Assembly (NCBI GenBank): GCA_035574235.1
Contig: DATLZA010000024.1
Span: 1 to 41,319 of the forward strand
Length of the DNA stretch: 41,319 nucleotides
Reading direction: 5' to 3'
Source of the DNA: Planctomycetota bacterium
GTDB taxonomy: Bacteria; Planctomycetota; MHYJ01; JACPRB01
Positions 1-41,319 of the stretch are shown here, piece by piece (position 1 is the stretch's first letter; the number at the start of each line of letters is the position of its first letter). A program made the translations under genes and the position numbers. The notes beneath the pieces are model-generated. The model worked only from the letters and a program-made list of their open reading frames with translations. It did no database searches and was not told where the DNA came from.

Positions 1-677
1 CGGGGCGCCGGAGGCGCCGCCGCCGGGCGCGGGACCGCGGGCGCCGGCGCCGGCGTGGGCGGCGAACCCGCCACCGCCGTCTTCACGGGCGCGTACTCCT
101 CGTTGAGGCGGTCCACCACGAGCTTGGAGATCGCCTTCAGGGTCTGCATGACCCCCTCGCCTTTGACGGCCACCGCCTCGAACACGGGCGCGCCCACCCA
201 GTTGATCTTGGCGTTGAGCTCCGCCACGCTGAGCGCGCCCGGCAAATCCCGCTTGTTGTACTGAATGACCAGCGGGATCTTCCGGATGTCCACCCCGTAT
301 TCCTTGAGGTTCTTCTCCAGGTTCTTGAACGATTCGATGTTGTCGTTCATCCGGTTGGGGTCGCTGTCGGCGATGAAGGCCACGCCGTCGGCCCCCTGGA
401 GCACCAGCTTGCGCGTGGAGTCGTAATAGACCTGGCCGGGAACCGTGTAGAGGAAGAGTTTCGTCTTCATCCCGGCCACCTGGCCCAGGTCCAGCGGCAT
501 GAAGTCGAAAAAGAGCGTCCGGTCCTGCTCCGTGGCGATGGAGGTCAGGTTCCCGCGGGCGGTGTCGGGGACCTTCTTGTGGATGATCTCCAGGTTCGTG
601 GTTTTCCCGGAGAGGCCCGGCCCGTAGTAGACGATCTTGCAGTTGACTTCGCGGCGCGCAAAGTTGATCTGAACCAT
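1..677 (-). CDS. mglA: MglA-family small Ras-like GTPase, C-terminus beyond the window
   Basis: This is a small GTPase of the MglA family, which in bacteria sets cell polarity and controls motility machinery at the pole, switched by roadblock-type MglB partners. The reading frame starts at the ATG at 677, and 225 codons are present before the window edge. Visible motifs are the P-loop GPGLSGKTT (about residues 19-27), the switch II element TVPGQ (78-82) and the base-specificity motif NKRD (141-144). The G domain ends near residue 198 and is followed by a Pro/Ala-rich tail that runs off the window, longer than the roughly 195-residue typical MglA. A roadblock gene lies 70 bases upstream, as in mglBA operons. 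The gene also has its own promoter in that gap. The family call is firm; the target of the GTPase here is unknown. Confidence 0.92.
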   Translation of the reverse strand, partial: MVQINFARREVNCKIVYYGPGLSGKTTNLEIIHKKVPDTARGNLTSIATEQDRTLFFDFMPLDLGQVAGMKTKLFLYTVPGQVYYDSTRKLVLQGADGVAFIADSDPNRMNDNIESFKNLEKNLKEYGVDIRKIPLVIQYNKRDLPGALSVAELNAKINWVGAPVFEAVAVKGEGVMQTLKAISKLVVDRLNEEYAPVKTAVAGSPPTPAPAPAVPRPAAAPPAP

Positions 678-695
678 GGGCTCCCGTGCGCGAAA

Positions 696-724
696 ATTCT
701 ACCCCGCCATCCTGCCCCTGTCAA
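696..724 (-). promoter_or_regulatory. sigma70-type promoter of mglA
   Basis: On the minus strand, TTGACA (719-724) is separated by 17 bases from TAGAAT (696-701). The start codon at 677 follows 18 bases after the -10 box, with GGGAG as a short Shine-Dalgarno sequence just before it. The match to the vegetative consensus is close, so mglA can be transcribed independently of the roadblock gene upstream. Confidence 0.75.
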
Positions 725-747
725 CGCGCCGGCCGTCCGGCGCGACC

Positions 748-1098
748 CTAGGCGATGCTGCCGAGGTTGCGGATCTTCCGGGCCGCGGACGCGACCGCCA
801 GCATCGTGAAATCGATGTTGATCTGCTTGTCGAGCACCACCACAAGATACGCATCCCCCGTCTCGCTGAAGATCATCTTCCCGTACGTCGAATTGAAGAG
901 AAACCGCGAAAAGCTCTGCGCCCCCAGCTCCCGAAGCGAGGCATTGACCCTCTGAATGGTGTTGGAGGCGATCGCGGCCACCTGGTCGCTGTTGAGCGGC
1001 GGCGGGATCTCCGAAGCCACGACCACGCCGTCCCGCGTGACGACCATGGAGCCTTTGACGCCCAGCTCCTTGTTGAGGTTCAGGAGGACCTCTCTCAT
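748..1098 (-). CDS. Roadblock/LC7-domain protein, MglB-like
   Basis: A 116-residue protein consisting of a single roadblock/LC7 domain. The typical pattern is visible: an N-terminal helix, then the strand pair GSMVVTRDGVVVAS (residues 16-29), a central helix ending in the QRVNASLRELG segment, and the strands MIFSETGDAYLVVVL and later helix. Roadblock proteins of this type dimerise and act as GTPase-activating or regulatory partners of MglA-like GTPases, so the neighbouring mglA is the likely client. The start ATG at 1098 lies 9 bases after the stop of the TPR-roadblock gene, with GGGGG as weak ribosome-binding site, which indicates co-transcription. Identification as MglB itself, as opposed to another roadblock regulator, is inference from context. 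Confidence 0.88.
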   Translation of the reverse strand: MREVLLNLNKELGVKGSMVVTRDGVVVASEIPPPLNSDQVAAIASNTIQRVNASLRELGAQSFSRFLFNSTYGKMIFSETGDAYLVVVLDKQINIDFTMLAVASAARKIRNLGSIA

Positions 1099-1107
1099 GC
1101 GCGCCCC

Positions 1108-2220
1108 CTATCCCACCGAGAGGAACGAAACGAACTTCTCGATCGCGGCGTCCAGGTCCTCCTTCTTCGCCGGATGGTCCGCCAGGATCCCCACGATGTA
1201 CTGCTTCCACTCCGCGATCCCCACGCGCCCGATCGACGTATCGAGCTCGCCGCTGACGAACGTCCCGATGTCCATCTTCCGGGACGCGTCCTCGGAGCAC
1301 AGATACACGTCCTGCAGAAACCGCGCGAAACGCTCCTTGGAGAGCATCCCCCGCGTGTGGGAGGCCACCACCGCCCCGTCCCGCGTCAGGACCGCCGCGC
1401 ACTTGTAGCCGTTCATCGACTCGAACCCGACCAGGAACCCCTCGATCTTCATGGGGCTGACCACCGGAGCGGCGGCCCGCGGGAGCGGCTCGAAGAGGCG
1501 GGCGACCTCCTGCCCCTCCGGCGAAAGCGCGCGGCGCGATTCGATCTCCGCCAGCGCGTCGTCGAGGTTCGTGGCCGCCTTGGCCAGGTTCTCGGACACA
1601 AAGGCCAGAAGCTTCTCCGCCGTGTCGTCCCCCGGGTTGACCCGCAGCACCTGCTCGAGGATCGGCTTGGCCTTGTAGTACATCCCCGCCTCGGCGAAAA
1701 GGCGCGCCAGGCTCACCTGCGCCTTGTAGTTGGCGGGGTTGATCGAGGCCGCCTTCTCGAAGTGCCGGACGGCTTCCACGAAATCGTTGCCCACGAAATC
1801 CTGATGGAAGCGCTCCATCCGGATCTGGCCGGAGATCATGTGCAGTCCGTCGCTCGTGGGAAACTTGGCCAGCCCCTCGAGCGCCACCTCGAAAGCCTTC
1901 GTCCGGTTGGCCAGCTCCCGGTGGTAGATGTCCGCCAGGCGTTCGTAGTGGCTCTTCGAAGGCGACTTGCGCAGGATCCGGTTGAGCTCCTGGATCTCCG
2001 ACTGCAGCTGCAGCCGCCGGACGTTCTGATACGTCGTCTGGCACTTCTCGCTGTCCGGAAACTTCTCCACGGCCCGGCGGGCGACCTCCAGAGCCTTGGC
2101 TTCGTTGCCCGCCGCCATGTAGCGTTCCACGAGGGACACCATGTTGTGAGGAGTCGGGTTGGCCAGAACCTCCCGCTCCAGGCCCTCCAGCTGGCGGCGT
2201 TTCGTGTCGAACAGCCCCAT
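1108..2220 (-). CDS. TPR protein with C-terminal roadblock-like domain
   Basis: A 370-residue cytoplasmic protein with no signal peptide or membrane segment. Residues 1-240 are helical with TPR-like units, for example around 32-56, 92-118 and 146-198 (alternating small/large hydrophobic residues and NPANYKAQVSLARLFAEAG). Residues about 258-370 look like a divergent roadblock domain: GFLVGFESMNGYKCAAVLTRDGAVVAS repeats the strand-turn-strand of the smaller roadblock protein downstream, then a helix and a closing strand pair. It is the first gene of the roadblock-mglA unit. A plausible role is a scaffold coupling the GTPase to an output by its TPRs; this is inference. Its own promoter lies upstream, and a GGAGGGAAGG ribosome-binding site precedes ATG 2220. 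Confidence 0.75.
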   Translation of the reverse strand: MGLFDTKRRQLEGLEREVLANPTPHNMVSLVERYMAAGNEAKALEVARRAVEKFPDSEKCQTTYQNVRRLQLQSEIQELNRILRKSPSKSHYERLADIYHRELANRTKAFEVALEGLAKFPTSDGLHMISGQIRMERFHQDFVGNDFVEAVRHFEKAASINPANYKAQVSLARLFAEAGMYYKAKPILEQVLRVNPGDDTAEKLLAFVSENLAKAATNLDDALAEIESRRALSPEGQEVARLFEPLPRAAAPVVSPMKIEGFLVGFESMNGYKCAAVLTRDGAVVASHTRGMLSKERFARFLQDVYLCSEDASRKMDIGTFVSGELDTSIGRVGIAEWKQYIVGILADHPAKKEDLDAAIEKFVSFLSVG

Positions 2221-2242
2221 CCTTCCCTCCGGTCTCCTGAGG

Positions 2243-2272
2243 AGTCTACCCCACGATTTCGGGGAGTGTCAA
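2243..2272 (-). promoter_or_regulatory. sigma70-type promoter of the TPR-roadblock-mglA unit
   Basis: Minus strand TTGACA (2267-2272), an 18-base spacer and TAGACT (2243-2248). The spacer contains a small inverted repeat (CCCC...GGGG). The transcript would have a leader of about 15 bases with a strong purine-rich ribosome-binding site before 2220. Confidence 0.7.
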
Positions 2273-2285
2273 AATTTTGTCCGGG

Positions 2286-5200
2286 TCAGTTCAGCTCGAT
2301 GGCGTAGAGGATCTCCTCCACGCTGAAATAGACATGCTTTCCATGAACCCGAGGGGTGCTGCGGATCTTCCCCCGCCCGCGGTACCTCCAGAGGAGGCTC
2401 CGCGAAAGGGCGTCGAACGCGTAAAAGGACTGGTCCTCGCTGCCGAAGAGAACCACCGTCCCGTGGGCCGCCGCTCCTCCCAGAATCGGCCCGCCCGTTT
2501 CGAAATTCCCCACGAGCGTCCCTCGCGCCGCGTCCAGGAAATACATCCGCCCGTTGCGACCGCCGGCGAAAACCAAGTCCCCCACCCGCACCAGGGGCGC
2601 CGAGACCCGGGAGGGCACCTCCCGCTTCCAGAGCAGCCGCCCTTCCGCCGCCTCCACGGCCCAGAGCGTTTGGGCCGACGTCGCCGCATAGACGACCCCC
2701 TCCCCCGCCCCCGTCGCCTCGAAGTCCGTCTCGGCGCGCACCCGCCAGACGTCCCCTCCATCCGCCCCCCCGCGCAGCCGCAGGATCGTCCCGTCGTCGC
2801 AGGCGGCGATCGCCCCGTCGGCCGTCGGCACCAGATCGCCCCGGCACTCGCCCGGCAGCTCGCGCTTCCAGAGCGGCATCCCGGTCGCCGCGTCCACCGC
2901 GTGGAGCATCCGGTCGGCCGTGCACACGTAGAGGATCTTGCCGTCGGGCGACAGGGCGGGCGCCCCCGACAGGCGTTCCCCCGTGGGATACCTCCAGGCG
3001 ATCCGCCGGCCGTCCGCCGGCGCCGGACGGATGGCGTAGACCGCGTGGCCGCTGGTACCCGCGTAGAGAAGGTCGCTTCCGGCCACGGGCATCCCTTCGA
3101 TGGAACCCTCCAGGGACTGGTACCACTCGATCACCGGCCGGGAACGCAGGCGCAGCGCGAAAAGCCGGTCGCGCGCGCCGGCGTAGAGCGTGTCCCCGAG
3201 GACCGCCAGGCCGCCCGAGACGGTAATCCCGAGCGGCAGCACCCACGCCTCGCTCTTCTCGGTCAGCTCCACCTTGAGGCGCCCGACCGTCTTGTCCCGC
3301 ACCTCGCGCTCGACGCTCACGTACCCGGGCCGCTCGAAGAGAAACCGCACGACCTCCCCGGATTTCATCCTGTGGCGCAGGGGCTGCTCCCCGGTCTCTC
3401 CCAGCACCATCCCCGAAGGACGCAGCGTCACGCGGACGCCCGGCGGGAAGGTCGCGATCTCGATGGGATAGCGCGCCTCGCGCGCCGCGGGGGTATTGGG
3501 ATAGTCCGTGATGAGCTTGTCGATGAGCAGCGCCGCCTCGCGCACCTTTCCTTCCTTTTCGAGCTCGTCGGCCTTGACCTTGAGCTGGAGGGAGTCGCTC
3601 AGGTAGCGCTCCAGGGCGCTGGCGAGTTCCTCGGCGCGCAGAAGGAAGGCGCGGTCGCGGTTGGCCTCCGCCAAGTCCCGCAGCTCGCGCGCGCGTTTCA
3701 GGGCCAGCTCGGGACTCCGCAGGCGCTCCTCTTCGATCCAGGCGGACAGCTCGCGCATGCGCTCCTGGTCCCGGCGGCGGCGTTCCTCCTCCTGAGCGCT
3801 GCGCTCCTGAGTCCATCCGCGCCGGTGCGCCTCCAGCCGCTGCAGGAATTCCCCGGCCCGGGCGCGCTGCCAGGGACTCCGGGCGGATGACAGGAACCCT
3901 TCCACCTCCCGCCGCGCCTCGTCGTACTCGTGCCTCTCCAGCCGCGGCTCCGCGCCGGCCAGGATCTCGGTCAGACGGCGCCGCTCCCGGATCTCGATCC
4001 AGGCGCCGAGCGCCGCGGCGCCCGCCGCCAGAAGGACCGCCAGAACGGCCGCCGGTTTGCCCCAGCGCCGGCGCTTCCGGGCCGCCGGGGGCGGAAGCAC
4101 CGTCGAGGGCCGCCGCATCTGAATCTCGGCCAGCTCGCGCTCGACCGCCTCCGCCTTCCGCGGATCCACCGGCATGTTCTTGCGGATGTAGGTGAGGTCC
4201 TCCTCGAGCTCGCGCCGCAGATTCATCCGGTGGAGGACCTTCGCGCGCAGGATCCGGAAGTCGAGGTCCGCCGGGTCGGCCGCCACGATCCGGTCCGCCA
4301 GCCCCCGCGCCCGCACGTAGTCCGTCGCCGCCATGAGCGCCTGTCCCACCAGCTCCCGGGCCAGCCGCTTGCCCTCCTCCAGGTTTCCGGCCGCGGCGTG
4401 GGCCTCGAAGAGCAGGTACCGGATTTCGCCGTCCTCGGGCGCCAGGCGATGGGACTGGCCGAGCAGATCGAGCGCCCGATCCACATCCCCCTTCTGCAAG
4501 GCCAGCCGCCCGGCCTTCGCGTACGTCGACGCGGCCTCTTTGGAGAGGCCTTCATTTTCGAGCACGCGGGCCACGCCCGCGATCACCTTGGGATCGTCCG
4601 GGGCCTGCGCCGCCGCGGCCATGTAGAGCCGGAGCCCCTTCTCCCGCTGCCCGTCGGCCAGGCACCGGGCGGCCGCCTGAAGCATCTCCTCGACCGTCAG
4701 AAGGCGGATCCGCCCGCGGTCGAAGAGATCCACCAGCCCCTTGCACACCTCGAACCGCGAAACGCCGGTCTGTTCCACAACCTCCGCCACCGAACGGCGG
4801 CCGTCGAGGAGCCGGTAGACGCGCTTGAGGGCGTCCGGCGCCACCGCATCCTCCGCCGCCCGGTCCCGGTCGGAGAGGAAGACGAAGATCGAATCCATCG
4901 AGGGAATCTTCTGGTTGATGAGATTCCACTCGTCGGCGCGGCGCACCGCCTCGAGGAGCAGGCCGTTGACGTCGAACGAGAGCTGCGTGGCGTGCATCTC
5001 GGGGTCGGTCAGACTCTCCGACGGGGGCCCCTCGACGAATTCGAACGAAGCCTTCTTCCAGAGGAAAAGGTCGTAGATTTCCTCTTCGATCTGGGCGCGG
5101 ACGACCTGTTCGATCTCCTCGGCCGTGAGGGCGCCGTTCTCCACGAGCGCCTCTCCCAGCTTTTTCTTGGAGATGCGCGTGCTTTCCAGGGCCTCGTTGA

Positions 5201-5420
5201 GCGCGTCCTCGCTGATCTTGCCGGCTCGCACGAGCATGTCTCCGAGCCGCATGCCCTTGCGGCGACCGGTCGAAGTGAGCTTGACCCCCGAAGGGCCGAA
5301 GTAGATGCACTTTCGGCTCTCGCCGTCCTGGACGATGAGGGTCCCCTCCTTCTGGCTCATCGAGATCATCTGGAAGACCTCGGCCAGGCCGATGGTGGAG
5401 AGGTCGCCCTTGAAGGACAT
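2286..5420 (-). CDS. DUF4388-TPR-TM-PEGA-PQQ beta-propeller protein
   Basis: A 1044-residue multidomain membrane protein. In order: a DUF4388 (PATAN-type) domain at 1-175, with embedded helical pairs of the MshEN/GspE-N type (RLGDMLVRAGKIS, KLGEALVENGALT); a winged-helix-like stretch at about 190-240; TPR helices at about 245-420; a single membrane helix at 455-475; a charged coiled coil to about 640; a PEGA domain at 652-720 (IATFPPGVRVTL); and PQQ-type propeller blades at 725-1044, with repeated motifs such as YAGTSGHAVYAI, HAVDAATGMPLWKRE and YFLDAARGTLVG. The N-terminus should be cytoplasmic and the propeller outside the membrane. DUF4388 proteins are often linked to gliding or polarity GTPases, which fits mglA nearby. 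A sensor or scaffold role is inferred. The start at 5420 fits the promoter spacing. Confidence 0.85.
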   Translation of the reverse strand: MSFKGDLSTIGLAEVFQMISMSQKEGTLIVQDGESRKCIYFGPSGVKLTSTGRRKGMRLGDMLVRAGKISEDALNEALESTRISKKKLGEALVENGALTAEEIEQVVRAQIEEEIYDLFLWKKASFEFVEGPPSESLTDPEMHATQLSFDVNGLLLEAVRRADEWNLINQKIPSMDSIFVFLSDRDRAAEDAVAPDALKRVYRLLDGRRSVAEVVEQTGVSRFEVCKGLVDLFDRGRIRLLTVEEMLQAAARCLADGQREKGLRLYMAAAAQAPDDPKVIAGVARVLENEGLSKEAASTYAKAGRLALQKGDVDRALDLLGQSHRLAPEDGEIRYLLFEAHAAAGNLEEGKRLARELVGQALMAATDYVRARGLADRIVAADPADLDFRILRAKVLHRMNLRRELEEDLTYIRKNMPVDPRKAEAVERELAEIQMRRPSTVLPPPAARKRRRWGKPAAVLAVLLAAGAAALGAWIEIRERRRLTEILAGAEPRLERHEYDEARREVEGFLSSARSPWQRARAGEFLQRLEAHRRGWTQERSAQEEERRRRDQERMRELSAWIEEERLRSPELALKRARELRDLAEANRDRAFLLRAEELASALERYLSDSLQLKVKADELEKEGKVREAALLIDKLITDYPNTPAAREARYPIEIATFPPGVRVTLRPSGMVLGETGEQPLRHRMKSGEVVRFLFERPGYVSVEREVRDKTVGRLKVELTEKSEAWVLPLGITVSGGLAVLGDTLYAGARDRLFALRLRSRPVIEWYQSLEGSIEGMPVAGSDLLYAGTSGHAVYAIRPAPADGRRIAWRYPTGERLSGAPALSPDGKILYVCTADRMLHAVDAATGMPLWKRELPGECRGDLVPTADGAIAACDDGTILRLRGGADGGDVWRVRAETDFEATGAGEGVVYAATSAQTLWAVEAAEGRLLWKREVPSRVSAPLVRVGDLVFAGGRNGRMYFLDAARGTLVGNFETGGPILGGAAAHGTVVLFGSEDQSFYAFDALSRSLLWRYRGRGKIRSTPRVHGKHVYFSVEEILYAIELN

Positions 5421-5430
5421 GGCTTTTTAA

Positions 5431-5459
5431 AGAGTACCCCCCCGGAAGGGGAAATCCAA
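5431..5459 (-). promoter_or_regulatory. Putative promoter of the DUF4388-PQQ gene
   Basis: Minus strand TTGGAT (5454-5459), 17-base spacer, TACTCT (5431-5436), then 10 bases to the ATG at 5420. No Shine-Dalgarno sequence is visible in those 10 bases, so the transcript would have a leader of only a few bases. The hexamers are weaker than those of mglA. Confidence 0.45.
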
Positions 5460-5544
5460 GCCCCTCCGGCGGAACCGTAAAGTTTATCGGCCGCGCGGCG
5501 CCGGCGGCGCAGGGGTTCCCGAAAAGATGGAAAGCCGAAAGGCC

Positions 5545-5931
5545 CTAAGGCGACCGAAGGTCGGCCTCGGCGCCCGCCCAGAAGTCTTCGAACTCCACGC
5601 CCAGCTCGAACTCCGGTCCGGTCCCGAAGCGAACGGGCCGGCACAGGGCGCCGATGCCCCGGTAGCGGGGCGTCCGAAAAGCGAGGCGGATCCGGAACGG
5701 GCGGATCGGAAGAAAAGGCTTCCGGAGGCGCAGGCGGCCCAGGCGGGCTCCCTTCAGGCTGACGTCGCGGATGACCGCCGTGCCCCGCGTGAAGACCTTT
5801 CCATCCGAGGCGAGGATCTCCACATCCGCGGGGATGCGGACGTCGTTGCGCATCCACCGCCGCAGGTAATTGCGGCCCTCCGAGACGCGGGCGGCCGCCG
5901 CGTGGCTTTGCGGCGAAACGGACGGCGCCAT
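5545..5931 (-). CDS. PilZ-domain protein
   Basis: A 128-residue single-domain protein of the PilZ family, which binds cyclic di-GMP. The two ligand motifs are present: RNDVR (RxxxR, residues 28-32) and DVSLKG (DxSxxG, 56-61), and the C-terminal strand FELGVEFEDF is typical of the fold. I prefer the ATG at 5931 to the one at 5940, because GGAGG lies 9 bases before 5931 but touches 5940 directly. The gene follows ppdK by about 70 bases on the same strand. It could link cyclic di-GMP to the pilus or MglA functions nearby, which is inference. Confidence 0.82.
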   Translation of the reverse strand: MAPSVSPQSHAAAARVSEGRNYLRRWMRNDVRIPADVEILASDGKVFTRGTAVIRDVSLKGARLGRLRLRKPFLPIRPFRIRLAFRTPRYRGIGALCRPVRFGTGPEFELGVEFEDFWAGAEADLRSP

Positions 5932-6003
5932 GGCCTTCATCCTCCTTCGCGCCTCTCTCCGCTCAGGGGATCGGCCGGTGCTCCGCTTCCCGGCCGGTCG
6001 TTT

Positions 6004-8745
6004 CTACCGGCGTCCGCTCGCGGAAACCGTCCTGCGACGCGGTTTCCCCCGGGACGCCTTCTTCCCGCCCCCGGCTTCGCGTTCGCGCAACACCGCCTGC
6101 GCGGCCGCCAGGCGCGCGATCGGCAGGCGGTAGGGGGAACACGAAACGTAATCCAGACCCGCCCCGTGGCAGAAAATGACGCTGTCGGGGTCCCCTCCGT
6201 GTTCGCCGCAGATGCCCACCTTGAGGTTGGGACGGGTCGCCCTCCCCTTCTCGACCGCCCCGCGAACCAGGGCGCCCACGCCGACCGGATCGAGCGTCAC
6301 GAAGGGATCCACCGGCAGGATCTTGCGGTCCACGTACACGCTCAGGAACTTCCCGGCGTCGTCCCGCGAGAAGCCGAACGTCATCTGCGTCAGGTCGTTC
6401 GTGCCGAACGAGAAGAATTCCGCCTCCTGGGCGATCTCGTCGGCCACGACCGCCGCCCGGGGCACTTCGATCATCGTGCCCACGAGGTACTTGACCCGGC
6501 GGCCGCGCCGCTTGAAGACCTCCTCGGCGGTGCGGACGACGACTTCCTTCTGATGCCGCAGCTCGTTGACGTGCCCCACCAGGGGAATCATGATTTCGGG
6601 GACGACGTCCCCGCCCACGTCGAGGGCCGCCTCAAAGATCGCCTCCGCCTGCATGGCGGTGATCTCCGGGTAGAGGATCCCCAGCCGGCAGCCCCGCAGC
6701 CCCATCATGGGGTTGAACTCGTGAAGCTCGTTCACGCGGCGCAGCAACCGCTCGTTCTCGGCGACGTTTTCGCCCTTGGCGATCTTGACCATGAGCTCCT
6801 CGCGCTTGGGCAGGAACTCGTGAAGCGGGGGATCGAGGGTCCGGATCGTCACGGGCTTCCCGCGGAGGGTTTCGAAAAGTCCCTTGAAGTCCTCGCGCTG
6901 GAACGGCAGGAGCTCGCGGAGCGCGGCCTTGCGCTCCTCCTCCGTCGTCGCCAGGATCATCCGCACGACCACGGGGAGGCGCTCCTCGGCGAAGAACATG
7001 TGCTCCGTGCGGCACAGGCCGATCCCTTCCGCCCCCAGAAGCGCGGCCATGCGGGCGTCGCGGGGGACGTCCGCGTTGGCCCGCACCCGAAGGCGCCGGA
7101 CTTCGTCGGCCCACTTCATGAACGTGTCGAAGTATCCGAAGATCTCGGAGTCCTTCGGGTCCATCTTCCCGGCCAGGACCTGCAGAATGTCGCTCTCGCG
7201 CGTGGGGACGTCTCCCAGAAGCACCTCGCCCGTCGTGCCGTCGATCGAGACGTAGTCGCCCTCCCGGACCGTGAGGTCCCCCACGGAGAACCGGCGGCCG
7301 TGCTCGTCCACCTTGAGGGCCGAGCAGCCGACGACGGAGGGTTTTCCCATCTGCCGGCCGACGACGGCGGCGTGACTGGTCATGCCGCCCGTGGCGGTCA
7401 GAACTCCCTGGGCGGCCGCCATGCCGGCGATGTCGTCCGGGCAGGTTTCGGCCCGGACCAGAAGCACCCGATCGCCTTTCGCAGCCATTTCCACGGCCCG
7501 GTCGGCGTCGAAGACGGCCCGGCCCGCCGCCGCGCCCGGCGAGGCGTTCAGGCCCTTGGCCAGCACGCGGTGCTCCCTTCGCCGCTGGGGATCGAAGATC
7601 GGGTGAAGGAGCTGATTGAGCTGGAGCGGATCGACGCGAAGGAGCGCCTCCTCCTTGGTGATCAGCTTCTCCTTCACCATGTCCACCGCGATCCGCACCG
7701 CCGCGTGGCCCGTCCGCTTGCCGCTGCGGGTCTGAAGCATGTAGAGCTTCTCGTCCTGGACGGTGAACTCGAAGTCCTGGACGTCCCGGTAATGCTTCTC
7801 CAGCCGCTTGGTGATTTGGACGAGCTGGTCGTAGACCTTCGGAAGCGTGTCCTTGAGGGCGGAGATGGGCTGGGGCGTCCGGACGCCCGCCACGACGTCC
7901 TCGCCCTGGGCGTTGATGAGGAACTCCCCGTAGAAGCGGTTCTCGCCCGTCGAAGGATCGCGCGTGAAGCCGACGCCCGTTCCCGACCGGTCTCCGGAGT
8001 TTCCGAAGACCATGGCCTGAACGTTGACGGCCGTTCCCAGATCGTCCGGAATCTTGTTCATGCGCCGGTAGGTGATGGCGCGGGGGTTTTCCCAGGACTT
8101 GAAGACCGCGTCCCGGGCCAGGCAGAGCTGCTCCCAGGTGTCCTGGGGAAACTCCCGGCCGGCGCGCTCGCGGAAGAAGGTCTTGAACTCCTCGCAGAGT
8201 TCCTTGAGATCCTGGGCGGAAAGATCCACGTCGTTGCGGACTCCGCGTTCCTCTTTCTTGCGGTGCAGGATCTTCTCGAAATCCCCCTTGGGGACGCCGA
8301 AGACCACGTCGGCGAACATCATGATGAAGCGCCGGTAGCAGTCGTAGGCGAAGCGCTCGTTGTTGGTCTGCCGGGCCAGGCCGGCGACGGTTTCATCGTT
8401 GAGGCCCAGGTTGAGGATGGTGTCCATCATGCCGGGCATGGAGAACTTCGCGCCCGAGCGCACGGAGACGAGGAGGGGTTTCTTCGGATCCCCCAGGCGG
8501 CATCCGGTCGCCTGCTCGAGCCGCGCCAGGTATTTCCGCATGAGCGGATCCAGCGCCTTGGGGACTTTCTTGCCGTTGCGGTAGAACTCGGTGCAGACCT
8601 CGGTGGAGATCGTGAAACCGGGGGGCACGGGAATGCCCGCGCGGCTCATCTCGGCGAGTCCCGCTCCCTTGCCGCCGAGGATGTCCTTCATGTCCCCGCG
8701 GCCTTCGGCCTTCCCGTGGCCGAAGAAGTAGATCATCTGCTTCAT
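6004..8745 (-). CDS. ppdK: Pyruvate, phosphate dikinase
   Basis: A 913-residue full-length pyruvate phosphate dikinase, which interconverts pyruvate, ATP and phosphate with phosphoenolpyruvate, AMP and pyrophosphate in the cytoplasm, serving gluconeogenesis or pyrophosphate-dependent glycolysis. The N-terminal ATP-grasp begins with GHGKAEGRGDMKDILGGKGA, the swivelling phosphohistidine domain has GGMTSHAAVVGRQMGKP with the catalytic His, and the C-terminal barrel has the PEP site GICGEHGGDP and the catalytic Cys in YVSCSPYRLPIARLAAAQ. Length and motif order agree with the bacterial enzyme. The start is one base after the stop of the small secreted-protein gene, so translation is probably coupled. 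A short basic C-terminal tail (KKASRGKPRRRT) is an addition to the usual end. Confidence 0.97.
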   Translation of the reverse strand: MKQMIYFFGHGKAEGRGDMKDILGGKGAGLAEMSRAGIPVPPGFTISTEVCTEFYRNGKKVPKALDPLMRKYLARLEQATGCRLGDPKKPLLVSVRSGAKFSMPGMMDTILNLGLNDETVAGLARQTNNERFAYDCYRRFIMMFADVVFGVPKGDFEKILHRKKEERGVRNDVDLSAQDLKELCEEFKTFFRERAGREFPQDTWEQLCLARDAVFKSWENPRAITYRRMNKIPDDLGTAVNVQAMVFGNSGDRSGTGVGFTRDPSTGENRFYGEFLINAQGEDVVAGVRTPQPISALKDTLPKVYDQLVQITKRLEKHYRDVQDFEFTVQDEKLYMLQTRSGKRTGHAAVRIAVDMVKEKLITKEEALLRVDPLQLNQLLHPIFDPQRRREHRVLAKGLNASPGAAAGRAVFDADRAVEMAAKGDRVLLVRAETCPDDIAGMAAAQGVLTATGGMTSHAAVVGRQMGKPSVVGCSALKVDEHGRRFSVGDLTVREGDYVSIDGTTGEVLLGDVPTRESDILQVLAGKMDPKDSEIFGYFDTFMKWADEVRRLRVRANADVPRDARMAALLGAEGIGLCRTEHMFFAEERLPVVVRMILATTEEERKAALRELLPFQREDFKGLFETLRGKPVTIRTLDPPLHEFLPKREELMVKIAKGENVAENERLLRRVNELHEFNPMMGLRGCRLGILYPEITAMQAEAIFEAALDVGGDVVPEIMIPLVGHVNELRHQKEVVVRTAEEVFKRRGRRVKYLVGTMIEVPRAAVVADEIAQEAEFFSFGTNDLTQMTFGFSRDDAGKFLSVYVDRKILPVDPFVTLDPVGVGALVRGAVEKGRATRPNLKVGICGEHGGDPDSVIFCHGAGLDYVSCSPYRLPIARLAAAQAVLREREAGGGKKASRGKPRRRTVSASGRR

Positions 8746-8746
8746 G

Positions 8747-9247
8747 TCACGTTCCGCAAATGCACGCGCGCCGGAGCGGCGCGTAGTCCCAGTCCGGCGG
8801 GTAGGCGAAGTGCCACCCGTCGGCGCGTTTCACCTGATGCCGATGCCACGCCAGAGCCCGGTCCTTGAAGTACTCCAGATCCTCGGGCGAAAGATCCAGG
8901 ACCCAGATCGTCATGAGGCGGGCGATCCGAAGGTCGCGGGAGAACCCGAACTCCGGAGCGCACACGCGCAGCCGTCCCGCCGCCGCGTCGGCCCGGTGCA
9001 CGCGCAGCGCCGCCAGAAGCCGTCCGGACGTCTCGTAGGCGGTCAGCGCCGTCACGAACGCCTCGTAGGGCAGGCGCCGGCGCGCGTCGCCGGAAAGAAG
9101 CTCGTGGGCCTTGCCGAACTCGCCCGCGCGGACGAGCTCCTGGAAGACGCGGAACGCCTCCGCGGGATCCCGCAGGCGCTCCCGCAAGGGGCGATCCTGC
9201 GCCGGAAAAAAGCCGCCCGCCAGAAGCGCCAGAAAGAGCCCGCTCAT
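8747..9247 (-). CDS. Small secreted protein of unknown function upstream of ppdK
   Basis: The protein has 166 residues if it starts at ATG 9247. I chose this start because it gives a signal peptide (MSGLFLALLAGGFFPAQ) and lies 9 bases after a clear -10 box; an upstream ATG at 9310 would place the promoter inside the gene. The middle part (AGEFGKAHELLSGDARRRLP, then YEAF) resembles the start of NTF2/SnoaL-like folds used in many lipoproteins and secreted proteins, but I cannot assign a family. The C-terminus has a CIC pair. It heads a two-gene transcript with ppdK, although no functional link is evident. Confidence 0.6.
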   Translation of the reverse strand: MSGLFLALLAGGFFPAQDRPLRERLRDPAEAFRVFQELVRAGEFGKAHELLSGDARRRLPYEAFVTALTAYETSGRLLAALRVHRADAAAGRLRVCAPEFGFSRDLRIARLMTIWVLDLSPEDLEYFKDRALAWHRHQVKRADGWHFAYPPDWDYAPLRRACICGT

Positions 9248-9256
9248 GGGGGCGTG

Positions 9257-9285
9257 ATTGTAGACGCGGCGGGCGGGGCTGTCAA
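9257..9285 (-). promoter_or_regulatory. sigma70-type promoter of the secreted protein-ppdK operon
   Basis: Minus strand TTGACA (9280-9285), 17-base spacer, TACAAT (9257-9262), then 9 bases to ATG 9247. The transcript would begin about two bases before the start codon. It is divergent from the pilB promoter 24 bases away. Confidence 0.75.
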
Positions 9286-9309
9286 CGAACCGCCGAAGGC
9301 CGTTTCCCA

Positions 9310-9338
9310 TTGACGATCCCGGCCGGCGGCGCCATAAT
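9310..9338 (+). promoter_or_regulatory. sigma70-type promoter of pilB, predicted leaderless
   Basis: TTGACG (9310-9315), 17-base spacer, CATAAT (9333-9338). The start codon at 9346 follows 7 bases after the -10 box, where the transcription start is expected, and there is no ribosome-binding site between them. Confidence 0.75.
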
Positions 9339-9345
9339 TTTTCGC

Positions 9346-11064
9346 ATGACTCCGCCCCGCAAGCTCCTGGGCAAGATTCTCGAAGAGATGAAGGTCGTCT
9401 CCGCCGCCCAGATCAAGGCGGCGCTGCGCAAGCAGATGCAGGAGTCGGGCAAGCGCCTGGGCGAGATCCTGGTGGAAATGCAGGCGGCCACTCCGGCCCA
9501 GATCACCGAGGCCCTGGCGCGCCAGCACGACCTGCCCTTCGTGGATCTGACGGCCTTCAAGCCCAGCCCCGAGGCGGTCAAGGCCGTGCCCCGCAACGTC
9601 TGCCAGGAGCACACGATCTTCCCGGTCAAGACGAACGGCAAGACCGTCACGATCGCGATCTCGGATCCGCTGGATCTGATGACGCTCGAGAACCTCAAGT
9701 TCATCCTCAACCGAGAAGTGACGTGCGTCCTGGCCCCGCGGGACGCGATCCAGCAGTCGATCGAGCGCTTCTACGGAAACCGCGAGACGTCGGCCATCTC
9801 GGACGCCATCGAGCAGGCCTCCAACACGGAGGTCCGCGTGCGGGGCGCCGAGACGTCGTCGGCCGCCGACGACGTCCGGGACGACGACGCTCCCGTCATC
9901 AAGTTCGTCCAGGTCATGATCGCCGAGGCGGTCAAGCAGCGCGCCAGCGACATCCACGTCGAGCCCATGGAGGATCGCCTTCGCATCCGGTACCGGATCG
10001 ACGGCATCTGCCGGGAAGTTCAGGCCCCGCCCAAGCGGCTTCAGGGGGCGATCCTGTCGCGCATCAAGATCATGGCGGACATGGACATCGCCGAGAAACG
10101 CAAGCCCCAGGACGGGCGGATCCGGATCAGCGTGGAAGGGCGCGATCTCGACATCCGCGTGTCGGCGCTTCCGGCCACGCACGGCGAATCGATCGTCATG
10201 CGGCTCCTGGACAAGGAGAAGGGCCTGGTGGGCCTGGAAGAGCTGGGGTTCCACGCGACCGACTACAAGCGTTTCCAGAGCCTCATCAAGCGGCCCAACG
10301 GGATCATCCTCGTCACCGGCCCCACCGGAAGCGGAAAAACGACGACCCTCTACGCCGCGCTCAAGGAGCTCAACAAGCCCAACGTCAAGATCATCACGGC
10401 GGAAAACCCCGTCGAGTACAACATCGCCGGGATCAACCAGGCCCAGGTGAAGGCGTCGATCGGGATGACCTTCCAGCGGATCCTGAGGGCCATGTTGCGG
10501 CAGGCTCCCAACATCATCCTGGTGGGCGAAATCCGCGACGCGGAGACGGCGGAGATCGCCATCCAGGCGGCGCTCACGGGGCACCTGGTCTTTTCCACGC
10601 TTCACACGAACGACGCCCCCGGGGCCCTCACGCGCCTCATCGACATGGGGGTCAAGCCCTTCCTCGTGGCCTCGTCGATTCAGGCGGTGATGGCCCAGAG
10701 GCTCGTGCGAATCCTCTGCCCCGCATGCAAGGAGCCGGATCCCGACCCCGATCCGGTTCTCCTTCAGGCGCTGAGCATCCGCCCGGAAGACCTCAAAGGC
10801 AGAAAAATCTGCCGTCCGGTGGGATGCGACCAGTGCAAGAATACCGGCTACCGCGGCCGCAAGGGCATCTTCGAGCTCATGGAGATGAATTCCACGATGC
10901 GGGAGATGGTCTTCCGCAAGGAACCCGTCCAGAAGATCAAGGAGCAGGCCCGCCTTTCCGGCATGGTCACCCTCCTGGAGGACGGCGTGCGCAAGGTGCT
11001 CGACGGAATCACGTCCCTCGAGGAGGTCATGACGATCACCCATCGCGAGGACATCACCTACTGA
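9346..11064 (+). CDS. pilB: PilB/GspE-family secretion-assembly ATPase
   Basis: A 572-residue hexameric ATPase of the type IV pilus or type II secretion family, which drives assembly of pilin-like filaments from the cytoplasmic face. The N-terminal MshEN/GspE-N domain (residues 1-150) has the LGEILVE and VDLTAF elements. The core has Walker A GPTGSGKT (325-332), the Asp box, Walker B IILVGEIRD (390-398) and the His box STLHTNDAP (417-425). The zinc-binding tetracysteine element is present (CPAC at 458-461 and CDQC at 494-497), as in PilB and GspE. The start at 9346 is set by the promoter. PilT-type pilT follows 44 bases downstream, so pilus extension is more likely than type II secretion; no pilin or inner-membrane platform gene is in the window. 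Confidence 0.93.
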   Translation: MTPPRKLLGKILEEMKVVSAAQIKAALRKQMQESGKRLGEILVEMQAATPAQITEALARQHDLPFVDLTAFKPSPEAVKAVPRNVCQEHTIFPVKTNGKTVTIAISDPLDLMTLENLKFILNREVTCVLAPRDAIQQSIERFYGNRETSAISDAIEQASNTEVRVRGAETSSAADDVRDDDAPVIKFVQVMIAEAVKQRASDIHVEPMEDRLRIRYRIDGICREVQAPPKRLQGAILSRIKIMADMDIAEKRKPQDGRIRISVEGRDLDIRVSALPATHGESIVMRLLDKEKGLVGLEELGFHATDYKRFQSLIKRPNGIILVTGPTGSGKTTTLYAALKELNKPNVKIITAENPVEYNIAGINQAQVKASIGMTFQRILRAMLRQAPNIILVGEIRDAETAEIAIQAALTGHLVFSTLHTNDAPGALTRLIDMGVKPFLVASSIQAVMAQRLVRILCPACKEPDPDPDPVLLQALSIRPEDLKGRKICRPVGCDQCKNTGYRGRKGIFELMEMNSTMREMVFRKEPVQKIKEQARLSGMVTLLEDGVRKVLDGITSLEEVMTITHREDITY

Positions 11065-11107
11065 CCCGCCGGGGCGCCGCGTCCCCCGGGCTTCCCAGGA
11101 GGATATC

Positions 11108-12187
11108 GTGGTCGAACTCAACAAACTGCTTCAGCTCGTCGTCGACAAGCGCGCCAGCGACCTTCACCTCACCGTGGGACTGCCTCCGACGGTGCGCCTG
11201 AACGGAAGCCTCCGGCCGCTCAACCTCCCGCCGCTCACGCCCGACGAGACGGTTGCCTTCATGAAGGCGATCACGCCGGAGCGCATCCAGCAAGAGCTCA
11301 AGGAGAAGGGGGGCGGCGACTTCGGGTTCGCCTACGAGAAAAAAGCCCGCTTCCGGGTCGCCGTCTACATGCAGCGCGGAAACGTGGGGATCTCCCTGCG
11401 GCTGATCCCCTCGAAGCTCTTGAGCTTCGAAGAGATCGGGCTTCCCCCGTCGGTGAAAAACCTTCTCTTCCGCCCGCGCGGACTCATCCTCGTCACCGGC
11501 CCCACCGGCAGCGGCAAGACCACGACCCTGGCTACGATGATCGACTTCATCAACCAGGAAAACGACTGCCACATCATCACGATCGAGGATCCCATCGAGT
11601 ACTACCACGAGCACAAAAAGTCGATCATCACCCAGCGCGAGCTCGGAAACGACGTCGGATCCTTCGCGGAGGCCCTGCGCCGCGGCCTGCGCATGGACCC
11701 GGACGTCATGCTCGTGGGCGAAATGCGCGACCTCGAAACGATCCAGGCGGCCATCACGGCGGCCGAAACGGGCCACCTCGTCTTCGGAACGCTTCACACG
11801 ACGGGCGCGGCGCGCACGATCAACCGCATGGTGGACGTCTTCCCCGTCGAGCAGCAGGAACAGATCCGCGCGCAGCTCTCCCAGGCGCTCCTGGCGGTCA
11901 TCTCCCAGCAGCTCCTGCCCCGCGCCGACGGCTCCGGGGTCGTGGCCGCCTTCGAGATCATGATCATCAACTCCGCCATCGAGCACATGATCCGCGAAAA
12001 CCAGACCCACAAGATCACCAGCGCGATCCAGACCGGAGCCCAGCAGGGGATGATCCTTCTGGACGACTTCCTCTACAACCTCTTCCTCCAGAAGAAGATC
12101 ACCTACCAGACGATGATGATGGCGGCGCAGAACCCCTCGGACCTCGAACAGAAGGTCAAGGAGTACTCGTACGCCGCGCGGAAGTAG
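11108..12187 (+). CDS. pilT: PilT-family twitching/retraction ATPase
   Basis: A 359-residue PilT-type ATPase, which depolymerises type IV pili. It begins with the PilT hallmark LVVDKRASDLHLTVG, has Walker A GPTGSGKT (131-138), the Asp box ITIEDPIEYYHEH, Walker B DVMLVGEMRD and the His box GTLHTTGAARTINR. Length is normal for PilT. The GTG start at 11108 is supported by AGGAGG seven bases upstream. It is co-transcribed with pilB. A second PilT-like gene lies at 29.5-30.6 kb, so the two may divide labour as PilT and PilU do. Confidence 0.93.
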   Translation: MVELNKLLQLVVDKRASDLHLTVGLPPTVRLNGSLRPLNLPPLTPDETVAFMKAITPERIQQELKEKGGGDFGFAYEKKARFRVAVYMQRGNVGISLRLIPSKLLSFEEIGLPPSVKNLLFRPRGLILVTGPTGSGKTTTLATMIDFINQENDCHIITIEDPIEYYHEHKKSIITQRELGNDVGSFAEALRRGLRMDPDVMLVGEMRDLETIQAAITAAETGHLVFGTLHTTGAARTINRMVDVFPVEQQEQIRAQLSQALLAVISQQLLPRADGSGVVAAFEIMIINSAIEHMIRENQTHKITSAIQTGAQQGMILLDDFLYNLFLQKKITYQTMMMAAQNPSDLEQKVKEYSYAARK

Positions 12188-12197
12188 CGCGCGCTAC
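12184..12197. other. Perfect 14-base palindrome over convergent stop codons
   Basis: GTAGCGCGCGCTAC spans the stop of pilT and the stop of the lipoprotein gene. It could fold as a short hairpin in either transcript, but there is no T-tract on either side, so it is at best a weak or factor-assisted bidirectional terminator. Confidence 0.35.
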
Positions 12198-12883
12198 TCC
12201 AGGTGGCCGTGCGGCCATTCGGCCTCGACCTCGCACCGCCAGCACCATTCCGTCCGGCCATGGCGGTGGCCGACCCCGGCGTCCCGGTGGCATTCGCGGC
12301 AGTACTGAGTCACGCCGTGGACGTGATCGGGCGCGTGCTCGACCTCATGCTCCAGGCACAGGCGCGTGACGTCGCAGCGATGACCCGCCCCCGCCTCCCG
12401 CAGGCACGTCCGGCAGTAGACGGTCTTCCCGTGGATGTGATTGGCCCCGGCTTCCTGGTTGCACGTACCGCAATAGGTCGTGATGCCCCGGACCGTCTGC
12501 GGCGGAACCATGCGGTGACACCGCTCGCAGCCCCGCGGCCCCAGAAGCGATCGCCGGTCCGTCCGGCACGTCAGACACGTGCGGGCATCCAGACACTCGT
12601 GCCGGGCCGCCATGAGCGTATCGTCGTTCGGGCAGTGCCAGACGACTTCGTGCAGATGACGCGCCCCCGCCTCGCGCTCGCAGAGGACGCACGGGTACGT
12701 CAACCCGCACCGGTGGCCTTCATAAACCCTGAGGTTGCAACGGTGGCACCAGCCGGCCTCCCGCGCCGGAGAGCGCTCGCGCTCCTCGAAGACCTTGGCC
12801 GCCGGCGGAAGATCCCCATCCGAAGCGCCTCCCGCGCAACCCAGCACGGCCCAAAGCCCCACCACCCCGATTCGATGCTTCAT
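12194..12883 (-). CDS. Lipoprotein made of tandem Cys/His metal-binding-like repeats
   Basis: A 229-residue predicted lipoprotein: the signal MKHRIGVVGLWAVLGC ends in a VLGC lipobox (Cys16), followed by a short linker. From residue 46 to the end it consists of about eight units with a period near 19 residues, of the form C-x2-C-x2-E-A-G-x2-H-x-[HC]-G-x-T-x-[YW]. Examples start at CVLC (65), YCGTC (137), YCRTC (156), YCRECHRDAGVGHRHG (194) and WCWRC (213). Each unit offers four potential ligands (two Cys, two His or His/Cys), so zinc or another soft metal is the likely partner. I do not recognise the family. A promoter lies upstream, and GGGGGA precedes the ATG at 12883. It is separated from the ubiquitin-like operon by a terminator. 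Confidence 0.7.
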   Translation of the reverse strand: MKHRIGVVGLWAVLGCAGGASDGDLPPAAKVFEERERSPAREAGWCHRCNLRVYEGHRCGLTYPCVLCEREAGARHLHEVVWHCPNDDTLMAARHECLDARTCLTCRTDRRSLLGPRGCERCHRMVPPQTVRGITTYCGTCNQEAGANHIHGKTVYCRTCLREAGAGHRCDVTRLCLEHEVEHAPDHVHGVTQYCRECHRDAGVGHRHGRTEWCWRCEVEAEWPHGHLE

Positions 12884-12910
12884 CGTCCGTCCCCCAATGC
12901 GCCCGGCTCC

Positions 12911-12938
12911 ATTCTACGCGCGCACTTCCCTCTGTCCA
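12911..12938 (-). promoter_or_regulatory. Putative promoter of the Cys/His-repeat lipoprotein
   Basis: Minus strand TGGACA (12933-12938), 16-base spacer, TAGAAT (12911-12916). The leader would be about 20 bases with GGGGGA as ribosome-binding site before ATG 12883. Confidence 0.55.
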
Positions 12939-13021
12939 CGATTCCGCGTCGCCCCATGAACGGTTCGGCCAAGATCCCTACATTTACAAGACGCCCGATC
13001 CCCATCAATCCTTCTGGAAAC

Positions 13022-13058
13022 AAAAAACGCCCGGTCCCCAACGCGCGGAACCGGGCGT
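13022..13058 (-). terminator. Intrinsic terminator after the ubiquitin-like operon
   Basis: A nine-base-pair GC-rich hairpin (arms 13050-13058 and 13027-13035, ACGCCCGGT with its complement, 14-base loop) is followed on the minus strand by six T residues (13022-13027). The plus strand lacks a T-tract, so it terminates minus-strand transcription coming from the JAMM-E2-Ubl genes. Confidence 0.85.
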
Positions 13059-13337
13059 CAAAAATTAGAGCTGGCTGACGAAAGGGGCGAGCCTATTTAA
13101 CAATTTCGCCAGCCAGCCAGATTTTTTCTTGCTCCAACTGCCCGAACCACCAGTTAATAAGCAAATGCCGGGCCAAACACTGGATTGACGCACAATTCAC
13201 CGCCTACGTAAGATATTTGAAAGTAATGACTTAAGATACAAACCCACTCGTCGATTAGAAGACTTCAGCAACGGCTGTAAAGCTGCCTTTACATATGTAA
13301 ACCGCATTTTGGTCGTAGCGAGTCGCTCCACGCCCCC
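13059..13337 (-). other. A+T-rich island between the JAMM stop and the terminator (possible 3' UTR, ncRNA or small ORFs)
   Basis: This stretch of the 457-base gap between the lipoprotein gene and the JAMM gene has about 45 percent G+C by my count for 13081-13320, far below its neighbours. It lies in the predicted 3' part of the ubiquitin-like operon transcript. A 13-base-pair hairpin (13071-13083 with 13104-13116, one G-U pair) precedes the terminator. On the minus strand there is a 36-codon frame (13307 to 13197, beginning MRFTYVKAALQPLL) and, in the same frame after a TGA, a 42-codon GTG frame (13193 to 13065) ending in a basic amphipathic segment (SGWLAKLLNRLAPF). Neither has a good ribosome-binding site, and open frames of this length are expected by chance, so I do not call them genes. 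It does not match tmRNA, SRP RNA or RNase P RNA by eye. Confidence 0.5.
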
Positions 13338-13340
13338 TCA

Positions 13341-13907
13341 CTACCGGACGAAGAAAAAGCCGCAAGGGACCACCCGCCCGCGCTTCCACTGAAAAAACCC
13401 CAGCTCCTCCTGGCACGGGTCCACGACGAGCGCGAACATCCAGGGAAGGTTGAAGAAGTGCTGGTGAATGAAAAGGTCCATTCCCGAAAGGAACACCCCA
13501 TAACCCGGATGCGTGTGATGCCAGCCCACCAGGAGCTTTTCCCCGTACCGGTCAATCCTCTCCCGCGTGATCGCGCTCCACGAGTCGTGCGTGAACCGGA
13601 AACTCGCCGGCCCGTTTCGATAGTGCCGGGCCCGAATGTACCCCCCGATCTCCACATACGGGAGCCCCTGGTGCGCGTAAAGATCCCCGACGAACACCCC
13701 TCCCAGCTCGTGCCGCAGGTCGCTCAGCGACCACGACCAGACGTCCCGGAGAATCGCCTCCGTCAGGAAGATGCCCAAATCCCCCGCCTCGATGACGCCT
13801 TTGGGCTCGACGCGCCGCGACGGGTCCCGGCTGGGAATGAGCTTCTCGATGGGCTGGACGTACTCCAGGCCTCCGGAAACCTCGATCCCCTCGTCCCCCG
13901 CCGACAT
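13341..13907 (-). CDS. JAMM/MPN-family deubiquitinase-like metalloprotease
   Basis: A 188-residue protein with a complete JAMM zinc-protease signature: Glu67 in HELGG, H131-T-H133-P, then Ser141 and Asp144 (HxHP-x6-S-x2-D). JAMM enzymes cut the bond after the C-terminal glycine of ubiquitin-like proteins. In this operon it would remove the Ubl from targets or process it. The N-terminal 40 residues are an extension before the core domain; the rest matches a single MPN domain. The ATG at 13907 is 6 bases after the E2 stop, so it is translated from the same transcript. No signal peptide is present, so it acts in the cytoplasm. Confidence 0.9.
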   Translation of the reverse strand: MSAGDEGIEVSGGLEYVQPIEKLIPSRDPSRRVEPKGVIEAGDLGIFLTEAILRDVWSWSLSDLRHELGGVFVGDLYAHQGLPYVEIGGYIRARHYRNGPASFRFTHDSWSAITRERIDRYGEKLLVGWHHTHPGYGVFLSGMDLFIHQHFFNLPWMFALVVDPCQEELGFFQWKRGRVVPCGFFFVR

Positions 13908-13913
13908 GAGCCG

Positions 13914-14594
13914 CTATTCGATGATGAGCAGATCGTCCCGCCCCGGCGCCGGACGAGGAACCGGCCGGGAAGGCAGCGGCGGAACCGGCGTGTTCTCGTC
14001 GATCACCAGAATCTCCTCGCCGTCCGCCGCGGCGCGGCCGATCGGAGGCGCCTCGCGCGCAGGCGCCGCCTCCAAGCGGATGACGTTGTCCCCCACCGTG
14101 CGTGCCAGCCGGTCCCTCAGAGGCCGCCCGTCCAGAGGAAACTCATACTGCGTCTGAGCCTCGCACCACCGCGCCGCCGCGTAGTTGTAGGCGCTCTTGG
14201 AATCGTAGTTCGCGTACCGCACCATGTCCCACAGCATCTCGCAGAGATCCGCCAGCCCCAGACTCGGCACCCAGTGGGTCGAATATCCCCCCAGACACAC
14301 CGCGCCCACCGCGGAAATGTTGGGATGATAAATGCTCGTCAGCCATTGCAGATCCGGCCGGCTCCGCGGATAGTCGATGCCCAGGCGGATCTCCACCCGA
14401 TGGACGTCCGCCGGCTCGACCGGCTCGGACTCGCTGCGCCGCATGAGCCCCCGCCCCCGGAAGGTCACCAGATACCGCTCCGGAGGATCTCCGAAGGCCT
14501 GGTAATCGAAAATCGTGGACTGCTCTTTCAGGCGCCGGAGCGCTTCGGCGTCCGTCCTGAGGCGCCGGCCCCGGGGCGTGTCGAAAAAGCCCAT
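13914..14594 (-). CDS. E2 (UBC)-like ubiquitin-conjugating enzyme
   Basis: A 226-residue protein with a UBC-like core. The segment Y89-H90-P91-N92 followed by Cys100 in GAVCLGG, and then W-V-P (108-110) and the helix LADLCEMLWDMVRY, reproduces the order of eukaryotic E2 enzymes (HPN, catalytic Cys, WxP, following helix). Residues 63-75 (ADVHRVEIRLGIDYPRSRP) match the E2 strand ending in YPxxxP. It should accept the Ubl from the E1-like protein on Cys100 and pass it to targets. After about residue 175 comes a disordered-looking tail with the acidic-hydrophobic peptides EEILVIDE (193-200) and DDLLIIE (220-226). ATG 14594 lies 4 bases after the Ubl stop, indicating coupling. HPN in a bacterial E2 is notable. 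Confidence 0.88.
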   Translation of the reverse strand: MGFFDTPRGRRLRTDAEALRRLKEQSTIFDYQAFGDPPERYLVTFRGRGLMRRSESEPVEPADVHRVEIRLGIDYPRSRPDLQWLTSIYHPNISAVGAVCLGGYSTHWVPSLGLADLCEMLWDMVRYANYDSKSAYNYAAARWCEAQTQYEFPLDGRPLRDRLARTVGDNVIRLEAAPAREAPPIGRAAADGEEILVIDENTPVPPLPSRPVPRPAPGRDDLLIIE

Positions 14595-14598
14595 GCCC

Positions 14599-14877
14599 CT
14601 ACCCCGCCACGATCTCCGGATAAACGATCAGGTGATCGCCGTCCTTGACCCCGGCCTGCGGAAGCGTCTGATTCTCGAGAAGGCGCTTGCCCCCTTCCTT
14701 GTGGTCCAGACTGTAGCTCATGGGCGTCCCGTCCGGCGCCGTGACCGGAAGCTGCATCTTGGTGATGATGTTCGGGATGATGCGCTTGACTTCGACGGTC
14801 GGCGAGATCCGGGCCTTGACGCTCTTGGCTCCGGTCTGGTCGAGAAAGGTGACCTGGATCCCTTCGCCTTCGGGCAT
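14599..14877 (-). CDS. Ubiquitin-like modifier ending in glycine
   Basis: A 92-residue protein with the spacing of a beta-grasp fold: strand IQVTFLDQTGAKSV (7-20), a second strand and helix (VEVKRIIPNIITKMQLP, 28-44), a third strand at MSYSLDHK, and the ubiquitin-like ending TLPQAGVKDGDHLIVYPEIVAG. The chain ends directly in Ala-Gly with a stop codon at 14599, so the C-terminal glycine needed for adenylation is exposed without processing. YukD-like proteins are the nearest bacterial relatives I can name. It sits between E1 and E2 genes, which supports a modifier role. AGGAGGAGG precedes ATG 14877, the strongest ribosome-binding site in the operon, consistent with a need for high amounts. Confidence 0.85.
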   Translation of the reverse strand: MPEGEGIQVTFLDQTGAKSVKARISPTVEVKRIIPNIITKMQLPVTAPDGTPMSYSLDHKEGGKRLLENQTLPQAGVKDGDHLIVYPEIVAG

Positions 14878-14919
14878 GGACGGCCTCCTCCTGCTTCTAC
14901 CCCCTAAGACGACCCCTGT

Positions 14920-14925
14920 ATTGTA
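14920..14925 (-). promoter_or_regulatory. Possible internal -10 element for Ubl-E2-JAMM
   Basis: TACAAT on the minus strand lies 42 bases before the Ubl start, in the 78-base gap after the E1 stop. No convincing -35 hexamer is seen. It could allow Ubl, E2 and JAMM to be expressed above the level of E1. Confidence 0.35.
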
Positions 14926-14955
14926 GCGTTACGACCCCGGACGCCGAACCCCCTT

Positions 14956-16113
14956 TCACTCGCATCTCAACGCCTCCTCGCGATCCGCCGCCAGGCGCGC
15001 CCATACGCCGCCTCCCCCGCGCGTGACCACCCGCACGACGTCGAAGGGCGCCACCCCCGATTCCCGCAAGGGGCGCGCGGCGCGCGGGTCCCCCCGCTCG
15101 ATCTCGTGAACGATCCGCGCCCGCGCCGGGCCTCCGCACCGCGGACACGATCCCGCCTCGCGTTCCGAAACCCGCGCCCGCGGCCGGCCCACCTCCCGCC
15201 GCGCGCCGCACGACGGGCATTCGATCGAAACCACAAGGTCCCGGTCGAGAAGGATCCTCTCCCCGCCCGTGGCCTCGAGGAGCGCCTCCGCCGGATCCTC
15301 CGCGCTGACGGGCACGTCCGCCACGTTCCCGTACGTCTCGTGCGACAGGCAATCCGCGCGGCGAGGAAAACGCGTCACGTAGAACGTGTTGGCCGCCCCA
15401 TTGAAGACGATCGCCGATCCCTCCCGCACCGGAAGCCCGTGCAGAATCTTGAGCGCCTCCTGAACCTGAAGCCCCGCCACGATCGAGGCCGTCGTGGGCG
15501 CGGTCGGCACCTTGCCCTCGGCCACGTCCCCGCGCCCGAGCATCGGACACGAGTACCGCAGGTTGATGAGCGCATAGTCCCGTTCCGTCATGGCGCACTC
15601 GTAACAGGACCCGTCGGGCGGAACGAAAACCTTCACCACGCCCATGAGTTCCTGAATCGCCCCGTCCACCCAGGGGCGCCCCGCCTTCCAGCACTGACGG
15701 TTGACCCACAGCCGCGCCTCGCGGTTGTCCAGCCCCCCGATCACCACGTCCATCGCGGCGAAGAGCCCCAGCCCCGCGTCCGTGCGCACGTCCCCGAGAA
15801 TCCCCCGCACGCGCACCTCGGGATTGATCGCTTTCACCGCCCGGGCGGCGCACTCGCTCTTGGGCCGGCCGCGGTCGGACTCGCGGTATAGAACGCTCCG
15901 GGCGAGATTGGCCGCCTCGACGACGTCCCGATCGATCACGTAAAGGCGGCCGACCCCGAGAAGCGCCAGGTTCTTCAGGACCTCGCTTCCCAGCGCCCCC
16001 GCGCCCACGACCAGAATCCGCGCCTCGCGCAGCCGTTCCTGGCGCCACCAGGGAATCAGGCGCAGGCTCGCGTAACGGTCGGACTCGTCGATGAGAAACG
16101 GTTCCTCCGCCAT
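14956..16113 (-). CDS. E1/ThiF-like Ubl-activating enzyme with C-terminal zinc ribbon
   Basis: A 385-residue member of the ThiF/MoeB/E1 superfamily, which adenylates the C-terminal glycine of a ubiquitin-like protein. The nucleotide motif GAGALGSE (37-44), the acidic turn DRDVVEAANLARS (61-73) and the KSECAARAVKAINP segment are conserved. A cysteine pair CYEC (170-173) follows the core, and Cys189 in YSCPMLG lies in the crossover region where E1 enzymes carry the thioester cysteine. The stretch KVPTAPTTASIVAGLQVQEA is typical of the family. After residue 290 there is an additional ribbon with CPSC (299-302) and CPRC (323-326). I chose ATG 16113 because a -10 box ends 7 bases before it; a longer upstream frame would run into the divergent gene. 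It is likely the first gene of the conjugation operon. Confidence 0.9.
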   Translation of the reverse strand: MAEEPFLIDESDRYASLRLIPWWRQERLREARILVVGAGALGSEVLKNLALLGVGRLYVIDRDVVEAANLARSVLYRESDRGRPKSECAARAVKAINPEVRVRGILGDVRTDAGLGLFAAMDVVIGGLDNREARLWVNRQCWKAGRPWVDGAIQELMGVVKVFVPPDGSCYECAMTERDYALINLRYSCPMLGRGDVAEGKVPTAPTTASIVAGLQVQEALKILHGLPVREGSAIVFNGAANTFYVTRFPRRADCLSHETYGNVADVPVSAEDPAEALLEATGGERILLDRDLVVSIECPSCGARREVGRPRARVSEREAGSCPRCGGPARARIVHEIERGDPRAARPLRESGVAPFDVVRVVTRGGGGVWARLAADREEALRCE

Positions 16114-16120
16114 GCCGGCG

Positions 16121-16142
16121 AGTCTACCACACTTGGTATAAT
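16121..16142. promoter_or_regulatory. Overlapping divergent -10 boxes for E1 (minus) and the TPR gene (plus)
   Basis: On the minus strand TAGACT (16121-16126) lies 7 bases before the E1 start. On the plus strand TATAAT (16137-16142) lies 6 bases before ATG 16149. Both transcripts would be leaderless. Neither has a clear -35 hexamer, and the 35-base gap makes simultaneous use of both unlikely. Confidence 0.55.
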
Positions 16143-16148
16143 CGAAGC

Positions 16149-16988
16149 ATGGACGAGCTGGACCTGGCCCGCAAGGCCGTCCGGCGGCGGTTCCTGACGG
16201 AGGAACAGCTCCGCGAGGCCCTCTCCTTCGCGGAAGGCGGCCGCTCCCTTCTGGCGGTCCTCCTCGATCTGGGCTACCTGCGGCCCGCGCAGCTTCTGGA
16301 ACTCGGCGACGCGCCGCCCCCGCCGCCGCCTCCCCCGCGCCGCCCGCGCATCGCCCCCTGGGTCTTCCTCTCCGCCGCGATTCTCCTGATCGCCGGGGCC
16401 GCCGCCCGCGGACGGCTCCGCGTTTCCCCGCCCCCCGCGCCGCCCCCTTCCGCCGCCCCCTCAAGCGTTCCGGCGGGACCGAGCTTCCGCGCGCTCCTGG
16501 CGCGCCGGGCCGGCGAAATCCTCCGGCGGACCGAAGCCGGGCTTTCCCCCGAGGGACGCCCGCCCGAAAGCGCGCTCCCGGCGCTGCGCCGCGCCGCGGC
16601 GCTCCTCGAAGAGGCCCTCGACCACGACGCCCGCGACGCCGACCTCCTCCTGGCGCTGGCCCGAACCCGCGAGCTCCTCGACCAATGGGAGGACGCCGCG
16701 GAGCTCTACCGCGCCGCGCTCCGGCGCCGGCCGGACGATCCCGCGGCGCTCACCGGAGCCGCCCGCGTGGCTCTTCTCATGCTCGACTACCGCGAAGGGT
16801 TCCGGCACGCGGACCGCGCCTGCAGGCTGTCGACCTCCGCCGAGCCGCTCCTTCTCCGGGGACAGGCCCGCGCCGGGTTGGGCGATCGGGAGGGCGCGCG
16901 CCGCGACTTCCTGGCCGCCGCCGAGCGGGAGCCGCGCTGCCGGGACCGCGCCGCCCGCCTCCTGCGCAAGCTCGACGCGCCCCCCTAG
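16149..16988 (+). CDS. TPR membrane protein with GspE-N-like N-terminus
   Basis: A 279-residue protein. Residues 1-52 are a helical pair (EEQLREALSFAEGG, LLAVLLDLGYLRPAQLLELG) like the MshEN/GspE N-terminal modules of the PilB and DUF4388 proteins in this window. A proline-run linker (55-66) leads to one membrane helix at about 68-86, followed by a Pro/Ala/Ser spacer and TPR-like repeats from about 150 to 275. The N-terminus should be cytoplasmic and the TPRs outside. The divergent position beside the E1 gene is probably incidental. The exact function is unknown. Confidence 0.72.
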   Translation: MDELDLARKAVRRRFLTEEQLREALSFAEGGRSLLAVLLDLGYLRPAQLLELGDAPPPPPPPPRRPRIAPWVFLSAAILLIAGAAARGRLRVSPPPAPPPSAAPSSVPAGPSFRALLARRAGEILRRTEAGLSPEGRPPESALPALRRAAALLEEALDHDARDADLLLALARTRELLDQWEDAAELYRAALRRRPDDPAALTGAARVALLMLDYREGFRHADRACRLSTSAEPLLLRGQARAGLGDREGARRDFLAAAEREPRCRDRAARLLRKLDAPP

Positions 16989-16998
16989 CAGGCGTCCG

Positions 16999-17910
16999 TC
17001 AGAAAATCTGCTTGCCCAGGGCCGACAGGATGAGCTCGCTTCCCAGCTCGGCCGTCGAATTGCGCACGTCGAGAATCGGGTTGATCTCCACCATGTCGAA
17101 GGACGTCAGCAGCCGCGCGTCGGCCACCATCTCCAGGCAGAGGTGGGCCTCCCGATAGGTCAGCCCCCCCTTCTTGGGCGTCCCCACGCCCAGGGCGACG
17201 CTCGGGTCGATCGAATCGATGTCGAAGCTCACGTGGATCCCCGCCGTGCCCCGCGACGCGCGCTCGATGGCCTCCTCCAGCACGTGGGAGACGCCGTGGC
17301 GGTCGATGTCCTTCATCGTGAAAACGTACACGCCGCTCTCGGCGATGAGCTTCTTCTCGCGGTCGTCGAGATCCCGCACGCCGATGAGGCAGGCGTTGGC
17401 GTAGTGCACCTTCGGGCGCACGCCGCCCACGGACGCCAGGCGCTCGTCCCCCATGCCCAGGACGTGCGCCAGGGGCATCCCGTGAACGTTGCCGGAGTTG
17501 GTGGATTCGGGCGTGTTCATGTCGCCGTGCGCGTCGAACCAGAGAAGCCCCAGGCGCTCGTTGCGCTCCCGGTAGAAGCGCGCGACGCCCGCGATCGACC
17601 CCATGGCCAGCGAATGATCGCCTCCCAGGGTCACCGGCAGGCGCCCGTCCCGGAGCGCGCCGTAGACCCGCGCGCAGACGTCCTCGCACACCTTGGCGAT
17701 CGCCTCGGCGTACTTCATGCGCGGGTCGCCGATCTCGCACTCCTCCGGAAGCGGCACGTCCACGTCGCCCGTGTCCACGACGTCGTAGCCGAGCCGGCGG
17801 ATGCGTTCGGCCAGCCCGGTCACCCGCAGCGCGCTCGGCCCCATGTCCACGCCGCGCCGGTTGGCCCCCAGGTCCAGGGGCACCCCGATGAGGGCCGCCT
17901 TCTTGATCAC
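16999..17910 (-). CDS. rocF: Arginase
   Basis: A 303-residue arginase, which hydrolyses L-arginine to ornithine and urea with a binuclear manganese centre. All metal motifs are present: GGDHS (96-100), DAHGD (126-130) and SFDIDSIDP (228-236), and SGNVHGMPLAHVLG is typical of arginase proper as opposed to agmatinase. The GTG at 17910 is preferred because TATAAT ends 6 bases before it; a longer frame would extend through the promoter into the divergent gene. No other arginine-metabolism gene is nearby. Confidence 0.95.
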   Translation of the reverse strand: MIKKAALIGVPLDLGANRRGVDMGPSALRVTGLAERIRRLGYDVVDTGDVDVPLPEECEIGDPRMKYAEAIAKVCEDVCARVYGALRDGRLPVTLGGDHSLAMGSIAGVARFYRERNERLGLLWFDAHGDMNTPESTNSGNVHGMPLAHVLGMGDERLASVGGVRPKVHYANACLIGVRDLDDREKKLIAESGVYVFTMKDIDRHGVSHVLEEAIERASRGTAGIHVSFDIDSIDPSVALGVGTPKKGGLTYREAHLCLEMVADARLLTSFDMVEINPILDVRNSTAELGSELILSALGKQIF

Positions 17911-17916
17911 CCTCTT

Positions 17917-17963
17917 ATTATATCGATCCCCCTTCCCGGAATCCCGGGACTCCGGGGTATCAT
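17917..17963. promoter_or_regulatory. Divergent -10 boxes for arginase (minus) and hydrolase (plus)
   Basis: TATAAT on the minus strand (17917-17922) lies 6 bases before the arginase GTG; TATCAT on the plus strand (17958-17963) lies 7 bases before the hydrolase ATG at 17971. Both predict leaderless transcripts. An inverted repeat (TCCGGG around 17940-17956) sits between them. Confidence 0.55.
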
Positions 17964-17970
17964 CCCGGAG

Positions 17971-18795
17971 ATGGAAAAAGCGAGACCTCCCGCGGCCGTC
18001 CGTGTCCTCCGGTCCGCGGGTCTGGCCGCGGGGCTCGTCCTGGTTCTCGGAGCCGGCTTCGTCATGATCTTCGAAGAGTCGTTCATCTATTTCCCCCGCC
18101 GGGGCGACGTCGGTCCCTCGCCCGGCGAGGACATCTTCCTCGCGGCCTCCGACGGCGTGCGGCTCCACGGCTGGTTCGTGACGCACCCGGAGGCGCGCTT
18201 CGCGATCCTCTGGTTCCACGGCAACGCCGGCAACCTCGAGGACCGCCGGGATCTCCTAGCCGACCTTCGGTCGCTGCCGGCGGACGTCTTCGCGTTGGAC
18301 TATCGCGGCTACGGCCGCAGCGAGGGAACGCCCTCCGAAGAGGGGCTCTACCGGGACGCGCGGGCGGCTTACGAATGGCTTCGAACGCGCCGGCCTCCCG
18401 AACGCATCGTGATCTTCGGAAAATCGCTCGGCGGCGGACCGGCGTGCGATCTGGCCGCGCAGGTCCCCGCCGCGGGGCTCATCCTCCAGTCCGCCTTCAC
18501 GAGCGCCCGCGACATGGCGTCCCGCGTCATGCCGCTTTTTCCCGCCCGGTGGTTCATGCGGACGCGGTTCGACAACCGCTCCAAAGTCGCCCGCATCGCC
18601 TGTCCGAAGCTCTTCATCCACAGCCGCTCCGACGAGATCATCCCCTTTCGAATGGGGGAGGAGCTTTACGCCGCGGCGGCGGAGCCCAAGGAACACGCGT
18701 GGTTCGACGGCGCCGGGCACAACGATCTCTGGATCGTCCGCCGCCGGGAGTATCGGGCGCGCCTGTCGGCGTTTCTGGAAATGCTGGAACGCTGA
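17971..18795 (+). CDS. Membrane-anchored alpha/beta hydrolase (Bem46-like)
   Basis: A 274-residue alpha/beta hydrolase with one N-terminal membrane helix (about 13-33). Motifs are the oxyanion segment WFHGNAGN (81-88), the nucleophile elbow GKSLGG with Ser152, the acid Asp221 in HSRSDEIIP and His250 in GAGHND. Membrane anchor, size and the SIYFP-like entry (ESFIYFP) match the Bem46/YfhR group, whose substrates are mostly unknown. It ends directly against the stop of the convergent PAS gene. Confidence 0.85.
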   Translation: MEKARPPAAVRVLRSAGLAAGLVLVLGAGFVMIFEESFIYFPRRGDVGPSPGEDIFLAASDGVRLHGWFVTHPEARFAILWFHGNAGNLEDRRDLLADLRSLPADVFALDYRGYGRSEGTPSEEGLYRDARAAYEWLRTRRPPERIVIFGKSLGGGPACDLAAQVPAAGLILQSAFTSARDMASRVMPLFPARWFMRTRFDNRSKVARIACPKLFIHSRSDEIIPFRMGEELYAAAAEPKEHAWFDGAGHNDLWIVRRREYRARLSAFLEMLER

Positions 18796-19530
18796 CTAGG
18801 CGCTCGGGAGCGAAAGCCGGATCCCTCCGCCCGGGAGGCGACGGACGCGCGCCTCCCGCGAAGCCAGGAGCGGCCGGCACGCCGAGAGTTCCCGGCACTC
18901 CACCCGGCGTCCTCCCGGAGGCCCGGAGAATTCCACCCACACGTTCCCCTTCCCTTTCCCCAGCCGAACGCATACCCCGCCCGCCCGGCGAGCAAACGCC
19001 AGAAGAAGACATCGAAGGATCATGCGAACGGCGTCCGCCCGGCCCCGCACCGCCGGCACTTCATCCGGGAAACGCAACCGGACCTTGCCCCGCAGGAGCC
19101 TCGCTTCTTCCCGCAGCGCCGCCAGCAGCGCCTGGGAGAGGTCGAGCGGTCCCTCCCGGCCTCCGAGCGCCTGCGCCACCACCGCCCGGCCCAGCACGGC
19201 GGCGTCCGCCCCCGCCCCACCCGCCCTCCGGCGGGCGACGACGAAGAGATAGGTCCTTCTTCCGATCTTCACCGGGCCGCTCGTTACCTCCACCGTCCGG
19301 CCTTCCAGGGGCAGGAGAAACTTCACCGTTTCCCCCTTGAGTTTCCGCGCATGAAGCCGAAGAAGATCCGCGTGCGTCGGCGGAGGGCAAAACTCCAGAT
19401 AGTTGCGCCCGATCAGCGCGCCGGGAACAACCCCGGCCAGGCGATGCGCGGCGGCGTTCGCCCACAGGATCTGTCCCGTCCGGTCGAGCGCCAGAAACGC
19501 CTCGGCCCCTTTTCGGTTCTTCACGCGCAC
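18796..19530 (-). CDS. PAS-domain protein with degenerate kinase-like C-terminus
   Basis: A 244-residue protein. Residues 1-100 form a PAS domain (DRTGQILWANAAAHRLAG, ALIGRNYLEFCPP, then strands TVEVTSGP and RTYLFVVARR). The C-terminal part looks like a histidine-kinase ATPase lid that has lost its function: there is no phospho-acceptor His box, and RMILRCLLLAFARR stands where the N-box Asn is expected. It ends GGGIRLSLP, as HATPase domains do. The start is the GTG at 19530, with GAGGA 9 bases upstream and TATAAG before it. It may be a sensor that works by protein contacts; this is inference. Confidence 0.65.
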   Translation of the reverse strand: MRVKNRKGAEAFLALDRTGQILWANAAAHRLAGVVPGALIGRNYLEFCPPPTHADLLRLHARKLKGETVKFLLPLEGRTVEVTSGPVKIGRRTYLFVVARRRAGGAGADAAVLGRAVVAQALGGREGPLDLSQALLAALREEARLLRGKVRLRFPDEVPAVRGRADAVRMILRCLLLAFARRAGGVCVRLGKGKGNVWVEFSGPPGGRRVECRELSACRPLLASREARVRRLPGGGIRLSLPSA

Positions 19531-19601
19531 AACCGTCCTCGCACATGTCTTATACGCAAAGAACCGTTTCGCGTGGGACCGGCCCCGCGGCGTGCGATCC
19601 C

Positions 19602-19628
19602 AAAAGAAAAGCCGCCCTGACGGGCGGC
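19602..19628 (-). terminator. Intrinsic terminator of the secreted redoxin gene
   Basis: A seven-base-pair hairpin (GCCGCCC 19611-19617 with GGGCGGC 19622-19628) is followed on the minus strand by TTTTCTTTT (19602-19610). It lies 50 bases after the redoxin stop. Confidence 0.8.
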
Positions 19629-19677
19629 CTTTCGGATTCCGTTCGAGCCCGACGGGCCCTTACACGCCGGGGTTCCC

Positions 19678-20199
19678 TCAGCCGGCGAAGTTGCGGTTCC
19701 CTTCCGGAGCCGGCTTCCCGCCGAGAGCGGCCTCGATCGCCTCGACGAGCGGATCCTTTCCGTTCCGGGTGATCCCGCCCCTCCAGAACAGCTTGCCCCC
19801 GGCGAAGACGTACGCGGAGTTCACCTTCTTGGCCCCGAGAGCCTTGCCGATCTTCTTGTCTCCGTCATGAACGATCGGGTAGGCGATCCCGTTCTCCTTG
19901 GCGTACGCCTGGAGCTTGTCCGGACTGTCCCCGTACGAACTCACCGCGATGAAGGCCACCTTGGGATTGTCGGCGAACTTCTTGGCGACCTCCGTGGCGC
20001 GCGGAATGCAGGGCTTGCCGGACGGACAGTCCACCGACCAGGAAACGATCACGACGACCTTCTCCTTGGCCAGCTCCGCCAGATTGCACGACTTCCCGTC
20101 GAGCGACTTGAGCTCGACCGCCGGAGCCGCGGCCCCGACGTCCAGTCCCTGGGGCGCCAGAAGCGCCAGAAGTGCAGCCACGCCCAATGCCGGCTTCAT
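19678..20199 (-). CDS. Secreted redoxin (peroxiredoxin/thioredoxin fold)
   Basis: A 173-residue exported protein: signal peptide at about 1-25 (MKPALGVAALLALLAPQG), then a redoxin core. The cysteine motif is CPSGKPC (58-64) in WSVDCPSGKPCIP, in the position of the peroxidatic or thiol-disulphide site, with five residues between the cysteines in place of the CxxC of TlpA. FIAVSSYGDSPDKLQAYA and YPIVHDGDKKIGKALG follow the redoxin pattern. It likely handles thiols or peroxides outside the cytoplasmic membrane. GGAGGG precedes the ATG. An upstream terminator and no clear promoter in the last 50 bases point to control by the leader at 20.25-20.39 kb. Confidence 0.8.
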   Translation of the reverse strand: MKPALGVAALLALLAPQGLDVGAAAPAVELKSLDGKSCNLAELAKEKVVVIVSWSVDCPSGKPCIPRATEVAKKFADNPKVAFIAVSSYGDSPDKLQAYAKENGIAYPIVHDGDKKIGKALGAKKVNSAYVFAGGKLFWRGGITRNGKDPLVEAIEAALGGKPAPEGNRNFAG

Positions 20200-20248
20200 A
20201 CCGAACCCTCCTGCAAAGTCTGCTTCCTCACGCCGCCTGCGCGGCCTT

Positions 20249-20279
20249 AAAAAACAAAAAGACCCCCACCGCGGGGGTC
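20249..20279 (-). terminator. Strong intrinsic terminator/attenuator upstream of the redoxin gene
   Basis: Hairpin GACCCCC (20261-20267) with GGGGGTC (20273-20279), followed on the minus strand by TTTTTGTTTTTT (20249-20260). It can terminate the sigma/anti-sigma operon and also any transcript starting at the -10 box at 20381. Confidence 0.85.
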
Positions 20280-20320
20280 GGAATTTCAGCCTTCCAGGCT
20301 CGCCCGCCCGACTTCCGGAA

Positions 20321-20350
20321 TCAGCTGTACGGAAGAATCCGAAGCTGCAT
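20321..20350 (-). CDS. Nine-codon leader peptide ORF
   Basis: The frame MQLRILPYS is preceded by AGGAAGGAG, 11 bases before the ATG at 20350, and by TATAAT about 31 bases upstream. It is followed by the hairpin CTTCCG...CGGAAG and then the terminator at 20249-20279. This layout (promoter, ribosome-binding site, very short frame, terminator, gene) is that of a leader peptide controlling attenuation. No repeated regulatory codon is obvious. It could also be a chance frame in a short terminated RNA. Confidence 0.4.
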   Translation of the reverse strand: MQLRILPYS

Positions 20351-20380
20351 CGACGTCCCTGCTCCTTCCTGAGGATCGAT

Positions 20381-20386
20381 ATTATA
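20381..20386 (-). promoter_or_regulatory. -10 element of the short leader transcript
   Basis: TATAAT on the minus strand in the context GTATATAATATCG, after the stop of the anti-sigma/toroid gene. No good -35 hexamer is found 16-18 bases upstream. It would give an RNA of about 115 bases ending at the terminator, or a longer mRNA into the redoxin gene. Confidence 0.5.
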
Positions 20387-20436
20387 TACGCGGAAGATCA
20401 ACCCGGAGCGGCGGGGAATCGGCGGGCGGAGCAACC

Positions 20437-22119
20437 TTACTCGAACAGCCGCGGATACCGCACGGGGGTGGAGAGAATGAGCGCCCCCATCGCGGTCGTG
20501 TAAACCGGCCCGCCGAAGGCGCACCAGCGATCGAAGGCTGCCGGCCAGGAGCCGTCCGCCGCCTGGCTCCGCAGGAGCCGATCCCGCAGCGGACTCCACC
20601 ACCGGGTCCACGAGTCCCCGCCGAGCTGATGCATCGCCAGCGATCCGAAAAAGCCGAAGTAGAGGTCGTTGAGCATGTACCGCCCCGGCTCGGTCCCCAG
20701 GATCGCCGGGCGCTCCAGGATCACCTGCGCCTGCCGTCCCAGAAGCTCCAGATCCGGCGTGTGCGTGGACAGGAGGTGCGAAAGCATCCCCACCGCCGTC
20801 GTTCCGTGATACCCGTTCGGAAAGTTCAGGCGGCTCCGATACCCCACGCGGCCCTCGGCGTCCGTCATCCGCGCCACCTGCCCGTGCGCCTGAAGAAGCG
20901 CCGGAATCACCCCCTGGTTGCCCCCGAGAAGCGCCAGGCGCAGAAGCAGGATCTGCCATCCTCCCACCGACGTGTCGTTGTTGGGCGAACGCGCCGAATA
21001 TCCCCAGCCGCCCTCCCCGTTCTGGGCCGACAGGGTGAACGACACCGCCATGGTCGCCGCGCTCTGAAGCGCCTCGTCGCGGGTCATGAGCGCCGCTTCC
21101 AGCACCGCCAGAGCCGCCACGGCATGGTTGTACATGTAATTGCCCGCATCCGGACCGATCAGGCCGGACGCGCGCTGCTCGGCCAGGAGGAAATCCAGTC
21201 CCTTCTGGACCACGCGCGTGTAGTCTCCGGCGCGCGTCGTATGCCCCTCGCCCAGGAACGCCAGAAGCGCCAGCCCCGTCAGTCCGACCGAGTACGAATA
21301 CTCCCCCCCCGGATCGGCCCGCAGCGTCGGCCCGCTCCACCTGCCGTCGGGCTCCTGCTGGCGCGCCAGCCAGTCGAGCGCCGCCCGAATCGCTCCCTCC
21401 GTCCCGGAGCCCCCGTAGGCCTCCCGGAGCACCCGGCGCTGGGACTCCGTGCAGCGGCCGTCGAAAAAAGCCAGGAGCCGGCGGTCCTTGGGCAGCCTCT
21501 GGCGCCAGAGGGCGCTCGTCGGAAGGATCTTCTCGAGGTTGGCGCGGGGAAGCGGTTTCGGGCGAACGACCGGCTCGCCGCCCGAGGGAGGCGTATACTC
21601 TCCCTCTTCCGGATCCCGGGAGGGAATGTGGGCGAACCGCTCGGACGTCCGCCCCCTCGGCGGCCCTTCCTGAAAAGAGGGCGCGTCGCGCTCCGACCGG
21701 TACGGATGCGCGTAGAGCGCCTCTTCCTCCTCGATCTCCCGCGGACTCCGCGGCGTGAAAAGCAAAAGCGTCGCCACCGCGATCAGGATCACATGCGCCG
21801 CCACCGAGATGGCCCACGCCGGCACGTAGGAAAGCGTCTGCCGCAGCGACGCCCAGAAGCCCAGGGGAACGGGCCTCCGCGGCGCTTCCAGAAACTCCGG
21901 GTGAGCCCGCAGGAACGCCTCGCGAACTCTCCACCGAAAGCCGGGCGAGGGCTCGACGGTTTCCAGCTTCCCCAGGGCCTTCAGCACCCGGTCGAACTTC
22001 TCGAGCTCCCTTCCGCACAGGGAACACCCCTCGAAGTGCGCCCGGAGCGTTTCCCGATCGGCCTCCGGCACCTCTCCTTTGAGAAAGGCGGTGATCTCGG
22101 CGGACTTGTCGCACTTCAT
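20437..22119 (-). CDS. Anti-sigma factor fused to a terpenoid-cyclase-like toroid
   Basis: A 560-residue single-pass membrane protein. The N-terminus is a zinc-binding anti-sigma domain with H28-x3-C32-x2-C35 (HFEGCSLC) and Cys3. A membrane helix spans about 101-121, followed by a disordered Pro/Glu-rich linker to about 210. The outer part (245-555) consists of prenyltransferase/squalene-oxidase-type repeats: AIRAALDWLARQQEPDGRW, YNHAVAALAVLEA, FTLSAQNGEGGWGY and LLRSQAADGSWP. Key cyclase acid motifs (DxDD) are not seen, so it is probably a binding or sensing toroid. Its ATG overlaps the stop of the ECF sigma gene by four bases, the usual arrangement of a sigma factor and its regulator. The toroid would sense an extracytoplasmic signal; this is inference. 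Confidence 0.85.
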   Translation of the reverse strand: MKCDKSAEITAFLKGEVPEADRETLRAHFEGCSLCGRELEKFDRVLKALGKLETVEPSPGFRWRVREAFLRAHPEFLEAPRRPVPLGFWASLRQTLSYVPAWAISVAAHVILIAVATLLLFTPRSPREIEEEEALYAHPYRSERDAPSFQEGPPRGRTSERFAHIPSRDPEEGEYTPPSGGEPVVRPKPLPRANLEKILPTSALWRQRLPKDRRLLAFFDGRCTESQRRVLREAYGGSGTEGAIRAALDWLARQQEPDGRWSGPTLRADPGGEYSYSVGLTGLALLAFLGEGHTTRAGDYTRVVQKGLDFLLAEQRASGLIGPDAGNYMYNHAVAALAVLEAALMTRDEALQSAATMAVSFTLSAQNGEGGWGYSARSPNNDTSVGGWQILLLRLALLGGNQGVIPALLQAHGQVARMTDAEGRVGYRSRLNFPNGYHGTTAVGMLSHLLSTHTPDLELLGRQAQVILERPAILGTEPGRYMLNDLYFGFFGSLAMHQLGGDSWTRWWSPLRDRLLRSQAADGSWPAAFDRWCAFGGPVYTTAMGALILSTPVRYPRLFE

Positions 22120-22724
22120 GCCGGCTTCTCCGCCTCGTCCGCCAGAAGAGTCTTCAGCCGCTCCATCGCCGCGTGCATCCGGGATTTCACCGTTCCCACC
22201 GGAATATCGAGAATCTGCGCGATCTCCTGATACTTCATTCCCTGAAGCTCGCTCAGGATCACCACCGCCTTCTGCTCCTCGGGCAGCCGATCCAGCGCCC
22301 GCCGAAGCGCCTCCTGCGCCTCCCTCCGGGACAGCACGTCCACCGGCGTGGGACCTTCCGCCGGAAGCCGCGCCGCGAGAGACGCCCCCTCCCCGTCGCG
22401 CGCCGTCACCGCTTCGAGCGACACCGGCCGGCCTCCGTGCGCCGCCTCGGACCGCATCCGGTCGATCCAGAGATTCCGCGCCACGCGGAAAAGAAACGTC
22501 GTGAACTTGGCCTGCGGCTCGTAGCGGTCCAGATGCGCGTACAGCCGCAGAAAGACCTCCTGCGCGCAGTCCTCCGCCGCCTGCCGGTCCCAGGTCAAGT
22601 GATAGAAAAAATTTATCAGAGAGCGCTGATGACGGTCGACGAGCGCCTGGAAGGCCGCCAGCTTTCCCTTCTGAAAGGCGGCCACCAGCTCCGCGTCGCT
22701 CAGTTTGGCTCCGTCACCTTCCAT
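22116..22724 (-). CDS. ECF-type RNA polymerase sigma factor
   Basis: A 202-residue sigma-70 family protein with region 2 at about 25-92 (QAAEDCAQEVFLRLYAHLDRY, KFTTFLFRVARNLWIDRMR) and region 4 at about 135-192 (LPEEQKAVVILSELQGMKYQ, then EIAQILDIPVGTVKSRMHAA). Region 3 is absent, as expected for ECF factors. The ATG at 22724 starts the conserved part; an in-frame extension upstream overlaps tsaE and is low complexity. The overlap with the anti-sigma gene indicates that the two proteins act as a pair, the sigma factor being released when the membrane toroid senses its signal. Confidence 0.93.
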   Translation of the reverse strand: MEGDGAKLSDAELVAAFQKGKLAAFQALVDRHQRSLINFFYHLTWDRQAAEDCAQEVFLRLYAHLDRYEPQAKFTTFLFRVARNLWIDRMRSEAAHGGRPVSLEAVTARDGEGASLAARLPAEGPTPVDVLSRREAQEALRRALDRLPEEQKAVVILSELQGMKYQEIAQILDIPVGTVKSRMHAAMERLKTLLADEAEKPA

Positions 22725-22735
22725 ACAAACGGCGC

Positions 22736-23197
22736 TCAGGCCGAAAGGTTCGCCGCGCGCAGGACCTCCGCGCTTCGCGGGCCCCGGGGCTCGAACCGCA
22801 GGCGGCGCGACGAGGGACCCGTCACCTCGAAACTCACCCGCAGGTGATCCCCCAGGAGGCCCTCGTCCACCTTGTCCCCCCATTCCAGGACGACGACGGC
22901 ATCGTCCCTCACGTCGTAAAAGCCCAGGGCCGCCAGATCGGGCGCCTCCAGCCGGTAAAGATCGAAATGGGCCAGCGGCACCCGGGCCGCATAAAGGTTC
23001 AGGAGAACGAAGGTGGGACTCGTCACCCCGCCTTCGCCGGACACCCCCAGCCCCCGCGCCACTCCTTTGACGAAACGAGTCTTCCCCGCCCCCAGTTCGC
23101 CCACCAGCGCCATCCGGACGCCCGGCCCGGACGCCGCTCCCAGACGGCGGCCCAGCTCCTCGGTCTCCTCGGGCGAATGCGTCTCCCGTTCGATCAT
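22736..23197 (-). CDS. tsaE: tRNA threonylcarbamoyladenosine biosynthesis ATPase TsaE
   Basis: A 153-residue P-loop protein of the TsaE (YjeE) family, needed with TsaB, TsaC and TsaD for the t6A37 modification of ANN-decoding tRNAs. The Walker A motif is GELGAGKT, preceded by the family pattern HSPEETEELGRRLG, and followed by TSPTFVLLNLY and LAHFDLYRL, which are diagnostic. VLEWGDKVDEGL matches the conserved W-E/D segment. The ATG overlaps the thiL stop by four bases. Confidence 0.93.
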   Translation of the reverse strand: MIERETHSPEETEELGRRLGAASGPGVRMALVGELGAGKTRFVKGVARGLGVSGEGGVTSPTFVLLNLYAARVPLAHFDLYRLEAPDLAALGFYDVRDDAVVVLEWGDKVDEGLLGDHLRVSFEVTGPSSRRLRFEPRGPRSAEVLRAANLSA

Positions 23198-24108
23198 GAC
23201 CCGAACCGGTGCTCCCAGCCGCGCGCCTCCAGGACCTCCTCCCGGCCGTCCCGCCGCGCCAGACGCAGGCCCGGCCGGCGCTCCACCCGGCCGATCACCC
23301 GGCCCAGACGCGCCCGCTCGAGGGCCGGCCCTTCCTCCGCCGGCAGGGCGAAGAGAAGCTCGTAATCCTCCCCGTCCGCCAGCGCGTGATCCAGCGGCGA
23401 TCGACCGTCGCGCCGAGCCATCGTCCGGGCGGCCGCCGAAATCGGAATCCGGGCCTCCTCGAGCGCGGCGCCGACCCCGCCGGCCTCGCACAGATGCCCC
23501 AGATCGCGAAGCAGCCCGTCCGAAAGATCGATCATCGCCCGCACGCGGAAGCGCCGCCGGATCTCCTGCGCCTCCCGCACGCGCGGCACGAACCGCAGGT
23601 GCTTGCCCAGAAGCGACCCGCCGAGCGCCCCGGTCACGGCGAGCGCATCCCCCGGGCGGGCCCCCGAGCGCCGCAGCGGCGGCCCGCCCCGCACCTCGCC
23701 CAGAAGCGCCACGCTCAGGGCCAGTCCCCCGGCGTGCGAGGCCACGTCGCCTCCCACGATCGCCACCCCGAACCGTCGCGCCGTCCGCTCCATCCCCAGG
23801 ATCACCCGCCGCACCTCCGATTCCTCCATCTCTCGCGGAATCATCATCGCCGCCAGCGCGAACGCCGGCACCGCCCCCATGGCCGCCACGTCGCTCAGCG
23901 GACGCGCCATCGCCTTGTGGCCGATGTCTTCCGGACGCGCGGTCCGACGGTCGAAGTGAACGCCTTCGAGGACGCTGTCGATCTTGAAGACGGCAAGTCC
24001 CCGCCCGAGTCGGAGCACCGCCGCGTCGTCTCCGGAGTCCACGACGATGCGGCCGTTGCGCCGCGGCAGGCGCGCCCGGATCCAGCGCAGAAGCTCCAGC
24101 TCGCTCAC
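23194..24108 (-). CDS. thiL: Thiamine-monophosphate kinase
   Basis: A 304-residue ThiL, which phosphorylates thiamine monophosphate to the diphosphate cofactor. Visible motifs are DSGDDAAVLR near the N-terminus (ATP/Mg), HFDRRTARPEDIGHKAMARP followed by LSDVAAMGAVP, VGGD, and DLSDGLLRDLGHLC. The GTG at 24108 is preferred, because GGGAGG lies about 8 bases upstream; an ATG at 24156 would overlap the isomerase and adds a region without similarity. It overlaps tsaE at its end, and the pairing thiL-tsaE is a housekeeping cluster. Confidence 0.93.
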   Translation of the reverse strand: MSELELLRWIRARLPRRNGRIVVDSGDDAAVLRLGRGLAVFKIDSVLEGVHFDRRTARPEDIGHKAMARPLSDVAAMGAVPAFALAAMMIPREMEESEVRRVILGMERTARRFGVAIVGGDVASHAGGLALSVALLGEVRGGPPLRRSGARPGDALAVTGALGGSLLGKHLRFVPRVREAQEIRRRFRVRAMIDLSDGLLRDLGHLCEAGGVGAALEEARIPISAAARTMARRDGRSPLDHALADGEDYELLFALPAEEGPALERARLGRVIGRVERRPGLRLARRDGREEVLEARGWEHRFGS

Positions 24109-24145
24109 CGCCGCGGCCTCCCGACGGACCCGAGCGCCGCCCGGG

Positions 24146-25000
24146 TCATCCCGCAAGGTACGGGCGGATGTACGCGGCGGCCTGGCGCGCCACCTCGATC
24201 GGGTTTTCCTGGAAGGGATAAAGCTCGATCGTCACCCAGCCCGAATATCCGATCGCCCGGAGCGACTCGAAGATGGCCCGATAGTCGAGCGCCCCCCGGC
24301 CGGGCGGAAGATGGAAATGCACGCGGTCGGCGGCGATGTCCTCGAGATGAAAGTGAAGCGCCCTCCGGCCCACGCCCCGGATGAGCTCCGCGGGATCCTC
24401 CCCCACGCAGTAGAAGTGCCCGATGTCGAAATTGAGGCCCACCCCGGGATAGTCCACGTACCGGTCCGCGAACTCCTCGTATTCGCGGCCCCGCTCGATC
24501 AGAAGCGTCGGCTCGGGCTCCACGCAGACGGTGACGCCCTTCTCGACCGCCCGCTCGGCGGCCCTCCGAAGCCCCTCCGAGAAGAGACGATAGCCCTCTT
24601 CCCGCGAACGCCCCTCCAGGGGCCCCCCGGGCTCGGTCGAGATCGTCCGGGCGCCGACGGCCGCCGCCACGTCCACGCAGGCCGCCGTGTGCCGGATCCG
24701 CGCCTCCCGCACGTCCGGATCGCGGTCGATCCAGCTCGGCCAGTGAAACGTCCCCGAGCGGCCCGTCTTCGGGTCCTTGTACGCGCACATCATGAAGGCG
24801 TTGACGTTGGAAACCTTCAGGCGGTGCTTCTCGAGCGCCCGGCGGATGGAGTCCAGGCGGGCGGGCGTCAGGTCCTCGGGCCAGGCATGCGGCCGGTCGG
24901 CCATGAGTTCCAGCCCTTCGTATCCGAGATCCGCCAGGATCCCGATGGTTTCCTCGATGGAATAGCCGCGGAAGGCGTTGGAACTGAAGGCGAGCTTCAT
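24146..25000 (-). CDS. Sugar phosphate isomerase/epimerase (xylose isomerase-like TIM barrel)
   Basis: A 284-residue AP endonuclease family 2-type TIM barrel protein. The N-terminus MKLAFSSNAFRGYSIEETIG, the strand GYEGLELMADRPHAW, VCVEPEPTLL (Glu ligand), LNFDIGHFYCVGEDP (Asp and His ligands), FHLEDIA and VTIELYPF (Glu ligand) give a complete divalent-metal site. Family members act on inositol derivatives, keto-sugars or similar, so the substrate is not assignable. TATCAT ends 7 bases before ATG 25000. It heads the operon that continues with thiL, tsaE and the sigma/anti-sigma pair. Confidence 0.85.
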   Translation of the reverse strand: MKLAFSSNAFRGYSIEETIGILADLGYEGLELMADRPHAWPEDLTPARLDSIRRALEKHRLKVSNVNAFMMCAYKDPKTGRSGTFHWPSWIDRDPDVREARIRHTAACVDVAAAVGARTISTEPGGPLEGRSREEGYRLFSEGLRRAAERAVEKGVTVCVEPEPTLLIERGREYEEFADRYVDYPGVGLNFDIGHFYCVGEDPAELIRGVGRRALHFHLEDIAADRVHFHLPPGRGALDYRAIFESLRAIGYSGWVTIELYPFQENPIEVARQAAAYIRPYLAG

Positions 25001-25007
25001 CCGGCCT

Positions 25008-25059
25008 ATGATAAGCCGCGACGCCCCGCCTTGACAAGCCCCGCAGGGTGTGTCATCAT
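25008..25059. promoter_or_regulatory. Divergent promoters for the isomerase operon (minus) and the kinase gene (plus)
   Basis: Plus strand: TTGACA (25031-25036), 17-base spacer, CATCAT (25054-25059), then 11 bases to ATG 25071. Minus strand: TATCAT (25008-25013), 7 bases before ATG 25000. The plus-strand promoter is close to consensus. Confidence 0.7.
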
Positions 25060-25070
25060 TCCCCGGTTCC

Positions 25071-26144
25071 ATGGGGAAAGAGCTTCCGCACCCCCACGAG
25101 TTCAAGGACACCTACCAGTTCCGCTTCGTCCGCAAGATCGCCGAAGGGGGCATGGGCTCGATTTACGAGGCCGTGCTCTACGGCTCCGAAGGGTTTGAAA
25201 AGACCGTCACGATCAAGACGATCCGGGAGCGCTACTCCGGCGACCGCGACTTCGTGGACCTTTTCATCGGCGAAGCCAAGCTCGTGGCCGATCTGGTCCA
25301 CCAGAACATCGTGCAGATCTACAAGCTGGGCAAGATCGGCAACACGTACTACATCGCGATGGAGTACGTCCACGGGGTGAACCTCCAGGAGTTCATGCAG
25401 CGCCACCACGAGCTCCGCCGCCGCGTGCCCGTCGATCTGGGGGCGTTCATCGTCTCGCGCGTCTGCCGGGGTCTCGAATACGCCCACTCCAAGCGGGATA
25501 AGCACGGCACGCCGCTCGGGGTCGTCCATCGCGACATCTCGCCCAAAAACCTCATGATCTCGTCCGAAGGCGAGGTCAAAATCACCGACTTCGGCATCGC
25601 CAAGGCCCGCAACCTCATGAAGGACCAGGAAGGCCAGGTCCTCATGGGCAAGGCCCAGTACATGTCTCCCGAACAGGCTCAGTACATGCCCACCGACGCC
25701 CGCAGCGACATCTTCTCCCTGGGCGTCGTGATGTTCGAACTGCTGACCGGCCGGTCCATCTTCGGCGGCGCCACGGACGACACGACCCAGATCCTCGAAA
25801 ACGTCGTCGTGCGGGAGATCCCCCGCCCGCGCGATCTCAACCCCGAGATCCCTGAGCCCCTCGAGAAAATCATGCTCAAGGCGCTCGAGCGCAACCTCAC
25901 GCGGCGCTACCAGGATGCCGGAAAGATGGGCTACGACATCGAGTACTTCATGTACCACAAGGGCTACGGCCCCACGATCGTCACGCTCGAAAAATACATG
26001 CGCCAGCTCTTTCCCCACCTCTACGTGGCCCCTTTGGAGCGCCAGGATCACGGCATCCTGCCGGTTTCCCAGGCCTCCGAAGCCGACCGGGCGCTGGCGG
26101 AGGCGCCGACCGTGGTCGATCCGAAGGCTCCTCCGAAGAAATAG
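25071..26144 (+). CDS. Soluble Ser/Thr protein kinase (Hanks type)
   Basis: A 357-residue kinase without membrane segment. Conserved elements are the glycine loop AEGGMGSIYEA (24-34), Lys49 in TVTIKTI, the Glu of the C helix (EAKLVADLVHQNIVQ), the catalytic loop VVHRDISPKN (151-160), DFG (173-175), MSPEQAQ and the APE-side helix. HRDISPKN in place of HRDLKPxN is common in bacterial homologues and compatible with activity. The C-terminal 70 residues after the kinase lobe contain YFMYHKGYGPT and no PASTA domains. The ATG at 25071 is chosen because an upstream GTG at 25050 overlaps the -10 box. The kinase precedes rpmH by 56 bases; the targets are unknown. Confidence 0.93.
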   Translation: MGKELPHPHEFKDTYQFRFVRKIAEGGMGSIYEAVLYGSEGFEKTVTIKTIRERYSGDRDFVDLFIGEAKLVADLVHQNIVQIYKLGKIGNTYYIAMEYVHGVNLQEFMQRHHELRRRVPVDLGAFIVSRVCRGLEYAHSKRDKHGTPLGVVHRDISPKNLMISSEGEVKITDFGIAKARNLMKDQEGQVLMGKAQYMSPEQAQYMPTDARSDIFSLGVVMFELLTGRSIFGGATDDTTQILENVVVREIPRPRDLNPEIPEPLEKIMLKALERNLTRRYQDAGKMGYDIEYFMYHKGYGPTIVTLEKYMRQLFPHLYVAPLERQDHGILPVSQASEADRALAEAPTVVDPKAPPKK

Positions 26145-26173
26145 TTGACACCGCGGAGGCGCCCGGGTAGGGT
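26145..26173 (+). promoter_or_regulatory. sigma70-type promoter of rpmH-dtd
   Basis: TTGACA (26145-26150) begins directly after the kinase stop codon; 17 bases later is TAGGGT (26168-26173). The leader before ATG 26201 would be about 20 bases, with GGGA as a weak ribosome-binding site. Confidence 0.6.
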
Positions 26174-26200
26174 GAGACGCCCTGAACGACGGGAAAATCC

Positions 26201-26380
26201 ATGGGATACATCTGGAAGAGCCGCAACCGGCGCCGTAAGAACAAGCATGGTTTCCGCGCCCGCATGAAGACCAAGGGCGGGCGCAAGGTCCTGGCCGCCC
26301 GCCGCCGTCGCGGCTGCTGGAAGCTCACCGTCAGCGACGAACCCAACGTCCGGCGTCACCGCGGCTGCGTGCACGGGTAG
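26201..26380 (+). CDS. rpmH: Ribosomal protein bL34, atypical
   Basis: A 59-residue very basic protein. Residues 16-22 are HGFRARM, followed by [16 protein letters not shown] and LTVS, the signature of bL34 with the same spacing as the E. coli protein: 15 residues precede HGFRARM in both. The first residues MGYIWKSRN replace the usual MKRTYQPS, the segment GCWKLTVS replaces GRKRLTVS, and there is a 14-residue extension ([14 protein letters not shown]). bL34 normally sits beside rnpA and dnaA near the origin; here it lies between a kinase gene and dtd. It is either the only bL34 of this lineage or a diverged paralogue. A promoter of its own supports expression. Confidence 0.82.
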
Positions 26381-26401
26381 GCGGCCTCCCGGCGGGCCGC
26401 C

Positions 26402-26875
26402 ATGATCGCCCTCCTCCAGCGCGTCCTCGAAGCGTCCGTCACCGTCGAGGGGGCCGTCGTCGGCGCGATCGGAAGAGGGCTCCTGATCTTCCTGGGCGTC
26501 GAACGCGGCGACGGCGACCCGCAGGCCGATGCCCTGGCCCGCAAGATCGCCGGACTTCGCCTCTTCGAAGACCCCGCCGGAAAAATGAACCTTTCCAACG
26601 AGGACATCGGCGGAGACTATCTCGTCGTATCCCAGTTCACCCTGTGCGCGGATCTCTCGCGCGGAAAACGTCCCGGCTTCGACCGCGCCCTGCCTCCGCC
26701 CGAATCGGAGCGCCTCTACCGGCGCTTCTGCGAACGTCTCGCCGCCGACACCGGCCGTCCGGTGCGGACCGGAACCTTCGGCGCCTCGATGATCGTGAGC
26801 CTGAAAAACGAGGGTCCGGCGACCTTCCTCGTCCGGGTGCCGCCCGATCAGACCCGCGCCGGAGACGCGGGATAG
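26402..26875 (+). CDS. dtd: D-aminoacyl-tRNA deacylase
   Basis: A 157-residue DTD, which hydrolyses D-amino acids mischarged on tRNA and so enforces homochirality in translation. The two active-site motifs are present: SQFTLCAD (SQFT motif) and NEGPATF (NxGPxT motif). The N-terminus [17 protein letters not shown] and the segment FLGVERGDG match the family. ATG 26402 is 21 bases after the rpmH stop. Its last 28 bases overlap the end of the convergent BY-kinase gene. Confidence 0.95.
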
Positions 26876-28797
26876 ACGGAGTAACGCTCCCCTTCCCCGA
26901 CGCGGGCGAACGTCAGCGCCACCCCCGCCACGTCCGCCCGCACGTTCCTGAGCAGATGGCGCGTCCATCCGAGCGCGCGGCGGTCCGAAAGGCCGGACCG
27001 CACGACCCACACGTTCGTGTCCACCAGCCGCGCCAGCGTCACCGCCTCCCCCGCCCCCCGCACCGGAGGCCCGTCGCAGAGAACGACGTCGTAGCGTTCC
27101 CGCAGGGCCCGCAGAAGATCGACCATGCGGGAGGACTCCAGAAGTTCCCCGGGCAGGTCCTCCGTCGGTCCCGACGGAAGAAGAAAAAGCGTCGCCACGT
27201 CGGTGGCGGCCATGAAGAAATTCGGCTCGTCCGCGCCCAGCAGGTAGGTCGAAAGCCCCTGGCTGTTGTCGATCCCGAAGATCTCATGCAGCCGCGGCGA
27301 GCGCAGGTCCGCATCGACGAGCGCGACCGAAAGCCCCTTGCGCGCCAGCGCCACGGCCAGGTTGGCGGCGACCGTGGTCTTGCCCTCCCCGGGTCGGGCG
27401 CTCGTGACCCCCACGGTGCGGAACTCCCGCTCCGCCAGATACCCCCGCAGAACCGCGGCGGCGGCGCTGTAGATCTCCGAAAGCGGATCCTTCGGGTGCA
27501 GTCCGAGAACGAGCGGCTGCCCGGCCGGCGGAATCTGGGCCAGACCCGGCAGGTTGAGATACCGCTTGACGTCCGCGTCCGTGCGCACGCGACGATCGAA
27601 CCGGTCCGCCAGGAACCCCACGCCCACCGCCCCCGCAAGCGACGCCGGGATCGCCCAGAGGAGAATTCCGGCCGCGCCGCCGCGCCCCCGGGTCTCCGCC
27701 GTCTCGTGCTCCACGGAGACCTGAACGCCCTCGCGTGCGGCGCGCGCGGTTTCGATCCGCCGGACCAGATCTTCGGCCGCGGTCAGGCGGGCCCTCAAAT
27801 GCTCAAGCTCCGCCCGCCGGGGCTCCGCGCGCCGCTCCTCGTCCTCCAGGTCGCGCAGCTCCAGCATCCGGCGAAGCCTCCGCTCGTCCAGACGGCGCAG
27901 AGCCAGGTCGAGGTCGGACGCCTCCTGTCTCAGGGCGACGATCGTGCGCGCCCGGACGCGGTACAGCTCCGCGCGCTTCTCCTCCTCCAGCTCCGCCAGG
28001 CGCGCGGCGAGCTGCCGGTATTCGGGGCTGTCGGGAGAACGGGACAGGCGCTTGAGCGCGATCTGAGCGTGAATGGAATCGATCTCCGACCGCAGGCGCT
28101 CCAGCACGGGGGAGGTCAGGCCGTCTTCCTCCGGCCCCGTCGGCAGAGCCTCCCGCAGGCGGTGCTCGGCCGCCTCCAGTTCCTGAGCGCGCAGAAGGAG
28201 TTTGTCCTGGCGCGAGCGGATCCCTTCGATCTCGCGCTCGATTTCGGCCAGGGAGGCTTCGAGGATCTGGCGGCGCCGCGCCCGCTCGCGGGCGGGACCT
28301 TCCTCGACCGCCTGAGCGTCTTCGGCGGTCTCGATCCGCCCGCGCACCTCCCGGCGCCGGCGCTCGACGGCCTCCTTCGCGCGGTCCAGCGCCTCGGCGG
28401 CCCTGGCCCGGGCCTCCTCACGCGCCATCCGGCTCAGCGCCTGAACCGCCTGAAGCGCGCTTTCCGCCGACGGCGCCGCGGCGCGGATCCGGTATCGCCG
28501 CTCGCCCGCCGGCTCGATTCGAAGGGAAACCCCCTGTTTCATGGAGGCGGTCAGACGTTCGCCCAGACGCCGCAGGTCCGCCGCATCGAAGGCCGGCGGC
28601 TCGCCTTCGAGCGCGGCGGCCAGCTCGGAAGCGCGCACGAGGCGGCGTTCCTCGCGCAGCGTCAGAATCGCTTCGGCTTCGTGAAGGCGCGGGCCCCGGA
28701 GGGCGGCCGCGACGCCGGCGGCGGCCAGGAAAACCGCCAGGGCTCCCAGAAACGCCGCCTTGCGGCGGCCGAGCATCGAAAGAAAGGCGCGCGCCAT
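26848..28797 (-). CDS. Wzz/BY-kinase fusion for exopolysaccharide chain-length control
   Basis: A 649-residue inner-membrane protein combining a polysaccharide co-polymerase and a CpsD/CapB-type tyrosine autokinase. There are membrane helices at about 15-33 and 375-395, with a long charged coiled coil (about 110-350) between them, then a cytoplasmic ATPase with Walker [11 protein letters not shown] (467-475 region), Walker A' [18 protein letters not shown] and Walker [10 protein letters not shown]. The C-terminal tyrosine cluster used for autophosphorylation is reduced to two tyrosines ([11 protein letters not shown]). Such proteins control export and length of surface polysaccharide. It is the last gene of a unit with rfbB, pilT2 and a thioredoxin-like gene; no Wza or glycosyltransferases are in the window. 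Confidence 0.88.
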
Positions 28798-28884
28798 AGT
28801 CCTATCCTGCTAGATCGGCAGGACGGCGCCCGGCCTTGAAGGAACCTCCGGCGCCCCTCCCGGGGGCGGCTAACGCTGGAACAG

Positions 28885-29457
28885 TCAGGAGGTCTTGTCC
28901 TCCACCTCCTTCTCGGCCACTTCTTGCCCCGCCAGAACGGCCTCCAGGGCCCGGCGCGCGAAGGCCTGGCCGTCCTGAACGAGAGGTCCTCGGTACCGCA
29001 GGACGCGGTCTTTGTCGATAATGAGGGTCAGCGTCGTCCGGGCGTTGAAGCTCCCGGCGGCCCGGCCCGTCTTGTCGGCGACGCACGGAAAGCTGAGCCC
29101 CTTTTTCAGATTGAACTGCGTGGCCTGCGCGGCGGTCTCCCCCCGGCTGCCGACCACCGCCCGGATCTGCGCCTTGCTCCGGAACGCCCGGTAAAACTTT
29201 TCCATGTCCGCCTCTTCCAGGCGGCACGGCCCGCACGTCGTGCAGTAGAAGAAAAGAACGACCGGACCCTTCGTCCCGCCGGCCAGAAGCTCGCTCAACT
29301 TCCAGTCCTTGCCGGCGGCGTCCGTCAATTCAAAATCCGGAACCTCCTGGCCTACGCGCACGGGCGTCCCGCCCGCGCCGCGGCTCGAATCCTGAACGGC
29401 CCCGGCAAGAAGGATCAGGGTCCCCAGGAGCGTCCCCATCCGGCCGGCTTTATTCAT
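28885..29457 (-). CDS. TlpA-like secreted thioredoxin-fold protein
   Basis: A 190-residue exported protein: signal peptide at about 1-21 (MNKAGRMGTLLGTLILLAGA), then a thioredoxin-fold core starting PDFELTDAAGKDWKLSELL. The active-site motif is YCTTCGPCR: CGPC (75-78) with an additional Cys72, giving CxxCxxC. Later strands KGLSFPCVADKTGRAAGSF and TLTLIIDKDRVLRYRGPL are as in AhpC/TSA and TlpA proteins. It likely reduces or resolves disulphides outside the cytoplasm. It lies 39 bases after pilT2. Confidence 0.82.
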   Translation of the reverse strand: MNKAGRMGTLLGTLILLAGAVQDSSRGAGGTPVRVGQEVPDFELTDAAGKDWKLSELLAGGTKGPVVLFFYCTTCGPCRLEEADMEKFYRAFRSKAQIRAVVGSRGETAAQATQFNLKKGLSFPCVADKTGRAAGSFNARTTLTLIIDKDRVLRYRGPLVQDGQAFARRALEAVLAGQEVAEKEVEDKTS

Positions 29458-29496
29458 GACGTCGGCTCTCCGAACGGAACCCCGGATCGCGCCTCC

Positions 29497-30636
29497 TCAC
29501 CCCAATATCTTACGCTCGTCTCCCAGGTAAATCCCCTGGAGGTTCATCTTGAGCTGTTCGGGATTCGGCGAGTACTGGAGCGCCACCTTCTTGGAGACCA
29601 GCCCCGCGTTGATGAGATCCACGAGCGACATGTTGAGGTCCTGCATCCCCTCCTCGCGGGAGGCCCGGATGAGGTCCGCCAGCTTCTTGTCTTCGCCCGT
29701 GGCGATGAGCTTCTGGGCGGTCGCGTTGTTGAACAGGATCTCCACGGCGGGCACCACGCGCACCCCCTCCTTCGCCGCGGGGAGCAGTCTCTGGCAGAGA
29801 ATCGCCCGGAGATTGAAGGCCAGGGATTGCCGGATGAGCGGCTGGCGCTCCGTCGGGAAAAGATCGAGCAGCCGCCCGATGCACTGCGGCGCGCTCGAGG
29901 CGTGAATCGTCGAGAAGACGAGATGCCCCGTCTCCGCCGCCATCAGCGCCGCGTCGAACGACACGTAGTCCCGCATCTCCCCGATGAGAATCACGTCGGG
30001 ATCCTGCCGAACGGCGTACTTGAGGCCCTGATGGAAGTCGGGGACGTCGATGCCGATCTCCCGCTGCCGGACGAACGACTTCTTGTCCTGGAAGAGATAT
30101 TCGATCGGGTCCTCGAGCGTGAGAATATTGAGCCGCTGGGTGGCGTTGATGTGGTCGAGCACGCACGCCAGGGTCGTGGATTTCCCGGACCCCGTGGGCC
30201 CGGCCACGATGACGAGCCCCTGCTGGAACTCGCACACCTTGCGCGTCTCGGGCGGGAGGTTCAGCTCGTCGAAGGTCGGAATCTGGGTGTTCACCCGGCG
30301 CATGGAGACGGACACCGCCCCGCGCTCATAGAAGACGTTGATCCGGAAGCGCCCCACGCCGGGCACCGAGTAGGCGAAATCGAGGTCGTGCTCGGTCTCG
30401 AAGCGGTCGCGCTGGATGTCCGTCATGATCTCCCAGGCCAGCCGGCGGATCTCCTCGCCGGACAGGACGCGCGCCCCCATCTCGTGAAGGACGGTGTTGA
30501 CCCGCACGAGCGGCTTCTGACCGGCCTTGAGATGGAGGTCGCTGGCCTTGTGGCGCGCCGCGGCGGCCATCAAGCGCTCGATCTCGCGCGAAAACTCGGC
30601 GGTCGCGCCGCCGCCCGAAGGAGTCGCGTCCGTCAT
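29497..30636 (-). CDS. Second PilT/PilU-family ATPase
   Basis: A 379-residue PilT-type ATPase with an N-terminal extension of about 18 residues. ARHKASDLHLKAGQ is the PilT entry motif, followed by Walker A GPTGSGKS (146-153), ILTLEDPIEYLFQDKKS, Walker B DVILIGEMRD and STIHASSAPQCIGR. The longer C-terminus (DLNMSLVDLINAGL then SKKVALQYSPNPEQLKMNLQGI) resembles PilU-like proteins. GGGAGGAAGG precedes ATG 30636. It differs clearly from the first pilT in this window, so it is not a recent duplicate. The neighbours rfbB and BY-kinase suggest coordination with surface polysaccharide. Confidence 0.9.
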   Translation of the reverse strand: MTDATPSGGGATAEFSREIERLMAAAARHKASDLHLKAGQKPLVRVNTVLHEMGARVLSGEEIRRLAWEIMTDIQRDRFETEHDLDFAYSVPGVGRFRINVFYERGAVSVSMRRVNTQIPTFDELNLPPETRKVCEFQQGLVIVAGPTGSGKSTTLACVLDHINATQRLNILTLEDPIEYLFQDKKSFVRQREIGIDVPDFHQGLKYAVRQDPDVILIGEMRDYVSFDAALMAAETGHLVFSTIHASSAPQCIGRLLDLFPTERQPLIRQSLAFNLRAILCQRLLPAAKEGVRVVPAVEILFNNATAQKLIATGEDKKLADLIRASREEGMQDLNMSLVDLINAGLVSKKVALQYSPNPEQLKMNLQGIYLGDERKILG

Positions 30637-30664
30637 GCCTTCCTCCCGGGAAATTCGGAGAATT

Positions 30665-31672
30665 TCAGCGGGCGCCGTAGTGCTTCTCGTAGTAGCGCCG
30701 GTACTCGCCCCCGCGCGCCCGGGCCACCCAGCCGGGATTGTCCCGGTACCACGCCACCGTCGCGGCCAGCCCCTCCTCGAAAGGCACCCGCGGCGACCAT
30801 CCCAGGTCCCGCCGCGCCTTGGAGAAGTCGATCGCGTACCGCCGGTCGTGGCCCGGGCGGTCCTTGACGAACCGGATGAGCGATTCCGGCTTGCCCAGCA
30901 GCCGCAGGATCGCCCGGACGACCTCCAGGTTCGGCCGCTCGTTGCCGCCCCCGAAATTGTAGACCTCGCCGGGCCGCCCGCGTTCGAGCGCGGCCAGAAC
31001 CCCCCGGCAATGGTCCTCCACATGGAGCCAGTCCCGCACCTGAAGACCGTCGCCGTACACGGGAAGCTCGCGATCCTCGAGCGCGTTGGAGACGCAGAGC
31101 GGAATGAGCTTCTCGGGATGCTGCCGGGGCCCGTAGTTGTTGGAGCTGCGGGTAATCACGGTCTGCAGCCCGAACGTGTGCGCGTAGGCTCCCACCATGA
31201 GATCCGCCGCGGCCTTCGTGGCAGCGTAGGGATTGTTCGGGTGAAGCGGCGTCTCCTCCGTGAAGCGCCCCTCCGCCGGCAGCGATCCGTACACCTCGTC
31301 CGTGGAGATCTGGACGAAGCGCCGCACGCCGTGACGCCGGGCCGCCTCCAGGAGCGTGGCGGTCCCCTGAAGGTTCGTCCGCACGAACTCCACCGGCCCG
31401 TACAGGCTCCGGTCCACGTGCGACTCGGCGGCGAAGTTCACCACCGCGTCCACGCCCTCCGCCGCCAGACGGTCCACGACGTCCCCGTCCACGATCGAGC
31501 CGTGGACGAACCGGTAGCGGGGATGGCCGTCCAGGCCCTGGAGATTCTCGGGGTTCCCTGCGTAGGTCAGGGCGTCCAGGTTCACCACCCGGACGTCCGG
31601 CCGCTCGGAGAGCGCCAGGCGAATGAAGTTCGACCCGATGAAGCCGCAGCCGCCGGTGACGAGAAGGCGCAT
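30665..31672 (-). CDS. rfbB: dTDP-glucose 4,6-dehydratase
   Basis: A 335-residue short-chain dehydrogenase of the extended type: NAD motif TGGCGFIGSN at the N-terminus, DALTYAGNPENL, STDEVYGS (active-site Thr/Asp/Glu), the catalytic Tyr-Lys pair in PYAATKAAADLM, RSSNNYGPRQHPEKLIP, and the C-terminal KDRPGHDRRYAID. This set identifies RfbB/RmlB, which converts dTDP-glucose to the 4-keto-6-deoxy sugar for rhamnose and related surface sugars. The other rml genes are not in the window. The start is ATG 31672. It leads the operon that ends with the BY-kinase. Confidence 0.95.
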   Translation of the reverse strand: MRLLVTGGCGFIGSNFIRLALSERPDVRVVNLDALTYAGNPENLQGLDGHPRYRFVHGSIVDGDVVDRLAAEGVDAVVNFAAESHVDRSLYGPVEFVRTNLQGTATLLEAARRHGVRRFVQISTDEVYGSLPAEGRFTEETPLHPNNPYAATKAAADLMVGAYAHTFGLQTVITRSSNNYGPRQHPEKLIPLCVSNALEDRELPVYGDGLQVRDWLHVEDHCRGVLAALERGRPGEVYNFGGGNERPNLEVVRAILRLLGKPESLIRFVKDRPGHDRRYAIDFSKARRDLGWSPRVPFEEGLAATVAWYRDNPGWVARARGGEYRRYYEKHYGAR

Positions 31673-31716
31673 ATCCGGAGGGAAATGGGTCCAACGGCTT
31701 CCCACCGCCGCGTGTC

Positions 31717-31725
31717 TATATTATA
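31717..31725. promoter_or_regulatory. Overlapping divergent -10 sequences for rfbB and the S41 protease
   Basis: TATATTATA contains TATATT on the plus strand (31717-31722) and TATAAT on the minus strand (31720-31725). The minus transcript reaches ATG 31672 after a leader of roughly 40 bases; the plus transcript reaches ATG 31767 after a similar leader with TTTAGGAG as ribosome-binding site. Only one direction can be used at a time. Confidence 0.5.
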
Positions 31726-31766
31726 GTGCTGGAGATCGCACACAAAGGAATTTAGGAGCCTCCCCC

Positions 31767-33914
31767 ATGCGTCGTGCTCCCGCGTTCGCCCTCGCCTTCG
31801 CCGCGCTGCTGTCGGGCGCCGTCCTCGTTCCGGCGCAGGATCTTTCCGGACAGGTGGAGAAGATCTTCGACCGCATCGAGGCGTCCCGCGGCGTCGATCT
31901 CTGGCCCGCCGTCCGGGAGCTCGAAGAGCTGGGCCGGGAGGCGGTGGACGCCGTCCGCAAGGGACTGACCCGTTCGGACGGGTACGTCCGCCTGGCGGCC
32001 GCCAAGGTGCTCTACGTCCGCCAGCACAAGGAGGAAGCCCTCGACGCCCTCTCGCGCCTGATGGCCGGAAAGTCCGCCGACGTGCGCCGCGCGGCGGCGG
32101 ACGTGGCGGCGGCGCTCGTTTCGGCGGACAAGGACCTTTCGGCGCAGGAACGCCGGGCGGTGGCCTCCCGGTTCGAGCGCGAAGCCGCCCAGGCCGAAGA
32201 TCCCCTCGCCCGCGTGGCCCTCTGGCGCGCCGTCTGGAACCTGACCGGCAGCATCCGGCCCGTCCGCGAGCTGCGCGCCCTCCACAACGGCGCCCCCCCT
32301 GAGCAGCGCGCCGTCAAGGAGGAGGCGGCCCTCGCGCTGGCGGAGATGAACCGGTTCGAGGACGCCCGCGCGACCCTGGCCGAGCTGGCCCAGGAGCCCG
32401 GGGACCGGGGCCGCATCGCCCGCGCCTACCTCCGGCAGAAAGAGCTGGCCGACGATCTCGAGCGCCTCCGCGCCCGCCAGGCCGCCGGCGCTCCCAAGTA
32501 CGACTTCCGCCTTCTCGAGGAGGCCATCGACGTCCTCAAGGCCAACTACTACAACGAGTCCAAGGTCGACGCCGAGAAGCTCATCGAGGCGGCCGTCCGC
32601 GGCGCCTGCGCGAGCCTGGATCCCTACACGATGTACATGGATCCCCAGGCCATCGAGGAGCTCAAGAAGGAAGCGCTCGAGATGCTTTACGGCGGCATCG
32701 GCGCCCGCGTGTCGATGCGCAAGGACAAGGCCGGCCGCGCCTGGCTGACGATCGAAGAACCCATCTTCTCCGGCCCCGCCTACAAGGCCGGCCTGCGCTC
32801 CAACGACACGATCGTGGAAGTGGAAGGCGAGCCCACCGTGGGCAAGGAGCTGGGGGATCTGGTGCGGCGCCTCCGGGGCAAACCCGGCACGCCCGTCCGC
32901 ATCAAGGTCATGCGCCGCGGCTGGACCAAGGAGCGCGAGTACACGATCACGCGCGAGGAGATCCGCCTGGAAAGCACCGTCCACCGCATGCTGCCGGGCG
33001 ACATCGGCTACATCCGCATGGCCACCTTCGGAGAAAAGGACGTGGAGCTCGTCGAGAAGGCCCTGAAGGGCATGGCCGGCGCCAAGGCCATCGTCTTCGA
33101 CCTTCGGGGCAACACCGGCGGCTACCTGCGCACCGCCCTGCGGATCGCCTCGTACTTCCTGGACAAGGGAAAGCTCATCGTCTCCACCCGCAGCCGGTCC
33201 GAAGAGGTGGACCGCCGCGTCGCCGAAGGGCCCAAGCTCACGGATGCGCCCCTGGTGGTCCTCGTGGACGAGGGCAGCGCCTCCGCCAGCGAAATCCTGG
33301 CCGGCGCGCTCCAGGACCACAAGCGCGCCGTGCTCGTCGGCGAAAAGACCTTCGGCAAGGGAAGCGTCCAGGACCTCAAGCCCCTCAAGACCGCCGACGA
33401 GAAGGCCGCCGTCAAGGTCACGATCGCCAAGTGGTACCTCCCCAGCGGCCGCAGCGTCGAGGCGGACAAGCATCAGGACAGCGGCGTTCATCCGGACATC
33501 AAGGCCGCCCCGCCGGAGCGCGATTTCTGGAAGGACGCCGAGTTCGAGCGGCTCCGCGCGGGCGACGAATTGGACAAATATCTCAAGGAGATCGAAGACT
33601 GGTCGCTCTTCAAGAAAATCGCCGAGAGCGACGGGGCCGATCTCTCCCTCTATCCCAGGTTCGACGCGTTCTACGAGTCCCTCAAGACCAAGGCGTCCAA
33701 GGACGAGATCCGCGAGCTCGTGCGGGAGCAGATCCGCAAGCGCGTCCAGGACCACGAGGGGAAGCCCCTCTACCTCGATTTCCAGACGGACGTGGTGCTG
33801 CAGCGGGGCATCCTCGAAGCCTGCCGCCTGGGCCAGGTGGACGCCGCGAAGATCGAGGAGTACGTCACCTTCGCCCGCCGGGCCGCCGCTCCGTCGGCGG
33901 ACCGGCAGTACTGA
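31767..33914 (+). CDS. S41-family C-terminal processing protease with HEAT-like N-terminus
   Basis: A 715-residue exported protease. The signal peptide is at about 1-24 (MRRAPAFALAFAALLSGAVL). Helical HEAT-like repeats follow to about 235, then the CtpA core: the N-terminal helical part with ASLDPYTMYMDPQ, a PDZ domain at about 315-395 (GPAYKAGLRSNDTIVEVEG) and the catalytic part with DLRGNTGG, the nucleophile Ser506 in GSASASEI and Lys531 in EKTFGKGS, 25 residues apart as in other CtpA enzymes. It processes or degrades proteins by their C-terminus outside the membrane. AGGAG lies 8 bases before ATG 31767. A long C-terminal helical region (about 590-715) is beyond the usual core. Confidence 0.93.
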   Translation: MRRAPAFALAFAALLSGAVLVPAQDLSGQVEKIFDRIEASRGVDLWPAVRELEELGREAVDAVRKGLTRSDGYVRLAAAKVLYVRQHKEEALDALSRLMAGKSADVRRAAADVAAALVSADKDLSAQERRAVASRFEREAAQAEDPLARVALWRAVWNLTGSIRPVRELRALHNGAPPEQRAVKEEAALALAEMNRFEDARATLAELAQEPGDRGRIARAYLRQKELADDLERLRARQAAGAPKYDFRLLEEAIDVLKANYYNESKVDAEKLIEAAVRGACASLDPYTMYMDPQAIEELKKEALEMLYGGIGARVSMRKDKAGRAWLTIEEPIFSGPAYKAGLRSNDTIVEVEGEPTVGKELGDLVRRLRGKPGTPVRIKVMRRGWTKEREYTITREEIRLESTVHRMLPGDIGYIRMATFGEKDVELVEKALKGMAGAKAIVFDLRGNTGGYLRTALRIASYFLDKGKLIVSTRSRSEEVDRRVAEGPKLTDAPLVVLVDEGSASASEILAGALQDHKRAVLVGEKTFGKGSVQDLKPLKTADEKAAVKVTIAKWYLPSGRSVEADKHQDSGVHPDIKAAPPERDFWKDAEFERLRAGDELDKYLKEIEDWSLFKKIAESDGADLSLYPRFDAFYESLKTKASKDEIRELVREQIRKRVQDHEGKPLYLDFQTDVVLQRGILEACRLGQVDAAKIEEYVTFARRAAAPSADRQY

Positions 33915-33951
33915 GGACCGAGGCGGCCCGCGGCGCGGCTCCCGCGCGTGC

Positions 33952-33957
33952 TATACT
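33952..33957 (+). promoter_or_regulatory. -10 element of the cNMP/DUF4388 gene
   Basis: TATACT lies 10 bases before ATG 33968, giving a leader of about three bases; no -35 consensus is visible in the GC-rich upstream stretch. Confidence 0.5.
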
Positions 33958-33967
33958 CTTGCGGGAC

Positions 33968-35095
33968 ATGAGCCGCGTCATCGCCGTCTGCGAGGAGGAG
34001 CGGGGCTGCCCGCTCTACCGGCGGGGCGCCCGGCTGGAGTTCGCCCCGCCCACGGTCAGCGGCCTGGAGGGGCTCCCCGTCTGCGCCACGGCGGTGGCCT
34101 CGCTCCAGAAGCCCGCCGAGAAGGTCGCCGCCGGCCAGGCCGCTGCGCCCTACGCCCGCACCTTCTGCGGGGGCTGCGCCGAGGGCAAGGCGTGGTGGAA
34201 TTTCGAGCCCGCCCCCCGCGAGACGGACACCACGCTCTCCCCCGCCGCCGCCCACTTCATTCTCGAGAGCATCCGGAAGATGAAGCTCTTCGCGGGAGTC
34301 CACGTCGCCAAGCTCGCCCGCATCGTCAAGCTCATCAAGGGAACGCGCGTCCCGGCCGGACGCGCCATCATCACCCGCGGGGCTCCCGGCGAAGCCTTCT
34401 ACGTGGTCCTCGAGGGAGAATGCGAAGTCGTGCAGACGGACGAGGGAGGCGCCGAGAGCGTCCTGGCGGTCCTCCCCCCCGGAGAGTGCTTCGGCGAAAT
34501 GTCCCTCATCACGGGAGAACCCGCCTCGGCCACCGTCCGCGCCCGCGGAGACGCCACGATCCTCGTCATCTCCAAGCCCAACTTTCAGACGCTCCTCTCG
34601 GTGGCCCCCGAGATCGCCATCACGCTCGCCCGGATCCTCGCCGGGCGCCTGGCCCGCACGGGCCGGTGGGTCGTCGAAGAGCTCAAGAAAGGCATCCTGG
34701 GCCGCCTGGATCTCATCTCCCCCGCCGAACTCATCCAGGCCATGAACGTCAACAACCAGACCGGGCTCCTCCTCGTTCAGAACGCCGACCAGAGCCTGAC
34801 CCTCTACATGCACGACGGCCAGGTCCACGAGGTGCAGCTCGGCCAGAAGACGGGCGAGGACGCGTTCTACGAGTTCCTGAGCTGGGCCCGCGGCCAGTTC
34901 CGGTTCGAGCCCGTGCGGAAGGAAAACCCCCGACGGCAGATCCAGATGGACACGGTGGGGCTGCTTCTCGAAGGACTCCGCCGCGTGGACGAATGCCGCC
35001 GGACGACCGTCCGCCGCGAAGCCGAACCCGCTACGCCCCCGCCGGCGGAACAAGCCCCGGCGCCTCCGGCGCCTGAACTTCCCGCCACTCCCTGA
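33968..35095 (+). CDS. Cyclic-nucleotide-binding-like plus DUF4388 regulator
   Basis: A 375-residue cytoplasmic protein. Residues 1-90 carry scattered cysteines (C8, C14, C39, C67, C70, including CGGC) that may hold a metal. A cNMP-binding-type jelly roll follows at about 108-215 (GRAIITRGAPGEAFYVVLEGE, FGEMSLITGEPASATV). The Arg that normally contacts the cyclic phosphate is replaced (PASATV in place of PRSATV), so ligand binding may be altered. A DUF4388/PATAN domain begins at about 240 (GRLDLISPAELIQAMNVNNQ, TGLLLVQNADQSLTLYMHDG). It ends in a Pro/Ala-rich tail. No DNA-binding helix is seen, so it is not a CRP-type regulator; a polarity or signalling adaptor is more likely. Confidence 0.82.
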   Translation: MSRVIAVCEEERGCPLYRRGARLEFAPPTVSGLEGLPVCATAVASLQKPAEKVAAGQAAAPYARTFCGGCAEGKAWWNFEPAPRETDTTLSPAAAHFILESIRKMKLFAGVHVAKLARIVKLIKGTRVPAGRAIITRGAPGEAFYVVLEGECEVVQTDEGGAESVLAVLPPGECFGEMSLITGEPASATVRARGDATILVISKPNFQTLLSVAPEIAITLARILAGRLARTGRWVVEELKKGILGRLDLISPAELIQAMNVNNQTGLLLVQNADQSLTLYMHDGQVHEVQLGQKTGEDAFYEFLSWARGQFRFEPVRKENPRRQIQMDTVGLLLEGLRRVDECRRTTVRREAEPATPPPAEQAPAPPAPELPATP

Positions 35096-35870
35096 TCGCG
35101 GCGCGAATCTTCTCCGCGAGCCACGCCGCCGCGTCGGGCAGGATCACCGCCGCCGCGATCGCTCCGGCGCCCCAGAATCCCGCGGCGCCGCCCGCCGCCA
35201 GCCTCACCGGCACGAGCGCCAGCGGCGCCAGGCACAGCCACAGCCTCCGCCCCTGGCGGCCGAACCAGAGGGCCGCCCCCGTCCGCGCCTCGATCTCCGG
35301 CAGGTACTTGTCCACGAAGACGAGCACCGCGTTGAACTGAAGAAGGCCCAGCGACGCCAGAACGAACCGGAGCGACGCTTCGTCCAAAGCCGCCACCGCC
35401 CACGCCCCCAGAATCGCCGCCCAGGCCGCCGGATCGCGGAAGAAGGGCCCCTCCCGCAGGCGCCGGCCCGCGGCCGCGGCGTCGCGGTCCAGAAGCTTCC
35501 GGCACGGCCGTACGTCCGGAAGCAACGCCACCGCCGCCGCCAGAAGCCCCAACGGCGGCGTCACGTGCTCGCCTCCGAAATGACGCGCCAGAAGGAGCGC
35601 CCCCACGAGGATCGAAGCCCCCAGCCCCGCGTAATCGGCCACCAGCGAAGACGTCCAGACGACCGGCTGGACCGCCCGCCCCCGCCGCCACGACCAGCCC
35701 GGCGCCCGGCCTCCCACCGCAATCCAGAGCGCCGAAAGCTGCGCCGCGGCCACCGCCAAAAGCGTCAGCCCGAAGGGCACTTCCGGAAGAAAGACCAGCG
35801 CCGCGGACGCGCACAGGCAGGCGAAACGGACGGGATCCTCGAAGAGCCGGCGGGCGGTCGTCTGACCCAT
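35031..35870 (-). CDS. Polytopic membrane protein of unknown function
   Basis: A 279-residue integral membrane protein with about seven hydrophobic segments (for example FACLCASAALVFLPEVPFGL, LGASILVGALLLARHF, LGLLAAAVALLP, AAILGAWAVAAL, FVLASLGLLQFNAVLVFVD and GAGAIAAAVILPDAAAWL). No family motif is apparent, and its size would fit many transporters or prenyltransferases. GAGGAGGG precedes ATG 35870, and TATAAT lies 25 bases upstream. Its 3' end overlaps the convergent cNMP gene by 65 bases, so the two mRNAs share complementary tails. Confidence 0.65.
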   Translation of the reverse strand: MGQTTARRLFEDPVRFACLCASAALVFLPEVPFGLTLLAVAAAQLSALWIAVGGRAPGWSWRRGRAVQPVVWTSSLVADYAGLGASILVGALLLARHFGGEHVTPPLGLLAAAVALLPDVRPCRKLLDRDAAAAGRRLREGPFFRDPAAWAAILGAWAVAALDEASLRFVLASLGLLQFNAVLVFVDKYLPEIEARTGAALWFGRQGRRLWLCLAPLALVPVRLAAGGAAGFWGAGAIAAAVILPDAAAWLAEKIRAAIREWREVQAPEAPGLVPPAGA

Positions 35871-35895
35871 TCAACCCTCCTCTCCGCCCCTTGAA

Positions 35896-35981
35896 ATTAT
35901 AGACGCCGTCCGCGCCGCCTCCGCGCGAAAATCGAACTCCGGGGCGCGCTATTGACACGCCGTTCGACGCGGGACTAGAAT
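35896..35981. promoter_or_regulatory. Divergent promoters of the membrane protein (minus) and the Cys-motif protein (plus)
   Basis: Minus strand: TATAAT at 35896-35901. Plus strand: TTGACA (35952-35957), 18-base spacer, TAGAAT (35976-35981), then 6 bases to ATG 35988. The plus promoter is nearly consensus and its transcript should be leaderless. Confidence 0.7.
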
Positions 35982-35987
35982 GCGTTC

Positions 35988-36503
35988 ATGCGCATCTCCC
36001 TCGAGGTCTTCGGAGTCCCTCCCGAGGGGGCGACCGAGATGCGCCGCTCGATCCACGCCTCCTACGAGCGCTTCCTCCACCGCAACGGAGGAGGGCCTTC
36101 CACGTCCCTGCACGTCCGGGGAGGCACCTGCCCCCTGACCGGACGCGTCTACCTGCACGTCGTCGTGGACTCCCCCTGGGCGCTCGATCTCGAGGCGATC
36201 CGGCGGTTCGCCGACGCCGTCTACGGCGCTCACCCCCTGCGCGACGACGAAACCGTCCGCTCCAATCGGTCGGTGCGCGTCGAAGACTCGCCGGAGGGCG
36301 CGGCCGTGTCCGGCCTCGAGGCGGCGGACCTGCCGGCGGAGGAGCTGTCCTGCTGGATCTGCAGCCGCTTCGACGGCGAAGAGTACTACGACCACGAATC
36401 CGGCGCCCCCGCGATCCTGGAGGTCCGCTGCGAGGAGCCCGGCCGCGTTCCCCTCTGCACCGTGTGCCTCAAGCTCCTCCACGACCGCCGCCTGATCGAG
36501 TAG
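35988..36503 (+). CDS. Unrecognised protein with C-terminal CxxC pairs
   Basis: A 171-residue soluble protein of unknown family. The N-terminal half has alternating strands and helices (RISLEVFGVPPEG, SLHVRGGTCPLTG, VYLHVVVDSPWALDLEAI). The C-terminus has C122-x2-C125 and C157-x2-C160 with Cys148 between them, a likely zinc ribbon or treble clef. The start follows the -10 box by 6 bases. It is followed after 28 bases by the FHA-GAF-sigma54 activator, so the two are co-transcribed and may act together; this is inference. Confidence 0.6.
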   Translation: MRISLEVFGVPPEGATEMRRSIHASYERFLHRNGGGPSTSLHVRGGTCPLTGRVYLHVVVDSPWALDLEAIRRFADAVYGAHPLRDDETVRSNRSVRVEDSPEGAAVSGLEAADLPAEELSCWICSRFDGEEYYDHESGAPAILEVRCEEPGRVPLCTVCLKLLHDRRLIE

Positions 36504-36531
36504 CGCCCCGGCGCCCGGGGGGTGGGAGAGC

Positions 36532-38691
36532 ATGCCGCGCCTCATCGTCACCGGCCCCGACGGCCAGGAGCAGGTCTTCGAGTTCGAAGCCGGCGTCGTC
36601 CGCATCGGACGCGCCGAGGACAACTCCGTCGTCGTCGACGACCCCGCCGTTGAACCCGAGCACTGCGTCATCGAACCCCAGCCCGACGGACGCTACAAGC
36701 TGATCGACCTCGAAACCCAGGCGGGCACCGAGGTCAACGGCCGCAAGGTGAACGTCCACCTCCTGGAGGATCGGGACCGCATCTACGTGGGAGACGTCTC
36801 GATCCTCTTCGAGCACGGATCCGCCGCGGGCGAACCCTCCCGCCCCCCGCGCTTCCGCGTGGTCCGCCGCCGCGGGCGCCGGATCCTCCAGAAGCGCGTC
36901 CCCGCCGCGCCCCGGACGGCCGCACCCGAGCTTGCGCTCGACCAGCTCCGCGCCGTCCTGGCCGACCTCGCCGCCCGCGGAGGAACCGAGGCCCTCGACG
37001 CCGCCCGCGAGACGCTCGAGCAGCTCTACCAGGAACACGCCGGGGAGCCCCTCTACGAGGCTCTGCTCCTCGAGCGCGAGAACCTCTACCGGATGCTCGA
37101 GATCAACAAGCTCCTCAACTCGGAACACAACCTGAAGAAGCTTCTCGAGCTCATCATGGATTCCGTGATCGAGCTGACGGGGGCCGAGCGGGGCTTTCTC
37201 ATCCTCCGGGAACAGGACAGCCTGGTCATCAAGGTCGCCCGCAACTTCGACCGCGAATCCATCCGCAAGCCCGAATTCAAGGTCAGCCACTCCGTCGCCG
37301 AGGAGGTCCTGCGCACCGGACGGCCGCTCCTGTCGGCTGACGCCCTCAGCGATCCGGGCCTGCCCGCCGCCGGCAGCGTCACCGAGCTTCAGCTCCGGTC
37401 GCTGCTGTGCGTGCCCCTGCGGATCCGCGACTCGGTCCTCGGGTGCGTTTACATCGATAACCGGTTCGAGACGGGCCTCTTCCGGGAAAGCGAGCTGCCG
37501 CTCCTGCAGGGCTTCGCCGACCAGGCCGCCATCGCCATCGAGAACGCCCGGCTCTTCGAGGAAAACCTGCGCCGCCAGGAGGAGCTGCGCCGCCAGGGCG
37601 AGGAAATCGCGCGCCTGAACGCCCTCCTCAAGGAAAAGGTCGAAAAGCAGTACGTCGAGCTCTCGAAGGTCAAGCAGGACCTCCTCTCCTCCCGGCGCGA
37701 CGTGCCCCTCCGCCACGATTTCAGCACGATCGTGGGCCAGTCCCGCGCCCTCAAGGAAGTCTTCGCGCTCCTCGACAAAGTCATCGACACCGACGAGCCC
37801 GTCCTCATCCACGGCGAAAGCGGCACGGGCAAGGAGCTCGTCGCCCGGGCCATCCACTTCAATTCGCCGCGCGCCCGCGCGGGCCGGTTCGTCAGCGAAA
37901 ACTGCTCGGCCATCCCCGACACCCTCCTCGAAAGCGAGCTGTTCGGCCACGAGAAAGGCGCCTTCACGGGAGCCGTCGCCTCCAAGCCGGGACTCTTCGA
38001 GCTGGCCCACCGGGGCACGCTTTTCCTCGACGAGATCGGCGACATGTCCCTGGACATGCAGAAAAAACTCCTGCGCGCGCTCCAGGAAGGCGAGATCCGC
38101 CGCGTGGGCGGAAAGGACGTCCTCAAGGTGGACGTCCGCCTCATCAGCGCCTCCAACAAGGATCTCGCCGACCTCATCCGCGCCGGCCGCTTCCGCGAAG
38201 ATCTCTACTACCGCCTCAACGTCGTCAAGATCACGCTCCCCCCGCTGCGCGACCGGCGCGAGGACATCCCCCTGCTCGTCGAGCACTTCCTCGAGAAGAT
38301 CGCCCGGGAAACCGGCCAGCCCCGCAAGCGCGTCGACGAGGTGGCCTTCTGGTACCTGCGCGCCTATTCCTGGCCGGGCAACGTCCGGGAACTCGAAAAC
38401 GAGATCCGCCGCGCCGTCGCCCTGTCCGAAGACGTCATCACCGTGGACGCCCTCAAGGAGGAAATCCGTTCCCAGGAGCTTTTCCGGCCCGCCGCCCGCC
38501 TCCCTTCCCCCGGCCGCCTCAAGGACGCCGTCCGCGAGGCCGTCGAGGAAGTCGAACGCAAAGTCATCGCCCGAACGCTCCAGGAGTGCGGCTGGAAGAA
38601 GGCCGAGGCGGCCAGGCTCCTCGGAATCTCGCGCCCCACCCTCGACGCCAAGATCGAAGCCTACGGCCTGGGCCCCACGGGCGGCGTCTAA
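36532..38691 (+). CDS. FHA-GAF sigma54-dependent activator
   Basis: A 719-residue bacterial enhancer-binding protein. In order: an FHA domain (1-95, VVRIGRAEDNSVVVDD), which binds phosphothreonine; a helical linker; a GAF domain (about 200-340, ELTGAERGFLILRE and LCVPLRIRDSVLGCVYIDN); a coiled-coil signalling helix; an AAA+ domain with Walker A GESGTGKE (428-435), an intact GAFTGA loop (476-481) that contacts sigma54, Walker B FLDEIGD and arginine finger region; and a Fis-type helix-turn-helix at 686-712 (GWKKAEAARLLGISRPTLDA). It activates sigma54 promoters in response to a phosphorylated partner and a GAF ligand. Ser/Thr kinases such as the one at 25.1 kb are candidate inputs. GGGAG precedes the ATG. 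Confidence 0.95.
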   Translation: MPRLIVTGPDGQEQVFEFEAGVVRIGRAEDNSVVVDDPAVEPEHCVIEPQPDGRYKLIDLETQAGTEVNGRKVNVHLLEDRDRIYVGDVSILFEHGSAAGEPSRPPRFRVVRRRGRRILQKRVPAAPRTAAPELALDQLRAVLADLAARGGTEALDAARETLEQLYQEHAGEPLYEALLLERENLYRMLEINKLLNSEHNLKKLLELIMDSVIELTGAERGFLILREQDSLVIKVARNFDRESIRKPEFKVSHSVAEEVLRTGRPLLSADALSDPGLPAAGSVTELQLRSLLCVPLRIRDSVLGCVYIDNRFETGLFRESELPLLQGFADQAAIAIENARLFEENLRRQEELRRQGEEIARLNALLKEKVEKQYVELSKVKQDLLSSRRDVPLRHDFSTIVGQSRALKEVFALLDKVIDTDEPVLIHGESGTGKELVARAIHFNSPRARAGRFVSENCSAIPDTLLESELFGHEKGAFTGAVASKPGLFELAHRGTLFLDEIGDMSLDMQKKLLRALQEGEIRRVGGKDVLKVDVRLISASNKDLADLIRAGRFREDLYYRLNVVKITLPPLRDRREDIPLLVEHFLEKIARETGQPRKRVDEVAFWYLRAYSWPGNVRELENEIRRAVALSEDVITVDALKEEIRSQELFRPAARLPSPGRLKDAVREAVEEVERKVIARTLQECGWKKAEAARLLGISRPTLDAKIEAYGLGPTGGV

Positions 38692-38756
38692 TTCTTGAAG
38701 GGAAATCCGCCTTTCCTCCGTATTATCAGTGAACCTCCAATACCGGGGTGCCGACG

Positions 38757-40286
38757 ATGGTCCGAACGCTCGCCCTGCTGGGACTCCTCCCCCTGGCCGC
38801 CGGCCAGGACGCCCGCCGCTGGGCCGAAGCCCTCGCGGCCTACCAGAAGTACTCCGCCAGCAAGGATCCCGTCGAACGGGCGCGCGCCGCCTCCGAACTC
38901 GGCAACGCCACCGCCGAAAAATACGACCGCGTCTGCTGGCAGCTCCTGACGAACCTCCTGCGCCAGGAATTCGCCCGCGAGGGACTCCAGGGCAAGACCG
39001 AGGAAAAAGTCGCCGGCGAAGTCGTGGAGGCGGCCATCCGCGCCCTCCAAAGAATTTCTCACAAGGACGTCGTGGCCGAAATGACCCGCGTGGCCCGCAG
39101 CCGGCAGGAGTCGCTCCGCCTGCGCCTGGCCGTCATCTGGGGCCTGGCCGAGCGCGGCGCCCTCAAGGACCTCACGGAGCTGGCCGACGACAAGGTCCCT
39201 CAGATCCAGGTGGCCGCCCTGGACGTCCTGGCCCAGCGCGCGGCCGACGAGTCCGTCCCCCTCTTCCTGCGCGTCCTGGGAGAAAACCGCACCTGGGAAG
39301 TGAAGCTCCTGGCCCTCCAGGGGCTGGAGAAGATCGCTCCCGAGAGCGCCGTCGAGCCCCTCCTCGAGGGACTGGGCCGCTGCCGGGCGGACGAGGGCCG
39401 CCTCAAGGACCAGTACGTCCGGACCCTCCGCAAGATCACCGGCCTCGAGATCGAAAACGACGATCCGAACGCCTGGAAGGCGGCGTGGGCCGCCAAGAAG
39501 GCCGGACAGGAGGCCCCCGCCGGCTCCACCGTCGCCGAAGCCACGGAATTCTACGGGCTCAAGACGCGGTCGACGCGCATCGTCTTCATCCTCGACCGCA
39601 GCGGCTCCATGCTCGCCCCCGGCAGCGAGCCCTCCCAGCGGGTTTTCAAGCTGCCGCCGGACGCGATGGGCGGCCCCAAGGAACCCCCGCAGGAAACCGC
39701 CGCGCGGGAGGAGGCCACGCGCCTCAAGAAGCGCGTGGACGCCGTCGCCGTGGCCACCCGATGGGACGCCCTGCGCAAGGAGTTCTTCAACACGATCTAC
39801 GTCCTCAGCCCGCGCGTCCACTTCAACGTCGTCTGGTACGAGGGCCGGCCCGACCCGTGGCGCCAGGAACTCGTTCCGGCCACGTGGGTCAATAAACTGG
39901 AGTGCCTCCGGCACGCCGAAAAGCTCGTCCCTTCGGGCGGCACCAACATCTGGGACGCCCTGGAACTGGCCTTTCAGACGATCGAGAACCCCCAGCGCCC
40001 CGACCTCCTCCAGATCGACCGCCGGGTCAACTACGCCACCGTCATCTCCGGCCCGGACACGTTCTTTCTGATGACCGACGGCGCCCCGACCTTCGGCCGC
40101 ATCCTCACGCCCGACGGGATCCTCTCCGAGCTGCGCAAGGTCAATCGCCTGCGCAAGGTGACGATCCACACGATCTGCGTGGGCGACGCCGTTCCGGGCG
40201 CCCCGCCGGGCGAGAATCCCGACCCCGCTTTCCTCAAACAGATCGCGGACGAAACGGGCGGCGACTTCGTCCACATCCGGAGATAG
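38757..40286 (+). CDS. Secreted HEAT-repeat plus von Willebrand A domain protein
   Basis: A 509-residue exported protein if started at ATG 38757, chosen because GGGGTG lies 6 bases upstream and the signal MVRTLALLGLLPLAAG follows; a GTG at 38748 adds three residues. Residues 95-240 are HEAT-like helical pairs (LRLRLAVIWGLAERGALKDL, QIQVAALDVLAQRAADESVP, VKLLALQGLEKIAPESAV). A vWA domain begins at about 272 with the MIDAS sequence DRSGSM (D280, S282, S284), followed by TNIWDALELAF and MTDGAPT. The metal site is complete, so ligand binding is plausible. This combination is frequent in Planctomycetes-type genomes. The role is probably surface or periplasmic adhesion or assembly. Confidence 0.85.
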   Translation: MVRTLALLGLLPLAAGQDARRWAEALAAYQKYSASKDPVERARAASELGNATAEKYDRVCWQLLTNLLRQEFAREGLQGKTEEKVAGEVVEAAIRALQRISHKDVVAEMTRVARSRQESLRLRLAVIWGLAERGALKDLTELADDKVPQIQVAALDVLAQRAADESVPLFLRVLGENRTWEVKLLALQGLEKIAPESAVEPLLEGLGRCRADEGRLKDQYVRTLRKITGLEIENDDPNAWKAAWAAKKAGQEAPAGSTVAEATEFYGLKTRSTRIVFILDRSGSMLAPGSEPSQRVFKLPPDAMGGPKEPPQETAAREEATRLKKRVDAVAVATRWDALRKEFFNTIYVLSPRVHFNVVWYEGRPDPWRQELVPATWVNKLECLRHAEKLVPSGGTNIWDALELAFQTIENPQRPDLLQIDRRVNYATVISGPDTFFLMTDGAPTFGRILTPDGILSELRKVNRLRKVTIHTICVGDAVPGAPPGENPDPAFLKQIADETGGDFVHIRR

Positions 40287-40310
40287 ACCTCCCCGTCTCC
40301 CCGAGAGAGG

Positions 40311-40347
40311 CCGGAACGTGAGTCCGGCGGCGCTACCGCCGGTAGCG
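40311..40347. terminator. Two hairpins between convergent genes, weak terminator candidate
   Basis: CCGGA...TCCGG (40311-40327) and CGCTACC...GGTAGCG (40331-40347) are inverted repeats in the gap after the vWA gene, the second one covering the stop of the gluzincin gene. No T-tract follows, so the terminator call is tentative. Confidence 0.3.
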
Positions 40348-41106
40348 GGCGATCTCGCGGGCGCTCCACTCCGACTCGGCGACCACGACCGTCAGCCAGG
40401 GCAGCCCGGTCGCCTCCTCGATCGCCTTGCGCCAGGGGACGCCGCGGAGCACGGAGGCCGCCGCCACCGGCCGGGCCGCGCCCCGGTCGCCCAGCCACAG
40501 CCAGAAGAGATGCCCCCGCGCATAACCGTCCATGGGATCCTCCGGCGCCGCTTCGATCGACCCCACCTCCTTGCCCGCCGCCGCGAAGGCGTGAAGACAG
40601 TTCGGATCGTCCGCCGCCCACTGCGCCATTCCCTCGGTGAACCACTCGGGGGCCGACAGATTCCTCTGAAAAATGTGCACGAGCTCGTGATGGATCATGC
40701 GGTCCAGCCGCGCCGGAGGAACCCGGAAGACCCCCTCCTTGCCCTGCCGCCGGAGATCCTCCCTCAGACGGCGCAGCTCGTCGGTCCGCTTCTCGTACTC
40801 CTCGAGCCGCGCCAGGTTGAAGCGCACCCGGCCTCGACCGGGCCCCTCGAGCCCCGCGCGGGCGAACTCCGGACCCTCCCAGTCGAAACTCACGCGGATG
40901 GAAACCCCCTCCGGGAAAGGCCCGAGCTTCTCCTCCACCACGCGGAAGCCGGCCAGCCAATGCTCCCGCCGCGTCAGGATCTCGACGACCCGCCGCGCCT
41001 CCTCGCTCCGCGCCTCCACGGAGTCGAACTTCACGCGCTCGAAGAAGAGAGCGGGCCGGTCCTCCTGAACGAGCGCCGCCAGAACGAGAGCGATCGCCGC
41101 GCGCAT
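40333..41106 (-). CDS. Secreted gluzincin (peptidase MA-like)
   Basis: A 257-residue exported protein with signal peptide MRAAIALVLAALVQ. The zinc motif is H140-E141-L-V-H144 (HHELVHIF), with the third ligand Glu158 in WFTEGMAQW, the arrangement of the peptidase-MA group of gluzincins. The preceding region shows VKFDSVEARSEEARRVVEIL and EEKLGPFPEGVSIRVSF, typical of the N-terminal part of that family. It likely acts outside the cell or in the periplasm. TATAAT ends 8 bases before ATG 41106. Confidence 0.85.
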   Translation of the reverse strand: MRAAIALVLAALVQEDRPALFFERVKFDSVEARSEEARRVVEILTRREHWLAGFRVVEEKLGPFPEGVSIRVSFDWEGPEFARAGLEGPGRGRVRFNLARLEEYEKRTDELRRLREDLRRQGKEGVFRVPPARLDRMIHHELVHIFQRNLSAPEWFTEGMAQWAADDPNCLHAFAAAGKEVGSIEAAPEDPMDGYARGHLFWLWLGDRGAARPVAAASVLRGVPWRKAIEEATGLPWLTVVVAESEWSAREIARYRR

Positions 41107-41114
41107 CCCGGGTA

Positions 41115-41120
41115 ATTATA
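41115..41120 (-). promoter_or_regulatory. -10 element of the gluzincin gene
   Basis: TATAAT on the minus strand, 8 bases before ATG 41106, in the 35-base gap after the hydantoinase B gene. No -35 consensus is visible, and part of the -35 region would lie over the end of the upstream gene. Confidence 0.5.
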
Positions 41121-41141
41121 CGGCCCGGTTCGGCCCCGCGG

Positions 41142-41319
41142 TCAGCGCAGTCCTCCGCCCCCCGGCGTCTCGATCCGCACCCGGTCTCCCGGCCGCACCC
41201 GGAACTGAACCTTCCCCGGCAACGGACGGCCGTTGAGCTCATTCCGCCCCGGCCGCCCCGGCGGCTCCCCCCACGGCCGCGTCCGCCGCCGGTCCGAAAG
41301 GATCGACACCTCCGCCGGC
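41142..41319 (-). CDS. C-terminus of a hydantoinase B/5-oxoprolinase-family protein, partial
   Basis: The last 58 codons of a minus-strand gene that begins beyond the window. The visible end reads as the family C-terminus: ILSDRRRTRPWG, then GRPGRNELNG, then KVQFRVRPGDRVRIETPGGGG and Leu-Arg-stop. The LSDRRR-PWG, PG-N and GDRVRIETPGGGG elements are characteristic of the B subunit or B domain of ATP-dependent hydantoinases and 5-oxoprolinase. The protein stops two residues after the Gly4 run, shorter than many relatives that continue YGDP. The A domain is not in the window. Confidence 0.78.
   Translation of the reverse strand, partial: PAEVSILSDRRRTRPWGEPPGRPGRNELNGRPLPGKVQFRVRPGDRVRIETPGGGGLR

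Follow-up and report, generated by a model that had tools for sequence, protein, structure and literature searches.

Four open reading frames on the minus strand of a Planctomycetota genome (positions 13341-16113 of the window, by which we mean the whole 41,319-nucleotide stretch that was analysed) encode an E1-like activating enzyme, a ubiquitin-like modifier (Ubl), an E2 and a JAMM/JAB protease, in the gene order E1-Ubl-E2-JAB (Table 1). As calculated from the coordinates, the intergenic gaps are 78 nt between Ubl and E1, 4 nt between E2 and Ubl, and 6 nt between JAB and E2, in agreement with the tight packing of the Ubl, E2 and JAMM genes (4 to 6 bases) described in the initial annotation. 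The main claim of that annotation, a complete operon for ubiquitin-like conjugation and deconjugation, was supported by the Pfam families of the four proteins and by their catalytic residues, which are invariant or nearly so across homologues. All four genes were found in 46 of 49 named related loci, a set restricted to loci of at least 12 kb, and relatives of the operon are present in the named isolates Singulisphaera acidiphila, Paludisphaera soli and Aquisphaera insulae. Since the entire operon was found again in dozens of genomes, its arrangement is not due to chance. A search for repeats within the operon returned chance-level matches only.

Table 1. Features of the operon and of a gene downstream of it, in window coordinates.
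Positions	Strand	Feature	Evidence or remark
12194..12883	-	Cys/His-rich predicted lipoprotein	Lies downstream of JAB; may be a neighbour of the system
13341..13907	-	JAMM/JAB metalloprotease (predicted deconjugase), 188 aa	Pfam JAB 6.2e-5
13914..14594	-	E2 gene, UBC core plus tail	HPN...Cys100
13917..14090	-	Disordered E2 tail, two acidic-flanked hydrophobic SIM-like motifs	pLDDT about 47-76
14091..14594	-	E2 (UBC) core, residues 1-168, HPN and catalytic Cys100	Pfam UQ_con 2.2e-13
14599..14877	-	Ubiquitin-like modifier, YukD family by profile, 92 aa, C terminus VYPEIVAG-COOH	Pfam YukD 8.7e-15
14956..16113	-	E1-like activating enzyme, 385 aa	Pfam ThiF E=2e-57

The E1 consists of an N-terminal ThiF adenylation domain, a crossover loop, a zinc ribbon with four cysteines (C299/C302/C323/C326) and a small C-terminal domain. 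Cys189, located in the crossover loop, is the candidate catalytic residue, and in the AF2 model (mean pLDDT 91) it is directly followed by a low-confidence loop (residues 190-196). Besides C189 and the zinc ribbon, C170/C173 and C255/H258 were also invariant among 25 homologues; the extra zinc cysteines noticed from the sequence are thus shared by all of these. The best Foldseek matches of the E1 were ThiF, MoeB, UBA3 and UBA5. Alignment with full-length UBA3 extended over 430-436 columns with an rmsd of 12-13 Å, a comparison in which the C-terminal domain was not assessed by itself. In the RING/YukD-Ubl systems of Burroughs 2011, a UFD-like domain at the C terminus of the E1 is said to present the E2.

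By profile, the modifier can be assigned to the YukD beta-grasp family, with Rad60-SLD as a second Pfam match (6.6e-4). Sequence matches in the PDB were weak and included ubiquitin and archaeal ubiquitin-like proteins, the single-domain ones at E about 0.01. Conservation is much higher in the Ubl than in the other three proteins: its mean identity to 77 homologues is 77%, as compared to 57% for E1, 54% for E2 and 44% for JAB, as would be expected for a modifier that has many partners. The initial annotation had emphasized the compact size of this protein and its terminal glycine, and had made its reading depend on the conservation of the latter; Gly92 was kept in 76 of the 77 close homologues. 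One relative (L023/L135) carries a Ubl without the C-terminal Gly, and no E1 is present on its contig. No convincing paralogue of the Ubl was detected elsewhere in the source genome. A role in type VII secretion, which YukD family membership could bring to mind, was rejected because E1, E2 and JAMM are encoded together with the Ubl and the flanks examined contain no EssC- or WXG100-type gene.

In the case of the E2, H90-P91-N92 and C100 were invariant among 23 homologues. The AF2 model predicts a UBC fold, with pLDDT mostly above 90 in the core, followed by a disordered tail. Foldseek returned RAD6, UBE2A and UBE2S as best matches of the model, and Ubc13 was the best match in a sequence search of the PDB. 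The closest solved relatives of the E1 and the E2 include eukaryotic ubiquitin-pathway enzymes. Of the two doubts raised beforehand, that the E2 might not be a UBC protein is countered by the predicted fold, and that Cys100 might not be conserved by its invariance in E2s of the active type. Some relatives carry catalytically dead second E2s. As for the protease, which had been described as a JAMM enzyme with all its metal ligands, H131, H133 and D144, together with E67 and S141, were invariant in 24 homologues, and the best match of a JAB profile against the PDB was the Rpn11-like protein of Caldiarchaeum (6fjv, 2.4e-22).

The absence of a RING-type E3, regarded at first as a property of the system, holds for the operon only. 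The source genome encodes a membrane-anchored (TM + RING) Prok-RING_1 protein, over the cut-off, on contig C123. A RING gene lies in cis in many related operons (35 of the 49 named loci introduced above) and is unlinked to the operon in the family of the source organism. The E2 was found in 39 of 392 planctomycete genomes. RING proteins were present in 30 of these 39 genomes and in 17 of the 353 genomes without E2 (Fisher p=5e-25), reaching about 20 to 30 matches in some genomes. In the other nine E2-bearing genomes no RING reached the threshold used; weak matches occur in two of these. Conversely, 17 genomes contain Prok-RING_1 but no detected E2, and therefore such RINGs are not always partners of these systems.

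A further feature of the operon is the tail of the E2, which contains the motifs GEEILVIDE and, at the C terminus, RDDLLIIE-COOH. Both have the acidic-flanked hydrophobic core within a disordered region that characterizes SUMO-interacting motifs (SIMs). The C-terminal motif was present in 51 of 94 E2-containing gene calls and in 0 of 904 others, and it is retained in many of the catalytically dead second E2s. It was observed in 46 of 71 tails against a mean of 0.017 after shuffling, a difference to be read knowing that the pattern was defined after the sequences had been inspected and that the E2s share ancestry. From these sequence features, the motif probably binds the Ubl non-covalently, in the manner of SUMO and its SIMs. 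We consider the SIM-like tail a new feature of these systems, and we know of no earlier description of it. A competing explanation, to which we give a considerable chance although short of even odds, is that the motif does not bind the Ubl but serves to dock the E1, the JAMM protease, the RING protein or a membrane factor. Consistent with this, the motif forms the very end of the protein and so bears a free carboxylate, which typical SIMs do not, and hydrophobic-acidic peptides are in general able to bind other folds. However, the several motif copies per tail and the opposite charges of Ubl and tail in two clades (+2.5/-2.6 and -6/+3.3), a swap that rests on these two clades only, fit better with binding to the Ubl. 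The tail of the second of these clades is basic and contains the sequence EVRISIKP.

Taking these results together, we propose that the operon is a ubiquitin-like protein-modification system, and estimate the probability of this reading at about 0.78. Gly92 of the Ubl would be adenylated by the ThiF-type E1, passed to Cys189 of the E1 and then handed to Cys100 of the E2. The Ubl would subsequently be joined to amino groups of target proteins, aided by the unlinked membrane-anchored RING protein acting in trans, and the JAMM protease would take the tag off again. In relatives with residues after the Ubl glycine, the protease probably also matures the precursor, and the tail motif of the E2 probably keeps free or already attached Ubl close to the enzyme. 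Rather than marking proteins for the proteasome, the system would most likely serve to modify proteins at the cytoplasmic membrane in a regulated way.

We regard it as unlikely that the Ubl is a degradation tag, with an ATP-dependent protease receiving the conjugates, even though the JAMM protease is closest to Rpn11-type enzymes and, in one relative (G039), a RING reading frame is located just downstream of hslVU. The single proteasome-family gene in the source genome is HslV, which adjoins HslU as it also does in E. coli, and on this basis a link to the proteasome was rejected. Moreover, no proteasome-family gene was found in two operon-bearing draft genomes, and the operon has neither a receptor gene nor an unfoldase gene linked to it.

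That the operon is a Bil-type anti-phage system, which would attach its Ubl to structural proteins of the infecting phage, is rather improbable. Bil and CBASS are built from the same kinds of enzymes, BilABCD likewise brings Ubl, E1, E2 and JAMM genes together, the E1 matches PADLOC E1-E2 models and, weakly, BilD models, and the spread of the E2 across the phylum is patchy. However, neither the Ubl nor the E2, the counterparts of BilA and BilB, was matched by any PADLOC model at E up to 1, and there is no two-domain BilA-like Ubl. BilD combines an inactive and an active adenylation domain with a Cys domain (PMC11354881), whereas the E1 described here has a single ThiF domain and not an IAD-AAD pseudodimer; Bil membership was rejected on both the models and this architecture. 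In agreement with the housekeeping surroundings noted in the initial annotation, no specific defence gene was found by PADLOC among ten flanking genes tested, the sole match (mad8 to PilT) being a generic ATPase match, and the idea of a defence island was discarded. In addition, the operon or part of it lies beside arginase, TPR, PilT and lipoprotein-type genes in 4 of 5 genomes of the source family, which suggests vertical inheritance. The Bub group, which we take to be type 6d of Iyer 2006, is also an operon of Ubl, JAB, E1 and E2. The canonical histidine is missing from the E2s of type 6d (PMC1779556), whereas the HPN histidine is invariant here and no alpha-helical fifth protein was found beside the genes, so that membership in this group was rejected as well; the likeness to Bil and Bub drawn at the outset therefore does not identify the closest relatives. 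CBASS type II (6a-6b) was discarded because E1 and E2 are separate genes, with no E2-E1 fusion.

A ThiS/MoaD-like sulfur carrier served by a ThiF/MoeB enzyme in cofactor or tRNA-thiolation metabolism is very improbable: the E1 is ThiF-like in both sequence and fold, but such pathways do not include an active-type E2, a complete JAMM protease or associated RING proteins, the Ubl is of YukD type and ends in AG rather than GG, the source genome has three other ThiF-family genes, and no metabolic sulfur genes were seen in the flanking genes examined.

Operons of this make-up are already known in Planctomycetes, and RING-linked bacterial ubiquitin-like systems were reportedly predicted in 2011. In the literature searched, we found no experimental study of such a system. 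According to PMC4197634, which cites Burroughs, Iyer and Aravind (2011), RING/YukD-Ubl/E1/E2/JAB systems have been reported for Actinobacteria, Planctomycetes and Acidobacteria. It is to the planctomycete members of this RING/YukD-Ubl group that the operon belongs: the component families and the phylum are the same, Prok-RING_1 occurs in cis in its relatives, and it has a YukD Ubl with a usable Gly, an HPN + Cys E2, a complete JAMM metal site and a RING in trans. It differs in its E1-Ubl-E2-JAB order and in the unlinked RING. The ubiquitin operon of Caldiarchaeum subterraneum follows a similarly compact Ub/E1/E2/RING/Rpn11 logic, its Rpn11 is the best PDB match of the JAB profile, and the weak Ubl matches include archaeal ubiquitin-like proteins; here, in contrast, the YukD Ubl ends in AG, the short E1 has a single ThiF domain and a zinc ribbon, and no RING lies in the operon. 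For the compact four-gene version, the analysis thus gives a RING protein that is probably its E3, a modifier whose conservation far exceeds that of the enzymes, and named isolates in which relatives occur.

More tentatively, and with the odds leaning against it, these bacteria may possess a SUMO-like recognition layer, in which SIM-type motifs of the E2 tail bind the system's own Ubl non-covalently and one E1, one Ubl and usually one E2 serve a dispersed, sometimes greatly expanded RING set. To our knowledge, such an organization has so far been regarded as typical of eukaryotes. Should this hold, the recognition of a modifier by non-covalent SIM-type contacts would not be confined to eukaryotes.

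Finally, the predicted lipoprotein encoded downstream of the JAB gene had no Pfam match. Its gene also adjoins the JAB gene in two other genomes (G002, locus L020, and G004, locus L029), with 48-49% identity.

The positions that the initial annotation gave for the four genes of the operon were matched exactly, with all four on the minus strand. They are transcribed in the order E1, Ubl, E2, JAB, with gaps of 78 (E1-Ubl), 4 (Ubl-E2) and 6 bases (E2-JAB), and Pfam assigned them to ThiF (2e-57), YukD (8.7e-15), UQ_con (2.2e-13) and JAB (6.2e-5), respectively; the Ubl also matched, below threshold, the SUMO-like Rad60-SLD family (6.6e-4). In searches by sequence profile, the solved relatives that ranked best were UBA7/UBA1 and ThiF for E1, Ubc13 for E2, and Caldiarchaeum Rpn11 (2.4e-22), ahead of eukaryotic Rpn11, for JAB. 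The Ubl gave weak matches only, including ubiquitin and archaeal ubiquitin-like proteins. The predicted E2 structure has a UBC-fold core, which RAD6 and UBE2S match best, and beyond it a disordered C-terminal tail. The E1 model (mean pLDDT 91) matched ThiF, MoeB, UBA5 and UBA3. Since the UBA3 alignment spanned the whole chain but this predicted model superposed poorly, a UFD-like C-terminal domain in E1 is possible rather than proven.

Coordinates of the operon, its neighbours and features of related loci
Feature	Location	Strand	Remark
E1	window 14956-16113	-	
Ubl	window 14599-14877	-	92 aa
E2	window 13914-14594	-	
JAB/JAMM	window 13341-13907	-	
Predicted lipoprotein	window 12194-12883	-	Cys/His-rich, repeated C-x2-C...H-x-H units
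Motility or surface gene region	window 1-12187		beside operon
MglA-like GTPase	window 1-677		from start sequence only
PilB-like and PilT-like ATPases; DUF4388/TPR/beta-propeller protein	within window 1-12187		
Small single-TM protein gene	L020:4685-5120 (approximate)	-	genome G002, between Ubl and E2; none in window
Two RING proteins within operon	L025:6880-8888		one is RING + trypsin-like protease + DUF4190 segment; pair adjoins FHA membrane protein
Prok-RING_1 reading frame	G039:C378:9577-11638 (locus L180)		directly downstream of hslV-hslU

Whole genomes and named genomes supplied the homologues, and the alignments for E1, E2 and JAMM comprised 23 to 25 sequences. In these, the E2 catalytic residues H90, P91, N92 and C100 were invariant, as were C170/C173, C189, C255/H258 and C299/C302/C323/C326 of E1 and E67, H131, H133, S141 and D144 of JAMM. 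E1 C189, which corresponds in position to the crossover-loop cysteine of ThiF/UbaA-type enzymes, borders a loop that AF2 modelled with low confidence. The terminal glycine noted for the Ubl, Gly92, was retained in 76 of 77 close homologues; it is the final residue in the window protein, but many homologues extend beyond it, commonly by 1 to 13 residues, much as ubiquitin precursors do. Mean identity to homologues was 77% for the Ubl, compared with 57% for E1, 54% for E2 and 44% for JAB. In the one genome represented by L023/L135, the Ubl ends in IIAA plus nine residues and lacks the Gly, and its contig yielded no E1; this system is possibly decayed or rewired.

The simplest reading of the operon is probably reversible Ubl attachment, in which the modifier would pass through E1 C189 and then E2 C100, a membrane-anchored RING encoded in trans would guide attachment, and the JAMM protease would reverse it. 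The FHA, PP2C-like, GAF-cyclase and Ser/Thr kinase domains found in related loci suggest a regulatory role. A role in defence is possible but unsupported, and proteasomal degradation is unlikely because the sole PF00227 gene of the window genome is HslV, with HslU adjoining.

The absence of a RING-type E3 stated in the initial annotation holds for the operon alone and not for the genome, in which contig C123 encodes a protein combining an N-terminal hydrophobic segment with a C-terminal RING that passes the Pfam cut-off; other genomes of the family have similar proteins. In relatives, Prok-RING_1 genes are often part of the operon. Among 49 named loci, each of at least 12 kb, Prok-RING_1 was near the operon in 35, and all five components were present in 32. 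Across 392 planctomycete genomes, in which profiles matched E2 in 39 and Ubl in 33, Prok-RING_1 (E<=1e-4) was found in 30 of 39 genomes with E2 versus 17 of the 353 others (Fisher p=5e-25, related genomes not being independent). A genome that lacks a RING in cis can encode many in trans, as do G039 (32 matches), a Wallbacteria MAG (20) and a Deltaproteobacteria MAG (11). Large expansions of about 14 to 32 matches per genome, with some counts reading at least 16 (G039, G164, G191, G203, G178, G224 and the L096 genome) are dispersed genome-wide, and the operons of those strains have no RING. The related loci include one fusion between a RING and a trypsin-like domain; neighbouring genes encode, among others, FHA, PP2C-like and GAF-cyclase proteins. 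The RING reading frame downstream of hslV-hslU in G039, a single case, might point to a connection with HslVU proteolysis.

E2 tails of different genomes showed no evident similarity apart from one short SIM-like motif. The window tail has GEEILVIDE internally and RDDLLIIE at its extreme C terminus; relatives have, for example, VDDVVFID, GDEIFFID or DDDLLVIKE. A C-terminal pattern composed after inspecting the tails ([DE], up to two residues, hydrophobic-hydrophobic-[FILVMY]-[ILV]-[DE]-end) occurred in 51 of 94 E2-containing gene calls, which share ancestry, versus 0 of 904 other gene calls from the same loci. It was found in 46 of 71 tails (shuffle mean, 0.017), and internal copies in 40 of 71 (mean, 10.4). 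The motif is often retained in catalytically dead second E2 copies of other operons, such as the Pirellulales-type operons with a second JAB and a second, Cys-less E2 (L068, L100, L103, L123 and similar). Charges of the Ubl segment and E2 tail were +2.5 and -2.6 in the window's clade and, with opposite signs, -6 and +3.3 in a second clade, effectively a single comparison. In the E2s of one clade (L025, L075, L077 and L084), a long Cys-rich zinc-finger-like array replaces the SIM-like motifs, and the L079/L081 tail resembles a zinc ribbon. A solitary E2 homologue (L027, genome G045), around which no operon was found, has Tyr for the catalytic Cys and a zinc-ribbon-like C-terminal tail.

Iyer et al. 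2006 (PMC1779556) described, as types 6a-6e, operons that combine E1 and JAB with Ubl and E2 components. A review (PMC4197634), citing Burroughs et al. 2011, names Actinobacteria, Planctomycetes and Acidobacteria as groups from which operons related to the archaeal Ub/E1/E2/RING/Rpn11 cluster have been reported. Because the window operon fits that group and failed tests for Bil, Bub and CBASS membership, we assign it to an already known kind. What we believe to be new, judged apart from Burroughs et al. 2011 and recent Bub papers, is the SIM-like E2 tail and the quantitative RING association.

Family-level relatives of the window are groundwater Planctomycetota MAGs. Four of five genomes of this family retain the operon, or part of it, in a similar setting of arginase, TPR, PilT or lipoprotein genes, a pattern suggestive of vertical inheritance within the family. 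Farther loci occur in Singulisphaera acidiphila, Paludisphaera soli, Aquisphaera insulae and many Pirellulaceae and Isosphaeraceae, and in single MAGs labelled Abditibacteriales, Wallbacteria and Deltaproteobacteria. The predicted lipoprotein beside the window operon had no Pfam match and is conserved at the equivalent position in two genomes, G002 and G004.
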